64,000 bases of DNA, from the NCBI RefSeq assembly GCF_000724545.1, contig NZ_JHBV01000041.1:1-64000 (forward strand), in the 5' to 3' direction. How positions within the stretch are numbered: position 1 is the first letter of the stretch; each line of letters opens with the position of its first letter. Position numbers and translations under genes: made by a program. The notes beneath the pieces were generated by a model, which searched no databases, had not been told where the DNA came from, and worked only from the letters and a program-made list of their open reading frames with translations. The stretch comes from Aureispira sp. CCB-QB1 (GTDB taxonomy: Bacteria; Bacteroidota; Bacteroidia; Chitinophagales; Saprospiraceae). This document shows positions 1 through 64,000 of this stretch, in pieces.

Positions 1-277
1 CACCACCACCGCCAATGGAACTTGGCTGCCCTTGACTGTCTAAAGCTGCTACTCCTTTCTTCGTAATAATATATTCTACATTTGGTAAATCTGGCGAAGC
101 ATTAACAGTCAATGTTGGCGTAACTGTCATTTGGTTCAAATCGATGGAAGTACCTGATGTTGTTGTATTAATTTCAGGTGCTACCGTTGAGATGGAGCAA
201 CACTTGTTTTGTGCGATTGCAAAAGTACTCAGGTTTAGGAAAAGTACGAAGGTCTGCAAAAGGTTAATCGTTTTCAT
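1..277 (-). CDS. Secreted protein, N-terminal part only (paralogue of the next gene)
   Basis: This minus-strand gene starts at the ATG whose complement ends at 277 and runs off the left edge, so only about 92 residues are visible. They begin with a Sec signal peptide (MKTINLLQTFVLF..., cleavage near AIAQ). A Cys-Cys pair follows, then a segment containing APEI and later LPNVEYIITKK. The same landmarks occur in the same order in the protein at 588-1625 (APEI, LPTVEYIITKR, a GGGG linker), so the two are tandem paralogues. The C-terminus is outside the window, so a T9SS tail can only be inferred from the paralogue. No enzymatic domain is recognisable. The gene call is secure; the function is unknown. 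Confidence 0.8.
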   Translation of the reverse strand, partial: MKTINLLQTFVLFLNLSTFAIAQNKCCSISTVAPEINTTTSGTSIDLNQMTVTPTLTVNASPDLPNVEYIITKKGVAALDSQGQPSSIGGGG

Positions 278-348
278 ATTTTTTTGTTTTAAGATAAAAA
301 AACTACAAACCATGAAAGCATGATTTGTAGTTTTATAATTTATATTAG

Positions 349-488
349 TAGTTCGTTGATTTTTTACTTTTTTATCAAAAAGATAAAAAATCACATTTAT
401 ATTAGTTTGATAATCAAAATCTTAGCACAAAATGTAGTAAATTCAAAACTTATTGATTATCAAACTAATAAAGTTTTTCAACGAACTA
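349..488. repeat. 140-bp palindromic intergenic repeat, copy 1
   Basis: The element is bounded by perfect 11-bp inverted ends, TAGTTCGTTGA at 349-359 and TCAACGAACTA at 478-488. A second, inner inverted pair is built on TTAGTTTGATAATCA and TTGATTATCAAACTAAT. A copy of the same length lies at 39253-39392 in the opposite orientation. No coding potential is seen. It resembles a MITE or REP-type element; mobility is inference. Confidence 0.75.
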
Positions 489-587
489 TTGTTATATAAT
501 AAACGAACATAATAACAAGCTACTTAAATAGCGAGTTTTTAATGTTAAATTTTTATATCTAGTGCCTTTAAAGCTGTAATAAGTTTT

Positions 588-1625
588 TTACTCTACAACA
601 ACTTTAAGTAATTGATTGCTATGACCATCTGTTAATTCAACATAGTACATTCCTGCTGCTAGGTTTTGAACTGGAATTGTTGTATTAAAATCTCCAGAAA
701 CATTCCCCAATACTTGGCTGTGTACGCGTTGCCCTAAAGCATCAAATAGGTTGATTGTTAAATCAACTTCTTTCTTAGTTGTGAAGTAAATATTTACAGC
801 ATCTTTGTTAGCTGGGTTTGGATATAACATAAACAAAGAAACATCACTCAACTCTTGAACGGCAATCGTTCCTTCTCTGTCATAACCATATTTAGCATTT
901 CTATTGATACCATAAGACAAGAAGTTGTTCGCTCCTGTCCCTCCACAATCTTGAGAAATTTGAGTACCATTGCTATTAATTAAGCCTAATGTAGATACTA
1001 AAGTACCTATAGAAGTTTGTCCTTTAGCAAATACATCAAAAATAACTAATACTTCATTCATCCCGTGAATTTGAGTTGAATTGTAAATACCTGCGTTATT
1101 AACACTGTCACAGAAACCTGCAATTGCTGGTTCGTTCAAAACAATAGCCATTACACCAAACAAACCACAACAAGGACCTGACCCAGGAGAGTAACCGTTT
1201 AATAAAGAATCTGCCAACTCTTTGATTCTTGGCAAATCGTATCCAACAGCTGTCAAATCAAAGGTATCTCCAGGATGCAACGTAACTCCATAACGTCCCA
1301 TATTATCTGGCATAAAAATACCGTCAGTATCTGCTCCAATAATCACATCACCACCTCCTCCAGTAGTATCTGGGGCACCTGTATCGTCCAAAGCTGGTGT
1401 GTTTCTTTTGGTAATGATGTATTCTACAGTAGGTAAGTCTGAAGAAGCGCTTACAGCCATTAAAGAAGTGGGGTCTGGAGTATTTACATTACCACCAATT
1501 TGGCTAGTCGTGTAAAAACCAGTTGTAATTTCAGGAGCAGTAGTTGATGGGGTACAGCAAGTTTGGGCATTAACAGCAGAAACTGTCATCAAACAAGCTG
1601 CGAATAATGTAGCTAATTTTTTCAT
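588..1625 (-). CDS. Secreted protein with T9SS type A C-terminal domain
   Basis: A 345-residue exported protein of unknown function. Residues 1-20 are a Sec signal peptide ending in AVNAQ, followed by a Cys-Cys pair and a Thr/Pro-rich stretch. The middle contains a GGGG linker and a Cys-Cys pair in GPCCG near residues 150-155, with no enzyme motif I recognise. The last 80 or so residues form a classical T9SS type A sorting domain: LYPNPA, then a beta-sandwich with LFDALGQRV, then GMYYVEL and a final LKVVVE. In this family the domain directs transport across the outer membrane and is removed at the surface. The neighbour at 1-277 is a paralogue, so this is a tandem duplication. Function beyond secretion is not assignable. 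Confidence 0.85.
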   Translation of the reverse strand: MKKLATLFAACLMTVSAVNAQTCCTPSTTAPEITTGFYTTSQIGGNVNTPDPTSLMAVSASSDLPTVEYIITKRNTPALDDTGAPDTTGGGGDVIIGADTDGIFMPDNMGRYGVTLHPGDTFDLTAVGYDLPRIKELADSLLNGYSPGSGPCCGLFGVMAIVLNEPAIAGFCDSVNNAGIYNSTQIHGMNEVLVIFDVFAKGQTSIGTLVSTLGLINSNGTQISQDCGGTGANNFLSYGINRNAKYGYDREGTIAVQELSDVSLFMLYPNPANKDAVNIYFTTKKEVDLTINLFDALGQRVHSQVLGNVSGDFNTTIPVQNLAAGMYYVELTDGHSNQLLKVVVE

Positions 1626-1690
1626 AAAGAAAACTTTAATTTTTTTTTAATAAATAGGTTCGATTTTAGAGATTCTGTCCTCAATCCCAA

Positions 1691-1698
1691 CAAAAATA
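1691..1698 (-). promoter_or_regulatory. Possible Bacteroidota -7 box (TAnnTTTG) for the T9SS protein gene
   Basis: The minus strand reads TATTTTTG at 1698-1691, matching TAnnTTTG, about 66 bp before the start codon at 1625. No good TTTG -33 element is seen at the usual spacing, so the call is tentative. Confidence 0.35.
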
Positions 1699-2075
1699 GT
1701 GGTTTATTTGAGAGTTTAAGCATTCTTTAACACTTTTTTTTAACCTTTTGTTTAAAAGCAATCCGCCAACGTTGAGCTTAGAGAAATCGTTATTTTCACC
1801 AATATGGAAAAATATTCGAATTAAACTTAAAAATCTTTTTTGTACTCTATAAAGGTTCCATTAACTTCAAAAAATAACAAAAAAAACAAACTCTAAACAA
1901 CTCGCTTTCAAAACACAGTATATCATTTTTTTTATTTCTTATTGAGTAAACTGCCCCTCTTTTTGTAGCCTTTGTTTCTTCATTTTGGGCTTTCTTTTAA
2001 GTAGGATATTTAATTTTTAGCTTGCGAAAAACAAATATTGTACTATTTTTACTTGATTTTAAAGTCAAAAAATTC

Positions 2076-2120
2076 ACGTTTCGCCCCGAAAAAACCAATA
2101 TTGTATTGACTACGAAACGT
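2076..2120. promoter_or_regulatory. 8-bp inverted repeat upstream of the TonB-dependent receptor
   Basis: ACGTTTCG at 2076-2083 and its reverse complement CGAAACGT at 2113-2120 are separated by 29 bp and end 36 bp before the receptor start codon. The position suits an operator or a leader hairpin. No known motif is recognised. Confidence 0.3.
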
Positions 2121-2156
2121 ACTATTTTTTAATTAATTCAATTATAAAAAAGACTT

Positions 2157-4745
2157 ATGAAAAGACAACTATACTGGCTGCTGAGCATAGTCCTAATAAT
2201 GATGAGTTCCGCTGTTTTAGGACAAGGAACCATCAAGGGAATTTTGATAGATTCGGTCGAAAATGAACCTATGCTAGGAGCTGAAATTCGCATCAATGAT
2301 AAAGAGGGCAATTTTGTAACTGGAGGTTCTTCTGATGTTATAGAAGGAGCTTATCAAATATCTGTTCCTGCAGGTACTTACGATTTGACCTGTAGCTATA
2401 TGGGATATGCTACGTATCAAAAAGAAATCACCATCAAAGATGGTCAGACATTGGAACTAAACATCAATATGACCGAAGAGGTCAATGTATTGAAAGTCGT
2501 CACCAAAACTGCCTCTAGATTTGAAACCTCTGTTGGTAAATCATCGATTTCTATTGATGTCGTAAAACCTGATTTGGTAGATAATACAAACGCCACAAAA
2601 GTAGATGAAGTTGTAGACAAAGTCCCTGGAGTGTCTGTTGTAGATGGGCAAGCCAATATTCGAGGTGGATCTGGTTTTTCTTATGGTGCAGGAAGTCGTG
2701 TTTTGTTGTTAGTTGATGACCTTCCCTTGCTAACAGGAGATGCCGGACAACCCAACTGGCGTGATATTCCAGTTGAAAACATTTCTCAGATTGAAGTTGT
2801 TAAAGGAGCTGCCTCTGCCTTGTATGGTTCCTCTGCTTTGAATGGAATTATTAATATCCGTACTGCCTACGCCAAAAACAAACCATTTACCAAAGTTTCG
2901 GTATTTCAAACGTCTTTTTTAGATCCTGCTCGTGCTGAAACGGCTTGGTGGAACAGAGATTCCATAGAAGTTTGGGATGCTGGCAGCAATGATCCAAACG
3001 ATCCTGACACCATTAGTCCTCAACTTTTATCTGGTCGCAATGGTTATAGAAAGCCAATTGAATTGGGTGTGCAATTTGCTCATAGACGCAAATTTGGAAA
3101 GTATGACTTAACTTTAGGTGGGAATTATTTTTATCAAGATTCTTATCGTGCAGGATCTTACGAACGAAAGTTTCGTATCAATGCCAATAACAGATATCGT
3201 TTTAGCACTAAAGTTAATGCGGGGATCAACTTGAATTTTAACTATGGTCAATCTTCTAGCTTTTTCTTATGGAATAATACTGGAAAATACTTAGCAGGTT
3301 TTGCAGGTTCTAATGACGCGGGGCATATTTACGAGCCTTTGGCAGGAAGTATTACGGAATCTACTATTCTGCGATTTAACGTTGATCCATTTTTGACGGC
3401 TTATGACAACAAAGACGGTCGCCATAGATTGCAAACTCGTTATTACTATGTCAACAACCAAAATGGTCAAGATCAATCTAACTTATCGCATTTGGCTTAT
3501 GGGGAGTATCAATATCAACGAAAATTTAAAGTAGAATCTTCTTTCTTTGGGGATTTTAAATTGGTAGCTGGGGCTGTTGGTACTTATACTTTCTCTCGTT
3601 CCCAACTATTTGGGAATGCTGATTACAATATTTATAATGCAGGCGCTTACATTCAAGGAGAGCAAGGCTTGATTAAAGGTGAGAATTCAGATAATACCAA
3701 ACTGAATATCACATTTGGAGTACGTTGGGAAGTATTCAATATCGAAAGCCCTGACTCTATTCAAGTAGATGCTAGAAATGATCAGCTGGTTAAAAATCCA
3801 GAGCCAAATTCTATTGATAGCACTGGCGTTCCTAGACCTCGTTTTCGCATAGGTTTAAATTATGAGTTAACTCCCTTTACTTTTCTTAGAGCATCTTGGG
3901 GCGAAGGTTATCGTTACCCAACAATTGCAGAGCGATACATTACGACCCAAGTTGGAGCTGGTTCAAATGCTCTTGTAATTCTTGCCAACCCCCAATTGCG
4001 CCCTGAATCAGGTTGGTCTGCTGAAATTGGAATTAAACAAGGGTTTAAAATTGGCAATTGGAAAGGTTTTGTCGATTTATCAGGGTTCTGGACAGAGTAT
4101 CAAGACATGATGGAATTTACTTTTGGTGGTGGCGATCCATCTGCTACAAGCATCACTCCTCCTAATATTTTCTTTCAATCCATCAATGTGGACGATACAA
4201 GAATTAGAGGTTTTGAGCTCAGTCTGATGGGAACAGGTAATGTTGGTCCTGTTAGCTTTAATGTATTGGCGGGATATACCTTTATTGCCCCTGAATTCCA
4301 AAACTGGGATACGGATACAGTAATCCAAACTCTTTCTACTTCTAATTACAACGTTCTAAAATATCGCAATGTCCACAATGTAAAATTTGATATTGAAGCC
4401 TTTTTCTTAAAAGACAAAGCTTTATCCGTTGGTTTTACAATGAACTACAACAGTAGAATGGAAAATATTGACAAGGCATTTGAAGATATTATTTATAATG
4501 TCCCTGGCAATGACGATATTTTTGGAATTGCTTATTATAGAGAGAATTTTAACAGTGGAGAGTTTTTGAATTTAGGTGCTCGAATAGGGTACCGCTATGC
4601 GTTCAAAAACAAGGATGATAAAGAGGTTGCAGCCGTCAAACTTTCTTTGGTAGGCAAAAATCTACTCAATCAAGAATACATGATTCGCCCTGCATTGGTA
4701 GATGCACCAGCCAATATTACAGTACGTCTAGACGTCGAATTTTAA
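2157..4745 (+). CDS. TonB-dependent outer-membrane receptor with carboxypeptidase-regulatory-like N-terminus
   Basis: An 862-residue outer-membrane transporter that would take up a large or scarce ligand using energy from TonB. Residues 1-23 are a signal peptide ending in LGQ. Residues 25-110 are a CarboxypepD_reg-like beta-sandwich (IKGILIDSVENEPMLGAEI...), the usual N-terminal extension in Bacteroidota. The plug domain covers about 120-240, with the landmarks VPGVSVVDGQANIRGG, VLLLVDDLPL, and IEVVKGAASALYGSSALNGIINI. The remainder is a 22-strand barrel ending in the aromatic residue F. There is no SusD-like partner nearby, so it is a stand-alone receptor rather than a SusCD polysaccharide pair. 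The ligand cannot be told from sequence. A strong terminator follows. Confidence 0.93.
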   Translation: MKRQLYWLLSIVLIMMSSAVLGQGTIKGILIDSVENEPMLGAEIRINDKEGNFVTGGSSDVIEGAYQISVPAGTYDLTCSYMGYATYQKEITIKDGQTLELNINMTEEVNVLKVVTKTASRFETSVGKSSISIDVVKPDLVDNTNATKVDEVVDKVPGVSVVDGQANIRGGSGFSYGAGSRVLLLVDDLPLLTGDAGQPNWRDIPVENISQIEVVKGAASALYGSSALNGIINIRTAYAKNKPFTKVSVFQTSFLDPARAETAWWNRDSIEVWDAGSNDPNDPDTISPQLLSGRNGYRKPIELGVQFAHRRKFGKYDLTLGGNYFYQDSYRAGSYERKFRINANNRYRFSTKVNAGINLNFNYGQSSSFFLWNNTGKYLAGFAGSNDAGHIYEPLAGSITESTILRFNVDPFLTAYDNKDGRHRLQTRYYYVNNQNGQDQSNLSHLAYGEYQYQRKFKVESSFFGDFKLVAGAVGTYTFSRSQLFGNADYNIYNAGAYIQGEQGLIKGENSDNTKLNITFGVRWEVFNIESPDSIQVDARNDQLVKNPEPNSIDSTGVPRPRFRIGLNYELTPFTFLRASWGEGYRYPTIAERYITTQVGAGSNALVILANPQLRPESGWSAEIGIKQGFKIGNWKGFVDLSGFWTEYQDMMEFTFGGGDPSATSITPPNIFFQSINVDDTRIRGFELSLMGTGNVGPVSFNVLAGYTFIAPEFQNWDTDTVIQTLSTSNYNVLKYRNVHNVKFDIEAFFLKDKALSVGFTMNYNSRMENIDKAFEDIIYNVPGNDDIFGIAYYRENFNSGEFLNLGARIGYRYAFKNKDDKEVAAVKLSLVGKNLLNQEYMIRPALVDAPANITVRLDVEF

Positions 4746-4837
4746 ATTTAACTACAATAAGTAATTGCATTCTCAAAATAGTCGATAAAATACATTTTTT
4801 ATTATATATTTTTTAAATCACTTGCTTTATACTAAAG

Positions 4838-4873
4838 AACACCTTTTGCAAAAAGACAAAAGGTGTTTTTTTT
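4838..4873 (+). terminator. Rho-independent terminator of the TonB-dependent receptor gene
   Basis: A perfect 11-bp stem (AACACCTTTTG 4838-4848 with CAAAAGGTGTT 4857-4867) has an 8-nt loop and is followed by a run of T to 4873. Confidence 0.9.
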
Positions 4874-4901
4874 ATCCTCTATATTTATAAAAAGACTTTT
4901 G

Positions 4902-4933
4902 TTTGCTTAAGTCCATTTTGTTCATTATTTTTG
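4902..4933 (+). promoter_or_regulatory. Bacteroidota-type promoter (TTTG-N20-TAnnTTTG)
   Basis: TTTG at 4902-4905 and TATTTTTG at 4926-4933 are separated by 20 bp, matching the -33/-7 consensus of Bacteroidota sigma factor promoters. It would give a leader of about 240 nt for the gene at 5179. Confidence 0.5.
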
Positions 4934-5178
4934 CCTCTATTAACATTCAGCTTTATCATTACAAAGCTATCATCTCCTATATTTTATATATTAACATTAA
5001 ACTATAACTAATAATACAAATAGGTAGTGTTATTCACGAATAATTTACAGAAAAAATTCTTTTCTTAAAAGTTATTTCAAAACTGCGTTACCCTACCTTA
5101 CCTATTTATTCCCCTTATAGAATTTGAGATAGACAGATTAAGACTCGTTTATTCAATCTATAAAAATTCACATATTCA

Positions 5179-6168
5179 ATGAGACTCAAGTTCTTTATCT
5201 GTTTTCTTTTTTTGTTGGGCTGTATCTCTAGCTATTCTCAAGATTACGAGTACAAAGAGAGGAAAAAGAAACGGATGCACTACATTCCTCGATACCCCAT
5301 CGAGCTTGGTTTTCACATTGGTACAAGTCAATTCCTTGGAGATTTGGGAGGGACAGAAGCCATTGGGCAATCTTTTATCATTGATACTGATTTGCCTAGT
5401 ATTCGTCCTGCTGTTGGCTTTTTTGGGCGTTATAATATGGGAGGACATTTTTCATTTCGACTGGAAATGTCTTATCTTAATTTAAGTGGAAACGATAAAT
5501 TTGCTGGCAAAGGATTTTCAGCAACGACACACAGCGATAAAGACGGTTGGTTTAGATTTTATCGAAATCTGCATTTTCAAACACACGTATTTGAATTGAC
5601 GAATAGTTGCCAATTCATTCCCTACAATTTCAAACTAACGGGTAGTCGATATACCAAAACCAAGCAAAATACACTTTCTCCCTATATTGTCCTTGGAGCA
5701 GGCTTTTTGGTCTTTAATCCTCAAGCTGAATACAATGGAGACTGGGTTGATTTGCGCCCTTTATCTACAGAAGGACAAGGCTTGGTTGAAGGGCGTCCTA
5801 CCTACAGCTTGGTTCAGTTTATTATTCCTGTGGGATTTGGTGTGCAATGGGAACACAATCACGATTGGATACTTTCTTTAGAAATCAATCATCGGTTTAC
5901 CTTTACCGATTATATAGATGATGTTTCGACGGATTATGTAGACCCTGCTGTTTTTGAGAAAAATTTTAATGCTGAAACAGCGCAACTAGCAACTTCATTA
6001 GCACGACGTTCAGTAGAACACGATCCCAATAATATCTATGGTTATATTACTGCACCCAATGCCCAAAGAGGCGACCCCAAAGACAATGATGCTTATTATA
6101 CCATTAATATAAGACTTGCTTTCTACCTCAAAAAGAGCCGTTTCTTAGCTTTGGTAAAAGATTACTAA
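5179..6168 (+). CDS. DUF6089-family outer-membrane beta-barrel protein
   Basis: A 329-residue protein with a signal peptide (residues 1-20, ending SSYSQ). A basic stretch (KERKKKRMHYIPRYP) is followed by the hallmark start of DUF6089 proteins, IELGFHIGTSQFLGDLGG. Alternating polar and aromatic strands, glycine-rich turns (LGAGFLVFNP, IIPVGFGVQWE) and a terminal strand rich in aromatics (YYTINIRLAFYLKK) indicate a small outer-membrane barrel. The substrate or role is unknown for the family. The gene stands alone between its own promoter and a long hairpin that separates it from the convergent GIN-domain gene. Confidence 0.8.
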   Translation: MRLKFFICFLFLLGCISSYSQDYEYKERKKKRMHYIPRYPIELGFHIGTSQFLGDLGGTEAIGQSFIIDTDLPSIRPAVGFFGRYNMGGHFSFRLEMSYLNLSGNDKFAGKGFSATTHSDKDGWFRFYRNLHFQTHVFELTNSCQFIPYNFKLTGSRYTKTKQNTLSPYIVLGAGFLVFNPQAEYNGDWVDLRPLSTEGQGLVEGRPTYSLVQFIIPVGFGVQWEHNHDWILSLEINHRFTFTDYIDDVSTDYVDPAVFEKNFNAETAQLATSLARRSVEHDPNNIYGYITAPNAQRGDPKDNDAYYTINIRLAFYLKKSRFLALVKDY

Positions 6169-6228
6169 TTATGGTAAATTGTGGTAAAACCAAAGCAAAT
6201 AATGAAATATCTTTTTTGTTTTATTAAT

Positions 6229-6266
6229 ACTTCGTGGCTTTTAAGGGTTTCTAAAAGCCACGAAGT
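6229..6266 (+). terminator. 15-bp hairpin between convergent genes
   Basis: ACTTCGTGGCTTTTA (6229-6243) pairs perfectly with 6252-6266 around an 8-nt loop. The plus strand continues AAAGTTTTTACTTTT, so the T-run is slightly delayed. It most likely ends the DUF6089 transcript and also shields the convergent gene. Confidence 0.6.
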
Positions 6267-6291
6267 AAAGTTTTTACTTTTAAAGGTAAGC

Positions 6292-6996
6292 TTAATTGGC
6301 GTTGATCACGCTCCCACTTCCTGTTATTTCTGTATTGACTGTAGGTTGCCCTTTATAGCTCACATTACCACTTCCAGAAATATCTACGCTCAAACTATTA
6401 TTAACCGTAACATCAATATTGCCAGAGCCTGAAACTTTTACATCACTAACATCTACTGGCATTCCAAAGCCTGCATAATTACCAGAACCAGATATTTTAA
6501 TATAAGAAGAAGCTGCTACACCACTAACACTTACGTCTCCAGATCCCGAAATATCTGTAATCAATTTGTTTTGCCCCAAATCTAGATTTCCTGTACTAAT
6601 ATTTCCACTGCCAGACACATTTAAAGACAAGTCTCCTAAACCAGAAAAATCATTCACCCAAATATTTCCACTCCCTTTTACCTCTACAAACTCTACAGTA
6701 GGAATTGTAATATTAGCAACAATGTCCATATTATTATAAATGCCTGGTTTCATCTTAACAATCAAAGTTGTACCATCAACATAAACCTCTGCTCTATCCA
6801 AAAGATGTTCACTTCCTGTCAATTCAACTTTTTGGGTAGCTCCAGAATAAATATTTGCATCACAAGCGCACTGTATTGAGACCTTGTTTATTGTCGACAA
6901 ACTGTAACCATTAGTGATCGTAGGGCTAGTTTTGTCACACGATGAAAATGCAACTATTAATAAGGCAAAAATGGATAAATTGAATATGGTTTTCAT
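6292..6996 (-). CDS. GIN-domain (DUF2807) lipoprotein
   Basis: A 234-residue lipoprotein: the lipobox AFSSC puts the modified cysteine at residue 20. The body is a right-handed parallel beta-solenoid of the GIN/DUF2807 head-domain type. It shows the diagnostic repeated GSGN/GSGD turns: VKGSGNIWV, VSGSGNIST, ISGSGDVSV, ISGSGNYAG, VSGSGNIDV, ISGSGNVSY and TGSGSVIN. About seven rungs are visible. The family is abundant in Bacteroidota and often annotated as putative autotransporter adhesin, but no activity has been demonstrated. Here it should sit in the periplasm or on the outer membrane. It is a single-gene unit. Confidence 0.88.
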   Translation of the reverse strand: MKTIFNLSIFALLIVAFSSCDKTSPTITNGYSLSTINKVSIQCACDANIYSGATQKVELTGSEHLLDRAEVYVDGTTLIVKMKPGIYNNMDIVANITIPTVEFVEVKGSGNIWVNDFSGLGDLSLNVSGSGNISTGNLDLGQNKLITDISGSGDVSVSGVAASSYIKISGSGNYAGFGMPVDVSDVKVSGSGNIDVTVNNSLSVDISGSGNVSYKGQPTVNTEITGSGSVINAN

Positions 6997-7250
6997 GACT
7001 ATAATTTAATTAAAAAATTGGATAATAATTGGTATTTTGTTGCACCAATACGTAATATACGTAAGTATATTGTCATTAGAATTCGTGCAGCTATTCACCG
7101 TTATAAAATAAATTTGATTTTTAAAAATTAAGGCATCTATTAGATGGGCAAAAGTAATCGTTTTTTTTATAGAAACTTTTAAAAAAAGGTTAAATCTTCC
7201 GCTTCAAAATAGTACATTCACAAAAAAATAGTTAAACATATCTTTCTCTT

Positions 7251-8345
7251 GTGGACTTCCAATATCAACAAAAACATTACACCGTCGAGCGTTATCCTTT
7301 AACAAAGAAAGGAAATTTACAAGCTTGGAATGCTGCTGACGAGCACTTGCTACAACACTTGGAAAACATTACCTTGGAACAAAAAGAATTGGCCATCCTA
7401 AATGATCGTTTTGGTTTTCTTAGTTGTTTGACTCATGCTTATGCTCCCTCAACAATACAAACCAACCACTCGCACGAAAAAGCACTGCGCCAGAATTTAC
7501 TTTACAACCAAATAAAAGATGCCAATGTTTCTTCTTATACGGTATTTAACATACCAATTCAATCATTCGATGTTGGGCTTTTAAAAATTCCAAAATCATT
7601 AGAGCTTTTTCGTCTATATCTACAAGTATTATCCTCTAAATGGAAACAAAATGCCGTCCTATTTTGTGGTTTTATGACCCGACACTTTAGCCCACAGATT
7701 TTAACCATAGCTACAACATTTTTTGAGGATGTACAGCAAAGTCGAGCTTGGAAAAAATCAAGGGTTCTTATTTTAAAATCTCCAAGAAAGTTTGAGGATA
7801 GAACTATTTTGCATCAAATTCCTTTTCAAGGTCGAACTTATCAACAGTATTTTGGTGTTTTTTCAGCCAAGCACATTGATTATGCTAGCCAATTCTTAAT
7901 TGCCAACTTGGATGTTGATTTAAATGAAAAAGTCGTCTTAGATTTAGCTTCTGGCAATGGGATACTTGCCGCTACGGTTCGACAAAATAATGCCAACTGT
8001 ACATTGCATTTACTAGACGATTCTCATTTAGCAATTGCCTCTTCTAAATTAAACCTAAGCTCTGATAATACTTTTTTTCATTGCAATAATGACTTATCTA
8101 TTTTTGAGGAGAATTATTTTGATTGTGTCCTCTCTAACCCTCCATTTCATTTTGAATATGAAGTAAGTATAGAGACTAGCGTACAACTTTTCAAAGAGGT
8201 TTATAATTGTTTGAAGCCTAATGGTCGTTTTATAATAGTTGCCAACAAACACTTAAACTACAAGACGCATCTTCAGCGATTGCTGTTTAAAGTAACTGTT
8301 GTCAATGAAAATGAGAAGTTTGTTATTTATGAATGTCGCAAATAA
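7251..8345 (+). CDS. rlmG: 23S rRNA (guanine-N2)-methyltransferase RlmG-like
   Basis: A 364-residue two-domain methyltransferase of the RlmG/RsmC family. The N-terminal inactive MTase-like domain carries the RlmG signature ERYPLTK...LQAWNAADEHLL (residues 13-37). The C-terminal catalytic domain has the SAM-binding motif VVLDLASGNG (Asp231) and the N2-guanine methyltransferase motif NPPFH (residues 296-300). It ends with IVANKHLNY and NEKFVIYECRK, as in RlmG of E. coli, which makes m2G1835 in 23S rRNA. The start must be the GTG at 7251, because an in-frame TAA lies at 7233-7235 and the family N-terminus begins directly after it. RsmC is the alternative, but the N-terminal signature favours RlmG. 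Confidence 0.85.
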   Translation: MDFQYQQKHYTVERYPLTKKGNLQAWNAADEHLLQHLENITLEQKELAILNDRFGFLSCLTHAYAPSTIQTNHSHEKALRQNLLYNQIKDANVSSYTVFNIPIQSFDVGLLKIPKSLELFRLYLQVLSSKWKQNAVLFCGFMTRHFSPQILTIATTFFEDVQQSRAWKKSRVLILKSPRKFEDRTILHQIPFQGRTYQQYFGVFSAKHIDYASQFLIANLDVDLNEKVVLDLASGNGILAATVRQNNANCTLHLLDDSHLAIASSKLNLSSDNTFFHCNNDLSIFEENYFDCVLSNPPFHFEYEVSIETSVQLFKEVYNCLKPNGRFIIVANKHLNYKTHLQRLLFKVTVVNENEKFVIYECRK

Positions 8346-8486
8346 TCCCATTTGTAGAATTTATAACCCGTGCTATTAGCTATATAATACTAGAAATTCA
8401 CGTTTATTGATTCTAGTAATGCATTCAAACAAAAAATATACTTTTATTATAAACAGATATAATAATAAAAAAATAAAGTATTAATT

Positions 8487-8516
8487 ATTGATAGTGATTA
8501 TTATTAATTATTTTTG
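8487..8516 (+). promoter_or_regulatory. Possible promoter of the response regulator gene
   Basis: TATTTTTG at 8509-8516 fits the TAnnTTTG -7 box. ATTG at 8487-8490, 18 bp upstream, is an imperfect -33 element. The leader would be about 120 nt. Confidence 0.35.
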
Positions 8517-8639
8517 GAGTTACCTTTAGTTAGTTAAAATTTGATTTTGAACTACCCCCTCCCTAGTCAAAATAAAAATTACAATTTCCATAAACTCACT
8601 TACCTTTATTAAAATACAAGACAAACAACTCAAACAAGA

Positions 8640-9008
8640 ATGGAAGGAAAGAAAATTTTTATTGTTGAAGATGACATGATTATTCAAATGTTCATTGAGC
8701 GAATCTTAGGAAATTTAGGCTTGGATATTATTGGAGAGGCACGAACAGGTGATGAAACACTCGCATTTTTAGAGTCTCAACGCCCAGATTTTATTTTAAT
8801 GGATATAGGATTAGCTGGTAATAAGGATGGCATAGAAACCGCTGAAATTATCAATGAAAAATATCAAATACCTATTATTTTTTTGACAGGCAACTCCGAT
8901 AAACCTACCTTGGCTAGAGCCAAAAAGACAAATCCAATTGGCTTTATTAACAAACCTATTGATGAAGCAAGCCTAAAAAGCGTTATGCAAAAATATTTTA
9001 ACAATTAG
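8640..9008 (+). CDS. Single-domain response regulator (CheY-like receiver)
   Basis: A 122-residue receiver domain with no output domain. The acidic pocket Glu10-Asp11-Asp12, the phospho-acceptor Asp55 (ILMDIGL), the switch Thr83 (IFLTGN) and the conserved Lys105 followed by Pro (NKPID) are all present, so it should be phosphorylated by a histidine kinase. The DIGL(x)n DGIE pattern is typical of receivers that pair with PAS-type hybrid kinases. No kinase or chemotaxis gene is in the window. It is an orphan whose output would be through protein-protein contact. The upstream gap carries a plausible own promoter. Confidence 0.9.
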   Translation: MEGKKIFIVEDDMIIQMFIERILGNLGLDIIGEARTGDETLAFLESQRPDFILMDIGLAGNKDGIETAEIINEKYQIPIIFLTGNSDKPTLARAKKTNPIGFINKPIDEASLKSVMQKYFNN

Positions 9009-9073
9009 ACCGTTCTCTTGGTTGTCATCGTCTAATCTCAATCCAATCAAAGATACTCCTTCTTCATTTTTAT

Positions 9074-9805
9074 CTAAAAATGTACGGGATAAGCTTGTTT
9101 GGTTGCAACTCTAGGCATTACTGCCAACCCTACACTAGGAACATAGTTCTGTGTAACAAAATTATATTCTACTCTAGGCTCTATTCGCATGCTTAAATCA
9201 TCACTAATATCAAATCGCATTAAGTGAGCATCTACAAAAGCATCAATAATTGTCAAGCCATAAAATAATGTCAAACCTATTAAAAACAATTCTGCACTCT
9301 CTTGAGCATTGTCTCTATAAATTTTCAAACTCAAAGAATCTGCATCTGGTGCCCGATAACACTTGTCATTGGTTTGATCGTTTTGATCAACAGTATGCAA
9401 ATAAGCTTTTCGAAAACAAGCATATTCAGAATAGTTGGCTACAGTAAAGTATCCTAATGCCCCTAGCCCACCATACACAATTGGCAATTTCCAATATCGG
9501 CGATTGTAAATTTGCCCTGCCCCTGGTATTAATGCTAATAGGGTCGCTGTTTTCGGGTTATGATTTTTAGGGAGCGTACTAAGGAATTTTTCTCGGCGAG
9601 CTTCTTTTTTATATTGCCTTTGTCTTGCCCGACTTTCTCGTAAAAACTCGGAATTATCAGTGGTATTGATTTCTTGAACGATTGAATCTTGTTGTGCATA
9701 AGTAAGATTGTTTTGACTAATAAATAAAAGTAATACCCAAAGACTATGCCTCCAATAATTACGCTTTTTACAAACCACCCATTGCAAGAAATTGATCCCA
9801 AACAT
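9074..9805 (-). CDS. DUF5683 membrane protein
   Basis: A 243-residue protein. The N-terminus has a hydrophobic segment ending LTYAQQ (residues 20-39), a signal peptide or anchor. A charged linker rich in Arg and Lys follows. The DUF5683 core begins at KTATLLALIPGAGQIYNRRYWKLP, continues with a short hydrophobic helix (IVYGGLGALGYF) and ends around FYGLTIIDAFVDAHL. The core resembles the TM2-like GAGQIYN fold common in Bacteroidota envelope proteins. Function is not established for the family. The upstream gap contains the terminator of the neighbouring peroxiredoxin gene, so it is transcribed separately. Confidence 0.8.
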   Translation of the reverse strand: MFGINFLQWVVCKKRNYWRHSLWVLLLFISQNNLTYAQQDSIVQEINTTDNSEFLRESRARQRQYKKEARREKFLSTLPKNHNPKTATLLALIPGAGQIYNRRYWKLPIVYGGLGALGYFTVANYSEYACFRKAYLHTVDQNDQTNDKCYRAPDADSLSLKIYRDNAQESAELFLIGLTLFYGLTIIDAFVDAHLMRFDISDDLSMRIEPRVEYNFVTQNYVPSVGLAVMPRVATKQAYPVHF

Positions 9806-9996
9806 AAATATTTACGTCATTTTGATTGTTATAAAACAAGTTTTTATCCCTTGAACTCTAAGTATAGGTAACAAAGAAACGCAAAAGTAAGGATTTATCA
9901 ACAAGGATTAACACTCTTTAATAGAATATTGATGCGCAGTAACTAATAATAGCATACCTTTAACTTCCCAACAATACAAAACAAAAATTAGTTCTC

Positions 9997-10038
9997 CTAT
10001 TTTCTTAGATTACATCATAATGTAATCTAAGAAAATAG
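9997..10038 (-). terminator. Rho-independent terminator of the peroxiredoxin gene
   Basis: A perfect 18-bp stem (9997-10014 with 10021-10038) has a 6-nt loop. Read on the minus strand it follows the stop codon at 10051 and is followed by a T-rich stretch (AATTTTTGTTTTG). Confidence 0.85.
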
Positions 10039-10050
10039 TCATTGGAGCAA

Positions 10051-10542
10051 TCAGGTATATATTTTAATTGCTTCCAAGGCTTTTTTTACATGTTCTTTAG
10101 CCTTTATATCAGCATGGTATCTAAAAACTAGTTTTCCTTTGGCATCAAAAACATACGTAACACGCCCCGACACCAATCCCAAAACGCCTTTGGGTACTGC
10201 AAATAAATTTCGCACTGCATTATTCGAATCACTTAATATATCAAAAGGCAATTGATAGGCTGTTGCAAACTTTTTATGCGATGCCGTATCGTTGTGACTA
10301 ATCCCAATCACCTTTACATGATACCCTTCAAAATCATCGAACCGATTTCGAAAAGCACAAGCTTGGGCGGTACAAATTCGTGTAAAATCATCTGGATAAA
10401 AATAGATAACAACAGGCTGCCCAATCCAATCTCGACTATGCACCAATACTTCATCTTGGTTTTTCAATGAAAAATCAGGCAAATTATCTCCAATTTCTAT
10501 TTCTTTCATTTCTATATAGTTTTCTAATATTTTTACGCTCAT
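10051..10542 (-). CDS. Peroxiredoxin, BCP/AhpC-TSA type
   Basis: A 163-residue thiol peroxidase that would reduce hydroperoxides in the cytoplasm. The peroxidatic motif PxxxTxxC is present as PDDFTRIC (Cys57). The presumed resolving Cys62 lies five residues later, the BCP/PrxQ arrangement. Other family landmarks are GDNLPDFSLKNQDE at the N-terminus, YHVKVIGISHN, and the FAVPKGVLGLVSGRVTYVFDAKG strand pair. The motif differs from the usual DDTPGCT in having F and RI around the active-site Thr. The second Met (residue 12, start near 10509) aligns with typical BCP starts and is an equally good initiation site. It is a single-gene transcript with its own terminator. Confidence 0.87.
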   Translation of the reverse strand: MSVKILENYIEMKEIEIGDNLPDFSLKNQDEVLVHSRDWIGQPVVIYFYPDDFTRICTAQACAFRNRFDDFEGYHVKVIGISHNDTASHKKFATAYQLPFDILSDSNNAVRNLFAVPKGVLGLVSGRVTYVFDAKGKLVFRYHADIKAKEHVKKALEAIKIYT

Positions 10543-10840
10543 CTAGTTTGTATTTTTTATACAATCCTAATCGAATTTAGTTCAAGTTGATTTACAAAAT
10601 TAACAAAGAGGCTTCTTATTTTGCTTTTATCCCTCCATTACTCTGTTGAAAACACGCAGAAGTAACACCGTAGCCAAACAAACAAAGTTAGCAATATTAC
10701 TAGTCTCAATTCCAATAAATTACTATCCACAACTTAAAATCCACAAAATCCATCTTTTCAATAGTTTTTTTGTATTTTCAAAATACTCCTGACTATCCAA
10801 GATACGTTATTCATTTTTACAATCGTCCCAAACAACGACT

Positions 10841-13840
10841 ATGCGACAACTTATACTCTTAGCATTTCTTGTCCTAAATTGTCACTCCTTAGCACAATCG
10901 CCCATCGACAACTTATTGGTAAAAATAGAGGATGCAAGTTCACAAGATAATCATTCATTAGTTGTAGAACTTTCTCTACAATTACAGCATCTCAACCCTC
11001 CAGATAGTGTCCTAATGGATGTGCTCTATTATCAAGCTCAACACGCGCAAGCACTAGGAGACTTTGAAACAGCTAACCATAGTTATTTGGCATTATTAGC
11101 TCTCATAGAGACGATACATGGAAAAGCCTCTATGCTTTACATATGGAACTTGGAGGATTATACCATGATGCTGTATCAATCAGGACAACAAGAAAAAGTT
11201 GTTACTTGGTATCAAGAAGCATTAACTACAGCTAAAGCCAATCAGCACTATTTAGAGTATGTTTACCTTGGTTATAGTTTGGGGGCTTATTATGAATTGA
11301 TTGGTGCCATGACGTATGCCATTCGCTCTTACAAAGATGCTCTGCAATTTGTTCCCAAATCAGGAGAAGAAAATGCTACCATCCATATTATGATTTTGCG
11401 TAGTTTGGCTCGTGTACTAGAAATTCAGCACCGTTACGACCAAGCAGAATCTCTATATAAAGAAGCCATCCAACTAGCCAAAGATACACTCCAAGAAAGT
11501 GACCCTAATCGATATATTTTAGTTAATGATTTTGGTATGCTCTATTTTTTTACTCGTCGATACAAAAAAGCATTGCCTCATTTCGAATACCTCAAACAAT
11601 TAATAGACAGCAAAAAAATTCCCATAGATTTCAACACAAGTTTACTCGCTAACTTAGCAGATTGCTATGCTCATTTGGGACGTTATAAAGAAGCAGAGAA
11701 TATCTATTTACAAGTTGAAGAAATAGAACGGACAACTATCGAAGACTCTTACTCCAACTACCCCGTTACCATTTCAAGAATGGGAGATTTATATGCTTTT
11801 CAGGGGCATTATGAAAAAGCCCGAACATTTCACTTACGTGCCATTGACTTGGCTAAAGAATACTTTTTGCCCCAAAATCTTTACTTATTTTATAACATGG
11901 AGCAAGCTTACTTATTTTTTGAAAGCATCAAAGATTGGCAACAAGTTCAAGCAATTGCTTTGGACTGCTTTAGAAGCAATTGCATGGATAGTATTGCTAC
12001 GCCCAATATTTTGGAGAACATCCAAAAACTGGCTCAAGAACAAACCTTTGCAACGATGCCTTATGCTCTAAAATCATTAAAAATTGCTAGCAAGAGTTAT
12101 TGGGAACGCTATTCAATAGAAAAAGATATTGATTTGTTACATCATGCTTATAATTTGCAGTTGGCTACTCGACTCATTCTACATCGACTCAAAAATTCAT
12201 TTTCAACAGAATGGGATAAATTAGAATTACTGTCTACTATACAAGAAATATCCGAACTAGGAATTCTAATCTCGCAAGCCTTGTATGAAAAAACAGGGGA
12301 TCTTGTTTACCAAAATAGTGCTTTTGATTTTCTGGAAAATAATAAATACGTTTTATTGCAAGAGGCATTGCAAAACAAAGAAGCAAAAGTATTTGGGAAT
12401 TTACCAGATTCTTTGATTCAAAAAGAAGAAGCTCTTGAACAAGGGCTGTTAATTGCTAAAACAAAAAAGATAAATGCGACAACTGCCCGTTCAAAGCAAA
12501 AAGCAATAGAGGATTACAATCGCATTTTAACAAAAATTGATCAATTTAAAATTAAACTACAAGAGCAATACCCTGCTTACTATGAGTACAAGTATGTTTC
12601 TAAAAAATTTTCTATCTCAGACCTACAAAAACAGCTGGACTCCTCAGAACTGCTTATTGAGTATTTCATTGGCAAAGAACACGTTTATATTTATTCTATA
12701 GATCATAAGAATGTTTATTATAACACCTTGCCTATTACTCAACAGATGATCAAAAATCAAGTAAAAAAATTCAGAAAAGTATTGTCTAATTATCAATATA
12801 TTCTAAAAAATAAAGACGCTGCTTTGCAAGAATACAAAACCTTAGCCTATTGGTTTTATAGTCAATTGGTGGCACCAGCAATAGACCCCTCTGGTAAGAA
12901 AGAACATTTGATTATTATACCTGATGGGTTACTGGGGCACTTGCCTTTTGAAGCTTTTTTAACTGTCGTTCCCAACCAAACTTCGCCACTTGATCAATTA
13001 ACTTTCTTGCTTCAAAGTCATAAAATTAGCTACGCTTATTCGTCAAATTTACTATCCAAAAATGTTTCCAAGGTTTTTCATAATTCTCAAATATTAGCGA
13101 TGGGTGCAACCTATACAGCCCTTCCTCCTAAAAATAACTTGAATCGAAGTGTAGAGTTGAGCAAGCTCAGAAAAAATTTGGCTCCGTTGGAAGCTATTAG
13201 TCACGAGCTAGAAGCACTAAAACCTATTGTACAAGGACGTTATTACTATGGTGAAGCTGCCAACGAAAAAACATTTAAAGCAGAAGCAAGCAACTATGCC
13301 ATCTTACACTTGGCAATGCATGGTATCTTAAATGAAAAGCACCCGATTTTATCTTCCTTAGCCTTTACTGAAGATGCAGATCCCGATGAAGATAATTTTT
13401 TACAAGCTTTTGAAATTTCTCAAATGAAACTAAATGCAGCACTAGTTGTCCTATCTGCTTGTGAAACAGGCTATGGAAAATTCAAACAGGGAGAAGGTAT
13501 TCTATCTTTAGCCCGTTCTTTTATGTATGCTGGTGTGCCTTCAATGGTGGTCTCTCTTTGGCAAGTCAATGATGGTAGCACCTCTATCATTATGAGTGCG
13601 TTTTATAAAAATTTAGCAGAAGGTATGGACAAAGCAGCAGCACTTCAAAAAGCTAAATTGGACTATATTCACCAAGCGCAAGGAGTAACAAGACATCCTG
13701 CTTTTTGGGCTCCATTTATTCAGCTTGGAGATGCTAGTCCCATTCCATTACAGGCAAAACGATTTCCATGGTGGTTATTAGGAACCATCGGGGTCTTATT
13801 TGCTTTATTCTTTATTTGGCGTATAAAACGAGAACAATAA
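10841..13840 (+). CDS. Exported TPR-CHAT caspase-like protein with C-terminal membrane anchor
   Basis: A 999-residue protein with a signal peptide (residues 1-19, ending LAQ). A long TPR array covers about 40-400 (for example YDQAESLYKEAIQLAK, YKEAENIYLQVEEIE), followed by a helical region with coiled-coil character (about 470-600). The CHAT protease domain covers about 640-965. The caspase-like dyad is intact: His827 in LHLAMHG and Cys874 in VLSACETG. The flanks GEGILSLARSFMYAGVPS and SLWQVND are standard. One transmembrane helix (about 973-993, LLGTIGVLFALFFIW) and a basic tail end the protein, so TPR and CHAT would face the periplasm. Tetratricopeptide-CHAT fusions are common in Bacteroidota and largely uncharacterised. 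No substrate gene is adjacent. Proteolytic activity is inferred from the dyad. Confidence 0.88.
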   Translation: MRQLILLAFLVLNCHSLAQSPIDNLLVKIEDASSQDNHSLVVELSLQLQHLNPPDSVLMDVLYYQAQHAQALGDFETANHSYLALLALIETIHGKASMLYIWNLEDYTMMLYQSGQQEKVVTWYQEALTTAKANQHYLEYVYLGYSLGAYYELIGAMTYAIRSYKDALQFVPKSGEENATIHIMILRSLARVLEIQHRYDQAESLYKEAIQLAKDTLQESDPNRYILVNDFGMLYFFTRRYKKALPHFEYLKQLIDSKKIPIDFNTSLLANLADCYAHLGRYKEAENIYLQVEEIERTTIEDSYSNYPVTISRMGDLYAFQGHYEKARTFHLRAIDLAKEYFLPQNLYLFYNMEQAYLFFESIKDWQQVQAIALDCFRSNCMDSIATPNILENIQKLAQEQTFATMPYALKSLKIASKSYWERYSIEKDIDLLHHAYNLQLATRLILHRLKNSFSTEWDKLELLSTIQEISELGILISQALYEKTGDLVYQNSAFDFLENNKYVLLQEALQNKEAKVFGNLPDSLIQKEEALEQGLLIAKTKKINATTARSKQKAIEDYNRILTKIDQFKIKLQEQYPAYYEYKYVSKKFSISDLQKQLDSSELLIEYFIGKEHVYIYSIDHKNVYYNTLPITQQMIKNQVKKFRKVLSNYQYILKNKDAALQEYKTLAYWFYSQLVAPAIDPSGKKEHLIIIPDGLLGHLPFEAFLTVVPNQTSPLDQLTFLLQSHKISYAYSSNLLSKNVSKVFHNSQILAMGATYTALPPKNNLNRSVELSKLRKNLAPLEAISHELEALKPIVQGRYYYGEAANEKTFKAEASNYAILHLAMHGILNEKHPILSSLAFTEDADPDEDNFLQAFEISQMKLNAALVVLSACETGYGKFKQGEGILSLARSFMYAGVPSMVVSLWQVNDGSTSIIMSAFYKNLAEGMDKAAALQKAKLDYIHQAQGVTRHPAFWAPFIQLGDASPIPLQAKRFPWWLLGTIGVLFALFFIWRIKREQ

Positions 13841-14164
13841 CGCTCAATAGGACAAAATTTAGACAATTGCTTTTTATCATTCCCTTGAAATTGCATAGTA
13901 ACAACAAACCGAGTTGTGCAAGCCTACGTAACAAAGCTAATGAAGCAAAGCGATCTCACGAAATACCACGCAGTAGCAGCGCAGCTAATCAATAAAGTAT
14001 TATTTTATAGCGATTAGAAGATATTATTACAAATTGGTTTTATGAATTCAATTAAGTATATTTGAGACCGAAATAATATGAATAGTCCTTGAAACGACTA
14101 TTATACAAATGACATCACATAATATCCATGAGTATTCTCTAGGACAAAAATAAAGTAAGAACAT
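13841..14164. other. 324-bp intergenic region with repeat-module remnant
   Basis: Between the CHAT gene and yebC. The part 13898-13992 resembles the insert modules of the dispersed repeat family (ACAAACCGAG, CTCACGA, ACCACGCAGTAGCAGCG). The rest is unstructured AT-rich leader. Confidence 0.5.
13898..13992. repeat. Remnant of the dispersed repeat-insert module
   Basis: It shares the short blocks ACAAACCGAG, CTCACGA and ACCACG(C/A)AGTAGCAGCG(C/T)AGCTAA with the module at 39082-39240. The flanking 140-bp palindrome is absent here. Confidence 0.5.
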
Positions 14165-14872
14165 ATGGGAAGAGCGTTTGAATATCGCAAAGCACGCAAA
14201 ATGAAGCGTTGGGGACAAATGGCAAAAGTATTCACTAAAATTGGTCGCGAAATTGCCTTAGCAGTAAAAGAAAGTGGTCCAGATCCAGACAGTAACCCAA
14301 AACTACGTTTGGCTATTCAAAATGCCAAAGTAGCCAATATGCCTAAAAAAAATGTAGATGCTGCGATTCAAAGGGCATCTTCTAAAGACGCAGAGAACTT
14401 AGAAGAAGTGGTCTATGAAGGCTATGGTCCTCACGGTATTCCATTTATCGTCGAGTGTTTGACCAACAACACCACTCGTACAGTCGCTAATGTCCGCTTT
14501 TATTTCTCCAAAGAAAAAGGCTCTTTGGGAACAAGTGGTTCTGTAAGTTTTATGTTTGATCGCAAAGGTGAATTCATCTTTGACTTAGGAGATCGTGACA
14601 TGGACGAATTAGAGCTAGAACTAATTGACGGGGGTGCTGATGAAATTGATATTTCAGATGGAAAAGCTTACGTTTACACCGCTTATGAGGACTTTGGAAC
14701 CATGCAAATGACGCTAGAAAACTTAGGAATTGAAGTAGAAGAAGCTTCTTTACAACGTTTTCCTCAGGTTACAAAAGAGTTAAGCGAAGAAGAAAAACAA
14801 GACATCGAAAGTCTGATTGAACGTTTTGAAGATGATGAGGACGTACAAAAAGTTTTCCACGGAATGGCTTAA
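14165..14872 (+). CDS. yebC: YebC/PmpR-family protein
   Basis: A 235-residue member of the YebC family, full length for the group. It begins MGRAFEYRKARKMKRWGQMAKVF, the Bacteroidota form of the basic N-terminal helix. It continues with NPKLRLAIQNAKVANMPKKNVDAAIQRA and VYEGYGPHGIPFIVECLTNN, then TVANVRFYFSKEKGSLGTSGSVSFMF. All three family domains are present, and the acidic C-terminus (EDDEDVQKVFHGMA) is typical. These proteins were long annotated as transcription regulators; later work points to a role in translation at the ribosome. The gene has its own terminator and an A-rich leader (AAAATAAAGTAAGAACAT) instead of a Shine-Dalgarno site. Confidence 0.95.
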   Translation: MGRAFEYRKARKMKRWGQMAKVFTKIGREIALAVKESGPDPDSNPKLRLAIQNAKVANMPKKNVDAAIQRASSKDAENLEEVVYEGYGPHGIPFIVECLTNNTTRTVANVRFYFSKEKGSLGTSGSVSFMFDRKGEFIFDLGDRDMDELELELIDGGADEIDISDGKAYVYTAYEDFGTMQMTLENLGIEVEEASLQRFPQVTKELSEEEKQDIESLIERFEDDEDVQKVFHGMA

Positions 14873-14901
14873 GACTTTTTCAATATCTTTTAATATTGAC
14901 C

Positions 14902-14934
14902 AATAGCGACAAGGCACTATACTTTGTCGCTATT
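14902..14934 (+). terminator. Terminator hairpin of yebC
   Basis: AATAGCGACAA (14902-14912) pairs with TTGTCGCTATT (14924-14934), an 11-bp stem. The following T-richness is modest (TGCTTATTTGCC). Confidence 0.65.
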
Positions 14935-15045
14935 TGCTTATTTGCCTTACTCTATTTTTATTAATGTCAATCAATAGCAGTCCTCTACGCTCCTGTTATG
15001 TGGTCTGAATAAGCAGTAATTTTAACAAAACTTCATAATAAAACA

Positions 15046-15816
15046 ATGCTCAAAGAACTTTTGGACGAAAAAGTGGCTCTTTTTAATTGTCCTAAATTTA
15101 TTGAAGACGATCCCATCAGCCTTCCTCACCAATTTAGTCAGTTGCAAGACATAGAAATCATTGGTTTTTGGGTAGCTATGTTGGCTTGGGGAAAACGGAC
15201 TATGATTATCAACAGTGGTCGAAAATTAATCGACCTAATGGATGGTGCTCCTTATGACTTTATAGTCAATCACGAGGAGAAAGATCGAGAAAAGTTTTTG
15301 AATTTTAAACACCGTACCTTTCAACCTTTAGATACGCTTTATTTTTTGGAATTCTTACAACAGTTTTATCAAAAAAACACTTCTTTAGAAACGGCTTTTA
15401 GTCAACATCTTACCGAAGAAGATACCACCATAGAAAAAGCCTTAATTGGTTTTCACGATCTATTTTTTTCGTTGCCAGATGCTCCCCAACGTACTAGAAA
15501 ACACATCGCAACTCCTAAACGAAAATCTACTTGTAAGCGTTTGTGCATGTTTTTGAGATGGATGGTTCGACAAGATGACAAAGGGGTTGACTTTGGGCTT
15601 TGGAAAGAAATTTCTCCCAGTCAATTATTAATGCCTTTAGATGTACATGTTGATCGAATTGGTCGTCGCTACAATCTTATCCAACGCAAGCAAACCGATT
15701 GGAAAACAACCTTGGAACTTACTGATAACCTAAGAGTTTTTGATAAGGACGATCCTGTAAAGTATGACTTTGCATTGTTTGGAATTGGAGTCTTAGAAAA
15801 AGATACTTTTGGTTAA
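15046..15816 (+). CDS. TIGR02757 (DUF2400) family protein
   Basis: A 256-residue cytoplasmic protein of the TIGR02757 family. Recognised landmarks are the N-terminal DPISLPHQF, the segment EIIGFWVAMLAWGKRTMIINSGRKL, the Arg/Lys-rich RKHIATPKRKSTCKRLCMFLRWMVR, and the C-terminal QLLMPLDVHVDRIGRRYNL followed by a conserved KYDFALFGIG. The fold resembles the helix-hairpin-helix DNA glycosylase superfamily, and a DNA-repair role is often suggested, but activity is unproven. The gene lies 57 bp upstream of the ADP-ribosylglycohydrolase gene and could be cotranscribed with it. Confidence 0.85.
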   Translation: MLKELLDEKVALFNCPKFIEDDPISLPHQFSQLQDIEIIGFWVAMLAWGKRTMIINSGRKLIDLMDGAPYDFIVNHEEKDREKFLNFKHRTFQPLDTLYFLEFLQQFYQKNTSLETAFSQHLTEEDTTIEKALIGFHDLFFSLPDAPQRTRKHIATPKRKSTCKRLCMFLRWMVRQDDKGVDFGLWKEISPSQLLMPLDVHVDRIGRRYNLIQRKQTDWKTTLELTDNLRVFDKDDPVKYDFALFGIGVLEKDTFG

Positions 15817-15873
15817 AATCAATAACATAGTTTGTTGCTATAAACTGTAGTACTTGCTAAACTCATAAAACTC

Positions 15874-16812
15874 ATGACTCAATATAATTTTGTAACAAAC
15901 AGCCTTTTGGGAGTAGCGATTGGAGATGCTCTAGGTGTTCCTGTTGAATTGGTTTCTAGAAATTTTTTAAAGAAGCATCCCGTTCTAGACATGACTGGTT
16001 TTGGCACTCACAAACAACCTAAAGGTACATGGTCTGACGATAGTTCTTTAACCTTTTGCTTAGCAGAAAGCCTTTGCAATGGTTATGACTTACAAAACAT
16101 AGCCCAATCCTTTATTAAATGGCTTCAAAATGCACACTGGACACCTAACAACCAAGTCTTTGATGTCGGTCATGCTACATCAAAAGCGATTGAAAAACTA
16201 ATCCAAGGGGTATCTCCTTTAAATGCAGGTAGTACTCAAGAGAATGATAATGGAAATGGTGGCTTAATGCGCATCGTCCCTCTTGCGTTTTATCTTAAAG
16301 ATTATGATATTAAATATCGATTCAACATTGTAAAAGAGGTAACAGGAATCACTCATGCGCATCTACGTTCCACCTTATGTTCTTTTCTTTATATTGAAAT
16401 ATGCCTTCAGCTCTTAACAACCGAAAATAAGCGAGAAGCCTATTATGAAGCGGTTTATAATGTCAATGAATTTTGTAAAAATAGCTATGAGTTAGAAAAA
16501 GAAAGTCTTCATCTAAAAAGAGTTTTAGATTATTTAATCGAAGATATTCCCGAAAACGAAATTTATAGTAGTGGCTATGTAGTTCATTCTTTGGAAGCAG
16601 CCATTTGGTGTTGGCTAAAAGAGGATTCCTATTCAGATATTGTATTAAAAGCGGTTAACTTAGGAGATGATTCCGATACAACAGCAGCCATAGCAGGCGG
16701 TTTAGCAGGGCTTCACTTAACAGATGGTTTTCCTAATAATTGGCTTCATGCTCTAGCTAAAAAAGATGAAATCATACAATTGGGCAACCAACTATATTCT
16801 AAGTATTTTTAA
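15874..16812 (+). CDS. ADP-ribosylglycohydrolase family protein
   Basis: A 312-residue all-helical hydrolase of the DraG/ADP-ribosylglycohydrolase family, which removes ADP-ribose from protein or small-molecule acceptors using two Mg ions. The metal ligands are visible: GDALGVPVEL near residue 15, GTWSDDSSLTFCLAESL near 50, and NLGDDSDTTAAIAGGLAG near 265. GNGGLMRIVPLAF and THAHLRS are further family blocks. No mono-ADP-ribosyltransferase, nitrogenase-regulatory gene or macrodomain is adjacent, so the substrate is unknown. It ends 23 bp from the convergent AraC gene. Confidence 0.93.
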   Translation: MTQYNFVTNSLLGVAIGDALGVPVELVSRNFLKKHPVLDMTGFGTHKQPKGTWSDDSSLTFCLAESLCNGYDLQNIAQSFIKWLQNAHWTPNNQVFDVGHATSKAIEKLIQGVSPLNAGSTQENDNGNGGLMRIVPLAFYLKDYDIKYRFNIVKEVTGITHAHLRSTLCSFLYIEICLQLLTTENKREAYYEAVYNVNEFCKNSYELEKESLHLKRVLDYLIEDIPENEIYSSGYVVHSLEAAIWCWLKEDSYSDIVLKAVNLGDDSDTTAAIAGGLAGLHLTDGFPNNWLHALAKKDEIIQLGNQLYSKYF

Positions 16813-16835
16813 GGTGCATCCCTATTTCTAGAACC

Positions 16836-17693
16836 CTAATTTTTCTTTCTAAACGCGGAGGGTCTACAACCTTTGTGTTTCTTAAATGTATTACTAAAAT
16901 GTGCGGCATCTGTAAATCCTAGCTTCTCTGCAATTTCAGATATTGTATAGCTGCTCTGTTGTAATAAGCTTTCTGCCGTCTTGAGTCGGGTCTCTATGAT
17001 TAGCTGTTTGATCGAAAATTGGGTATGTTTTTTTATAAAAATACTAATATAGTTTTCTGATATAAAAAACTTGTCGGCAATCGCTTTAAGGCTTATTTTT
17101 TCTTTTTCCATAATATGCTGTCTTATATGCGACAATATCTTATTTATTTTTTCCTCCTCTTTAAAAACAGCTTGTTCTGATGATGGATTTTTTACATGTA
17201 AATTGCGTACAATGATTAACATCATAGACTGAAAAATTCCTCTCAAAATTTGATAGGTATACATTCTTTTGGTAGCATACTCTTCCTTTAGTAAAGCAAG
17301 CAGTTGAAATAGCTTTACTCGATCGTTCTCAATACATATAATATCTTGCGGAATTACATTCGGACTATATAAAACTTGCTCAATCGTTTTTTCCCATATT
17401 CCTTTTTCCTCTTTGTTCACTTGCTCTAAGAATAACTGTTCTGTAAATTGAATAAATTCAAACGTAGTTTTTTCTACAATTTCAAACAAATGCTCATCCT
17501 TTGGAGATAAGAAAAATATATCTCCCTCTTTGTAAGGAAATAGCACACCATTCATAGATTGTTTTCCTTTACCTTTTTTGATAAAGATTAACTCATAAAA
17601 ATTATGTGTGTGCATGGGAAATTTCCATGCGTCTAACTCAAGAGTAAATATATTTAGTGCATACCTAGTGTAAAATCGCTTTGCCATACTCAA
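16836..17693 (-). CDS. AraC-family transcriptional regulator
   Basis: A 285-residue regulator. The N-terminal half is a cupin-like sensing domain (HTHNFYELIFIKKGKGKQSMNG...YKEGDIFFLSPKDEH, residues 24-66). The C-terminal 95 residues hold two helix-turn-helix units: LKAIADKFFISENYISIFIKKHTQFSIKQLI and YTISEIAEKLGFTDAAHFSNTFKKHKGCRPSAFR, the latter being the canonical AraC signature. It is divergent from the deacetylase/Old Yellow Enzyme pair across a 102-bp gap, so it most likely controls that pair. The inducer is unknown. Confidence 0.93.
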   Translation of the reverse strand: MSMAKRFYTRYALNIFTLELDAWKFPMHTHNFYELIFIKKGKGKQSMNGVLFPYKEGDIFFLSPKDEHLFEIVEKTTFEFIQFTEQLFLEQVNKEEKGIWEKTIEQVLYSPNVIPQDIICIENDRVKLFQLLALLKEEYATKRMYTYQILRGIFQSMMLIIVRNLHVKNPSSEQAVFKEEEKINKILSHIRQHIMEKEKISLKAIADKFFISENYISIFIKKHTQFSIKQLIIETRLKTAESLLQQSSYTISEIAEKLGFTDAAHFSNTFKKHKGCRPSAFRKKN

Positions 17694-17795
17694 AGATAGT
17701 TTTTTACAAAAATAGCATGGTTTTTTACAAAATAAAAAATAATATTTTCGCTGAAATTTGAGCTATTAATACTTAAATCAACTAAAATTACTCTT

Positions 17796-18758
17796 ATGCA
17801 GTACCATTGGAAACACTCTTTTATTCTAATTCTATTGATAATTATAAATAGCAGTTGTTCAAAAGAAAAAACAAACACGACACCAACAAACACGACAACT
17901 CAATACTGGCCCAATCAAGCACAATTAGTTGTTTCTTTTTCGATGCAATTTGAAACAGGAGGACAACCTATGGGAGCCGAAAGCCCATTTTCGGGAAATC
18001 CTCTCCCTCCAAACACCGTAGACCTACCTGCCGAAAGTTGGTTTAGATATGGAGCTAAAGAGGGCATCTATCGGATGTTAAAACTTTGGAAAAAACACGA
18101 TATCAAGGTTACTTCTCACGTAGTTGGGGAGGCAGCTATAAAATATCCTGATGTAGCAAAAGCTATTGCTAATGGTGGGCATGAAATTGCAGCCCATGGC
18201 ATTGCTTGGGATGATCAATGGAATTTGAGTTATGAAGAAGAACTGGAATTTATAAAAAAAGGAATTGATACCGTAGAGAGCATCACAGGACAAAGGGGAA
18301 TTGGTTATAACTGCAACTGGCTTAGAAGAAGCCCTAATACCTTAAAGGTCTTACAAGAACTTGGTTTTCTATACCATATAGATGATTTAAGCAGAGACGA
18401 ACCATTTATTACCAATGTACGTGGAGAAAAATTTGTGGTTATGCCTTATACCCTAAGGAATAATGATATTGTCAATATATCGGGTAAAAATTGGAGTCCA
18501 GAGCAATTTTTGGCACAACTAAAAGCAGAATTCAACCAATTGTATGAAGAAGGCAAACATCAGCGACGAATGATGAGCATAAGCCTACACGATAGAATTG
18601 GAGGAGCTCCCTCCATTGTCAATGTTGTGGATGAATTTATTGAATATGCCAAAACTCATAGTGGTGTCGTATTCATGCGCAAAGATGAAATCGCCCGCAT
18701 GGTAAAAGAAGACCCTAAAACATTATTAGATGATTCTGAACTAAAATATAATAGATAA
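17796..18758 (+). CDS. Polysaccharide deacetylase-like lipoprotein
   Basis: A 320-residue lipoprotein (lipobox INSSC, Cys21) with a NodB-type deacetylase fold. Visible are AQLVVSFSMQFETGGQ (first strand, where classical enzymes have TFDDG), IKVTSHVVGEAAIKYPDVAKAIANGGHEIAAHGIAWDDQW with the HxxxxH pair, and a C-terminal MMSISLHDRIGG. The missing TFDDG aspartates place it closer to the PuuE/HpPgdA-like subgroup than to classical chitin deacetylases, so the chemistry is uncertain. Its TAA stop overlaps the ATG of the next gene (TAATG), which indicates translational coupling with the Old Yellow Enzyme gene. The AraC regulator is divergent. Confidence 0.85.
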   Translation: MQYHWKHSFILILLIIINSSCSKEKTNTTPTNTTTQYWPNQAQLVVSFSMQFETGGQPMGAESPFSGNPLPPNTVDLPAESWFRYGAKEGIYRMLKLWKKHDIKVTSHVVGEAAIKYPDVAKAIANGGHEIAAHGIAWDDQWNLSYEEELEFIKKGIDTVESITGQRGIGYNCNWLRRSPNTLKVLQELGFLYHIDDLSRDEPFITNVRGEKFVVMPYTLRNNDIVNISGKNWSPEQFLAQLKAEFNQLYEEGKHQRRMMSISLHDRIGGAPSIVNVVDEFIEYAKTHSGVVFMRKDEIARMVKEDPKTLLDDSELKYNR

Positions 18759-19876
18759 TGAAGTCAATACGAAAATCTACAGCACTTTTTGAACCATTTG
18801 CAATGGGAACTATTCCTCTAACCAATAGATTTGTGATGGCTCCTATGACACGTTCTAGAGCAAACGAAAAAGGGGCTGTTCCCAATAACCTTATGGCTGC
18901 TTATTACGAACAAAGAGCATCTGCTGGGCTTATCATTACAGAAGCAACCCAAATATCCAAACAAGGCATGGGCTATGCTCGAACTCCTGGTATTTTTACC
19001 AAAGCGCAAATAGAAGGTTGGAGAAAGATTACTCAGAAAGTTCATGCTCAAGGGAGTAAAATTTTCTTGCAACTTTGGCATGTTGGCAGAGTATCTAGTG
19101 CTCAAGTCAATGGCTTGCAACCCATCGCTCCTTCTCCTATCATTGCAAAAGATACCAATGTTTATATTTTTGATGGAGCACCCAATGGCGATGCTACCTT
19201 TATTCCTGTTGAGCAGCCTAAAGAAATGACAACCGATGACATTCAACAAGTTATTCAAGAGTTTAAGAATGGAGCAAAAAATGCTATTGAAGCAGGATTT
19301 GATGGGGTTGAAATTCATGGTGCCAATGGCTACTTAATTGATCAATTTCTGAGAAGCAATACCAATCATAGAAACGATCAATATGGAGGTTCTAAAGAAA
19401 ACCGCCTCCGTTTTTTGATAGAAGTTACTCAAGCTGTTGTTAAAGCAATCGGAGCAGAAAAAACAGGTATTCGCCTTTCTCCATTTATAAAATTTAAAGA
19501 CATGGATGATCCTGAAATTATGGATACCATTATGCTTGCAGCAAGCGCTTTAAACGATATTGATGTAGCCTATTTGCATCTGTGTGAAGCAGATTGGGAC
19601 GATGCGCCCAATATACCGATCGGTTTTAGAGAAGCGTTAAGACAACGGTTCAAACACACCATTATAGCAACAGGAAATAAAACGCCTCAAACTGGCAACG
19701 ATTTAATTCAACAAAACTTAGTTGATTTGATTGGTTTTGGCAGAGCGTTTATAAGCAATCCCGATTTTCCTGAACGAGTCAAAGTTGGTGCAAAGATGAA
19801 TCAAATTACGGATACCCACACGCTTTTTGGTGGCGGAGGTGCCAAAGGATATACCGATTATCCCAAACTTCCTTAG
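18758..19876 (+). CDS. Alkene reductase, Old Yellow Enzyme family
   Basis: A 372-residue FMN-dependent ene-reductase of the NemA/OYE type, which would reduce electrophilic alkenes or nitro compounds with NAD(P)H. Landmarks in order: LFEPFAMGTIPLTNRFVMAPMTRSRA, QLWHVGRVSS, the substrate-binding HGAN (His/Asn pair) in FDGVEIHGANGYLIDQFL, RNDQYGGSKENRLRF, GIRLSPF, and the C-terminal phosphate-binding DLIGFGRAFISNPDFPER. Length is normal for the family. It overlaps the deacetylase gene by one base. With the divergent AraC regulator this looks like a small stress- or substrate-inducible unit. Confidence 0.95.
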   Translation: MKSIRKSTALFEPFAMGTIPLTNRFVMAPMTRSRANEKGAVPNNLMAAYYEQRASAGLIITEATQISKQGMGYARTPGIFTKAQIEGWRKITQKVHAQGSKIFLQLWHVGRVSSAQVNGLQPIAPSPIIAKDTNVYIFDGAPNGDATFIPVEQPKEMTTDDIQQVIQEFKNGAKNAIEAGFDGVEIHGANGYLIDQFLRSNTNHRNDQYGGSKENRLRFLIEVTQAVVKAIGAEKTGIRLSPFIKFKDMDDPEIMDTIMLAASALNDIDVAYLHLCEADWDDAPNIPIGFREALRQRFKHTIIATGNKTPQTGNDLIQQNLVDLIGFGRAFISNPDFPERVKVGAKMNQITDTHTLFGGGGAKGYTDYPKLP

Positions 19877-19883
19877 TATTTCA

Positions 19884-20210
19884 CTACCCATCTGCCTCTA
19901 AAGAGTCCACACCTATCCAGATATTTTTCTTTAATTCTAAACAATCAGACGAAAGACAAGTGTCTGCTGTTGTCAATGGCAAGCTATCTATTTCCTTTTT
20001 GGAAACAGGAATCTGAAAAGGAATGGTAGCTTGTGCAAAAGCAGAAGAAACAGGCTCAATTCTTACAATTCCAATAAAAGGCAAATTTAAATCTATCATG
20101 CGACAAGATTCTTTTCCCTTTATGGTAGAATCTACTTGGGCAATGTAGGCTTGCGCAGAGACGGTTTGATTGATACACAAAAGGACAACGAATAGGGCTA
20201 AATATTTCAT
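19884..20210 (-). CDS. Small secreted protein of unknown function
   Basis: A 108-residue protein with a clear signal peptide (MKYLALFVVLLCINQTVSAQA). The mature part has three cysteines, two of them close together (TCLSSDC), and no recognised domain. It is convergent with the Old Yellow Enzyme gene, 7 bp away. The signal peptide and reading-frame integrity support a real gene; function is unknown. Confidence 0.65.
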   Translation of the reverse strand: MKYLALFVVLLCINQTVSAQAYIAQVDSTIKGKESCRMIDLNLPFIGIVRIEPVSSAFAQATIPFQIPVSKKEIDSLPLTTADTCLSSDCLELKKNIWIGVDSLEADG

Positions 20211-20236
20211 AAGATGTTCTTAGTTATGAATTACAA

Positions 20237-20283
20237 TAGTTCGTTAAAACCACGCAGTAGTAGCTAAGCGAATCAACGAACTA
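20237..20283. repeat. 47-bp mini copy of the palindromic repeat family
   Basis: It has the terminal pieces TAGTTCGTT (20237) and TCAACGAACTA (20273-20283). In between is only a short piece of the insert module (ACCACGCAGTAGTAGCTAAGCG), so it looks like an internally deleted member. Confidence 0.6.
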
Positions 20284-20351
20284 CGATGATTATATACAAC
20301 AGTCTTATTGAAAATTTCATACCAAAATGAAAATAGCCCTACTATCCTATA

Positions 20352-20930
20352 TTACAAAGACAATAAGAACTTTCTCAATTTTTCGGTAGCACGCCCCCTG
20401 TGACTAATTTTACCTTTTTCATCAGAAGACATTTCCGCAAAAGTTCGATCACTTTCTCTTGGTCTAAAAATAGGATCGTAACCAAATCCTCCTGTTCCTT
20501 GACGTTCTTTTAGAATATACCCTTCCACAATTCCTTCGAAGGTGTACTCTTTGCCATCCAAAATTAGTGCAATGACAGTTTTAAATTGGGCCGCTCGATT
20601 ATCTGTATCCCCTAATTCTGTTAGGACTTTATCCATATTATTATTGGCATCTCTCGCAGGACCTGCATAACGAGCAGAATATACCCCTGGTGCGCCATCT
20701 AAAGCATGAATTTGCAAGCCAGTATCTTCTGCAAAACAATTCATTCCATATTTTTCGTAGACATAACGTGCTTTTTGGAGTGCATTCCCAACAATAGTGG
20801 GTTGTGTTTCGGGAATGTCTTCCGTACAACCAATGTCTTCTAAAGACAGGAAATCATATTGCGCTCCCATTATTTTTTGGATTTCATTAACTTTGTTTTG
20901 ATTAGCAGTAGCAAACACTAGTTTACTCAT
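20352..20930 (-). CDS. rdgB: Non-canonical purine NTP pyrophosphatase (RdgB/HAM1)
   Basis: A 192-residue house-cleaning enzyme that hydrolyses dITP, ITP and XTP to monophosphates. The start is placed at the Met that begins MSKLVFATANQNKVNEI, the canonical N-terminus. A longer in-frame extension to 21014 would add 28 residues that do not align with the family and that overlap a 17-bp intergenic repeat (20952-20968). Family blocks: CFAEDTGLQIHALDGAPGVYSARYAG, EGIVEGYI, GTGGFGYDPIFRP, FAEMSSDEKGKISHRGRA. All expected active-site residues appear present. Confidence 0.95.
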   Translation of the reverse strand: MSKLVFATANQNKVNEIQKIMGAQYDFLSLEDIGCTEDIPETQPTIVGNALQKARYVYEKYGMNCFAEDTGLQIHALDGAPGVYSARYAGPARDANNNMDKVLTELGDTDNRAAQFKTVIALILDGKEYTFEGIVEGYILKERQGTGGFGYDPIFRPRESDRTFAEMSSDEKGKISHRGRATEKLRKFLLSL

Positions 20931-20951
20931 TGTTTCTATAAATTTTATGAT

Positions 20952-20968
20952 GAAGTTGTTTAAAATTG
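20952..20968 (+). repeat. 17-bp direct repeat, copy A
   Basis: GAAGTTGTTTAAAATTG here recurs exactly at 23310-23326 in the same orientation. In both places CTTTTT follows within a few bases. Origin is unknown. Confidence 0.5.
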
Positions 20969-21186
20969 CGTCTTTTTGACTGTGAGCATAATTGGGAAGC
21001 TTAATCAAAGGCAACAGATTTGAAGAAAAGCATAAGCAGACCTAAGGAACTGCCCTCGCTATAAACTTAAAATCGCAAGTCGTATGTTTTTATTCTTAAC
21101 ATACGGCTCACGATTAAATTTTATGGTAACAATCCAACAGATTGATATTATTGTATGGATTAACTAGATTTTTTCAGAGGGCAATA

Positions 21187-22023
21187 TTAGTTCTTTTTCA
21201 AAGCAAGTTCCTTTAATTCATCGGCAACCTCTTTGCCTAGATATTTGTCGATAAGTTTGTGTATTAGATACAACAACGGAATAAAACAGATCGCAATCGT
21301 TACTTTATAAACATAATTGGTCGTTCCTATTGAAAATAGCATATCCATAGACCAATCGGCTCCCAGCACAAATGCAATATACAACACTAAATAACTGTCA
21401 ATCAATTGAGAAACCATTGTAGAAAGTGTTGCTCTTAACCATATTCTATTCTTGCCCGTCCATACTTTTACTCTTCGAAATACAAGTGCATCAACGATTT
21501 GACCAACCAAAAAAGCGATCAAAGACCCTGTTATAATCCATAATCCTTGCCCAAAAACACCAGCAAAGGCAGCTTGCATGTTGGGGATTCCTTTAGCGGT
21601 ATACCCTTCTACCCACCAGTCGGCAGGCGACAAACTGATTGACGCAAATACCATAATAAAAGCATAGGCAATAAGACTAGCCGCCAAATACGACAAAAAC
21701 CGCACCCCACTAACTCCAAAATATTCATTAATAACATCTGTCATAATAAATACAATTGGCCATAACAATACTCCTGCCGTAAAATTCAATGGACCTTCTC
21801 CCCCCATAGGATCTAAGCCCCAAGGAGACATACCCAAGGTACCTTCTAGAGAAAAAATCTTTACTCCAATAAATTCTGCAATAAAAGCATTGGCTAAAAA
21901 GAATCCTCCTAAAATAAAAAACAAACGATTGCTTTTAAACTCTGTGACTCTTTTTCCTCCTTCATCAAGTCCCTCCTGAACTTGATTTTCACCTAAAATT
22001 TGTTCGTCTTCTTCTATTTTCAT
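21187..22023 (-). CDS. yhhQ: Queuosine-precursor transporter, YhhQ/VUT family
   Basis: A 278-residue inner-membrane protein with about seven transmembrane segments. It belongs to the vitamin-uptake-like (DUF165) family whose E. coli member YhhQ imports preQ0/preQ1 for queuosine synthesis in tRNA. Recognised blocks: FFLANAFIAEFIGVKIF, the conserved FIMTDVINEYFGVSGVRFL, LIAFLVGQIVDALVFRRVK, and LRATLSTMVSQLIDSYLVLYIAF with the family's SQxxDS motif. An insertion between the first two helices (about residues 55-85) is usual in Bacteroidota. The 318-bp leader shows no preQ1 riboswitch consensus. Confidence 0.88.
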   Translation of the reverse strand: MKIEEDEQILGENQVQEGLDEGGKRVTEFKSNRLFFILGGFFLANAFIAEFIGVKIFSLEGTLGMSPWGLDPMGGEGPLNFTAGVLLWPIVFIMTDVINEYFGVSGVRFLSYLAASLIAYAFIMVFASISLSPADWWVEGYTAKGIPNMQAAFAGVFGQGLWIITGSLIAFLVGQIVDALVFRRVKVWTGKNRIWLRATLSTMVSQLIDSYLVLYIAFVLGADWSMDMLFSIGTTNYVYKVTIAICFIPLLYLIHKLIDKYLGKEVADELKELALKKN

Positions 22024-22341
22024 TTACATTTTTATCTTTATACTTAATATACGGTAGTATCGATAATTCAAGAGGGTTCTTACCGTTTACATTCGTAATA
22101 ATAAGTACTATTTTTTATAACTATTAATAAAGGACAAACATTTTATTGAATTCCTTTTCCAAAAATAAACATTCTCTGATTTTAGATACTTTACAGTAAA
22201 AATCTAAACCTTTGATTAAGAAGTACATTTACATTTAGTCCTATTTTTTGGGCGGGAATTATATCAATTTAATAAAAAAAAACTTTTTAATATCATCTTC
22301 GGCACTTTTTGTTTTGGTTTTAATAGAAAAAATAATTTAAT
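22024..22341. other. 318-bp divergent intergenic region
   Basis: Between the YhhQ-like gene and the C26 hydrolase gene. Only a weak inverted pair (ACGGTA 22051-22056, TACCGT 22081-22086) is seen. No riboswitch or gene is supported. Confidence 0.5.
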
Positions 22342-23100
22342 ATGATAAAACTAGGCATTACAGGTGGATTATTTCCACCCAACGAACAACGAACTATCTT
22401 TCAAAAAAAGCAACTCTGCTATTTAGAAAAGGAGTTTGCAAACTATTGGGCATCCTTTGGGGTAATGCCTATTTTGATCCCCAATCTATCTCCCCAATTA
22501 TTGCCATCTTTCTTAGAGCAGTTAGATGCCTTAGCATTATTAGGAGGTACAGACATTAGTCCATTGCAATATGGAGAGCAACCCATAGGAGAATGGCACG
22601 GAGATTCTTTGAGAGACGACTATGAGCTTTCTATTTTGGACTGGTTTGTGCAAAAAGAATATCCAGTGTTTGGTATTTGTCGAGGATTCCAGCTTTTAAA
22701 TGTTTATTTTGGAGGTAGTTTGTATCAAGATTTGCCAAGCCAGTATTCTAAACAAGTCAAGCATCACTGCTCAAAAAAATATGACTTACATACGCATCCT
22801 ATAAACCTAGTAAAAAATGAATTGTTAGATGAATTGGGCGTAAATAAAAGCGCTCATTTGGTAAATTCTATTCATCACCAAGGAATCAAAAGACTAGCCA
22901 AAGATTTAGTCCCAATTGCTCATGCAGACGACGGCTTGATAGAAGCTTTTTATTATAATAATGCACCTAAAGGAAAAGTAATGGGTGTACAGTGGCATCC
23001 AGAGTTTTTCTTTAATGCTGCTGAAAAATTTATTGATGATAAAGTTATTATTGAGCACTTCTTGCAATTCGCTAGCATCAAACCATCTTTAGTGAAATGA
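22342..23100 (+). CDS. Class I glutamine-amidotransferase-like hydrolase (peptidase C26, PuuD-like)
   Basis: A 252-residue protein of the gamma-glutamyl-gamma-aminobutyrate hydrolase/peptidase C26 family, which cleaves gamma-glutamyl amides. The catalytic triad is visible: nucleophile Cys113 in VFGICRGFQLLN, His219 in VQWHPEFFF and Glu221. GGTDISPLQYGE and SIHHQG are further C26 signatures. No polyamine-catabolism genes are nearby, so the natural substrate is uncertain; a PuuD-like or folate-like gamma-glutamyl substrate is possible. It is a single-gene unit. Confidence 0.88.
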   Translation: MIKLGITGGLFPPNEQRTIFQKKQLCYLEKEFANYWASFGVMPILIPNLSPQLLPSFLEQLDALALLGGTDISPLQYGEQPIGEWHGDSLRDDYELSILDWFVQKEYPVFGICRGFQLLNVYFGGSLYQDLPSQYSKQVKHHCSKKYDLHTHPINLVKNELLDELGVNKSAHLVNSIHHQGIKRLAKDLVPIAHADDGLIEAFYYNNAPKGKVMGVQWHPEFFFNAAEKFIDDKVIIEHFLQFASIKPSLVK

Positions 23101-23210
23101 CAATGAGATACGCAAATTCATAAGTAAAACTTAATTTTAGATTTACTTTTCGCCATAATCATAATTCTTTCTTATTTTTGATACTTTGGATAAATAGTTT
23201 TCCACACTAT

Positions 23211-23298
23211 AATATAAATGTGCTTTTTTATCTTTTTGGTAACTAAGCTTGTGATCTCACGAGCGCAATGAGCTAAAAAAGTAAAAATCAACGAACTA
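23211..23298. repeat. Right half of the palindromic repeat with a 30-bp insert module
   Basis: The block AATATAAATGTGCTTTTT...ATCTTTTTGGTAA matches the right half of the copy at 39253-39392 and ends with the same TCAACGAACTA (23288-23298). At the GGTAA|AAAAGTAAA junction it carries an extra piece (CTAAGCTTGTGATCTCACGA...GAGCT) that also occurs, expanded, at 39110-39170. It fills part of the 373-bp gap 23101-23473, which has no gene. Confidence 0.65.
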
Positions 23299-23309
23299 CT
23301 ATTTATTAA

Positions 23310-23326
23310 GAAGTTGTTTAAAATTG
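23310..23326 (+). repeat. 17-bp direct repeat, copy B
   Basis: Exact copy of GAAGTTGTTTAAAATTG from 20952-20968, directly beyond the right end of the palindromic element. Confidence 0.5.
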
Positions 23327-23473
23327 TATCTTTTTTTAAATAGGAATACAACTTTTGATCCTAGTAGGGTAAAAAGTAATTTCATATTTGCTTATTACTT
23401 AAGCAAATTCTAACATTACTTCGTGGAAATAAGTAACCTATATTGTTTTTGCAAACTTTTGAAATAAAAAACT

Positions 23474-24160
23474 TTGAAGAAATCACATTATACGATAGCA
23501 CTCGCTTTATTGGTCTTGATTTTGGACCAAACTCTAAAAATTTGGGTAAAATTAAACATGCCCTTGGGCGATTATTTTGAAGTCTTAGGATTAAACTGGT
23601 TTCACATCCACTTTATAGAGAACCCTGGAATGGCATTTGGAATTGAATGGGGTGGCGAATATGGTAAATTAGCACTAAGTTTGTTCCGCATTGTTGCTAT
23701 TTCTTTTATAGGATATATGCTGTACAAACTGGTCAAGCAAAATGCCTCTTTTATTGTCCTTACTAGTATTACCTTAATTTTTGCTGGAGCTGTTGGTAAT
23801 ATTTTAGACTCTGTTTTCTATGGTCTTGTATTTTCAGAAAGTACTGCCATTGATGTGGCAACATTTATGCCTCCAGAAGGAGGATATACAGATTTTTTAC
23901 ATGGCAAGGTGGTTGATATGTTTTATTTTCCATTAATTGATTCCCATTTTCCAGAATGGTTTCCTATTTGGGGAGGCAAACCCCTGCAATTTTTTGAATT
24001 TATTTTCAACATTGCCGATGCCTCTGTTTTTATAGGAACAGCTATTATATTTGTTTTTTACAAACATTTCTTTAACAAAGAGGAAGAAGAAAACGTTACC
24101 ATCAATAACAACAAGGAGTCTTCGATTAATGAAGAAAATCTTTCTGTTAGTGATTCCTAG
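23474..24160 (+). CDS. lspA: Lipoprotein signal peptidase (signal peptidase II), first copy
   Basis: A 228-residue inner-membrane aspartyl protease that removes signal peptides from lipid-modified prolipoproteins. Four hydrophobic helices are visible. Family blocks: ILDQTLKIWVKLNMPLGD, IENPGMAFGIEWGG and GAVGNILDSVFYG. The catalytic pair is Asp112 (NILDS) and Asp148 (KVVDMFYFP). The 30-residue insert between the two aspartates is usual in Bacteroidota LspA. A polar tail rich in Asn, Glu and Ser follows the last helix. The start is a TTG at 23474: no ATG or GTG is compatible, and the next gene has a matching TTG-Lys-basic-Ser-His start. A close paralogue lies directly downstream. Confidence 0.92.
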   Translation: MKKSHYTIALALLVLILDQTLKIWVKLNMPLGDYFEVLGLNWFHIHFIENPGMAFGIEWGGEYGKLALSLFRIVAISFIGYMLYKLVKQNASFIVLTSITLIFAGAVGNILDSVFYGLVFSESTAIDVATFMPPEGGYTDFLHGKVVDMFYFPLIDSHFPEWFPIWGGKPLQFFEFIFNIADASVFIGTAIIFVFYKHFFNKEEEENVTINNNKESSINEENLSVSDS

Positions 24161-24219
24161 ATTTTTACCACGTACCATCTAAGTAAGCGATCGTAACTAC
24201 CAATATCTAATTTCATTTT

Positions 24220-24273
24220 AATACACTGTAAAAGAGCACAAAGCTTGCTTAACAATTTCCCTTACAGTGTATT
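24220..24273 (+). terminator. Hairpin between the two lspA genes
   Basis: AATACACTGTAA (24220-24231) pairs perfectly with TTACAGTGTATT (24262-24273) around a 30-nt loop. It could terminate or attenuate transcription from the first copy. It also covers a GTG at 24267 that would otherwise be a candidate start for the second copy. Confidence 0.4.
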
Positions 24274-24296
24274 TAATATACAAAAGCACTTATAAC

Positions 24297-25013
24297 TTGA
24301 AACGCTCACATTTCGTCTTAGGTCTAATTTTTTTCATTCTAATAATTGATCAAGTACTCAAAATTTGGGTAAAACTAAACATGCCTTTGGGCGATTCTTT
24401 TAAAGTTTTGGGCTTGGATTGGTTTCGGATTCATTTTACAGAAAACAAAGGAATGGCATTTGGGATTGAGTTTGGTGGAGATTATGGCAAGTTATTTTTA
24501 AGCCTTTTTAGAATTGTAGTTGTTGGATTTATTGCCTATTTTTTAAATAAGCTAGTCCGAAAAAAAGCTAGCTTTTTACTATTAGCTTGTATTTCTCTAA
24601 TTTTTGCAGGTGCTTTGGGCAATATTCTTGACTCTATTTTTTATGGCGTTTGTTTTTCTGACAGCGGTACCTTTCACAATCCACGTTTGGCTACTTTTAT
24701 GCCTTCTGAAGGAGGATATGCTGGGGTTTTGTATGGCAAAGTAGTAGACATGCTCTACTTTCCAATGTTTGAAGGTTTTTGGCCCAAGTGGATGCCCTTT
24801 GTTGGAGGTAAGTATTTCATGTTTTTTCAACCCATCTTTAATATTGCCGATAGTGCTATTAGTCTAGGTGTATTTATTGCTATCGTATTTTGCCGCCGTT
24901 TTCAAAGAGAATTTGACGAACAACAAAATGTCTCCAATGAACCAAGCATAGCCGTTGATAATTCGGATTCTACTCCTGTTAACAATTCTAAAGATTCCAT
25001 CGATCAACTTTAA
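24297..25013 (+). CDS. lspA: Lipoprotein signal peptidase, second copy
   Basis: A 238-residue paralogue of the preceding gene. It retains every family block: IIDQVLKIWVKLNMPLGD, TENKGMAFGIEFGG and GALGNILDSIFYG, with catalytic Asp112, and KVVDMLYFP with Asp151. The start is placed at the TTG at 24297, because MKRSHF then aligns with MKKSHY of the first copy. The GTG at 24267 would add ten unaligned residues and lies inside a hairpin stem. The C-terminal tail is polar (NSDSTPVNNSKDSIDQL). Both copies look active, so this is a recent functional tandem duplication rather than a decaying one. Confidence 0.9.
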   Translation: MKRSHFVLGLIFFILIIDQVLKIWVKLNMPLGDSFKVLGLDWFRIHFTENKGMAFGIEFGGDYGKLFLSLFRIVVVGFIAYFLNKLVRKKASFLLLACISLIFAGALGNILDSIFYGVCFSDSGTFHNPRLATFMPSEGGYAGVLYGKVVDMLYFPMFEGFWPKWMPFVGGKYFMFFQPIFNIADSAISLGVFIAIVFCRRFQREFDEQQNVSNEPSIAVDNSDSTPVNNSKDSIDQL

Positions 25014-25021
25014 AAAAGAAT

Positions 25022-25044
25022 AGTCCGCCATAAATTAGCGGACT
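25022..25044 (-). terminator. Terminator of the GH92 gene
   Basis: AGTCCGC (25022-25028) pairs with GCGGACT (25038-25044). On the minus strand the hairpin is followed by ATTCTTTTTTAAAG. This suits the minus-strand gene ending at 25076 better than the plus-strand lspA. Confidence 0.65.
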
Positions 25045-25075
25045 GTCATTGCACAAATTATATATAGCTATTAGA

Positions 25076-27406
25076 TTATTTCGATTCTATTGCAGGTTTA
25101 TTCGACATCTCAAATAAAAGATGTCCCCCTTTGACTAGGTCATGATGAGATAACATTGTCCCATCAAGTTTTTTTCCATTCAAGTAAACTTCTTTTACAT
25201 ACACATTATCTTTATGCTGATTTTTAGCCTCAATTCTTAGCGTTTTTCCATTTTCCAAATGAATTACAGCATCTCTTACTAAAGGACTTCCTAATGCATA
25301 ATCCGAAGAACCAGGAGTTACAGGATAAAACCCTAGTGCGCTAAAAACGTACCATGCACTCATTTGCCCTGCATCGTCATTTCCACACAAACCATCAACA
25401 TTAGGAGCGTACATCGTATCCAAAATCATACGAACACGTGCTTGTGTTTTTTCAGGATGCCCCGTCCAGTTATACAAATAAGGGATGTGATGCCCTGGTT
25501 CATTTCCATGCACATAATTTCCAATGATTCCATCACGAGTAATATCTTCATGTTTAGCAATATACTTTTCATCAATATCGACTGTAAATAAAGAATCTAA
25601 ATGTTTACTGAAATGATCTTTTCCACCCATCATCTCAACCATTTTATCAATATCCTGAGGAACATACAATCCGTAGTTCCACGCATTTCCTTCTATAAAC
25701 CCTTGACCATGTGTGTCCATTGGATCAAAGGATTCTCTAAAAGTTCCATCCGACAGTTTGGGTCTCATAAAACCAATAGAAGGGTCGTAAACATTTTCAT
25801 AAGATTTAGACCGATCTTCAAATTCTCTTGCAACAGCAGTATTTCCCAATTCCTCTGCCATCTTCATAATACACCAATCATTATAAGCATATTCCAATGT
25901 TTTAGATACAGACGAATGCCCTTTATCATCTGGAACATATTTATAATCTATATAAGCACCAAGCTCATCAAAATATCTAACCTTAGCTGTGCTTACTGAC
26001 GCAGCCAAAGCTTGCTTTTGATTAAAATTTCCTACCTTCTTAACCATTGCATCTGCAAGAACTGAAGTCGCATGATAGCCTATCATACACCAATTTTCAT
26101 TAGCATAATGACTCCATATAGGTAACATACCATGTACACTTTGCTCATAATGCGCCAACATAGATTTTATCATATCATTATTGCGGCTTGGTTGGGTGAT
26201 GTTAAACAATGGGTGCAAAGCTCGATAAGTATCCCACAATGAAAAAATAGTATAATTTGTAAATCCTTTGGAAGTATGTATGTTTTGATCTAAACCTCTA
26301 TACTGACCATCCACATCTTCATAGAGAATAGGTGAAAGATTAGTATGATAAATTGCTGTGTAAAAATTCACTTTATCTTCTTCCGTCAAACTAGTCACTT
26401 CTATTTTAGAAAGTTCTTCGTTCCACTTCTTTTTTGTCTCTTCTTTTGTTTTTTCAAAATCCCAATGCGGTATTTCAGCTTCTAAGTTTTTCAAAGCTCC
26501 CGAAGTACTGACAGAAGACAAAGCAAACTTAACTTTAATTTTTTCAGCGTTCTTTGTATCAAAATTGAAAAATGCTCTAATGTCCTTGCCCGCCATTTCA
26601 GGAAAATTATATTCTTGGTCAAAACGTCGATAAAAGCCATCGTATTTAACAGCGTCATATTTTTTGTGCCCATAGCTTTTGAAAGGCTTAGAGAATTGCA
26701 TGGCAAAAAACACCTTTTTATCTCTAGCCCATCCCTTAGTTTGTCGGTACCCCGTTACTAAAGAATCATTCTCAACTCGAATAAAAGTCCAAACATTCTT
26801 ATTATCATGATGATATACATTGTACACCATATCTAAGATAACATGCGCTTCTTCTGACTCTGGAAAGGTGTATTGATGAAAACCAACCCGTTCGCTAGCT
26901 GTTAATTCTGCTAAAATTCCATAACTCTCTAAATTAACTTTGTAATACCCAGGAGATACTTTTTCTTCACTATGCGAAAACGTAGAGTAAAACCCCTTTT
27001 TGCCTTCTTGCCTCACCATAGGTTCAAGTACCAATTCTCCAGTCGTGGGCATTACTAAAAAATCCCCCAAATCAGAATGCCCTGTTCCACTAAAGTTCGT
27101 ATGGGTAAACCCTAGAATAGTTGAATCTCGGTACTGATAACCAGCACAATACTCATACGTTTCTGTGTTGTAACTACCGTCCTCATTAAACATCACCTCA
27201 AAGTTAGTTTGGGGGCTCAACTGTACCATTCCAAAAGGTGCCGTTGCTCCAGGAAAAACATGCCCCATCTTGCTTGTTCCTACCAAAGGGTCGACAAATT
27301 GAGTATAATCAGGCTTTGATTTAGTAGAAACAAGAGTACTTTTTGCTTCTTTTTTGCAAGCATTTAATACAAATAGTATCAACAGAGAAAGCAATATGTT
27401 TTTCAT
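25076..27406 (-). CDS. GH92 family glycosidase (alpha-mannosidase type), lipoprotein
   Basis: A 776-residue lipoprotein (lipobox VLNAC, Cys17) of glycoside hydrolase family 92, calcium-dependent exo-alpha-mannosidases. The N-terminal beta-sandwich carries the diagnostic FVDPLVGTSKMGHVFPGATAPFGMVQLSPQT and LGFTHTNFSGTGHSDLGDF. The (alpha/alpha)6 barrel has TIFSLWDTYRALHPL, MLPIWSHYANENWCMIGYHA and EGNAWNYGLYVPQD. It also has GNEPGHHIPYLYNWTGHP and LCGNDDAGQMSAWYVFSALGFYPV, the last being the acid/base and metal-site region. It probably acts in the periplasm or at the surface on mannose-containing glycans. It starts 11 bp after the DUF5682 gene, so the two are very likely cotranscribed. No SusCD pair accompanies it. 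Confidence 0.95.
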   Translation of the reverse strand: MKNILLSLLILFVLNACKKEAKSTLVSTKSKPDYTQFVDPLVGTSKMGHVFPGATAPFGMVQLSPQTNFEVMFNEDGSYNTETYEYCAGYQYRDSTILGFTHTNFSGTGHSDLGDFLVMPTTGELVLEPMVRQEGKKGFYSTFSHSEEKVSPGYYKVNLESYGILAELTASERVGFHQYTFPESEEAHVILDMVYNVYHHDNKNVWTFIRVENDSLVTGYRQTKGWARDKKVFFAMQFSKPFKSYGHKKYDAVKYDGFYRRFDQEYNFPEMAGKDIRAFFNFDTKNAEKIKVKFALSSVSTSGALKNLEAEIPHWDFEKTKEETKKKWNEELSKIEVTSLTEEDKVNFYTAIYHTNLSPILYEDVDGQYRGLDQNIHTSKGFTNYTIFSLWDTYRALHPLFNITQPSRNNDMIKSMLAHYEQSVHGMLPIWSHYANENWCMIGYHATSVLADAMVKKVGNFNQKQALAASVSTAKVRYFDELGAYIDYKYVPDDKGHSSVSKTLEYAYNDWCIMKMAEELGNTAVAREFEDRSKSYENVYDPSIGFMRPKLSDGTFRESFDPMDTHGQGFIEGNAWNYGLYVPQDIDKMVEMMGGKDHFSKHLDSLFTVDIDEKYIAKHEDITRDGIIGNYVHGNEPGHHIPYLYNWTGHPEKTQARVRMILDTMYAPNVDGLCGNDDAGQMSAWYVFSALGFYPVTPGSSDYALGSPLVRDAVIHLENGKTLRIEAKNQHKDNVYVKEVYLNGKKLDGTMLSHHDLVKGGHLLFEMSNKPAIESK

Positions 27407-27417
27407 TTTACAATTAT

Positions 27418-29673
27418 TTATTCACCAAAAAACAGTTGTAGCATTGGTAAGACAATTTTTACCCGTTCAGGGTCTAAATTTGTATCAAAAGTAGGGCGTT
27501 CGATTAATTTACCATCTCGCACCAGTTGTAGCATTTTTTGACGTTCTGCGGGCGCAAAAGCTGCGAAAGTACGGCGTAAAGCAGGCAACATTTGTTGAAA
27601 TTGCTCGTCCTTTAATCCACTAACCCATTCGTCTACAATTTCCCATAAAATAGGGTTGTGAATTAAGAGCAAACCACTTCCATATAAGAAACCATTCAAC
27701 CAACTACTTGCGACAACAACATCGACACTTTTAGACAAAGCATAACTTAATATCCCTGCTGCCGTTTCGACATTTAACACCTCATTATCCAACAAAATTC
27801 GGGTAGCAGCTCCTCTTATTTTTCCATCAATATGTTGATTATCTAATAATCGTTCTAACGTTTCTTCCCAAACCGTTAAATACATTTCCTCATTTAATAA
27901 TAACAAAGAGCGATTAACAGACAATACTTGGTCAAACATTTCCTCGCTAGCTGATTCATCCAAAGAAGTACATGCATTGGGTAAAGAAATGCAAATTCGA
28001 GGCACTATTTTTTGGAGCAACGCATCGACCATACCAATTTCAGTATTTCGAACATCGCCATATCTATAAATTCGAACCAACGGAGGCAAAGCTGTCATCA
28101 AATGATTAATATCCTTTGTTATAGCAGCCAAATTTTTTAATTCCTGCACCAATTCATTGATTGCTTCAGGCAAATTAGCATGAATTACTTTTTCTAATAA
28201 TTGGGTCAACTCTACCAATGTTTGAGCATGAGTTGCTTGGTTGATCACAAAATTGATTGTCGCTTGCTGGATGGTATTTCCCCACATTCCCGCCTCAATA
28301 ATTTGCAGAGCAAATTCAGGACGCCATTCCATTTTCCAATATTCATTCTTCGTACTCAACTCCCTACCTGTTGCAACATCGGGTATTCCCCATTGTATGG
28401 ATAGCAAATTTAAACGATGCAAAAATTGGCTTTGCTTTAAATCATGTTCTTGTCTCAAATCTAACCCTCCCTTGGGTTTGTTGGCAGTAGCTTTTAACCA
28501 CACCACGTCTGCTTTTTTATACTTTTTTAGTTTTAATGCTTTAATGTTCAGTTCTAAATCTTGCTGTAAAGGAATAATTGGAATTGTTTCTGGAACATCC
28601 CCCATTTTATCCCCAATCACCAACTTGTGTCGAATTAAGTCCAGTTGACTTTGATATCCTCCTGAAAAAATAGTCATTACAGATTCCGTCAGTTCTCCTA
28701 TTCCAGGTACTTCTAGACCTCTAAGAGCAGCCAAAGTTTCTGCCAAACGTACGCCTTCGATCGCATGAGCTGAACTCGTTTCTAAGTCTTCCTTTTTGAA
28801 TAACTGAGAAACTTTTGCCATCCAGTTAATTGTGGCATTGTCTCTATTAAAAAACAGCAATTCATACCAAGCAGGTGATACAACTCCTGCCCCATACCCA
28901 CTGGAAGTAGCGATTCGGTCATATGTCCAAGGGATCCAAGTAGCTTTTGTTTTTACTTTGGGAATCCCTTTTAACAATGCATTATCATCTTTTACTTTAT
29001 AAGCATTCAAATCATCCAAGGCGGGTGTATGCCAAGCTCCACAGACAACAGCAATGCGCTCGTATTTGTCTTTAATTGCTTTACGCAATTTCTTACGCAT
29101 ATATGCTTCTCGAATCAAGTTATAGGCTTGTCCTTGATTGCCTATCTCTGTCCTTAAAGTTTTCATCAAGTCCAGAATCACTCCGAAAATATCCTCGTTG
29201 CCATCTCCTTGTTCAAACATAGCCTCCCACCAACGTTCACTATCTGTGTATCCTGCTAAAGATGCCATATAGCCCAACGGATCCTTTGCTATATCCTTTA
29301 CATCTTCTTGCCCTTCCAGTTTCTTCAATTCAGCTATTTTTTCAGGCACTTCGTCCAATCCTAACCGCAGCGATTGAGGCAAATCCATTTGAACTACAGG
29401 GATACCATATTTTTGAGCAAATAAAAACGTTTGCCATTCGGGAGAAAAAACAGTAAATGGGTAATAAACAGCTTGTTGTAAATTCTTAGGATTATAAATC
29501 AAAGCAGCAACAGGAGGCACCAATGTTTCGTCTTGCACATAAGGAAGGAGGTTACTCAATTCTTCTGCTCCTTCTATTAAAATTATATCTGGCTGATAGA
29601 CACTCAATGCCTTTATCAAACTTTTAGAAGAACCAGGACCGTGATGTCTTATTCCAAATAATTTTATATCCAT
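27418..29673 (-). CDS. DUF5682 family protein
   Basis: A 751-residue cytoplasmic protein with no signal peptide. The N-terminal domain opens with KLFGIRHHGPGSSKSL and then ILIEGAEEL, and later has YERIAVVCGAWHTPAL. This His-rich opening, EGA and GAxH pattern recalls the TraB/ChaN-like hydrolase fold (inference). The C-terminal half is helical and repeat-like. DUF5682 genes are usually found with MoxR-type ATPase, VWA and SWIM-domain genes, but none of these is here. Instead it lies between xseA (36 bp upstream) and the GH92 gene (11 bp downstream). The function is unknown. Confidence 0.8.
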   Translation of the reverse strand: MDIKLFGIRHHGPGSSKSLIKALSVYQPDIILIEGAEELSNLLPYVQDETLVPPVAALIYNPKNLQQAVYYPFTVFSPEWQTFLFAQKYGIPVVQMDLPQSLRLGLDEVPEKIAELKKLEGQEDVKDIAKDPLGYMASLAGYTDSERWWEAMFEQGDGNEDIFGVILDLMKTLRTEIGNQGQAYNLIREAYMRKKLRKAIKDKYERIAVVCGAWHTPALDDLNAYKVKDDNALLKGIPKVKTKATWIPWTYDRIATSSGYGAGVVSPAWYELLFFNRDNATINWMAKVSQLFKKEDLETSSAHAIEGVRLAETLAALRGLEVPGIGELTESVMTIFSGGYQSQLDLIRHKLVIGDKMGDVPETIPIIPLQQDLELNIKALKLKKYKKADVVWLKATANKPKGGLDLRQEHDLKQSQFLHRLNLLSIQWGIPDVATGRELSTKNEYWKMEWRPEFALQIIEAGMWGNTIQQATINFVINQATHAQTLVELTQLLEKVIHANLPEAINELVQELKNLAAITKDINHLMTALPPLVRIYRYGDVRNTEIGMVDALLQKIVPRICISLPNACTSLDESASEEMFDQVLSVNRSLLLLNEEMYLTVWEETLERLLDNQHIDGKIRGAATRILLDNEVLNVETAAGILSYALSKSVDVVVASSWLNGFLYGSGLLLIHNPILWEIVDEWVSGLKDEQFQQMLPALRRTFAAFAPAERQKMLQLVRDGKLIERPTFDTNLDPERVKIVLPMLQLFFGE

Positions 29674-29686
29674 TCTTTAATCTCTC

Positions 29687-29701
29687 AATAGTTCGCTAAA
29701 A
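29687..29701. repeat. Single 15-bp end-like fragment of the repeat family
   Basis: AATAGTTCGCTAAAA, lying between xseA and the DUF5682 gene, is the exact reverse complement of 60883-60897 and resembles the palindrome end (TAGTTCGTT). Confidence 0.4.
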
Positions 29702-29709
29702 TATTATGT

Positions 29710-30900
29710 TTACAGGGTTGTTAGCAAATCTAACTTAATTGGCACTTTTCCATCTTTCAAATGCAAATAATAAATCTTTTCTTTTTCAAGTTTATTGATA
29801 CTTTTTATTAATCTCCCCTCTTCGTCTGTTATCATAGAAAAACCTCTCTCTAAAATCGTCTGAGGGTTTAACAAACGAAGTTTTTCTTCTATAGCATCTA
29901 GTTCCTGATGTGCGGCTTTTAACTGTTGTGCGGCAACCTGTTTTAATTTCGCTTCTAATAAATCTACTCTATTAGAGGCTTGTTGAATTTTTTGTATTGC
30001 TAAATGCTTAATATCCAAAGCAGACTGTACAATAGTAGACTCAAAATTTAGCATTCGATGAATCAAATAATCCGCAACAGCTGTTGGTGTTTTCAAGGTT
30101 TGATAAGCGACCAAATCCGCTAAGGTTTCATCAATATCATGCCCTATTCCTGTTATAATGGGCAACTCGCAAGTCGCCAAAGCCACACACAAATCGTAAT
30201 CATCAAATCCCATTAAATCTAGACGAGCACCACCACCTCGAACAATAACAACACAATCAAATTCATCTTTCCGAGCTTCTATTTTATCAATTTGTAACAT
30301 GACCTCTTGGGGTACATTCACCCCCTGCACAACAGCCTCAAACAATTCATATTGGAATTTATATTGATGAGGATTTGTTTTGATTTGCTGTAAAAAATCC
30401 TGTAGTCCCGCAGCAGTACTAGAAGAAATGATAGCAATTCGCTGCCAAACCAAGTTAGTAGGAACTTGCATATTGAGTTCTGTAAACTGTTCTGCCTCTA
30501 ATTTTTTTTGTGTTTGTAGACGTTTAAGTTCCAATTGCCCAATGGTTACTGTTGGGTCAATATCTTTAATGGATAGTTTCATTCCGAAATACTCATGAAA
30601 CTCAACCTGCACACAAAGCAGTACTTGTCGACCTACTTGCAAAATTGACCATAAAGAATCTCCAATTTTTCTAGTAATTTTCTCCAAAGAACGCCCCCAT
30701 ATAACTCCTTCGGCTCTAGCAGATATTTTAAAATCATCCCGTTCTACTAAAGATATATATACATTCCCTTTGCTTGTTCCGACATCTGCAATTTCACAAT
30801 TAATCCAGATCGTTTCACGCATATTAAAAGCAACCACACGTTTAAGATGCTCATTCAGTTCAAAAAGAGAAAAAGTTGGTTGATTGATTTCTTTAGGCAT
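29710..30900 (-). CDS. xseA: Exodeoxyribonuclease VII large subunit
   Basis: A 396-residue nuclease subunit that degrades single-stranded DNA in repair and recombination. Residues 1-110 form the OB-fold (FSLFELNEHLKRVV...IWINCEIADVGTSKGNVYISLVE). The catalytic region contains IAIISSSTAAGLQDFLQQI, VVIVRGGGARLDLMGFDDYDLCVALA and LPIITGIGHDIDETLADLVAYQTLKTPTAVADYLI, all diagnostic for XseA. A coiled coil covers about 290-360, followed by the C-terminal strand region (NPQTILERGFSMI). The small subunit gene xseB is not adjacent. The gene heads a tight minus-strand run with DUF5682 and GH92. Confidence 0.96.
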   Translation of the reverse strand: MPKEINQPTFSLFELNEHLKRVVAFNMRETIWINCEIADVGTSKGNVYISLVERDDFKISARAEGVIWGRSLEKITRKIGDSLWSILQVGRQVLLCVQVEFHEYFGMKLSIKDIDPTVTIGQLELKRLQTQKKLEAEQFTELNMQVPTNLVWQRIAIISSSTAAGLQDFLQQIKTNPHQYKFQYELFEAVVQGVNVPQEVMLQIDKIEARKDEFDCVVIVRGGGARLDLMGFDDYDLCVALATCELPIITGIGHDIDETLADLVAYQTLKTPTAVADYLIHRMLNFESTIVQSALDIKHLAIQKIQQASNRVDLLEAKLKQVAAQQLKAAHQELDAIEEKLRLLNPQTILERGFSMITDEEGRLIKSINKLEKEKIYYLHLKDGKVPIKLDLLTTL

Positions 30901-31034
30901 ATTCTCAGAGACTTAATTCAGACAGTAGATTAATAAAATAGTAGGCTTACTATTGTCAACAATAAACATCCAATATTCTTTCCCTCCGCAGGCTCACTAA
31001 CATTAGATTAAAACAGCCACAAAATATAAGATAT

Positions 31035-31697
31035 TTAAGCCTCATCAAATTCAAATATAAATTTAGAGTTGCGAATTTCTTCTTTAAATAGATGGGGATA
31101 ATGCGCTTTCATTCTTAAATAAATTTTCTCCAAAGGAACGTCTGCAAACACTCCATGATCTGCAACATACTCCATAAAAGGATTGCCTTCTTTATCTGAC
31201 TCTTGAAAAACAGCATCTTGCTCACCATCAAAATCTAATGGTTCCACCCCTAATTTGTCACATAATTCTGTATTAAATACAGGCGTAGCTTTGATCCATC
31301 TATTATTCAAAAACACTTCTGCGTATCCATGAAACACCAAAACATCTGTTTTTAGACGCTCCTCTAAATTAGCGGTTCCTAAATGATTTCTTACATCGCC
31401 ATAAGCCAATCGGCTAGGAATTCCTAACGAACGCACACACGCCACAAATAAATTTGACTTTTCAATGCAATGACCATAATCTTTGGTTAACAAATGACTA
31501 GCCTTTAGGGCATAGGGCTTTAAAACAATGTGATAAGGCGAATATTTAAATCCATCTCTAATAGCATAATACAATGCAATGACTTGATCTTTTGCATTCG
31601 TTATTCCACTTACTTTCTCTTGTGCATATGCAACAACAGTAGGATGATCACTATTGGTATAAACCCCTGCTTTTAAATAATTCTCGTTTTCGTCCAT
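31035..31697 (-). CDS. Transglutaminase-like protein
   Basis: A 220-residue cytoplasmic protein of the transglutaminase-like superfamily. The papain-like core shows Cys77 in DYGHCIEKSNLFVACVRSLGIPSRLAYG and His123 in LVFHGYAEVFLNNRW. The usual third residue, Asp, is replaced in the ATPVFN motif, as in many bacterial members of this subgroup. It could be a protease or amidase; the substrate is unknown. It is separated from xseA by 134 bp and from the T9SS-related genes by a bidirectional hairpin. Confidence 0.85.
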   Translation of the reverse strand: MDENENYLKAGVYTNSDHPTVVAYAQEKVSGITNAKDQVIALYYAIRDGFKYSPYHIVLKPYALKASHLLTKDYGHCIEKSNLFVACVRSLGIPSRLAYGDVRNHLGTANLEERLKTDVLVFHGYAEVFLNNRWIKATPVFNTELCDKLGVEPLDFDGEQDAVFQESDKEGNPFMEYVADHGVFADVPLEKIYLRMKAHYPHLFKEEIRNSKFIFEFDEA

Positions 31698-31890
31698 TCT
31701 AATTATAATATTCCAATTTTTTTAGCAAATAACTTGAATTAATAGTCCACTAAATCAGCGATCAAAACAAACTAAATACAATGAACTAACAAGTTGAGGC
31801 AAGATAGATAAAATAGTCTTATTCTTAGTCCGAATCAATCATTTTCTATATAGAGCAACACAAAAAGGAAGCTATAAATGTAAACAAAAA

Positions 31891-31924
31891 AAAAACCATC
31901 TTAAATAAATTTAAGATGGTTTTT
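31891..31924 (-). terminator. Terminator (bidirectional) after the PorE-like/DUF1573 unit
   Basis: A perfect 15-bp stem (31891-31905 with 31910-31924) has a 4-nt loop. A long A-run on its left becomes a T-run on the minus strand, so it ends the transcript coming from 35851. Confidence 0.85.
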
Positions 31925-31941
31925 TAAAGAGTATATCAACG

Positions 31942-32337
31942 TTATTTGGTAACGTTTGCTTCAATATCGTAAATAATCATATCATCAGGAACATTTCCAT
32001 AGATATTCAAACTTGACGAGTATGCTGGATCAACTTTAGCTTGTGAAGAATCAAATTTGAATTTCACAAACCCTTTTTCTCCTGGTTTGATTGCTCCTCT
32101 TGACCAATCAATTGGCTCTGTACAAATACAACCACCTTCTAAGTGAAATACTTTAAAATCATTTTTTCCAGTATTCGTAAATTCAACAGTGTATTCTTCT
32201 ACATCACCAAATTTCACAGGTCCGATCTTCATAACTGGTTCGTCAAAAGCCAAAGTAGTTCTTGGCTTATCTCCAGGATTATTAGAAGGAGAAGTCGTTG
32301 TACTAACTACGGTTGTATTAGCCGTTAGTTTTTTTTT
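31942..32337 (-). CDS. DUF1573 segment, probably expressed by -1 frameshift from the PorE-like gene
   Basis: This open segment encodes a DUF1573 domain (LAFDEPVMKIGPVKFGDVEEYTVEFTNTGK...VFHLEGGCICTEP...INPGE-like KPGEKGFVKF), an immunoglobulin-like fold usually found in exported proteins. It has no ATG. The only internal candidate start is a TTG at 32253, which would give 103 residues without a signal peptide. In frame above it lie 25 more codons encoding a Thr/Ser/Pro/Asn linker, reaching back to the A10 run at 32338-32329. That run overlaps the last codons of the PorE-like gene. Slipping by -1 on A AAA AAC just before the TAA stop would join the two into about 891 residues. Sequencing error or TTG initiation are alternatives. 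Confidence 0.7.
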   Translation of the reverse strand, partial: KKKLTANTTVVSTTTSPSNNPGDKPRTTLAFDEPVMKIGPVKFGDVEEYTVEFTNTGKNDFKVFHLEGGCICTEPIDWSRGAIKPGEKGFVKFKFDSSQAKVDPAYSSSLNIYGNVPDDMIIYDIEANVTK

Positions 32338-34616
32338 TCAGGGGCTCCGTTGATGCCCAATGTTCCATTCACAATTTTGAATTCTACACGACGGTTAAGT
32401 GCACGTCCTTCAGGATTATCAGAACCATCTGTTTTAGTATTATCAGCAGCAGGTTGTTGTTCACCTAAAGCTTTTGGTTGCAAACGGTTTTTGTCAATTC
32501 CTTTTTTAACCAAGTAAGCAATTGTCGCATTAGAACGTCTGTCAGACAAGCTGATATTGTATTGATCAGATCCCAAAGCATCGGTATGACCTCTTACTTC
32601 AACGATCATTTCAGGATTGTCTTTTAAAGTAGCCAATACCATATCCAAAGTATCAGCAGCACCTTGACGGATATTTGATTTATTGAAAGAGAAATAAACA
32701 TTGTAGAATACAGGAGGAGGCGTCAAATACATTTTTTGTACCATTCCCAAATCTTTTTGCGCTACAACTCTTGTGTCAGCAATATAACCTTCACGATTTG
32801 CAAAAATTTTGTAATCTTTATCTCTTGGCACAACGAAAGCAAATTCATTTCCTGTTCCTTTTGTCAATTGTTTTACTTCTTTACCAGAAGAAGCTTCGTA
32901 AATAATTACGGTAACGCCATCTAAAGCAGCATTGGTTTTCTTGTCAAATGCTTGAACCATCAAACCAAGTTCTTTGATTTTAACTTCTTTAGTAATCTCC
33001 ATTGGTTTAGTAATATCTAGACCTGCAGCAGTCAATGCTTCTTTAGTCGCATCAACACTTTCTTTGCTACCCTCTACACCATCTTTTTTAGCAACGATAT
33101 CATACTTTTTCCCCATATCAAGGCTAAACGTATAATCGTTTCCTTCTGTATTACTTTGCTCATCTACAACTTTACCAGTTTCTTTATCAATCAACTGAAC
33201 AGTTGCACCAATCATTGGCTCTCCTGTTGCTTCATCCATTACCGCAACATCCATAATAATATCACAACGCTCTGGCATAATTACAGAGAAAATATCATCA
33301 CAACAAGTTTCGCTTTTCATGGACATAGTACCAGGACGGTTAGACAAGATATAAGCATAACAATCATCTTTTCCTACTTTGTTCACTGTAAAACTAAAGT
33401 CATCTACATAAGTATTAAAACCAGCACCCATGTTAACAACTTTTCCCATAGAACCATCAGCAGCACGCTCTGTACGGAAAATATCCCATCCACCAAAACC
33501 AGGGTGTCCATCTGAACTAAAGTACAATGTATTGTTTCTTTCGTCAAAGAACGGTGTTAAATCATCTCCAATTGTATTAACTGCTTCCAAGTTTAATGGC
33601 TCTTTAGTCGTACCATCTTCATTGATCTCAGCATACCAGATATCCATACCACCTTTACCACCTTCCATGTTAGAAGTAAACAACAAGTAATCTTTTCCAT
33701 CCCATGTTGCAAAAGCAGGATCTTGACAAGAGTAAGAACTAGAGTTAAAATCTAGCAATTTAGGGTTGCTAACAGTACCATCTGCATAATCAGCTACATA
33801 GATACGACTGTTTTCCAATTGATTACCAATCAACTCAGCACGTACAAAATAAAACTTCGTTTGATCATCGTTAAAAGCTGGTTCAACAACATGCAATCCT
33901 TCTTTTTGAAGAACATCAGCATTAAATTCTTTTGCTTCTCCCCATTTGCCATCGCCTTCTGATTTAGCGATATAAATTTTAGCATGCTCATAATCCTCAC
34001 CTTCTTCTTTTACAATAATTGTATCTGCACGCAAAGAAGCATAGATAATTTCATCACGTCCCAATGGGAAAGCCCCACCTTCTGTAGACAAAGAGTTAAC
34101 GTTAGGACCAGCATTTTCAATAATTAATTCCTCTGTTGGTTCCATGTTATTTTTAGCCCATTTAGCACCATCGATGTGGATTTGAGCCATTTTTTTGTAG
34201 TAATCTGCCTTTGGCGCATCTGATGGATACTCTTTGATAAAGGCTTCAAACTCTGGAATACAGTTGTCATAATCTCCTGTCATTTTCATAACAACAGCAT
34301 GCTCATAACGACTCAATGGAAATTCATCTTTTTTATTTAGAGCAACTAATTTTTGGTACCATTCAGCAGCAGCTTTGTAGTCTCTCAACATTTCATTGGT
34401 GGAAGCTATTTTGTAAATAGCAGCACCATCATTGTTATCTGCTTCATAAGCACGTATATACCATTCTAAAGCAGTGTAGGTATTCTTTTTATTGCGTTCT
34501 TCATCTCCGATATTTTCCTTCATTTCGGAGGTTAAGTTATTATTTGTTGGTTGAGCAAATGCAGCTTGACCAACAAATAGTAAAGCAATAATTACTAATA
34601 TATTATTAAGTTTCAT
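32325..34616 (-). CDS. PorE-like T9SS-associated protein: TPR, beta-propeller, CNA-like, OmpA
   Basis: A 763-residue periplasmic protein with signal peptide (ending AAFAQ). Domains in order: TPR repeats (about 30-145), a PD40/WD40-like propeller (about 165-440, blades such as EPAFNDDQTKFYFVRA, NTLYFSSDGHPGFGGWDIFRT), and two carboxypeptidase-regulatory-like domains (about 450-535 and 548-630). An OmpA peptidoglycan-binding domain covers about 639-755 (VEVRGHTDALGSDQYNISLSDRRSNATIAYL). This order matches PorE of the T9SS, which links the translocon to peptidoglycan. Unlike the Porphyromonas protein it has no lipobox. It follows a PorP/SprF gene on the same strand. Its last codons form an A10 slippery run leading into a DUF1573 frame. 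Confidence 0.9.
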   Translation of the reverse strand: MKLNNILVIIALLFVGQAAFAQPTNNNLTSEMKENIGDEERNKKNTYTALEWYIRAYEADNNDGAAIYKIASTNEMLRDYKAAAEWYQKLVALNKKDEFPLSRYEHAVVMKMTGDYDNCIPEFEAFIKEYPSDAPKADYYKKMAQIHIDGAKWAKNNMEPTEELIIENAGPNVNSLSTEGGAFPLGRDEIIYASLRADTIIVKEEGEDYEHAKIYIAKSEGDGKWGEAKEFNADVLQKEGLHVVEPAFNDDQTKFYFVRAELIGNQLENSRIYVADYADGTVSNPKLLDFNSSSYSCQDPAFATWDGKDYLLFTSNMEGGKGGMDIWYAEINEDGTTKEPLNLEAVNTIGDDLTPFFDERNNTLYFSSDGHPGFGGWDIFRTERAADGSMGKVVNMGAGFNTYVDDFSFTVNKVGKDDCYAYILSNRPGTMSMKSETCCDDIFSVIMPERCDIIMDVAVMDEATGEPMIGATVQLIDKETGKVVDEQSNTEGNDYTFSLDMGKKYDIVAKKDGVEGSKESVDATKEALTAAGLDITKPMEITKEVKIKELGLMVQAFDKKTNAALDGVTVIIYEASSGKEVKQLTKGTGNEFAFVVPRDKDYKIFANREGYIADTRVVAQKDLGMVQKMYLTPPPVFYNVYFSFNKSNIRQGAADTLDMVLATLKDNPEMIVEVRGHTDALGSDQYNISLSDRRSNATIAYLVKKGIDKNRLQPKALGEQQPAADNTKTDGSDNPEGRALNRRVEFKIVNGTLGINGAPEKKN
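32329..32338 (-). promoter_or_regulatory. A10 slippery site immediately before the PorE-like stop codon
   Basis: On the minus strand the end of the gene reads GAA AAA AAA AAC TAA. The heptamer A AAA AAC is a classical -1 frameshift site. After slippage the next codon is CTA at 32328-32326, in the frame of the DUF1573 segment. The run could equally promote transcriptional slippage. Confidence 0.6.
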
Positions 34617-34673
34617 TATTCGAAATAAGTTTAGATTAAGTTGTGGATTACTATACTATTTTATAATAAAACA

Positions 34674-34707
34674 AGATTAGAAATCTTCAAGAGTAGATTT
34701 CTAATCT
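34674..34707 (-). terminator. Intercistronic hairpin between PorP/SprF and PorE-like genes
   Basis: A perfect 13-bp stem (34674-34686 with 34695-34707) has an 8-nt loop. On the minus strand it is followed by TGTTTTATTATAAAA. It may act as a partial terminator that sets the ratio of the two products. Confidence 0.65.
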
Positions 34708-34723
34708 CTTATTGGAGTTATTA

Positions 34724-35851
34724 TTAAAAACGAGGACAGAATAAGATATCATCAATAACAGGTACTTTGTAAATTTTAGCAACATAAGACAATGCTACTT
34801 CAAATGCCATACCTCTGTTATTATTACTAAATGCTTGATAGTTCAAACCTTGTGCAGCTGTATTGATATCATATGCAAAACCAAATTTTAGTCCTTTAAT
34901 ATCTAAGCCTATACGAGCAACAGCATCACCACTAGCACGGTAACCACCTCCCAAATATAATGTAATATCTTGCATATCGTTGAAGTGAATCCCTAACAAT
35001 AACTGCCCGTTGAATTCAAATGCGCTCAAACCTTCTCCTTGACCAGTTGTATTGATTGTATTTTGGAAGAAGAACAAAGGTTTCAAGAACAAGTTACCTT
35101 TTTTAGTTAATGCAATTCTAAAAATCAAATTAGAAATAGTAGTCATTGGTAATCTTGCTTCACCATCCTCATTTGTTTGAGGTGTCATAAAGCTATAATT
35201 AGGATTCGTAAAATGATTCAAAGACACTCCTGCCTCAAAACCAAAACGTCTACCTCTATGGCTCAACATCAAACCACCAGAAAAATCAGGCAATGTTTTA
35301 GTAGCATTTCCTAAAGACATGCCCAATGGGTCAGTCGTAGCATTACCACCATTAACCAACTGATCTTCAAATGTAAAATCTCCAGAAAGTCTACGTTGTA
35401 AGATACCACCTTTGGCAGCAAAAGATAAGATTGTATTTCCTTTTTTGCCCAAGCCCAAGTGATAAGACAAAGACAAACTAGCAGCTAAGTTAGAAAGGTT
35501 TCCTACGGCATCATAATAAAAAGAAATACCAACACCTGCCCAATTTCTAAGTGGCTTGCCTTTTTTATTACGAATAGCAAAAGGAACGTCAATATAAGCA
35601 GATGGCGTTTGGAATCCTGAAAAGCTTGAGGAAGTATTATCAATAGATGGAGCTTGAGAAATAGACAATCCTGCCCATTGAGTTCTATATATACCACCTA
35701 TTCTAAAAGTACCTGCATAATATCCTGTATGTGCAGGATTTAGCTCTAGTGGAGCCATGTCAAACATCGTAAAACGAACGTCTTGAGCTTGGCTACTGGA
35801 TGTACAAAAACCTACTATAAAAAGCAGGCATACACTCGTTAAAATTTTCAT
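34724..35851 (-). CDS. PorP/SprF family T9SS membrane protein
   Basis: A 375-residue outer-membrane protein of the PorP/SprF family. A signal peptide ends at SSSQAQ. The family opening VRFTMFDMAPLELNPAHTGYYAGTFRIGGIYRTQWAGL follows, then strand-turn patterns (GVGISFYYDAVG, LSLSYHLGLGKKGNTILSFAAKGG). The C-terminus is a strand-rich barrel end. PorP/SprF proteins form part of, or dock substrates to, the type IX translocon. The PorE-like gene follows after a 107-bp gap with a hairpin, matching the known PorP-PorE functional link. Confidence 0.92.
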   Translation of the reverse strand: MKILTSVCLLFIVGFCTSSSQAQDVRFTMFDMAPLELNPAHTGYYAGTFRIGGIYRTQWAGLSISQAPSIDNTSSSFSGFQTPSAYIDVPFAIRNKKGKPLRNWAGVGISFYYDAVGNLSNLAASLSLSYHLGLGKKGNTILSFAAKGGILQRRLSGDFTFEDQLVNGGNATTDPLGMSLGNATKTLPDFSGGLMLSHRGRRFGFEAGVSLNHFTNPNYSFMTPQTNEDGEARLPMTTISNLIFRIALTKKGNLFLKPLFFFQNTINTTGQGEGLSAFEFNGQLLLGIHFNDMQDITLYLGGGYRASGDAVARIGLDIKGLKFGFAYDINTAAQGLNYQAFSNNNRGMAFEVALSYVAKIYKVPVIDDILFCPRF

Positions 35852-36330
35852 CGTCTAAGAGGAGTTTTTAAGTACGAATACCGTAAATTAATTCAATAAT
35901 AAGATTTATACCGCTATAAATAACTTTGGGTAAATATACAGTTTTTATTTACAGAAAGTAAGTAAACTTACATTTTAGTTTAGAACTTTTAACAAAAAAA
36001 CCTTTATTTCTCGTATTTCTGCTTTCCAAAACTACATTTTGTCACATCAAAAAGTACTTCCTATAGATTTCCTTTGTTAAAAGAACCTTAACATTTTATT
36101 AAGCGCTAATGTATGCTTTTTCAAAATATTTTCCCTATTTCATTGCAATTAATTCCCTTTACCCTGTTATATACTTTATTCTTCTTGGAATAAAGGATTG
36201 TAGCTTATACATTTGCATACACGATAATTGTTTTACAAATGTTAAAGTTTTTTTCTAGTATTGTTAATAAAAATAAAAAATCCTAGTCACAAAACAACAA
36301 AACTTCTCATATTTTTCAATATTTACCAAT
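35852..36330. other. 479-bp divergent intergenic region
   Basis: AT-rich spacer between the PorP/SprF gene and a lipoprotein gene. A short palindrome, GTAAGT-AA-ACTTAC, lies at 35958-35971, about 107 bp before the PorP start; it could be an operator. Nothing else is supported. Confidence 0.45.
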
Positions 36331-37125
36331 ATGTTCAACACTAATTCTAGGCAATTTTTATACTTTTTTAGCGTTATCCTTTTCGGAAGTAGCATTTTTA
36401 GTTCTTGCACCTCCAATACACAAACAGAAGATCCCCTTACCGATCTTCAATCAATCCAATTAGTGCCTTGCCCTCCCCTAGATTCATCTATTTTGTATGA
36501 TGATGTCGTATTGCAAAATTATACCTACACTCAAAATCAGATGATGTTCCGTCCTGTAAACCTTCGTTTGGGAGGGATGACTCCCCTAACAATAAGTCGC
36601 CCCAAATCATATCCTAAGACTAACAAAGGAAATCATTTACATATTTGTATTGACAATCAACAACATCACATTACCAACAATAATATATTTGACTTTCCTC
36701 TCCCCGATGGCAAGTATAGATTAACTGCTTTTATCGCTCGATCGTTTTACGAATCTATTAAAACACCTAAAGCAATCATGGCGAAGGAGATAGGCATAAG
36801 AAAAGGGGAACTTTACCTTAGTAAAAACCTTTTGAATGCAAATATTGTTTATAATGCACCAATGGGTACTTACCAAAAAGGAGATAAAATTTTATTGGAT
36901 TTTGTTTTGGTCGGCACAACTATTGAGGAAGGAGGTAATCAAGTAAAAATAACGATCAACAACCATAAGTCATTCTATGTCAACAATTGGCAAGCATACC
37001 TTTTGGAGGGACTTGACATAGGAACTTATGAAGTTAAGTTAGAATTGTTAGATGCTTCTGGGAAACAAATTGCGGCTCCTGTCAGTCAAAATTTCATCAT
37101 AAAAACATCTGAAAAACAAAATTAA
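36331..37125 (+). CDS. Lipoprotein with two related immunoglobulin-like repeats
   Basis: A 264-residue lipoprotein (lipobox FSSC, Cys26). Two similar segments are visible: about 95-150 (HLHICIDNQQHHITNNNIFDFPLPDGKYRLTAFIA) and about 200-255 (VKITINNHKSFYVNNWQAYLLEGLDIGTYEVKLELLD). Both have the pattern I-x-I-[DN]-N, an aromatic residue, L-x-[DE]-G, Y-x-[VL], as in DUF4399-like beta-sandwiches. I do not recognise the family with certainty and no enzyme motif is seen. It probably sits on the outer membrane. It precedes the DUF547 gene by 168 bp. Confidence 0.7.
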   Translation: MFNTNSRQFLYFFSVILFGSSIFSSCTSNTQTEDPLTDLQSIQLVPCPPLDSSILYDDVVLQNYTYTQNQMMFRPVNLRLGGMTPLTISRPKSYPKTNKGNHLHICIDNQQHHITNNNIFDFPLPDGKYRLTAFIARSFYESIKTPKAIMAKEIGIRKGELYLSKNLLNANIVYNAPMGTYQKGDKILLDFVLVGTTIEEGGNQVKITINNHKSFYVNNWQAYLLEGLDIGTYEVKLELLDASGKQIAAPVSQNFIIKTSEKQN

Positions 37126-37293
37126 AGATTTAATTTCCAAATATTTACCTTTTTTTTAACTTTAACCAAAAGAGGTAAGATTTTTGAACCATTTGTAACA
37201 TTCAATTAATATCAATGCAAATTGAATCAATAGCATTAGATAAAAAAGCCCCCGATATAAATTATGGACCTAAACTAAAAAAATTATTGTATC

Positions 37294-38016
37294 ATGAAAA
37301 AGCTCCTATTATCTGTCTTATTAACGGCAATCTATACGCACCTTTTTGCAGCTACTCCCATCAAAGATGCTGCTGAATTTTTTATCAAAGCGGATGACTT
37401 TTTTAAGGCATATGCCATAGAAGGCAATATCAAATATGCCGATCTAAAACAAGATCGCTCCGACTTAGCACTTCTCGTTGATTTTATTGGCGAGACTCCC
37501 GTCAACTCTGTTGACGTTTATAGACGCAAAGCTTACTTAATTAATTGCTACAATCTATTGGTTATAAATGCTGTGTTGGAAACTTATCCGATAGAAAAAG
37601 TTGCGGACACGAACAAATTCTTTAAAAAAGATAAACATAAAGTAGGCAAAGAGATGATGACATTGGATCATTTAGAGTATAAAATCATCTTTAAGGAATA
37701 TAAAGACCCTAGGCTTCATTTTGTTTTGGTTTGTGCTGCCAAAGGTTGCCCTCCTATCCCATCATTTGCATATACTCCTGGAGATGTCAACAATCAAATC
37801 AATCGCCAATGCCAATTGGCATTAGACGACCCTTCTTTTTTGTACTTAGAAAAAGAAAACAATATGGTAAAATTATCTCCTATTTTTAAATGGTATAAAG
37901 ATGATTTTTTCCCTTCAATTCCCGAATTTATCAATGCACATCGCAGCACCAAAATCCCTCACGATTATTCATTGGGTTTTTATGAATATGACTGGACATT
38001 AAATGCGTGGAAATAA
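37294..38016 (+). CDS. DUF547 domain protein, exported
   Basis: A 240-residue protein with signal peptide (MKKLLLSVLLTAIYTHLFAAT). The DUF547 core is clear: KAYLINCYNLLVINAVLETYPIEKV, then MTLDHLEYKIIFKEYKDPRLHFVLVCAAKGCPPIPSFAYTP, with the conserved Asn-Cys-Tyr-Asn and CAAKGCPP blocks. The C-terminus has LSPIFKWYKDDF. The family is widespread and uncharacterised, possibly thiol-dependent given the conserved cysteines. It is followed 23 bp later by the DUF4846 lipoprotein gene, so they probably form an operon. Confidence 0.88.
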   Translation: MKKLLLSVLLTAIYTHLFAATPIKDAAEFFIKADDFFKAYAIEGNIKYADLKQDRSDLALLVDFIGETPVNSVDVYRRKAYLINCYNLLVINAVLETYPIEKVADTNKFFKKDKHKVGKEMMTLDHLEYKIIFKEYKDPRLHFVLVCAAKGCPPIPSFAYTPGDVNNQINRQCQLALDDPSFLYLEKENNMVKLSPIFKWYKDDFFPSIPEFINAHRSTKIPHDYSLGFYEYDWTLNAWK

Positions 38017-38039
38017 TCTTTTTTAGTTAGTCTAACCTT

Positions 38040-39059
38040 ATGAAATTACTACTCTTTTTGATTGTAGCAAGTCTGCTCAATTGTACTAGTTGTGGAGAAA
38101 AACACGCTCGTTCTAATAAAACAGCAATTACTACGACACCTATAGAAAACGCAATTGGCTCTACTACTCTTTCGAATTCTTCTACCTCGACAACAAACAA
38201 TACAAATGGTAGCAAAAATATTCCTGCTGAGGTTATTCAAACAACAAATAATAATGCATCCGCTACTCTAGCCAATTATACTCAGTATAGTTGGCTGGAT
38301 ACCTATCATCCCCAATCAGCACTTCAAAAGCAGATTCCCACACCACCTCAATACACCAGAACACCATCCTCTCCCACTAGCTTTGGGACATGGTTAAGAG
38401 GATTGCCTTTGCTTCCAAAGACATCCAAAGTCATGCTTTATAATGGCACAGAAAAGCCCTATCAAGAGGGTGCTTTTCGTGTTTTAGATATTGATATCGG
38501 ACAACGTGACTTGCAACAATGTGCAGATGCTGTAATGCGCTTGGTAGCAGAATATCATTACAGCAAAAAAGATTACGATGCTATCCATTTCAATTATACA
38601 AGTGGACACACCATTCGTTTTTCAGATTGGGTTAAAGGCAAAAAACCGATTATCAAAGGCAGTAAGGTTAGTTTTAGTGCTGCAAATAATAGCCACAATA
38701 CTTCTTATAAAAATTTTAAAAAGTATCTGACTAATATTTATTGCTACGCAGGAACCGCATCCTTAGCAAAAGAATTAAAAGAAAAAACAATAAGTAACGT
38801 TTCGCCTGGTGACGTTTTTATTTGGGGAGGATTTCCAGGGCATGCCGTTATTGTGTTAGACGTGGCGCAACATGAAACAACGGGTAAAAAGATTTTTTTA
38901 CTCGCTCAAAGCTATATGCCTGCTCAAAGTATACACGTTTTGCATAACTTCAACGATTCTGATCTGTCCCCTTGGTATTCCGAAGATTTTGGCGCGCAGC
39001 TTGTAACTCCTGAATGGACATTTGATCGTAATACGCTTAAAAGTTTTGACATTGATTGA
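38040..39059 (+). CDS. DUF4846 lipoprotein
   Basis: A 339-residue lipoprotein (lipobox SLLNC, Cys15). A low-complexity Thr/Ser/Asn linker (about 30-80) precedes the DUF4846 domain (about 85-335). Landmarks: FGTWLRGLPLLPKTSKVMLYNG, RDLQQCADAVMRLVAEYHY, YDAIHFNYTSGH, and the C-terminal SPGDVFIWGGFPGHAVIVLDVAQ...LLAQSYMPAQSIHVL. Conserved Cys, His and Asp positions hint at a hydrolase, but no activity is known. It is likely cotranscribed with the DUF547 gene. Confidence 0.88.
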   Translation: MKLLLFLIVASLLNCTSCGEKHARSNKTAITTTPIENAIGSTTLSNSSTSTTNNTNGSKNIPAEVIQTTNNNASATLANYTQYSWLDTYHPQSALQKQIPTPPQYTRTPSSPTSFGTWLRGLPLLPKTSKVMLYNGTEKPYQEGAFRVLDIDIGQRDLQQCADAVMRLVAEYHYSKKDYDAIHFNYTSGHTIRFSDWVKGKKPIIKGSKVSFSAANNSHNTSYKNFKKYLTNIYCYAGTASLAKELKEKTISNVSPGDVFIWGGFPGHAVIVLDVAQHETTGKKIFLLAQSYMPAQSIHVLHNFNDSDLSPWYSEDFGAQLVTPEWTFDRNTLKSFDID

Positions 39060-39081
39060 CCTCCCCATTATCAATATAATA

Positions 39082-39240
39082 TAATATAAATCCTTTTTTA
39101 TCTTTTTGGTAACTAAGCTTGCGAGCTCACGAGCGAACCGAGCATAGCGAGCTCACGACCGTAGGGAGTAACAAACCGAGCTAAAAAAGTAAACAACTAA
39201 GCGATAGCGAACTACCACGAAGTAGCAGCGTAGCTAACTA
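39082..39240. repeat. Expanded repeat-insert module
   Basis: It starts with ATAATATAAAT...ATCTTTTTGGTAACTAAGCTTG, as in the copy at 23211. It then extends through repeated GCGAGCTCACGA-type blocks and ACCACGAAGTAGCAGCG, and lies directly before the 140-bp palindrome. The region 39060-39414 has no gene. Confidence 0.65.
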
Positions 39241-39252
39241 CTACATTATCAA

Positions 39253-39392
39253 TAGTTCGTTGAGAAACTTTATTAGTTTGATAATCAATAAGTTGCAGAT
39301 TTATTGTGTTTTGTGTTAAAACTTTAATTATCAAACTAATATAAATGTGCTTTTTTATCTTTTTGGTAAAAAAGTAAAAAATCAACGAACTA
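39253..39392. repeat. 140-bp palindromic intergenic repeat, copy 2
   Basis: Same length and ends as 349-488 (TAGTTCGTTGA at 39253-39263, TCAACGAACTA at 39382-39392) but in reverse orientation. The inner parts also match: TTTATTAGTTTGATAATCAA and ATTATCAAACTAATATAAAT. Confidence 0.75.
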
Positions 39393-39414
39393 CTAACATT
39401 ATATAACTTCTTTT

Positions 39415-40413
39415 TTACTCTAGTACAATTTTCTCACTCTTAACTCCTTTAGGATTATTTAGATAAAGCCAATAAATGCCTTTGGGCAATTCACCTAAAG
39501 GTAAAGTAACATTTTCTCTAAAACGTTCCTGCACCATCGCTTGCCCCAAATTGTTGTATAAAACAACTGTTGTTTCCTCTTGCTCCTCTACCACAATATT
39601 CAATTTATTTTGAGTTGGATTAGGGTATAATAAGACATTACGAAGCTCATTTTGAGGCTTGATCGTTCGTATTCCAGTTGTTAAATTATTAGTATTAGGC
39701 TGAGTAGACTCCGACTGTGTCACCGATTTATTATTGGTATTTTGGATCATTGCAAAAGCAAAGATGCGAGAAAAGTCCCAATTAACATTCCCAAAAGCGG
39801 TATAATCATAAACCAAAGAATCTCCAACTGTTGAAGGAATATTGATCGGTAAAAAACCTAAACTAGCTCTATATACATCATAGTGTTCTGCTTCCCCATT
39901 TGGTCCCATATAAAATACACTATCTTCGGCTAAACCAACCCACAATTGTTCGGTTCCCAAATTGTGACTGGCTTCCGTTTTAACAATTACACGTACTCGC
40001 ATAGAATCATCACCATATTTTTGCTGTTCCATTCGAATCCGAATAGGACTAGTCTGAGATTGAAAAGGGGCAAAAATAGACGCTTGACTATAATCACTGT
40101 TCAAAGGAATTGAAAAACCATTGATAATCAAAGCAGGGGTTCCAAGTATTCCATAATAAAAACGCCTAGCATCACTGGGCGAAGCATTTTGTTGATACAA
40201 CAAACATTGTGTGTAAGGAACTCCTGAATGTATTGAAATATGTATTGCCTCATTTTGATTATTCAAATTGGTATAAAAACCAGGATTTCGATTGGCACAA
40301 TGCGAACAAAGTGTGTTTGTAAAATGTTCTACAAATATCTTTCGAGGGACTTGTGCCTCTACAATATTATTATACAAAAAAGCAAAACACAGACATAGAA
40401 ATAGATGTTTCAT
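39415..40413 (-). CDS. Omp28/thioredoxin-like secreted protein with T9SS type A tail
   Basis: A 332-residue protein with signal peptide ending VEAQ. A thioredoxin-like domain opens KIFVEHFTNTLCSHCANRNPGFY with a CxxC (Cys36, Cys39), as in Omp28-related proteins, and has the cis-Pro type GTPALIING. A beta-sandwich domain covers about 120-235. The last 75 residues form a T9SS type A domain: LLYPNPTQNKLNIVV, VVLYNNLGQAMVQ, LPKGIYWLYLNN, and a terminal VLE. It would be a surface or secreted redox-active or thiol-binding protein; activity is inferred. It is divergent from the malonyl-CoA synthetase gene. Confidence 0.85.
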   Translation of the reverse strand: MKHLFLCLCFAFLYNNIVEAQVPRKIFVEHFTNTLCSHCANRNPGFYTNLNNQNEAIHISIHSGVPYTQCLLYQQNASPSDARRFYYGILGTPALIINGFSIPLNSDYSQASIFAPFQSQTSPIRIRMEQQKYGDDSMRVRVIVKTEASHNLGTEQLWVGLAEDSVFYMGPNGEAEHYDVYRASLGFLPINIPSTVGDSLVYDYTAFGNVNWDFSRIFAFAMIQNTNNKSVTQSESTQPNTNNLTTGIRTIKPQNELRNVLLYPNPTQNKLNIVVEEQEETTVVLYNNLGQAMVQERFRENVTLPLGELPKGIYWLYLNNPKGVKSEKIVLE

Positions 40414-40629
40414 AATTTAGCAACTAGTTTAATTTTTTATGATTTTATGTATCAATATTCAAGGATAGATGGTCTGCTAAAATTTCACAACGGACAGATC
40501 TATCAAACTGCTAGAAAAAACTGCCTCTGCTCCAAAAAGGTTGTCAAATCTCAGTTAAGATCCTTTATTTTTATCTGTATTTTGCTAACTTGACAAAACA
40601 TTGACATTTACTACTCCAAATTACTAACT

Positions 40630-42129
40630 ATGACACTTGGCTTACAGCTAATAGAACGTGCCCAAAATTGGCTAAATCGTACTGCGATTATTTCTAATCA
40701 TAAAAAATATAGTTATCAAGAATTACTAAACCAATCCACTCATGTTGCCAGCTATTTACTAAATGGTTCAGAGGATTTAAAAGAAGCACGAGTAGCTTTT
40801 TTAGTAAGTCCAAGTTTTGAATATACAGCCCTACAATGGGGCATTTGGAGAGCGGGTGGTATTGCTGTTCCGCTCTGTGTACTGCACCCATTACCATCTT
40901 TGGAATATGTACTTCGAGACACTGGTGCCAAGATATTAGTTGTTGACCCAACCTACTATGATTTATTAGCACCACTTGCAGCAGAAGAAGATATTCGCTT
41001 GCTAACAATCGAAACTGTTTTACAATCTAGGGTTAAAGCCACACTACCTATCATCGAAGATAGTCGCAGAGCTATGATTTTGTATACTAGTGGCACCACC
41101 AGCCTACCTAAAGGGGTCGTAACGACACACGCCAACTTAAATTTTCAAATTAGTACTTTAGTAGACGCTTGGAAATGGCAACAAGAGGATCACATTCTAA
41201 ATGTTTTGCCTCTACATCATGTGCATGGTATTATCAATGTGATGAGTTGTGCACTTTGGGTTGGAGGATGTTGCCAATTTCTACCTAAATTTAATGCGGC
41301 TAAAGTTTGGGAATTATTTAGTCAAGGAAAGATCAATATTTTTATGGCTGTTCCAACCATATATTTCAAACTGATTAACTGTTGGGAACAAACAACGGAA
41401 GACACACAACAAAGATGGTCAAAAGCAGTTGAAGCCTTTCGTTTGATGGTTTCTGGATCTGCTGCGTTACCTGTTCCTGTCTTAGAGAAGTGGCAAACAA
41501 TCAGTGGGCATATCTTGCTTGAGCGCTATGGAATGACAGAGATAGGTATGGGCATTTCAAACCCTTATAATGGAGAAAGAAGAGCAGGTCATATTGGACA
41601 AGCATTGCCTGGCGTACAAATTCGTTTGGTCAATGAACAAGGCGTCATTAACACAGAAAATATTTCAGGCGAAATTCAAATCAAAGGACCAAATGTTTTT
41701 AAAGAGTATTGGAGAAAACCAGAAGCTACTCAAAAGGCATTTAGTGAAGATGGTTGGTTTTTGAGTGGGGATATTGCTCTGTTAAACAACAATTATTACA
41801 AGATTTTAGGAAGAGATTCTGTTGACATTATAAAATCAGGTGGTTATAAAATCTCTGCTTTAGAAATTGAAGATATTCTTAGAAAACATCCTTTAATTAG
41901 CGATTCTGCGGTTGTTGGTATTCCCAATCCTGAATGGGGAGAATTGATCGTTGCTTGCCTTGTCCTCAAAGATGGCAATCAAACTACTATTGACATAAAA
42001 GCACTGAAAGAATGGCTCAAAGAAACGCTTCCTGCCTATAAAATCCCCCGTCAGTTTATTATCCAATCTGCTTTGCCTAGAAATGTTTTGGGGAAAGTAA
42101 CTAAAAATGAACTAAAAAAATGGTTTTAA
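40630..42129 (+). CDS. Malonyl-CoA synthetase-like acyl-CoA ligase (ACSF3/MatB type)
   Basis: A 499-residue ANL-superfamily ligase. The adenylate-forming core shows MILYTSGTTSLPKGVV and PLHHVHGIINVMSCALWVGG. It continues with INIFMAVPTIYFKL, LMVSGSAALPVPVLEKW and ERYGMTEIGMGISNPY. The C-terminal lid has GWFLSGDIALLNNNYYKILGR, DIIKSGGYKISALEIE and the catalytic Lys region VLGKVTKNEL. The PLHHVHG, FMAVPTIY and SGSAALP blocks are those of ACSF3 and MatB, which make malonyl-CoA or methylmalonyl-CoA from the free acid. Specificity is inferred from this resemblance. No malonate transporter or decarboxylase gene is adjacent. Confidence 0.88.
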   Translation: MTLGLQLIERAQNWLNRTAIISNHKKYSYQELLNQSTHVASYLLNGSEDLKEARVAFLVSPSFEYTALQWGIWRAGGIAVPLCVLHPLPSLEYVLRDTGAKILVVDPTYYDLLAPLAAEEDIRLLTIETVLQSRVKATLPIIEDSRRAMILYTSGTTSLPKGVVTTHANLNFQISTLVDAWKWQQEDHILNVLPLHHVHGIINVMSCALWVGGCCQFLPKFNAAKVWELFSQGKINIFMAVPTIYFKLINCWEQTTEDTQQRWSKAVEAFRLMVSGSAALPVPVLEKWQTISGHILLERYGMTEIGMGISNPYNGERRAGHIGQALPGVQIRLVNEQGVINTENISGEIQIKGPNVFKEYWRKPEATQKAFSEDGWFLSGDIALLNNNYYKILGRDSVDIIKSGGYKISALEIEDILRKHPLISDSAVVGIPNPEWGELIVACLVLKDGNQTTIDIKALKEWLKETLPAYKIPRQFIIQSALPRNVLGKVTKNELKKWF

Positions 42130-42195
42130 TTCCTTGCTTAAAATACAGTAGTCAATCAGCTATTCCCTACGGTCGCTGTTCGTTTATTCATATAC

Positions 42196-42267
42196 ACCAT
42201 TCGTTAACCCATTTTCTCTGTTTGTCAAACAATTTGCACCATTCGTAAAGTTACATCTACCATTCAT
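42196..42267 (+). promoter_or_regulatory. Four LytTR-like 9-bp boxes phased at 21 bp, upstream of the first giant metalloprotease gene
   Basis: ACCATTCGT (42196), TCTGTTTGT (42217), ACCATTCGT (42238) and ACCATTCAT (42259) are spaced exactly 21 bp apart, two helical turns. Each fits the LytTR-type half-site WMMGTTNRK with one mismatch. The last box begins 41 bp before the -7 box at 42300. A direct-repeat activator site is inferred. Confidence 0.6.
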
Positions 42268-42299
42268 AAATAGCTCTTTTTTCTATACCGTTATCGTTG

Positions 42300-42307
42300 T
42301 ATATTTG
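42300..42307 (+). promoter_or_regulatory. TAnnTTTG -7 box of the first giant metalloprotease gene
   Basis: TATATTTG at 42300-42307 matches the Bacteroidota -7 consensus, 42 bp before the ATG. The -33 region is only T-rich, which fits activator dependence. Confidence 0.6.
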
Positions 42308-42348
42308 TGTTTTAATATAATTTATAATTACCCTTACAAACACAAATT

Positions 42349-45300
42349 ATGTTTAAAACTTCAATTTTAACTTTACTATTATTGGTGTTATCCATTCACT
42401 TAGTTTCTGCACAAGCAGCAGCTAATTTTGATGGCACTGATGATAAAGCAACGGTTTATCACCACAGTGATTTTAACCTATCTACCCACGATTTCACCAT
42501 AGAAGCTATGGTTCGAGATGTTGCCTTAGAAAGCCCCATGCTTACCATCATCTCTAAAAGAAATTTAGCTAGCAATGGCTTTGCCTTAATGATTAATACA
42601 CAGGATGGCATGCAACTAATTGCTGAAATTGGCAAAAACAGATATGAGGTCAATACTTCTGTTTTTGAAGATCGGCGATGTCATTCCGTTGGGCTACGAC
42701 GTTCTAGGGATGAAATAACTTTATTTATAGATGATAAAGCCTATCCTCTAGGCAAAAACACGACGAACATCAACACCACTGAAAATCTAATTATTGGTGA
42801 CGATGGTTCCAATACACACCAACCTTTTGAGGGGTACATTGAAGAAGTTCGCTTTTGGAAAGATGCTCGAACGGATGGAGAAATTTTTGACTGGAACCAA
42901 AAATGTATTCCTTCCTCCAGCAGTGATTTACTGGCTTTGTGGAATATTGAGGAAAATACAGGGCAATTTTTTCACGATGTTGCCAGCATTCAACACCATG
43001 CTTATTTAGGCAGTGGTTTTAGCAGCGACAATCAAGATCCTCTTTGGGCTTCTAATGAGTGTTTGGAATCTTGTTGCGGAACAAAAGCCGATTTTAATGT
43101 TTCATTGACTACTCCCAAAGCATATCAGTATGTCAATTTTACGAATACTAGTATTAATGCAACCAGCTATGTATGGATGGTTAATGGCACCGTAGAAGCA
43201 ACAACAACTGACTTTAAATTTGGTTTTCCGATTGGTACACATATCGTTCGGTTATTAGCTAAAGACAGATCTTGCCAAAGCATGCAATCTTGGGTCGTTG
43301 AAGTAACTGATTTCTTAGACAACTGTGGTGCTCCTACCAACATCTCTCCTTGCCCTCCTGACCCACTACTACACGAAAAGCCGCAGATGCGTATCTTGGA
43401 TGGTTTTGGCAATTGCTATAGTCCAGAAGAACTAGCATTACCGACTCCTATGGTAACTAGAAGTAATGTTCCTGGTTACCCTCCTGGACAGGTTTGCGAA
43501 TGTGGCATTTTTACCTTGTATTATCAAGATGTTATCAACAATACAGATGTTGGATTTGATGATCCTGCTGCCCCACAAGGCACAGGTTTCACAACCTTGG
43601 GAGAAGAAAGAAGAGCCTCACTTTGCCGAGTTTTCGAAGACTTAACCCTACTTATTGGCGCCAATCCTACTGCTAGTAACTTGGGCGTAGAAGATCTCAG
43701 AATTACGGTTGGCGCTTCTGACGGAACAGGTGCACTTGCTCTACCTAACAATGCTGTAGCAGCAGCAAGCTCTTACTTTTTTGAACTAACTTCTCCTAAT
43801 ATTCATAAATTTGCATTGGGGGAAGTTGGAAGAACAATTATCGGAGGTAGGGACTCGTATCAGGATTGGTTGTTGTATAATCCCGTTGTTGCTAACGATC
43901 CTCATGGAATTGTTCAATTTAATTTTGCAAACGCATCGTTTAATTCAGACTTAGCATCCATCACAGGAAACCATATATATGTAGTTGGTCTACATGAAGT
44001 TATCCATGCACTAGGTTTCCGATCTTTGATTGGAGGAACCAATGGTCCTAGTCGATTTGCTAGTAGTAATGCTCCTAATATATATGCCTACTGGGATCAA
44101 TTTATAGAAAGTAATCAAACTCCTGTTATCAATAGCACCATTACCAACAACAATCTTTCTTTGAGTTTTACGACCAATACCGTCAATAGTTGTGGTTCGC
44201 CTAATGCCACCAACGGACTTGCTTTAGATGGCATTTCTGCTGCGGGGAATCATCCTGTTTATTATAATGGGACATATCAAGAAGGGAGTTCTTTTAGTCA
44301 TTTTAACTGTACAGCAGGGGTATCTGGGTATGTCATGAATTTTAGCGGTATTGCTAGCATTACTCCTAATCCATTGGAAGTAGAAACTTTGTGCAAATTG
44401 GGTTATACTATTTCCGGAACATTTGGGCAAAACTTAACTGCGTCCAATCAAAGCAATACATTGGCTACTTACAATGCCTGTACACCTTCTAATTGTATTC
44501 CCATAGGATTTACAGATGTTCAAGATCCCAATAACTTGGGCAATCCATTTACAGTCAATAGGAATGGCACGAACAACCAAATTACCATTGACTTTTCAGA
44601 CTTATTAGCCAATGATTTTGTCCCTGCTGGAACTACAATCGAAAACCTTCAAATTTTGCAGGGCGGTGGTACACTATCAGCTACTAGTTCTAATGGAAAT
44701 ACTTCCTTTACCTACAGTCCAGATTTAGGGTATGGTCTTTCATGGGCATCTCTTAGTTATGTTCCTAGATGCCCAAGTGGCGAATTGGGTGAAATTGTTT
44801 ACGTTTATATTTGGGTACCTGCAGCACCTTATCCTGCTTGCGATATTCCTACCAATGCTTGTAATTTAGTTTGTAATTACGACTTTGAAGCTTTTGCTCC
44901 TAGCATATTCCAAGGCATCCATTCTCAGTTAGAAAATTATTGGTTTTCTTATGGCAATATCCGAGCTTTAAATCGATCATGTGATTTGCATGGTTACGAC
45001 ATCAACAACCTTCCAGGGACACACCCTTTTTTATGCGGACAGATACCACTTCCTGTTGATTTTCCACAAAAAAACAATTACATTGGTATTGTGCTAAATA
45101 CGAACACATCCGAGTCATTTAATTTAAAATTACAACCAGGAACAACTCTAACACCATCGACAACCGATAACTATAGAATTGGCTTTTGGGTTTGGACTTG
45201 CCAACCACAAGATTTTGACGTAAGAGTAGCTTTCCTCCCTGCAAGTCCATGTGCTTCTCAATATACTGACTTACAGGACGCTTCTGGCTACCAACCACCT

Positions 45301-48186
45301 TGGTTAAATCCATTGTATACAGGAACCGTTTGTGCTAGTTTTACAAATCCCAATGACAAATTCAACTTACAAATTCCTGTTTCCAATCCAACGACAGCAG
45401 GAAATGGCAATTGGTTTTATGTCACACAAGATTTTCATACTACTGTCCCTAACTTACAAGAATTTATTGTTCATTTGGATCAAGCCAATGTAGCCAATAA
45501 TCTGTATGTTCTTTTTGATAACTTTACAATAGAATCGCTGACAACTCCTAAAATTAATATTTCTTCTACTATTATTGGAGGCACTTGCCCAGGAGCTACC
45601 CCTATGATCCGTTACACCATTGAAGGAGATGCTAGCATACCAGTCAATGCTCCTTTAACCAATGTTCAATTAGACATTACCCTACCAACAGGAATACCTG
45701 CCAACTTAAGTTGGGCAACAGGTGGCGACTTTGTTAATGGACAACACACAATTCCATCCTTGGCACAAGGTGATATTGTCACCTTAGATTTACCACTTAA
45801 TATCAGCGCCAATGCTCTAGTTGGTTCTTCTAACCAAGTTCTTATTGAGCCCACCATTGCAGGAGCTTGTGTTTCAGCATTTTCTAATCAGTCTACCAAT
45901 ATTATTGTCACCAATACTGCTAGCCAATTAGCCATCAATACCAGCATATTGAACAGTACTCCAACTAGTGCACAATATGAAATTAGTGTTACCAACAATG
46001 GTCCCGACGGTATCTACAATATTGATCTAGAGGTTCCAACGGTAAATGGCTTAACCTTTACATTTAATCCTCCTTTATTCGATCTTTTGCCTGGAGCAAC
46101 ACAAACATTTACATTAAATAGTACGTTCTCTATTACTTCTGGGTGTCCTGTTCTTTGTGCAGAAATTCACGCTGCAAGTTTTGCTTGTAATCTACCTGTC
46201 TCAGGCTGTGCTCCTCCTGTTTCTATTGGATCAGGTGGAAATAGCATTGATTTTCCAATAGAAGCAGAAAATACAGCTCATACAGATCCAACTCTTTTTA
46301 CAGCAACAGCAATTAGCAACAATAATGATGTTTATAGTGTAGGAATTTTTAGTAATGATATTGATTTTACAGATGGCAGCAATACAAATACTTTAACCAA
46401 AAATCATAGCTGTGCTAGTGGCTTCAGTCCATTTCTAGTAAAATACGGAGCTTGTGGTTTTGAATGGGCAGTTGAAATACCTGTTTGTAACTTGGTTGAC
46501 TTGAAAGTAGGTCCAGACGTTGAACTTGGACAAAACGGTGATGCTTATGTTTCTTTTTCATTTATAGGCTCTTTTACAATTAATGGCACGACTTATACCA
46601 GTCAAGGCGGTTCTGACATTGCAATCATAAAATATGATGCGACAGGAAATCCTATATGGGTACAAACTGCGGGTGGAAATGGCGATGATTTAGTGACCGA
46701 TCTTGAAACCTATAACAACGGCACCAATGAGCAAGTAGCTATTATTGGAACGCTGATCGGAAGCTCTCCCAATGTTGCAACCTTCTCTAATACCCTAAGT
46801 GTTAACTATAATAACCTAGGTAATTTTTGCTCTGGCTGTTCTCTCCCTGGAGGTATTACTTATGTAGCATCCTACACAGACAATGGCACTACGAATACAG
46901 TCAACTGGGTGAATTCTTTAAGCAATACAGCTACTTTTTCTGGAAAACTAGATATTGATCCAACAGGCAATATCTATGCAATTGGAACAACAAACTCTGG
47001 TTTTACATTTAATGGTTTGACTGTAGGCGCAACAACAACAGCCGTCAATGAGGGTGCTCCATCTTTTGCCAACAACGACATTGATTTGTTTGTTTTAAAA
47101 TACAATAACTTAGGAAACGAACTATGGGCAGAAGTCTATGGTAGTAATAAATTTGATTTTGGATACCTAGAAGGAATGGGGTTGGAATTTGATATCGAAT
47201 GTGAGGGCTCAACCCATTTGGGCATATTACTTCCTAGTGCAGCTACTATAGCTTCAGGTAGTCAACCATATATGCAGAATTATGGAACTCATTTACTTCG
47301 ACTAAATGCCAATAATGGTAGTCTAGATTGGGTACAGCCTCTAGCTTTACCATCAACCACCCCCAATACTACTTTAACTGGAAACACAACTTATCGTTCT
47401 AACTTAGCTATTGATGGCACTAATTACATTGTAAATGGTAGCTTTTTCTTGAGTGATCCTAATGGAGTATCTCCTAGTGGATTTGCCAGTATTGATTTTC
47501 ATGGCACGACACTTAGTTATACATCAATGAGTGCTCACCCTGCTTATGATAGGTATCAAGGAACCTTCACCCTAAGCTTTAATAATACTGGAGCAATACA
47601 ATGGGTCAATGAAAATAGCACCATTGTTCCTCTTAGCCCTGCCATAGACATGCATGCGTCTCTTGCTATTTTAGGCGTGGAAGTAGACAATTCGGGAGAT
47701 ATTTACAGCCCGTTCTTCCTTAGGGGCACAACAACTTTAGGCTCTGACAACTTAACGGGTGGTGTCAATGGCAATCAAGATGTTGTAGATGGATTTATTA
47801 GCAAAATAGATGGCAACTTGGGGAATTATCTTCGCCCTAATGTTAATTCACCCAACACAAATAGTTTGAATGATGTCACTACCATAGGTAATCATCAAGC
47901 TTTGACAACAACTGAAACTATTACTAACTCAAATTTATCAACTAGATTATACCCTAATCCAACCACAGGAAAGGTAACTTTAGAAATCAAGAGTGACCTA
48001 GCAAACAATCAAATAGAGTACATTACTATTTATGATGTAACGGGTAGAAAAGTACAAGAAATTAATACCCAAACTTCTCAAAATAGTTTTGACATCAACT
48101 TGAGCAGCCAACAAGCTGGTGTCTATTTTGTCGAAATGATGATTAATCAAGAATTGATTACCAAACGAATTGTTTTAATGAAATAA
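42349..48186 (+). CDS. Giant T9SS-secreted protein with LamG-like, leishmanolysin-like metalloprotease and propeller regions
   Basis: A 1,945-residue surface or secreted protein. A signal peptide ends at LVSAQ. A LamG/concanavalin-like domain covers about 25-230 (NFDGTDDKATVYHHSDFNLS...). A PKD-like segment covers about 245-325. A metalloprotease region (about 390-690) has zinc motif HEVIH (His549, Glu550, His553), a probable third ligand His651 in SFSHFNC and a Met-turn Met663 (GYVMN), as in leishmanolysin-type metzincins. Two DUF11-like sandwiches (about 1065-1300) and an SBBP-like propeller (about 1310-1840) follow. A T9SS type A tail starts at LYPNPTTGKVTLEI. The next gene is a paralogue sharing an almost identical tail. 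Protease activity is inferred. Confidence 0.88.
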   Translation: MFKTSILTLLLLVLSIHLVSAQAAANFDGTDDKATVYHHSDFNLSTHDFTIEAMVRDVALESPMLTIISKRNLASNGFALMINTQDGMQLIAEIGKNRYEVNTSVFEDRRCHSVGLRRSRDEITLFIDDKAYPLGKNTTNINTTENLIIGDDGSNTHQPFEGYIEEVRFWKDARTDGEIFDWNQKCIPSSSSDLLALWNIEENTGQFFHDVASIQHHAYLGSGFSSDNQDPLWASNECLESCCGTKADFNVSLTTPKAYQYVNFTNTSINATSYVWMVNGTVEATTTDFKFGFPIGTHIVRLLAKDRSCQSMQSWVVEVTDFLDNCGAPTNISPCPPDPLLHEKPQMRILDGFGNCYSPEELALPTPMVTRSNVPGYPPGQVCECGIFTLYYQDVINNTDVGFDDPAAPQGTGFTTLGEERRASLCRVFEDLTLLIGANPTASNLGVEDLRITVGASDGTGALALPNNAVAAASSYFFELTSPNIHKFALGEVGRTIIGGRDSYQDWLLYNPVVANDPHGIVQFNFANASFNSDLASITGNHIYVVGLHEVIHALGFRSLIGGTNGPSRFASSNAPNIYAYWDQFIESNQTPVINSTITNNNLSLSFTTNTVNSCGSPNATNGLALDGISAAGNHPVYYNGTYQEGSSFSHFNCTAGVSGYVMNFSGIASITPNPLEVETLCKLGYTISGTFGQNLTASNQSNTLATYNACTPSNCIPIGFTDVQDPNNLGNPFTVNRNGTNNQITIDFSDLLANDFVPAGTTIENLQILQGGGTLSATSSNGNTSFTYSPDLGYGLSWASLSYVPRCPSGELGEIVYVYIWVPAAPYPACDIPTNACNLVCNYDFEAFAPSIFQGIHSQLENYWFSYGNIRALNRSCDLHGYDINNLPGTHPFLCGQIPLPVDFPQKNNYIGIVLNTNTSESFNLKLQPGTTLTPSTTDNYRIGFWVWTCQPQDFDVRVAFLPASPCASQYTDLQDASGYQPPWLNPLYTGTVCASFTNPNDKFNLQIPVSNPTTAGNGNWFYVTQDFHTTVPNLQEFIVHLDQANVANNLYVLFDNFTIESLTTPKINISSTIIGGTCPGATPMIRYTIEGDASIPVNAPLTNVQLDITLPTGIPANLSWATGGDFVNGQHTIPSLAQGDIVTLDLPLNISANALVGSSNQVLIEPTIAGACVSAFSNQSTNIIVTNTASQLAINTSILNSTPTSAQYEISVTNNGPDGIYNIDLEVPTVNGLTFTFNPPLFDLLPGATQTFTLNSTFSITSGCPVLCAEIHAASFACNLPVSGCAPPVSIGSGGNSIDFPIEAENTAHTDPTLFTATAISNNNDVYSVGIFSNDIDFTDGSNTNTLTKNHSCASGFSPFLVKYGACGFEWAVEIPVCNLVDLKVGPDVELGQNGDAYVSFSFIGSFTINGTTYTSQGGSDIAIIKYDATGNPIWVQTAGGNGDDLVTDLETYNNGTNEQVAIIGTLIGSSPNVATFSNTLSVNYNNLGNFCSGCSLPGGITYVASYTDNGTTNTVNWVNSLSNTATFSGKLDIDPTGNIYAIGTTNSGFTFNGLTVGATTTAVNEGAPSFANNDIDLFVLKYNNLGNELWAEVYGSNKFDFGYLEGMGLEFDIECEGSTHLGILLPSAATIASGSQPYMQNYGTHLLRLNANNGSLDWVQPLALPSTTPNTTLTGNTTYRSNLAIDGTNYIVNGSFFLSDPNGVSPSGFASIDFHGTTLSYTSMSAHPAYDRYQGTFTLSFNNTGAIQWVNENSTIVPLSPAIDMHASLAILGVEVDNSGDIYSPFFLRGTTTLGSDNLTGGVNGNQDVVDGFISKIDGNLGNYLRPNVNSPNTNSLNDVTTIGNHQALTTTETITNSNLSTRLYPNPTTGKVTLEIKSDLANNQIEYITIYDVTGRKVQEINTQTSQNSFDINLSSQQAGVYFVEMMINQELITKRIVLMK

Positions 48187-48241
48187 AATTTCTTTTTCAA
48201 AAAATGGAGCCCTTAAGCACTTACCTGTTTAAGGGCTTTTT
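47956..48241 (+). repeat. 286-bp near-identical cassette, copy 1 (T9SS tail plus terminator)
   Basis: It matches 54019-54304 with three differences that I counted (T/C at the GTAACT, GAGTGACC and CTATTTATG positions). The rest of the two genes has diverged much further. It spans the coding tail and the downstream terminator. Confidence 0.85.
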
Positions 48242-48242
48242 T
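48208..48242 (+). terminator. Terminator of the first giant metalloprotease gene
   Basis: AGCCCTTAA (48208-48216) pairs with TTAAGGGCT (48229-48237), followed by six T. Confidence 0.9.
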
Positions 48243-48255
48243 GTTTTTTAGATTG

Positions 48256-48327
48256 TCCCTTCGTTAAGTGATATATACCTTTCATTAGATAACTTGTACC
48301 CTTCATTAGGTAATTTGTTCCTTTTAC
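48256..48327 (+). promoter_or_regulatory. Four LytTR-like 9-bp boxes phased at 21 bp, upstream of the second giant metalloprotease gene
   Basis: TCCCTTCGT (48256), ACCTTTCAT (48277), ACCCTTCAT (48298) and a weaker TCCTTTTAC (48319) again lie exactly 21 bp apart. The fourth begins 40 bp before the -7 box at 48359, the same geometry as upstream of the paralogue. Confidence 0.6.
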
Positions 48328-48358
48328 AATTATTAATTTTTTCATGCTTTTAAAGCCG

Positions 48359-48366
48359 TATATTTG
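48359..48366 (+). promoter_or_regulatory. TAnnTTTG -7 box of the second giant metalloprotease gene
   Basis: TATATTTG at 48359-48366, 40 bp before the ATG at 48406. It overlaps a TTG at 48364, which argues against that TTG being the start codon. Confidence 0.6.
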
Positions 48367-48405
48367 TCCTTTAATATATTTTACCTATTCATTAAAAAGC
48401 CAATT

Positions 48406-51400
48406 ATGTTTAAAGCTTTAATTTTGACTTTACTGCTGTTACTATTATCTTCCCACTTAGTTGTTGCTCAAGCAGCAGCTAATTTTGATGGTGTAGATGA
48501 CAAAGCAACTGTTTATCACCACAGTGATTTTAACCTTTCAACCCACGATTTCACGATAGAAGCGATAGTTAGAGATGTTGCTTTAGAAAAACCGATGTTA
48601 ACTATTATTTCCAAAAGAAATTTAGCCACTAATGGCTTTGCCTTAATGATTAACACACATGACGGCATGAAAGTAATTGCAGAAATTGGCAAAAACAAAT
48701 ACGAGGTTAACACCTCAGTTTTTGAAGATAAAGGATGTCATTCAGTTGGTCTACGGCGTTTAGAAAATAACATCACTTTGTTTATAGATGACAAAGCGTA
48801 TCCACTAGGAAAAAACACTAGTGATATCAATACAACTGAAAACCTAATTATTGGTGATGATGGTTCTAGTACACACCAACCTTTTAATGGTTACATTGAA
48901 GAAATTCGCTTTTGGAAAAATGCTCGAATAGATGAAGAAATTTTTGACTGGAATCATAAATGTATTCCTTCCTCAAGTAGTGATTTGCTAGCTTTGTGGA
49001 ATATCGAGGAAAACGCAGGGCAGTTTTTTCATGATGTCGCTAGTATTAAACATCATGCTTATTTAGGGAACGGTTTTAGGAGTGATAATCAAGATCCTCT
49101 TTGGAGTTCTAATGAGTGTTTGGAATCTTGTTGTGGAACAAAAGCCGATTTTAATGTCTCTAATTCTAATCCTCTTGCAGCTCAATGGGTAAACTTCACT
49201 AATACATCAACCAATGCTATTTCATACGAATGGAGCATAGATAACCAAGTAATTACTTCTAATCAAGATTTACAATATTCCTTTGCTATCGGCGTTTATA
49301 TTGTTGGTTTAAAAGCTACGAATAAAAGTGGTTGTTCTGCTTATTATAGTACAGTCATCGAAGTAACAGATAATAATTTTTCTTATTGTGGAGAAGAAAA
49401 ATTTACATCTCCGCAAATTCAAGCACTAGAAGACTGGGAAAATTCGGAATTGATTCCTAGTCCATTTCCAACCATAAAAATGTATGATCGTTTTGGAAAT
49501 CGATATCTCCCCAATGACGTTACAATTCCTAGCCAACTAAGATCTACAGGAAGCACTAATTCCTCTTGTGGTTGTGGAATTTTTGAACTTTACTTTGAAG
49601 ATGTATTTTATAACAGAGACTATGGCTTTGACGATCCAACTTTAGGGGCAGATAGACGAGCTGTTGCTTGTCGAGTTTTTGAAGACTTATCTGTTTTAGT
49701 AAATCCATCAGGAACATTAACAAACAATTTAGTTAAAATTCAAGTAAAAAAATCCGAAGGTAAAGCTCCTTTAGAAAGGGCTCCTATTGATGAACTAGAC
49801 TCGGGTATTCTTGCTGTAGCAGGTCCTTATTTAGTTACGACTTATAACGTAGGGACAATCGATGGTTTAGTTTATAAAACCATTACTTCTGGAACTAATG
49901 CTCTTGCCAATACACCAGGCTGGAATACCAACTCTTTTCATGGTTCAATGCGTGTTGATTTTGAGTTACCAAACTTTTTTCTTAACAACAATAACTGGAC
50001 TAGTATAGCTCCTAACAATCAAACTGATTTATATTCTACTTTGTTACACGAATCCTTACATCTTTTAGGTTTCTATTCTTTAATAGATGCTACAAATAAT
50101 TTAAGTATAATTAATGGTACACAAGTATACAATAGATATGATACTTACTTAGAAGATGCTGCTGGCAATCCTTATATTGACCCATCTACAGGTATATTAA
50201 ATCCAACAAGTAATTTTATTGGGAGTACAAGCTGTACTGCTGATGTGAAATTTAATGGTAATGTAAATACCAATCAACAAGTATATTTACCTTCTCCTTG
50301 GAATTTCTCGATATTAAGTCATTTCAATTGTAATGCAAGTAATTATCTAGCTTGTGCTTCCAATAATGGATATATTATGAATGCTTGTATACCAGCAGGA
50401 GAAATGCAACGTGCTCCTAGTCAAGCAGAATATAGTACGCTCTGTGATATTGGGTATCAGTTAAGTGGGGTATATGGAAATTCAAGTGTAGGAACTCCCA
50501 ATAATAACATTCCCTACCAAACTTATGTTAGTTGCAGCTTCCCTTGTGCTGTTGCAGGCATTAATGATGATTTAACTACTACGATTTCTGTAGCTCCAGG
50601 AAGAACAGTTACCATCAATGCAAATGACTTTTTAGCCAATGATAACAACATAGGTGGTTCTTATAATTTGACAACCTTATTAAGTAGTTTTGGAACATTT
50701 ACCAATGTAACCACTTCTAGTTTCGACTTTACAGCTGATCCTAACTTTTGGGGTACAGCTATTATTCAATATCACCCAACTTGCGCTAATGGAAACAATG
50801 GTTCTAATGCTTTAATATTTATTCAAGTTACAGCACCACCATTCCCCACTTGTGATTTACCTGCTAACAGTTGTAATTTACTTTGTTTTGGTGATTTTGA
50901 AAATATTGTTGGGGCACAAAGTGGTACTACTGTTGGTATTTGGGATGATTTTTTGAGTACATATAACGATTCTGGAACGCCTTTATTTGGTAGTGTTACT
51001 CCTTTTCCAATTACAACGGAACTCATTCGTTTTAATACAAACACCAATGCACCTATCGGGGGAATTAATTTGGACCCCAAAATATACCAATGTATTGGTG
51101 CTACGCCTTCTGCCCCTGGACCTTTGCAAGCTCCACTTCCTGTTAACTACCCCAATAAGACCAGTTATATTGGCATGAATACTACAGCTTCGGCTTATCC
51201 AATCTATGACCAAATTTACTTACCTTTAGCAACACCACTAGATGTTTCTACCGCAGGAACAGATAACTATCGACTTACTTTTTGGGCATTTACTTCCTGT
51301 GTAGATGTGCATCTAAGAATGATATTAAGTGATGCCCCACCGTGTATTAACGGAGTGAATAATTTCTATGACCCTGTTCATGCACCATATTCCCCAACTC

Positions 51401-54249
51401 CTATTTGTCCCTCTTTTTATTATGTCTTTGCACAGTCTCCCAACTGCTCAGCCTATACTGCTGCTTTAAATAAAGGCATCATTCTAAACAACCCTTCTAA
51501 TAATCCTCCTGGAGTATACACTTGGAAACAATACAGTTTAGATTTTCATGTAAATACACCCAATGTTCAACATGCCGTATTTCATCCTGTTCTAGGTACA
51601 AGTCCCGTCCCACAGGGTGGTTCAACAACTTGTGCTTCGTCCTACATACTCTTGGACGAAATGGTCATTGAAAAAATTGATCCTCAACCTCAACTAACCA
51701 TCAACTCCTCTATCATAGGCACCCCTTGTCCAGGTAATAAAGTAATCATAGAATACGATATATGTTCCGATGCCCCTGTGTCTAATCTTAACTTAAACGC
51801 TCCGTTGCCATTGGGGAGTGGATTATTGTACACCAATACTTTAGATTTCAACAACGGTCAAATTACAGGTTTAGACTTAGGCACTGGAGGAAATCCACTT
51901 TGCACTTTAGTTCAATTAGAAGTCGAAATTCCTGTTGGAGCTAGCACACCTAGCACGCAACGTATTGTTTTGGATGCTACAGGAGGGACGGCTTGTATTA
52001 GCGCTTCTTCCAATCTAACTATGGACATCAACATTACAGGAAATACAACATTAGCTCTTGCTGTTGTGCCTTCTGTATCAGGAAACGTAAGTATTGGGAA
52101 TAATTTCACAGCTGACATAGTTGTTTCTAATACAGGCAACAATGCTGCTCAAAATGTCGTTGTCGAATTGCCAATGGGACCTTACTCTTTAGGTCTTAAT
52201 TATGTTCTAACTACCACTACAATTCCTAGCATTCCAGCAGGAGGACAATATACCATTAGTGCCATTCCTATTAGTGTCTCTGGTCCTTGTGGAGATGCGC
52301 AGGTTTGTGCTGAGATAATTTCTGCTGATAATACTTGCAATTTACCGTCCGCCTGTAGTCCTTTGTTAACTGTTATTGGGGCTAGTACGACTAGTTTCCC
52401 AATACAAATGAATGCTGTTCCAACAAATATGACCACAGGAAGTGATGGGAGTATTTATGCTACAGGTTTGTTTAATCAAAATCTTAATTTCGTTGAAGGA
52501 ACCAATACAAATACCTTATCTTATACTGGAACAGGTGGACTAAGTGTCTTTGTTGTTAAATATGATGGTTGTGACTTTGCTTGGGCAGAGGAAATTCCTA
52601 TAAATATAAACTTCCTAAACTTCCAAATATCTCCAGATATTGAAGTTGATAGTTATGGTAATGTATTTGTCTCCTTCGTTTTTAACAATTCTTTCTCGAC
52701 CTATACCAGCAATGGAGCCATTGATATTGCTATTGCAAAATTTAATAACACAGGCATCTTGCAATGGATAAAAACAGATGGAGGTATTGAAGACGATTTA
52801 GTTGTTGATTTAGAATTACATGAAACAGGTAATCAAACACATATTATCATTGCAGGGTATACTAGAGGAATAGGCACAAGTGGAACTGCAAATCCCAATA
52901 ATTCAACAATTGCCTCTACACTTATCCCATATTTTAATGAAATTAACTCTAGTAGTTATGGATATAACTATGGAGTTAGTTTTATCGCTTCTTATTTAGA
53001 TGGTTTTACTAATAGCATAGGACAGTGGGCACAATATATTGGTGGAGCAACTAATATATTCGCCCCTATTCCACCAAATGATTTTGCCCCAACAATTCCA
53101 TCTAAAATAACTATAGATCCATCTGGTAATATTTATTTTTCAGGAATTGCCTACGAGGATTTTTCATTTCCTAACAAAAGCAATAATAGTGTTAGTTATC
53201 CTAATTCCTTTTATGGCACTAATCCAAGTCTTGATTTTGATATTTTTACTCTTAGTTATAATCTATCAGGAACTAAAAACTGGGGTGTATTTTATGGAGA
53301 CGATGTTTATGGTGGTTTTGGTAGTGGTGAAAGTTCACGTATAGGAATTGATCTAAAATATAATAACAATATGCTTTATTTGATTGCACCATATAGCCAA
53401 CACTACGGATCTATTGAAACTCATTTAGTAAAAATTAACACTATCACGGGAACTATTTCAGGCTTCAACTCTCTAACTAATGGAAATGGAACAATTCTGC
53501 ACTCTAACTTAAGCATTGATAATAATGGTAACCCAATAGTAAGTTCAAACTTTCTCTTAAAATCACCTGATAACCAAAGTATAGACTTTCATTCTAATTT
53601 ACCCAATGGTCAAAACATAACAATCACATCAGGTGAAATGACAGGCTGGGTTATTCAAAAGTTTAATCCTTCTTTAAATTTTGAATGGATTTTAGCAAAC
53701 ACAAGTATTGTTCCTACGCAAGTGGGTGGTTCTCACCTTGCCGCTCCACCCTTTGATATCGATATTACGCCTAATGGGGATATTTATAACTGTATACTAG
53801 TTAATGGTGATATTACACTAAATGGAGGCACCTATGGTCCCACTTTGACAAACTCAATGGGTTACATTGTCCGTATCCAAGACCAAGGAACGGGTGGAAT
53901 ATATGCGAGACAAGCCAATGGCGATAATGGCATTGTACAAAGCCCAAATACGATGTCTATCTTATCAACTGATGAGACGACAAATACAACCAATAATTTG
54001 TCAACTAAGTTACACCCCAATCCAACCACAGGAAAGGTAACCTTAGAAATCAAGAGCGACCTAGCAAACAATCAAATAGAGTACATTACTATCTATGATG
54101 TAACGGGTAGAAAAGTACAAGAAATTAATACCCAAACTTCTCAAAATAGTTTTGACATCAACTTGAGCAGCCAACAAGCTGGTGTCTATTTTGTCGAAAT
54201 GATGATTAATCAAGAATTGATTACCAAACGAATTGTTTTAATGAAATAA
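48406..54249 (+). CDS. Giant T9SS-secreted protein, paralogue of the preceding one
   Basis: A 1,947-residue protein with the same layout. The start is the ATG at 48406, since MFKALILTLLLL aligns with the paralogue; an upstream TTG at 48364 sits in the promoter. A signal peptide ends at VVAQ. A LamG-like domain (about 25-230) and a PKD-like segment (about 245-330) follow. The metalloprotease region has HESLH (His548, Glu549, His552), probable third ligand His639 in LSHFNC, and Met658 in GYIMN. Then come DUF11-like sandwiches, an SBBP-like propeller (about 1340-1840) and the T9SS type A tail. The N-terminal 230 residues and the tail are close to the paralogue; the protease and middle regions have diverged, so substrates may differ. 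Confidence 0.88.
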   Translation: MFKALILTLLLLLLSSHLVVAQAAANFDGVDDKATVYHHSDFNLSTHDFTIEAIVRDVALEKPMLTIISKRNLATNGFALMINTHDGMKVIAEIGKNKYEVNTSVFEDKGCHSVGLRRLENNITLFIDDKAYPLGKNTSDINTTENLIIGDDGSSTHQPFNGYIEEIRFWKNARIDEEIFDWNHKCIPSSSSDLLALWNIEENAGQFFHDVASIKHHAYLGNGFRSDNQDPLWSSNECLESCCGTKADFNVSNSNPLAAQWVNFTNTSTNAISYEWSIDNQVITSNQDLQYSFAIGVYIVGLKATNKSGCSAYYSTVIEVTDNNFSYCGEEKFTSPQIQALEDWENSELIPSPFPTIKMYDRFGNRYLPNDVTIPSQLRSTGSTNSSCGCGIFELYFEDVFYNRDYGFDDPTLGADRRAVACRVFEDLSVLVNPSGTLTNNLVKIQVKKSEGKAPLERAPIDELDSGILAVAGPYLVTTYNVGTIDGLVYKTITSGTNALANTPGWNTNSFHGSMRVDFELPNFFLNNNNWTSIAPNNQTDLYSTLLHESLHLLGFYSLIDATNNLSIINGTQVYNRYDTYLEDAAGNPYIDPSTGILNPTSNFIGSTSCTADVKFNGNVNTNQQVYLPSPWNFSILSHFNCNASNYLACASNNGYIMNACIPAGEMQRAPSQAEYSTLCDIGYQLSGVYGNSSVGTPNNNIPYQTYVSCSFPCAVAGINDDLTTTISVAPGRTVTINANDFLANDNNIGGSYNLTTLLSSFGTFTNVTTSSFDFTADPNFWGTAIIQYHPTCANGNNGSNALIFIQVTAPPFPTCDLPANSCNLLCFGDFENIVGAQSGTTVGIWDDFLSTYNDSGTPLFGSVTPFPITTELIRFNTNTNAPIGGINLDPKIYQCIGATPSAPGPLQAPLPVNYPNKTSYIGMNTTASAYPIYDQIYLPLATPLDVSTAGTDNYRLTFWAFTSCVDVHLRMILSDAPPCINGVNNFYDPVHAPYSPTPICPSFYYVFAQSPNCSAYTAALNKGIILNNPSNNPPGVYTWKQYSLDFHVNTPNVQHAVFHPVLGTSPVPQGGSTTCASSYILLDEMVIEKIDPQPQLTINSSIIGTPCPGNKVIIEYDICSDAPVSNLNLNAPLPLGSGLLYTNTLDFNNGQITGLDLGTGGNPLCTLVQLEVEIPVGASTPSTQRIVLDATGGTACISASSNLTMDINITGNTTLALAVVPSVSGNVSIGNNFTADIVVSNTGNNAAQNVVVELPMGPYSLGLNYVLTTTTIPSIPAGGQYTISAIPISVSGPCGDAQVCAEIISADNTCNLPSACSPLLTVIGASTTSFPIQMNAVPTNMTTGSDGSIYATGLFNQNLNFVEGTNTNTLSYTGTGGLSVFVVKYDGCDFAWAEEIPININFLNFQISPDIEVDSYGNVFVSFVFNNSFSTYTSNGAIDIAIAKFNNTGILQWIKTDGGIEDDLVVDLELHETGNQTHIIIAGYTRGIGTSGTANPNNSTIASTLIPYFNEINSSSYGYNYGVSFIASYLDGFTNSIGQWAQYIGGATNIFAPIPPNDFAPTIPSKITIDPSGNIYFSGIAYEDFSFPNKSNNSVSYPNSFYGTNPSLDFDIFTLSYNLSGTKNWGVFYGDDVYGGFGSGESSRIGIDLKYNNNMLYLIAPYSQHYGSIETHLVKINTITGTISGFNSLTNGNGTILHSNLSIDNNGNPIVSSNFLLKSPDNQSIDFHSNLPNGQNITITSGEMTGWVIQKFNPSLNFEWILANTSIVPTQVGGSHLAAPPFDIDITPNGDIYNCILVNGDITLNGGTYGPTLTNSMGYIVRIQDQGTGGIYARQANGDNGIVQSPNTMSILSTDETTNTTNNLSTKLHPNPTTGKVTLEIKSDLANNQIEYITIYDVTGRKVQEINTQTSQNSFDINLSSQQAGVYFVEMMINQELITKRIVLMK

Positions 54250-54304
54250 AATTTCTTTTTCAAAAAATGGAGCCCTTAAGCACTTACCTGTTTAAGGGCT
54301 TTTT
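54019..54304 (+). repeat. 286-bp near-identical cassette, copy 2
   Basis: Counterpart of 47956-48241, offset 6,063 bp, covering the same coding tail and terminator. Confidence 0.85.
54271..54304 (+). terminator. Terminator of the second giant metalloprotease gene
   Basis: Same hairpin as at 48208-48237 (AGCCCTTAA/TTAAGGGCT), here followed by five T. Confidence 0.9.
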
Positions 54305-54499
54305 AGGTTTTTGACCACACAGAACCAAACATTTAGTGCTTTTAAAACTTATTTTAACCTAGCAGTAGAGAAAAGAATTATTATTAAATATTTTCAAAGC
54401 GTTAAAAATTTCCTAATTTTAGAGGTTCGATGAACAAAACTTAAAATTGCATACAATCCTTAAAAAAATAACCTTTTTTAATACAAACTTATTTTAAGT

Positions 54500-57400
54500 A
54501 TGATAAAAACTACTTACAAAAAACTGCAACTCTTACTCTGTTGTCTGTTCTTTTGCTCGATTGGCTATACGAGTTGGGGGCAGGCTAATATACAGGTTCG
54601 AGTAACTTCTATCGAAGTTTTAAATAATCAAGACTGCGATAATGTTTTGTTTAACATAACAGGTGACAGTGATTTTATGTGGGAATATAAAGTCACTGAT
54701 AATACAATTGGAAGGACAAATAATAATGCCAACTTAATTTCTGGTGGAGAAATTAGTAGCCTATTCTCAGCTCAAGCTAACTATGCTTTAGTCAGTGGAA
54801 ATAATGGTCCTTATGTAAGAACTACTCCTAATAATTCCATTTTTGAGCCAGGTAATGGTATATTTTTTGACTGGGATTATGTCTGCCCTACTGACGTGCC
54901 AACTTCCCTTAATTTTGAATGGGCCGCTTACGAAGCCGATGAACCTATATTTGGTTCTGGAATTACTGTTCTTAGCAAAGATGCGAATACAGGAATTATC
55001 AATCAAACTTTGAGTGTTCCTGCATCTGGAGTCAGTGCTCCTCAAACATTTACAACATCTGCTTCTAATGGTAACTGTAGCCAAACTTATACTATAACAG
55101 TAGAAGTTACTAGAACAAATTTAGTCATCAACAATTGGGAAGATAATATTTGCAATGCCTCTCAAATTGTTGTAGGTACAAGTGATACACGTGCGTGGTG
55201 TCCAAACTGTACATTAGAACCTAATGAACCACACCAAGGAGATGTATCCAATAACCGTTCACGTTGGTTTTATTTTATTGCACCTCCTAGTGGTGAAGTT
55301 GATATTAGCACGGATAATGGTAACACAGACTTTGGAACCTATATTGAAATATATCACGCTGCTGATGGTGTTGGATGTACTTCTGGACTTCAACCTGTAA
55401 GCGGAACTTTGATTAAAGATAAATTTGAGTATTTATCCCACATCAACAATGCAGACTTAGGTGGATTTGCTAATATCCAAGGTGAAGCGGATATCACATT
55501 TACAGCCTGTGATCCTGTGAGCGGTTTTAGTAATCAAAAACTGCATCCTGGCGAGGCGTATTATGTACAATTGACCACAGATGATGCTAATGAAAGAGGT
55601 TATATTGAGGTTTCTGTTTCTGATTTAGGTGGAAGTTCTCCTCCTGATATAGAGGATATTCCTTGTACGGCTCCTACTACTTCTTTTGGAACGACTCCCA
55701 TTAGCTCTTCGGCAGGTAGCCCTGCTACAATTAACCTCAATTTTGGATGCGCCTTGGACGGAGGCAACGACAATGGTGAAACAGGAGCAGCTCATACCAA
55801 TAATAATCCTGACAATTATCATGCTTATGATTACGACCATCCAGCTGTTAATAACAACACAATGAATGAGTCGGTTTGGTTTAAATTTACAGCTCCAAAC
55901 AGTGGACGAATTGTTTTCGAAACAGATTATCAAAGTGGTATCTACAGTGAAGGCTCTGCATTTTTTGCTAATGATGCTCGATTCGCTCCAGGTGTTCCTT
56001 CTGATTACTCTTGTGCAAACTTGACGAATGTTTCAGCAGCAGATGGAGGTCTAAATGGACTTTTAGGAGGTGCTGCAGAAAGTGCAATCATTATGGAACA
56101 GTGCTTAGAACCTGGTTACACCTATTATGGGATGGTTGACCCTGCCAATAACTTAACTCTTATCAATTCTCAAGATATAGATGTATGGTTACACGATCCT
56201 AGTACTTCCGACCCTGCCAACAACCCTCCACCAAACGACATTTTATGCTTGAGTATGCTAGATACCCTATTTGAGGTTCCTGTTAAGCCAGCCAATCAAA
56301 CCATTCCATTTTCGGCAGTAGCGGGTGATAATACCAACGCTTGTATTGAAACCTTGGCAGGAGAACCTTTTTCTAATCCCAATCCAGCAGCACGTGCTGA
56401 TCAAACCGTTTGGCACTATTTCACCGTACCACCATCAGGAGTGGTAGAAATTAAGTTGCGTGCTTATGTCGGTTTGGATAGTCTAAATTATGCTATTTAT
56501 CCTTTGTTCCAAGATAGTTTGTGTTATGGAGGTTTGCAACCAGCCACCTATACCACTGATGGGACACAAGCAACACCACAAATTACAGCTGAATTTAGTG
56601 GTACCACAGGCTTTAATGGAGATATAATAGGGCTTTGTTGCTTGACTCCAGGAACAGTATATGCCATTCAATTAGATGGTGGACACCCTGGCGATGAAGG
56701 ACAATACATTATTGAATACATCAATGAAATTGAGGTATATGCAGGGGATGCTCAATATAGTGTCTTGGGCGATACCGTTAACTTTATGGCAAGCGATACA
56801 GGTTTTGTCTGCTTTGGTGATACACTTTTCCCTAGTGTCATGGTAGATGGAAATGGTGTTTCAACAACAAACATTGCCAACTGTTTGGATATTGGATACA
56901 TCGTTCAAGATAGCGTCAATATTCCTGATTCAATCATTAATGGTAACTTTACTTTTATTGACTCTGTTTATGCTCGCCCACACTATTGGGTGAATGATGG
57001 TACGCATCCATTTTCTCAAAATGCAGTTCATTATGTTGGTCCTATGGCTGATGAAACAGCAACCTGGGGTTCTTTAACTTGTCCTAGTGCAAGTTCTGAG
57101 AATGGTGCTCCATTTGTTTTCCTAAGCGAAATTATTTTAACCACGAATTATAATTCCAATAATTGTATTATTGATTTTAGTGCAACAGGTGGTTTCCCTA
57201 GTTATAACGGAAGTTTATTTGATTATTGGATTACCAATACAGCAGGCGATACCGTGCTTATGGGACAAACCGCAGTTGGGCTAACCAACCAATACGCTAT
57301 TCCAGTTGCCGATACCTTTACCATAGTTATTACCGATGGAATGGGATGCAACCAAACAGCTATTGTTGATGCTACTCCTTGTTTAGATCCTTGTGTCAAC

Positions 57401-59476
57401 AATCCTGTTTTTGTAACACCTGACCCGATTGACAGCTCCGTTTACACTTGTTACCCTGGTGGCGATTCGGCTTTGGTAACCATATTCTTAAATGGCGGCG
57501 CCCCAAGTACAACCGTTGGCGAGGCTTATACGGCTACGGTAAGCGGATCAACTACTCCTAATGGAAATGGTGTCTATACCACAACTGGCACAGGAGCACC
57601 TTCAGCTACTCCTTTCAGCTTTAGTGTAATGGATGGTGACACTTGGATGGTCATTGTTTTGGATAGTAATGGTTGTCCAGATACGACATCAGGAACATTT
57701 GATTACAACTTAATGAACTGTCCTGATTACTGTGCCTTAAATCCAATTACTAGTACCTTTAGTTATAATTGTAATATGGATGGTACTGCTTTGGTACAAA
57801 TTACAGTTAACGGTGGTCAACCTACCATTGATGGCTCTAATTATACGGTCAATATTTCAGGCTCTACTGTCTTTGGGCAAAACTTCCAAAATGCCCAATT
57901 AAATGGTGTCATTGGAGGAGCAGCAAACTTCTCATTTTTAGTAAATGATAGTGATACTTGGACGTTTGATGTCTTTGACATTAATATGTGTGCAGATACC
58001 TTAACAGACATTTATACCTTTGATACGTCTAATTGTCCAATTTGTACCATGATGCCTGTTCAAATTTTACCAGACCCTGTTGACAGCAGCGTTTATACCT
58101 GTAGTTCAAACGGTGATGCTGTTGTTACTTTGTTTATTACGGGAGGAGCACCTTCTTTCAATGGCGGTCAATTTACCGTCACCACAACAGGTTCTAGTAT
58201 TGCAGGACAGAATGGAACAACTCAAGAAAATGTTGGAATTTATCGCTTTAACATAGCCGATGGAGATACTTGGTCGGTTGTCGTTTCGGATGAGAATGGT
58301 TGTGCAGACACAGCAACAGGTTCCTTTAACTACAATCCTCTTGATTTGGCTGTTAACGTAGAGCCTTATGTTTGTTTTACAGATAAAACTGCGGATGTAA
58401 CCATTCGTTTAAGTGGTGGTGAACCTGCTGCCAATGGTTCTAATTACTTAGTAACTATTATTGGTGCTTCTACGCTTGGTGCTTCTGGTTACCAAATTCC
58501 TGTACTAGGAACAATTGGAGACACGACTGATTATACCTTCAATGTTCAAGATGGAGATAATTGGTTAGTGGTCGTCACTGACAACAGTCAATGTGGAGTA
58601 GATAGTATTAGTGGCCACTTCCTTTGGAATGCAACGAACTGTGGTGATATTTGTAACGATCCTAATTATGTTGGGGTAAGTATTAATAATGGTTCTGGTT
58701 TATACAACTATTCTTGTGATTCGATTGGCAATGCTACTCTAAATCTTCAAATTACAGGTGGTATGCCTGCTCTAACAGCTGGTAATGATGATTATATTGC
58801 CAATGTTACCATCAATGGAGTAACCAACGCTTATTTGGTCAACTCGAATGGCAATTTTGGAACCTTGACGCTTAACTTGACGAATGGCGATGCTTGGTCG
58901 GTCATGGTGTTTGATGCCTTACAATGTGATACGGCTATGCTGTCAGCTACATTTACTTCTGTTAATGCTGTTGCCAATGCCATTACTCCTCCAGGTATGT
59001 TACTCGGACAATTTGCAACCTTAGACGGAACAGCCAGTACAGGAAATATCAACACGTATAATTGGGCACCAACCGCCAATGTAAACGATCCTTCGGCAGC
59101 TACTACTACGATTCAACCATTGAGTACAACAACTTATGTACTGACGGTAGCAGATACGTTGGGCTGTACAAGTTTGGATTCTGTACTTGTCGAAGTAGGG
59201 CGTTGTATTCCACACCATGCAGGATTTACCCCTAATGGCGATGGAGTTAATGACTTCTGGGAAATTCCTTGTTTGAATTTATTTACCAACCGTGTTCAAG
59301 TATTCAATAGATGGGGACTTCCTGTCTTTGAAACGGTTAATTACGATGGCACTTGGAATGGTAGAAACCTAGGACAAGACGTACCTGACGGGACATACTA
59401 TTATGTTATCTCTGTAGATGAGCCACAATTAAGTGAGCCTAAAATTTACAAAGGAACAGTCACTATTATTCGATAA
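54500..59476 (+). CDS. Large repeat adhesin with gliding-motility (CHU_C, T9SS type B) C-terminal domain
   Basis: A 1,658-residue surface protein with signal peptide (ending TSWGQ). The N-terminal half holds three PPC-like sandwiches with the pattern xxWxxFxAPxSGxVxI, near residues 250, 455 and 635 (RWFYFIAPPSGEVDI, VWFKFTAPNSGRIVF, VWHYFTVPPSGVVEI). Five repeats of about 105 residues follow from about 977 to 1485, each with YxC...[VL]xGGxP...GxxY and DGDxWxVxVxDxxxC. A PKD-like domain (about 1487-1567) precedes the type B sorting domain (HAGFTPNGDGVNDFWEI, VQVFNRWGLPVFE, VPDGTYYYVI). This resembles SprB-type adhesins, though it is smaller. The PorP/SprF gene directly downstream is the expected partner. 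Confidence 0.92.
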   Translation: MIKTTYKKLQLLLCCLFFCSIGYTSWGQANIQVRVTSIEVLNNQDCDNVLFNITGDSDFMWEYKVTDNTIGRTNNNANLISGGEISSLFSAQANYALVSGNNGPYVRTTPNNSIFEPGNGIFFDWDYVCPTDVPTSLNFEWAAYEADEPIFGSGITVLSKDANTGIINQTLSVPASGVSAPQTFTTSASNGNCSQTYTITVEVTRTNLVINNWEDNICNASQIVVGTSDTRAWCPNCTLEPNEPHQGDVSNNRSRWFYFIAPPSGEVDISTDNGNTDFGTYIEIYHAADGVGCTSGLQPVSGTLIKDKFEYLSHINNADLGGFANIQGEADITFTACDPVSGFSNQKLHPGEAYYVQLTTDDANERGYIEVSVSDLGGSSPPDIEDIPCTAPTTSFGTTPISSSAGSPATINLNFGCALDGGNDNGETGAAHTNNNPDNYHAYDYDHPAVNNNTMNESVWFKFTAPNSGRIVFETDYQSGIYSEGSAFFANDARFAPGVPSDYSCANLTNVSAADGGLNGLLGGAAESAIIMEQCLEPGYTYYGMVDPANNLTLINSQDIDVWLHDPSTSDPANNPPPNDILCLSMLDTLFEVPVKPANQTIPFSAVAGDNTNACIETLAGEPFSNPNPAARADQTVWHYFTVPPSGVVEIKLRAYVGLDSLNYAIYPLFQDSLCYGGLQPATYTTDGTQATPQITAEFSGTTGFNGDIIGLCCLTPGTVYAIQLDGGHPGDEGQYIIEYINEIEVYAGDAQYSVLGDTVNFMASDTGFVCFGDTLFPSVMVDGNGVSTTNIANCLDIGYIVQDSVNIPDSIINGNFTFIDSVYARPHYWVNDGTHPFSQNAVHYVGPMADETATWGSLTCPSASSENGAPFVFLSEIILTTNYNSNNCIIDFSATGGFPSYNGSLFDYWITNTAGDTVLMGQTAVGLTNQYAIPVADTFTIVITDGMGCNQTAIVDATPCLDPCVNNPVFVTPDPIDSSVYTCYPGGDSALVTIFLNGGAPSTTVGEAYTATVSGSTTPNGNGVYTTTGTGAPSATPFSFSVMDGDTWMVIVLDSNGCPDTTSGTFDYNLMNCPDYCALNPITSTFSYNCNMDGTALVQITVNGGQPTIDGSNYTVNISGSTVFGQNFQNAQLNGVIGGAANFSFLVNDSDTWTFDVFDINMCADTLTDIYTFDTSNCPICTMMPVQILPDPVDSSVYTCSSNGDAVVTLFITGGAPSFNGGQFTVTTTGSSIAGQNGTTQENVGIYRFNIADGDTWSVVVSDENGCADTATGSFNYNPLDLAVNVEPYVCFTDKTADVTIRLSGGEPAANGSNYLVTIIGASTLGASGYQIPVLGTIGDTTDYTFNVQDGDNWLVVVTDNSQCGVDSISGHFLWNATNCGDICNDPNYVGVSINNGSGLYNYSCDSIGNATLNLQITGGMPALTAGNDDYIANVTINGVTNAYLVNSNGNFGTLTLNLTNGDAWSVMVFDALQCDTAMLSATFTSVNAVANAITPPGMLLGQFATLDGTASTGNINTYNWAPTANVNDPSAATTTIQPLSTTTYVLTVADTLGCTSLDSVLVEVGRCIPHHAGFTPNGDGVNDFWEIPCLNLFTNRVQVFNRWGLPVFETVNYDGTWNGRNLGQDVPDGTYYYVISVDEPQLSEPKIYKGTVTIIR

Positions 59477-59481
59477 TTTTA

Positions 59482-59516
59482 AGTTGCTAATGCCTTCCAT
59501 GAAGGTATTAGCAACT
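59482..59516 (+). terminator. Intercistronic hairpin between the adhesin and PorP/SprF genes
   Basis: AGTTGCTAATGCCTTC (59482-59497) pairs with 59501-59516 with a single G-T wobble and a 3-nt loop. The T-run is weak (ATTTAACTAT), so partial termination or mRNA processing is more likely than a full stop. Confidence 0.5.
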
Positions 59517-59533
59517 ATTTAACTATATCAATT

Positions 59534-60511
59534 ATGAAAAATTTCATCATAATATGTCTTGGTGTATTGTTGCTTTGTACGACTGATACACTTCATGCAC
59601 AACAAGACCCTCTGTTTGCTCAATACAATAGCAATCCTTTTTTAATCAACCCTGCTGTTGCGGGATCGAAAGGCAACCATTCTCTAAACTTATTTCACCG
59701 TTGGCAATGGGTTCGCTTCCCTGGAGCGCCTCAAACATTTGGGTTGACCTATCAAGGAACCATATGGAGAGACAAAAAGAATGGAGATTGGTTGGTCGGT
59801 TTAGGGGGGCTGCTATTTGGGGATGTTACAGGTCCTAGCTCTCGTTGGGGAGGAAAAATTTCAGGGGCAGTGCATCGTAAATTAGGCAAAAAAACATTTT
59901 TGTCGCTTGGTTTTTCGGGGCGTTTAGCGCACAATATTATCCGTACCGATATGATCCAACTCATTGATCCCAATGACCAAGCGGTTGCGAATGCTGATCC
60001 AGGAAATTGGAGCATTGATTTAGAGGTAGGTTTGTATTTATATACAAAAAATTTAACCGTTGGTTTTGCTGCCCCTAATCTAGGACAACGAGTGCTCAAT
60101 TTTAGCTTCCGCCCCAACAATAGTGAACCAATTGGAAGGTATTATCGCCACTACTACCTATCTGCTGCATACAAAATTAGGCTTCCTGAGAAAAAAATCA
60201 TTATTGAGCCTTCTATTATGCTTAGATACATTCAAGGTGCCGTTCCTCAATTTGAAGGAGGCGTTACGGTGCATGTTTTAAACGAACAAGTAGCCTTAGG
60301 ACTATACTACCGCTACCCCGCATTCTTATCCTTCCAGTGCAAAGTCTTATTCGACAAACGTGTTCCAGTCTTGTTGGGATTCGATGTTGCTCTAAACACA
60401 TTTCAGCAGCATAGCTTAGGCTCTACTGAATTGATGATTGGCTACGAATTTCCAGGTACAGATGTATTTGAAATGCCAGAGGTTGAAGAAACTCCTGATG
60501 GTTCTCTGTAA
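59534..60511 (+). CDS. PorP/SprF family T9SS membrane protein
   Basis: A 325-residue outer-membrane protein. A signal peptide ends at TLHAQ and is followed directly by the family opening QDPLFAQYNSNPFLINPAVAGSKGNHSLNLFHRWQWVRFPGAPQTFGLTYQG. Further blocks: GLGGLLFGDVTGPSSRWG, FLSLGFSGRLAHN, LTVGFAAPNLGQRVLNF, and a barrel C-terminus (GSTELMIGYEF) with a short acidic tail. In gliding Bacteroidota, SprF is needed for surface delivery of SprB, and the genes are adjacent as here. It is distinct from the PorP at 34724-35851, so the cell has at least two such docking proteins. Confidence 0.93.
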   Translation: MKNFIIICLGVLLLCTTDTLHAQQDPLFAQYNSNPFLINPAVAGSKGNHSLNLFHRWQWVRFPGAPQTFGLTYQGTIWRDKKNGDWLVGLGGLLFGDVTGPSSRWGGKISGAVHRKLGKKTFLSLGFSGRLAHNIIRTDMIQLIDPNDQAVANADPGNWSIDLEVGLYLYTKNLTVGFAAPNLGQRVLNFSFRPNNSEPIGRYYRHYYLSAAYKIRLPEKKIIIEPSIMLRYIQGAVPQFEGGVTVHVLNEQVALGLYYRYPAFLSFQCKVLFDKRVPVLLGFDVALNTFQQHSLGSTELMIGYEFPGTDVFEMPEVEETPDGSL

Positions 60512-60922
60512 GAAATAATTTAGATTTAATATTGCCCAATACTATCAATGGTATTGGGCTTTTTTATGCACGTATGTTTTTTTTTATCTTTTTAATTAGT
60601 ACATTTATGCCAAAATGTGACATACAGCAAGAAGAAAAGTTACGTTTATTGATAATATGATAATACAATATTACTATCACCTGTTGTAGAATTGCATCCT
60701 AAAAACAATCAAAGGTTGCATCACCCTCAACGTTTTATCAAGGAATACTCTTCTGCATATTTATTGTAATAGTTTACTAATTTTTCATTCGCTACAGCTC
60801 ATTTGAACAGTTTAAAAAGGGAATCAAAAATTCATTTTTCACTTTGGGAAAGGACAAAACTGCATTCATTATTGCTGCATTCTTTTAGCGAACTATTATT
60901 ATTGGGGATAATAAAATAACAG
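60512..60922. other. 411-bp intergenic region
   Basis: It contains the operon terminator and, at 60883-60897, TTTTAGCGAACTATT, the reverse complement of 29687-29701. No gene or RNA is seen. Confidence 0.5.
60534..60565 (+). terminator. Terminator of the adhesin-PorP/SprF operon
   Basis: GCCCAATAC (60534-60542) pairs with GTATTGGGC (60551-60559) around an 8-nt loop, followed by TTTTTT. Confidence 0.9.
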
Positions 60923-62440
60923 ATGAAGCATCTAATCGAAATTTCAAAAATTGTAACAAAGAAAAAGGTCAAAAAAATTGAAATATTTGACGACCACTCT
61001 TTAAAACAGAAAAATTCAAAGTTTAATGAGTTCTATGAACTCTTAATGAAAGGGGATTTAAAAAGTGACCAAGAGGCCGCTCATGCCCTTTATAAGAGCA
61101 TGCCGACTGACGACAAATACCGTCAATTAAAATCTAGATTCAAAAAACGTCTATTAAATACATTGTTTTTTTTAGATGTTAATCAGGCATCTAGTTCAAA
61201 CTACAACAGAGCTTATTATAGTTGTCATAAAGATTGGACGTTAGTCAAGATATTGCTATCCAACAAAGCACAAGACACTGCTGCTCAGCTGGCTAAAAGT
61301 ATCGTTGGTACGGCATTAAAATTTGAATTTTCAGACATTATCGTTAGTGCATCTAGAATTCTTCGTACACATGCAATGCAGCAAGAAGACGAAAAATCAT
61401 ACAACGAATACAATGCGTTGTGCCAAAAGTACCAAGCTATATTACAAGCTGAAATAGAATCAGATGAGTTATACGAACGAACCATTCTCAATAGCAAAAA
61501 GTCAAACTCTAAAGCACCTAATAAAATTGAATTATTACAATCTTATTGTGATCGATCTTTAGAATTGTCGCAAAGCCACCCTTCACCTGTTATTCTGTAC
61601 AATCAATTCATGATCTTTGCTACTTTTCATGAAGTTCAAGAAGATTATCACAATGTTTACTCAACTTGTGAGACGGCAGAACAATATGTTTTGGAGCATC
61701 CCCATTTATACCGAGAAGACAAGTTAGCTAAAATCGCGTTGAAAAAGTTATTGGCTTTAGTTCATCTAAAAGATTTTGAAAAGGGACAAATTCAAGCTGA
61801 AGCGTATTTAAAAATTTTTGAAAAAAACGAAATTTGGCTACAGCTTTACGAGTACTATCTCTTGCTAGCCATACACTGTCAAGAATATTCTGTCGCACAC
61901 GATGTTTTTGAGCGAGCTTATGAAGATAAACGTTTCAAAAAAATATCGAATGAAGACCAAGATAAATGGAATGCATTTGAGGTCTATCTTTGTGTCTTGT
62001 TGTGGATACAAACAGATAGCAAAAATGAGAAACCCAAACGTTACAAACAATTTAAAGTGAAACGGTTCTTGGAAGAGCCTATTATTTTCCCTAAAAACCA
62101 ACGTATTTTCACTGTAATTTTAGTCATTGCTCAAGTGCTATTTCTCCTACAAGAAGAACGCTTGGGAGAAGCTTTTGAACGAGTGGAGCGCCTAAAAGGG
62201 TATTCTACGCGTTTATTAAAGCAAGAGGAGCACTATAGAATTACTCAGTTTGTCCGTTTGTTGCAACAATTAGCAAAGGCACATTTTGATTACAAGAAAA
62301 TTGGAGTCCACCAAAAATACGTAGATCGTCTAAAAGAGTCTTCCATCAAATATAGAAACTCCCCCAATGAATTGGAAATTATCCCTTATACACATTTGTG
62401 GGAGATGATTTTAGATATTACCAATTACGAAAATAGTTAA
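60923..62440 (+). CDS. Large helical repeat protein of unknown function
   Basis: A 505-residue cytoplasmic protein with no signal peptide or membrane helix. The N-terminus (about 1-85) is basic and contains KFNEFYELLMKGDLKSDQEAAHALYKS followed by RLLNTLFFLDV. The rest is nearly all helical with TPR-like spacing (for example LLALVHLKDFEKGQIQAEAYLKIFEKNE and EYYLLLAIHCQEYSVAHDVFERAYED). No catalytic motif is seen. It is the first gene of a tight three-gene operon (6-bp and 2-bp gaps) with another unknown protein and a glycosyltransferase. A scaffold or regulatory role in surface glycan assembly is a guess from context only. Confidence 0.75.
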   Translation: MKHLIEISKIVTKKKVKKIEIFDDHSLKQKNSKFNEFYELLMKGDLKSDQEAAHALYKSMPTDDKYRQLKSRFKKRLLNTLFFLDVNQASSSNYNRAYYSCHKDWTLVKILLSNKAQDTAAQLAKSIVGTALKFEFSDIIVSASRILRTHAMQQEDEKSYNEYNALCQKYQAILQAEIESDELYERTILNSKKSNSKAPNKIELLQSYCDRSLELSQSHPSPVILYNQFMIFATFHEVQEDYHNVYSTCETAEQYVLEHPHLYREDKLAKIALKKLLALVHLKDFEKGQIQAEAYLKIFEKNEIWLQLYEYYLLLAIHCQEYSVAHDVFERAYEDKRFKKISNEDQDKWNAFEVYLCVLLWIQTDSKNEKPKRYKQFKVKRFLEEPIIFPKNQRIFTVILVIAQVLFLLQEERLGEAFERVERLKGYSTRLLKQEEHYRITQFVRLLQQLAKAHFDYKKIGVHQKYVDRLKESSIKYRNSPNELEIIPYTHLWEMILDITNYENS

Positions 62441-62446
62441 GAATTT

Positions 62447-62986
62447 ATGGAAGTGACAATTGAAAACATACATCAATGGGCTTATGATGAAAATCTACAT
62501 TTTAAGAATCAAGATGAAGCTTCTTCTTTCTATAATCCAACATATATTCCGACATTAGTTGAACTAGCAGGGAAAAAGGATTGCCCCAAACAGGAACGAA
62601 TTCAATCTATACTAGAATCTTATATCCAAGAGAGTTTTTTAAAACGAAAGACAGAGGTTCTAAAAGAGATCAACGGAAAGCTACAAGAAATAAAGCCTTT
62701 TTTAAATACCCAGTGGTTGGTTTTATGGTTTGTTAATTTTCAATATATTTACAATATTTATCAAACTCCACAGCGTTTAACAACTGCTGCTTGTGATAAG
62801 ATTGCTCATGACTTACTAATTGGTCATTTTACACAGCGAACGTTCAAAAAACACGGTCCCTTAAAAGATGGCGCTTTGGAATATAGTGCAGAAGCAACTC
62901 CTTTTAAGCTTTACCTGTATATCCATCCAGTTGATGGCTTGTGGCGAACTTCTAAATACCTTCGTTTGTTAAAATTCGACCAATAG
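62447..62986 (+). CDS. Unknown protein in the glycosyltransferase operon
   Basis: A 179-residue cytoplasmic protein, not recognised. It is mostly helical in the first half (QERIQSILESYIQESFLKRKTEVLKEINGKLQEI), with an aromatic-rich centre (QWLVLWFVNFQYIYNIYQTPQ) and a C-terminal part with strands (FKLYLYIHPVDGLWRTSKYLRLLKF). It starts 6 bp after the helical-repeat gene and ends 2 bp before the glycosyltransferase gene, so cotranscription and translational coupling are almost certain. Confidence 0.75.
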   Translation: MEVTIENIHQWAYDENLHFKNQDEASSFYNPTYIPTLVELAGKKDCPKQERIQSILESYIQESFLKRKTEVLKEINGKLQEIKPFLNTQWLVLWFVNFQYIYNIYQTPQRLTTAACDKIAHDLLIGHFTQRTFKKHGPLKDGALEYSAEATPFKLYLYIHPVDGLWRTSKYLRLLKFDQ

Positions 62987-62988
62987 AC

Positions 62989-63996
62989 ATGAACGAATCC
63001 CTTGTTAGTATTTTAATGCCCGTTCGCAACACAGCTCCTTTTTTGGAAGAATGTTTGGATTCTATTCGAGAGCAAACGTATAAAAACTGGGAATTAATTG
63101 CCATTGAAGACCATTCTATAGACAAGAGTTGGTATATTTTACAAAAGTATGCATCATTAGACCATCGAATAAAAGTTTATCAAAATAAAGGCAAGGGTAT
63201 CATTGCTGCCCTGAGAATGGCTTACCAATATTCCAAAGGTTTTTTTGTTACTCGAATGGACTCTGATGACAAAATGCCTCCTAAAAAAATAGAAATATTA
63301 CAGGCTCAACTCCATCAAGCAGGACCTGGGCATTTGGCAACTGGCTTAGTAGAGTATTTTAGTGAACAAGCTTTAGGAAATGGCTATTTACGCTATGCCG
63401 AATGGTTAAACAAACTTACTCGGGAAGGAAGTAATTTTCAAGAAATTTATAAAGAATGTGTCATTCCTTCTCCTTGTTGGATGGTATTCAAAACAGATTT
63501 AGATGCTGCTGGAGCATTTGCGCCAGATCGATATCCCGAAGATTACGATTTATGTTTTCGATTTTATCAACAAGGCTTAACCTGTTTGGCTTCTAATCAT
63601 ATATTGCACTATTGGCGCGATTCAGAAGGTCGCACATCTAGACATGACCCTAATTATGCTGATAATAATTTTTTGGATATCAAGCTAGACTATTTCTTAG
63701 CATTAGACTATGATCGCACCCGCCCATTGATAGTCTGGGGTGCTGGCAAAAAAGGAAAATCCATTGCCCACAAGCTTATCGACCAACGTGTTTCTTTTAC
63801 TTGGATTTGTAATAACAGTAATAAAATAGGCAAAGATATTTATGGCCAACGGCTGTATCCCGTGCAGGAGCTCTCCAACTTAAAGCAACCCCAAGTGATC
63901 ATCGCTATTGCTCAACCTGATGCACAATTCTCTATTCGAACAATATTAAAAGAGCAGCACCTAAAAATTAAAGATGATTTCTTTTTCTTTGCATAA
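62989..63996 (+). CDS. Family 2 glycosyltransferase fused to a PglD-like Rossmann domain
   Basis: A 335-residue two-domain protein. Residues 1-230 are a GT-A fold family 2 glycosyltransferase: VSILMPVRNTAPFLEECLDSI, IAIEDHSIDKS, the metal/nucleotide-sugar motif TRMDSDDKM, and the acceptor-side PEDYDLCFRF. Residues about 245-335 form a separate Rossmann-like domain beginning LIVWGAGKKGKSIAHKL and continuing WICNNSNKIGKDIYGQRLYPVQEL and VIIAIAQPDAQ. This matches the N-terminal domain of PglD-type acyltransferases and the C-terminal domain of some sugar methyltransferases, where it binds a nucleotide or sugar ligand. The catalytic Asp residues are intact. The gene is complete and ends four bases before the window edge. 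Confidence 0.9.
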   Translation: MNESLVSILMPVRNTAPFLEECLDSIREQTYKNWELIAIEDHSIDKSWYILQKYASLDHRIKVYQNKGKGIIAALRMAYQYSKGFFVTRMDSDDKMPPKKIEILQAQLHQAGPGHLATGLVEYFSEQALGNGYLRYAEWLNKLTREGSNFQEIYKECVIPSPCWMVFKTDLDAAGAFAPDRYPEDYDLCFRFYQQGLTCLASNHILHYWRDSEGRTSRHDPNYADNNFLDIKLDYFLALDYDRTRPLIVWGAGKKGKSIAHKLIDQRVSFTWICNNSNKIGKDIYGQRLYPVQELSNLKQPQVIIAIAQPDAQFSIRTILKEQHLKIKDDFFFFA

Positions 63997-64000
63997 AGAC

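What the first reader, a model, noticed from the sequence alone, without database searches (positions are those of the whole stretch)
31942..32340. Probable -1 frameshift joins a PorE-like OmpA protein to a DUF1573 domain
The PorE-like gene ends GAA AAA AAA AAC TAA on the minus strand, an A10 run containing A AAA AAC directly before the stop. Shifting by -1 enters an open frame with 25 codons of Thr/Ser/Pro linker followed by a full DUF1573 domain. That frame has a TGA just above the run, no ATG, and only a TTG start that would give a protein with no signal peptide, although DUF1573 proteins are normally exported. Slippage would give an 891-residue form of a T9SS-associated, peptidoglycan-binding protein with an extra Ig-like domain, and a fixed ratio of short and long forms. 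I know of no described frameshift in PorE-type proteins.
Basis: partly seen in the sequence, partly recalled or inferred. Interest (0 to 1): 0.85.

Follow-up and report, generated by a model that had tools for sequence, protein, structure and literature searches.

The report
A-run slippage fuses two envelope domains
In these marine bacteria one gene appears to make two versions of a cell-wall-anchoring protein, because the copying machinery stutters on a run of about ten A's just before the stop signal and so sometimes adds an extra domain; the same layout recurs in many related species.

Summary
The PorE-like OmpA gene (32325-34616, minus strand) ends G-A10-C-TAA, and the -1 frame continues through a linker into a complete DUF1573 domain. 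It is no isolated accident. A profile of the extension hit 16 of 398 family genomes; in all 16 it lies out of frame behind an A9-A11 run. A second paralogue group gave 17 more split-frame loci, each with A9-A11. Among the other relatives examined, OmpA and DUF1573 share one ORF (62 loci, A>=9 in 2) or are neighbouring genes, DUF1573 having its own signal peptide (8 loci, no run). The extension is under purifying selection. In two sampled genomes A9 and longer are avoided in genes, while exact A6-A8 runs and in-frame A_AAA_AAG are not. That fits RNA-polymerase slippage better than ribosomal frameshifting, which is not excluded. No product has been seen. I judge it a new, apparently recurrent case of productive slippage, in envelope proteins.

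The parts
32325..34616 (-). PorE-like ORF, 763 aa + stop: TPR, PD40, carboxypeptidase-regulatory and OmpA domains; the default short product
   Evidence: ORF; Pfam OmpA 9.6e-19 and CarboxypepD_reg 1.1e-9 above cut-off; TPR and PD40 below cut-off
32329..32338 (-). A10 run (T10 on +), the proposed slippage site; A9-A11 in the 31 split-frame loci tabulated
32325..32327 (-). TAA stop of the short form, 1 nt after the run
   Evidence: spacing 1 nt in 21 of 31 loci
31942..32337 (-). -1 frame extension from the run to its TAA: KKK, linker, DUF1573 (131 aa)
   Evidence: purifying selection in this frame
32272..32328 (-). Thr/Ser/Pro/Asn linker, predicted disordered, variable in length
   Evidence: pLDDT under 50 for residues 1-4 and 6-21
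31951..32250 (-). DUF1573 domain, Ig-like/PapD-like (ASH/HYDIN-like) beta sandwich with an invariant CxC
   Evidence: PF07610 1.2e-14; mean pLDDT 85.8; Foldseek; C70, C72 invariant in 11 rows
32230..32232 (-). ATG inside the domain (MKIGP), the only ATG that could start most of the domain separately; missing in L075, L076 and L077
31890..31925 (-). terminator-like hairpin with T tract just after the DUF1573 stop; the scan found none on this strand between the OmpA stop and DUF1573
34724..35851 (-). PorP/SprF family gene upstream, same strand
   Evidence: PF11751 1.2e-32; TIGR03519 132.2 bits, cut-off 90.55

Best explanation
One gene makes two secreted proteins through a programmed slip on a poly-A run. 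RNA polymerase copies the A10 tract. Most transcripts keep A10 and give the short, 763-residue OmpA protein that stops right after the run. A fraction carry A11 (or A8); translation then passes the stop in the -1 frame and adds a flexible linker and a DUF1573 Ig-like domain, giving an 891-residue form. Both forms share the signal peptide and the OmpA domain (expected to bind peptidoglycan), so the slip rate would set what share of cell-wall-anchored molecules carries the extra domain. Shown here: the anatomy, its conservation, selection on the extension, the run-length threshold, the natural controls. Inferred: that slippage happens at the RNA level, how often, and what the extra domain does.
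For: Conservation: the extension was found in 16 of 398 family genomes and lies out of frame after A9-A11 in 16 of 16. Separate paralogue group: 17 of 17 split-frame loci have A9-A11 at the junction. Controls: 2 of 62 one-ORF fusions (24) and 0 of 8 separate-gene neighbours have A>=9. Adjacent pairs were collected by profile and position whatever the run; 'separate gene' was then assigned by eye from an ATG with a signal-peptide-like start, not blind to the run. Extension selected in its own frame: pN/pS 0.185 for DUF1573, 0.624 for the linker, 0.313 for the OmpA end, 7 Aureispira species pooled; 0.14-0.44 in five pairs of the other group. Own start unlikely: 22 of 31 loci have no ATG, GTG or TTG up to about the start of the domain, L077 none in the whole frame. 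Threshold: A9 real/shuffled 0.12 (2 against 16.5) and 0.23 (2 against 8.9), exact A6-A8 0.83-1.43, in-frame A_AAA_AAG 1.04 and 1.12, in 400 kb of each of two genomes; run lengths used are 9 (5 loci), 10 (23), 11 (3). The review PMC5009743 (passages) gives efficient slippage at 9 A or T and added A's at Thermus dnaX, matching 29 of 31 loci in the -1 frame. L253 shows the mirror image: a fused A9 gene in which one extra A puts a stop directly after the run.
Against: No RNA or protein data. A9-A11 runs always contain A_AAA_AAN, so ribosomal frameshifting can act on the same sites, alone or as well. The excess of -1 over +1 (29 to 2) could also be read as ribosomal -1 shifting. In-frame A_AAA_AAA is somewhat depleted (0.74 and 0.86), though equally or more so in the other two phases (0.64-0.73), as longer runs contain it. 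Five of 14 loci have a downstream stem-loop at z <= -2, the kind that stimulates ribosomal shifts, though nothing consistent (two loci positive). Avoidance of A9+ in genes may reflect replication slippage as much as transcription. Nine of 31 loci do have some start codon before the domain, six of them an ATG, none followed by a signal peptide by eye. Most genomes here are draft assemblies or MAGs. The window's own form of the extension is confined to a few genera: 16 of 398 genomes.
Confidence: 0.74

Rival explanations
1. Programmed ribosomal -1 frameshifting: ribosomes slip on A_AAA_AAA or A_AAA_AAN within the run and make the same 891-residue fusion from a homogeneous mRNA.
For: 29 of 31 loci need a -1 shift; the stop follows directly; downstream stem-loops with z <= -2 in 5 of 14 loci and an SD-like tetramer in 4 of 14 upstream stretches.
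Against: Seven bases would do, yet none of the 31 loci has fewer than 9 A. In-frame A_AAA_AAG is not avoided in genes, so such heptamers seem harmless here. No consistent stimulator. Two loci (L110, L139) need the +1 frame.
Confidence: 0.14
2. DNA-level phase variation: the tract gains or loses A's in replication and switches the extension on and off between cells, with no programmed slip in expression.
For: Homopolymers do mutate here: the terminator T10 next to the gene is T9 in the second assembly of the species. L157 (A9, -1) and L139 (A11, +1) come from one genus and lie on either side of the in-frame length; L253 and L256 are in frame with A9 and A10.
Against: In the window's orthologue group, found by a search that does not ask for frame, 16 of 16 genomes are out of frame and 15 in the same phase. 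Of the junction runs of A>=9 seen in both groups, 33 genomes are out of frame and 2 in frame, where a random phase would leave about a third in frame (lineages are related). Coding A10 unchanged between two assemblies that differ in the nearby T tract.
Confidence: 0.07
3. DUF1573 is made separately, by internal initiation or by re-initiation after the OmpA stop, as a cytoplasmic domain.
For: ATG at MKIGP in all 7 Aureispira species; some start codon before the domain in 9 of 31 loci, an ATG in 6; true separate genes exist next to the OmpA gene in other relatives.
Against: No signal peptide by eye; in Aureispira the possible starts lie at the edge of the domain or inside it, in L075 and L076 the first is about 50 residues into the extension, and L077 has none; the linker before the ATG is conserved in the -1 frame in most Aureispira species (DKPRT in 5 of 7). 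Where DUF1573 is a separate neighbour it has its own signal peptide and there is no A-run.
Confidence: 0.03
4. Sequencing error or a recent pseudogene.
For: Homopolymers are error-prone; many genomes are MAGs.
Against: Same layout in 33 genomes, among them assemblies of 2-5 contigs (G003, G060, G087, G181, G244, G287); purifying selection.
Confidence: 0.01

Closest known systems
Thermus thermophilus dnaX (transcriptional slippage, tau/gamma)
   Same: A homopolymer of 9 in a chromosomal gene, two products from one gene, a C-terminal part gained or lost (passages of PMC5009743)
   Different: In dnaX the long form is in a single ORF; here the short form is the default. The mirror layout occurs in L253. 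Different protein; shown experimentally there and not here.
Shigella spa13 / mxiE (transcriptional slippage in type III secretion genes)
   Same: Slippage gives a C-terminal extension (25-30% of product, 112 aa for spa13) in a secretion-system gene (passage of PMC5009743)
   Different: Plasmid-borne, other family; no comparison beyond layout made here.
IS elements with A8-A10 runs and mapW (PMC1088944, sections 5 and 8 read)
   Same: Conserved A9 run joins two ORFs; [quoted passage not shown]
   Different: Mobile elements, or a candidate with uninterrupted alleles in some strains; here an envelope protein family with several lineages.
E. coli dnaX (-1 ribosomal frameshift, A_AAA_AAG; recalled)
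   Same: -1 shift in an A-rich site
   Different: Needs 7 bases plus SD-like element and stem-loop (recalled); here the run is 9-11 and no consistent stimulator was seen.
In-frame OmpA-DUF1573 proteins of the same family (for example L121, L127, L133)
   Same: Same domain order in a single ORF
   Different: No slip needed; two forms not expected, except perhaps L253 and L256 with an in-frame A9 or A10.

Membership tests
Productive transcriptional slippage | Homopolymer long enough to slip (9 A or more) between two ORFs | tested here: met
   31 of 31 split-frame loci A9-A11
Productive transcriptional slippage | Same ORF layout and run in non-identical homologues, extension under selection (criterion of PMC1088944) | tested here: met
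Productive transcriptional slippage | Runs of that length avoided in ordinary genes of the organism | tested here: met
   (400 kb each of G060 and G087; A>=9 in genes 2 against 28.5 and 3 against 17.1 in shuffles)
Productive transcriptional slippage | mRNA heterogeneous in run length | not testable with these tools
   no RNA reads held
Programmed -1 ribosomal frameshifting | X_XXY_YYZ heptamer in the right phase | tested here: met
   A_AAA_AAN is contained in any run of 9 or more, so it does not discriminate
Programmed -1 ribosomal frameshifting | Stimulatory downstream structure or upstream SD-like element (frequent, not obligatory) | tested here: inconclusive
   5 of 14 loci with z <= -2, two positive; SD-like tetramers in 4 of 14
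PorE of the type IX secretion system | TPR + beta-propeller + CRD + OmpA domain order | tested here: met
   (TPR and PD40 hits below Pfam cut-offs); layout of PorE from passages of PMC7192894
PorE of the type IX secretion system | NCBIfam T9SS_PorE cut-off (600 bits) | tested here: not met
   232.6 bits; CHU_0125_OmpA 278.5 against 620
PorE of the type IX secretion system | Lipoprotein signal | tested here: inconclusive
   signal peptide ends AFAQ without a nearby Cys, by eye; no signal-peptide program run
DUF1573 (PF07610) | Pfam gathering score | tested here: met
   54.5 bits against 26.1
Phase-variable (contingency) locus | Tract length differing within a species or clonal population | tested here: inconclusive
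   two assemblies of the species agree at A10; no read-level data

The most novel reading that the evidence does not exclude
In this family (probably Saprospiraceae), slippage on a 9-11 A tract is a repeatedly evolved switch that sets the share of peptidoglycan-anchored, T9SS-associated OmpA proteins carrying a DUF1573 Ig-like domain. Lineages move between one-ORF fusion, two genes and slip-coupled layouts, including the mirror layout in which the long form is the default, because both forms are needed in a ratio.
Probability: 0.45. Interest if true: 0.85.

Novelty: new member of a known kind. Interest (0 to 1): 0.72.

Why it matters
As far as I know (recall, and the passages of PMC5009743 and sections of PMC1088944 seen), few chromosomal, non-mobile bacterial genes use polymerase slippage productively. 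This family offers about thirty natural replicates with built-in controls (fused, split and slip-coupled relatives), so run-length thresholds, direction and selection on slippage can be studied by comparison. It would also be a way to regulate the make-up of an envelope anchor by the error rate of transcription. For annotation, it means that 'short OmpA protein plus orphan DUF1573 fragment' in these genomes is probably one gene with two products.

Tried and rejected
Literature: Aureispira + frameshift, 0 papers; PorE + DUF1573, 1 unrelated paper, listing only; transcriptional slippage + frameshift + Bacteroidetes, 3 papers; PorE + type IX secretion + OmpA + peptidoglycan, 27; Saprospira grandis + genome, 33; programmed frameshifting + Bacteroid + transcriptional slippage, 2; type IX secretion + programmed frameshift, 0; transcriptional slippage + Saprospir, 0; DUF1573 + OmpA, the unrelated paper again. 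Of these I looked inside PMC3711429 (no mention of OmpA or DUF1573 in its main text), PMC5009743, PMC7192894 (passages) and, from a reference list, PMC1088944 (sections 5 and 8). The searches cover one open library only.

Conserved downstream RNA structure as a stimulator: looked for in 14 loci, not consistent; no covariation test was run. Whole-genome pattern A9 + 0-3 nt + TAR: 171 sites in G060, 217 in G003, 47 in G087, 42 in G244, 29 in G287, against 154, 207, 25, 29, 30 for the reversed pattern; it includes non-coding sites and says little. A wider pattern in G087 gave 106 against 73; the sites were not followed up.

A first attempt to classify loci by motif patterns failed and was replaced by profile searches. 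A tRNA search on 16 of the 20 G060 stretches found no tRNA gene, so the Lys tRNA set is unknown. A screen of 400 kb of G060 and 400 kb of G087 for other A>=8 junctions gave one candidate, an ABC ATPase; most of both genomes was not screened.

Rows dropped or not examined: the listing is cut; of its rows I examined 30 auto-fetched loci, 54 short-frame rows chosen by me (not all short-frame rows listed) and 38 long-frame rows. L126 and L177 have truncated OmpA and were left out of the tree but counted as fusions. L124, counted as a fusion, has an in-frame TAA inside its DUF1573. In L256 the two domain hits abut. L096 and L121 are one gene. L074/L107 and L077/L108 are duplicate fetches. L193 is an OmpA gene 306 nt away and looks unrelated; it is included in the 0 of 8. 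G060 and G287 are counted among the 33 genomes but not in the 31-row table. A search with another extension (L144) over 298 order genomes listed reading frames of about 790 aa or more only in the window's family; its rows were not fetched.

Full report
WHAT IS THERE. On the minus strand a 763-residue ORF (32325-34616) ends GAA AAA AAA AAC TAA, an A10 run followed by C and the stop. In the -1 frame a TGA stands just above the run, and the frame is open from the run to 31942: KKK, a Thr/Ser/Pro/Asn-rich linker and a DUF1573 domain, 131 residues in all (Pfam PF07610 1.2e-14). The fusion would be 891 residues. The upstream ORF has the TPR/PD40/carboxypeptidase-regulatory/OmpA layout, TPR and PD40 below cut-off; a PorP/SprF gene lies upstream. 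A terminator-like hairpin lies just after DUF1573, with none found on this strand between the OmpA stop and DUF1573. So OmpA and DUF1573 probably share one transcript (inference).

SAME GENUS. Orthologues of the ORF (62-86% identity) were found in six of the seven other species of the genus (G007 shows no close one, nor the extension). With the window's own copy that makes 7 copies, and in 7 of 7 the ORF ends in GAAAAAAAAAAC + TAA/TAG (A10) or, in L014, GAAAAAAAAAGT + TAA (A9), with a stop just above the run in the -1 frame and a linker plus DUF1573 below it. The linker varies in length and sequence. A second assembly of the window's species (G060, 2 contigs) has the same A10; in that 3.4-kb stretch it differs by 8 substitutions and one indel, and the indel is in the T tract of the terminator, not in the coding run. 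Titles of two of these records name uncultured Aureispira and one a Saprospiraceae bacterium.

BEYOND THE GENUS. A profile of the extension (11 rows) hit 16 of 398 genomes drawn from the family and, in 298 drawn from the order, 3 already known. The 16 are 8 of the window's genus, 6 of one genus that I take to be Saprospira (recalled from the chromosome length 4,345,237 of G087), and two others. All 16 are out of frame behind a run: A10, except A9 in L014 and A11 in L077. Fifteen need the -1 frame; one (L110, from a 320-contig assembly) needs +1.

THE LAYOUT IN THE FAMILY. A search with the DUF1573 of an in-frame relative (L096) over 199 family genomes (its listing is cut) showed that OmpA-DUF1573 is a common protein. 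I examined 122 of its rows: 30 auto-fetched, 54 short-frame, 38 long-frame. Pairs were collected by profile hits and position. Result: 17 further genomes with OmpA and DUF1573 in different frames and no signal peptide of DUF1573's own, all 17 with A9-A11 at the junction (16 at -1, L139 at +1); 8 loci with DUF1573 as a separate gene starting with its own ATG and a signal-peptide-like stretch, seven of them within about 125 nt behind the OmpA gene and one (L193) 306 nt away and probably unrelated, none with a run of 7 or more A nearby. The call between these two classes was made by eye on the N-terminus, with the runs in view. With L089 and L096 there are 24 distinct one-ORF fusions, longest A-run near the junction 7; one of them (L124) has a stop inside DUF1573. 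All 38 long-frame rows fetched later are one-ORF fusions, two with A>=9 near the junction and three with A8. Together A>=9 is present in 17 of 17 split-frame loci of this search, 2 of 62 fusions and 0 of 8 separate genes (Fisher 2e-15 and 9e-7; loci are related, so these are not exact probabilities). In L253, one of the two exceptions, the genome is in frame with A9 and one extra A would put a stop directly after the run: the same two products with the long one as default.

HOW OFTEN IT AROSE. On a quick maximum-likelihood tree of 60 loci (OmpA plus DUF1573 columns) the slip-coupled label needs at least 8 changes and the well-supported branches alone force 3; slip-coupled, fused and two-gene loci are interleaved. 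Direction of change and root are not resolved, and 24 of 57 inner branches are open.

IS THE EXTENSION EXPRESSED? In the 7 Aureispira species pooled pN/pS is 0.185 for DUF1573, 0.624 for the short linker and 0.313 for the last 120 codons of the OmpA ORF. In five pairs of the other group the extension gives 0.14-0.44 against 0.14-0.28 for the OmpA end. Of 31 split loci 22 have no ATG, GTG or TTG more than 105 codons before the end of the extension, which is about where the domain starts; nine have one, six an ATG, none opening a signal peptide by eye. L077 has none in the whole frame; in L075 and L076 the first lies about 50 residues into the extension. So reading from the upstream ORF is the likeliest route. 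The domain itself is predicted with confidence (mean pLDDT 85.8, linker disordered) and resembles PapD-like/ASH/HYDIN Ig domains (Foldseek best E 4.5e-5, among the hits 2qsv of P. gingivalis).

WHICH KIND OF SLIP? In 400 kb each of G060 (36.0% GC) and G087 (45.9% GC), exact A-run counts in ORFs of 100 aa or more, against 60 synonymous shuffles, fall sharply at nine: ratios for A6, A7, A8, A9, A10 are 1.13, 1.11, 0.88, 0.12, 0.00 and 1.43, 1.14, 0.83, 0.23, 0.27 (small counts, 2 against 16.5 and 2 against 8.9 at A9; cumulative counts). In-frame A_AAA_AAG, the classical ribosomal site, is at 1.04 and 1.12; A_AAA_AAA is at 0.74 and 0.86 in frame and 0.64-0.73 in the other phases, as expected if only longer runs are removed. 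Junction runs are 9 (5 loci), 10 (23), 11 (3); the next base is C, T or G; the stop follows after 1 nt in 21 of 31. No stimulator is consistent. A hazard that starts at nine, whatever the phase, and a site that is nine or longer in 31 of 31 loci, point to polymerase slippage. The review PMC5009743 (passages) reports a 9-10 bp hybrid in Thermus polymerase, efficient slippage at 9 A or T, and addition of one or more A's at dnaX, which would explain the -1 bias. PMC1088944 (sections 5 and 8) uses the same avoidance logic and the same comparative criterion, but notes that avoidance alone cannot tell replication from transcription slippage. Ribosomal shifting, alone or in addition, is not excluded.

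WHAT IT MAY DO (inference). The OmpA domain should bind peptidoglycan, as shown for PorE in PMC7192894 (passages; its entry 6TOP matches this protein at 1.5e-14). The two forms would differ only in a flexible arm with an Ig-like domain, and the slip rate would set their ratio. In relatives with two genes, DUF1573 looks like an exported protein, in at least four of eight with a lipoprotein-type signal by eye, next to the OmpA gene; this fits a domain that works beside the OmpA protein in the periplasm. The link to type IX secretion rests on domain order and the PorP/SprF neighbour; the protein does not reach the NCBIfam PorE cut-off (232.6 of 600).

VERDICT. A real, conserved and recurrent frame transition on A9-A11; transcriptional slippage is the likeliest mechanism, the two-isoform function is inferred, and no direct evidence of product exists. 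I found no report of it in the library searched.

Noticed in passing
L226 (G087:C1:20001-40000), about position 13699, minus strand: A8 run near the end of a 102-aa ORF whose -1 frame opens into a 293-aa ABC-transporter-like ATPase; the only other junction in the 800 kb screened. Could be an ordinary overlapping start.
   Followed up: no
L253 (G094), L256 (G204): One-ORF OmpA-DUF1573 genes with an in-frame A9 or A10 near the junction; in L253 one extra A gives an immediate stop, the mirror image of the window's layout.
   Followed up: partly
L139 (G145) and L157 (G012), same genus g6: Related junctions with A11 in the +1 frame and A9 in the -1 frame, on either side of the in-frame length; suggests the tract itself mutates in that lineage.
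   Followed up: partly
window 31886-31895: Terminator T tract is T10 in the window and T9 in the second assembly of the species.
   Followed up: yes
G000 (whole genome of the window): 23 matches to the PorE-like query at E <= 0.001, i.e. a large paralogue family; only the window's copy was studied.
   Followed up: no
window 42349-48186 and 54500-59476, + strand: Very large ORFs (1945 and 1658 aa) ending in T9SS sorting domains (Por_Secre_tail, CHU_C), likely secreted surface proteins.
   Followed up: partly
window 10841-13840, + strand: 999-aa TPR-CHAT protein (CHAT 4.6e-61).
   Followed up: no
DUF1573 extension, residues 70 and 72 of P0001: CxC invariant in the 11 aligned extensions; the extension of L143 matches NCBIfam OS_HP2 (seleno)protein below cut-off (38.8 bits of 100).
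   Followed up: no
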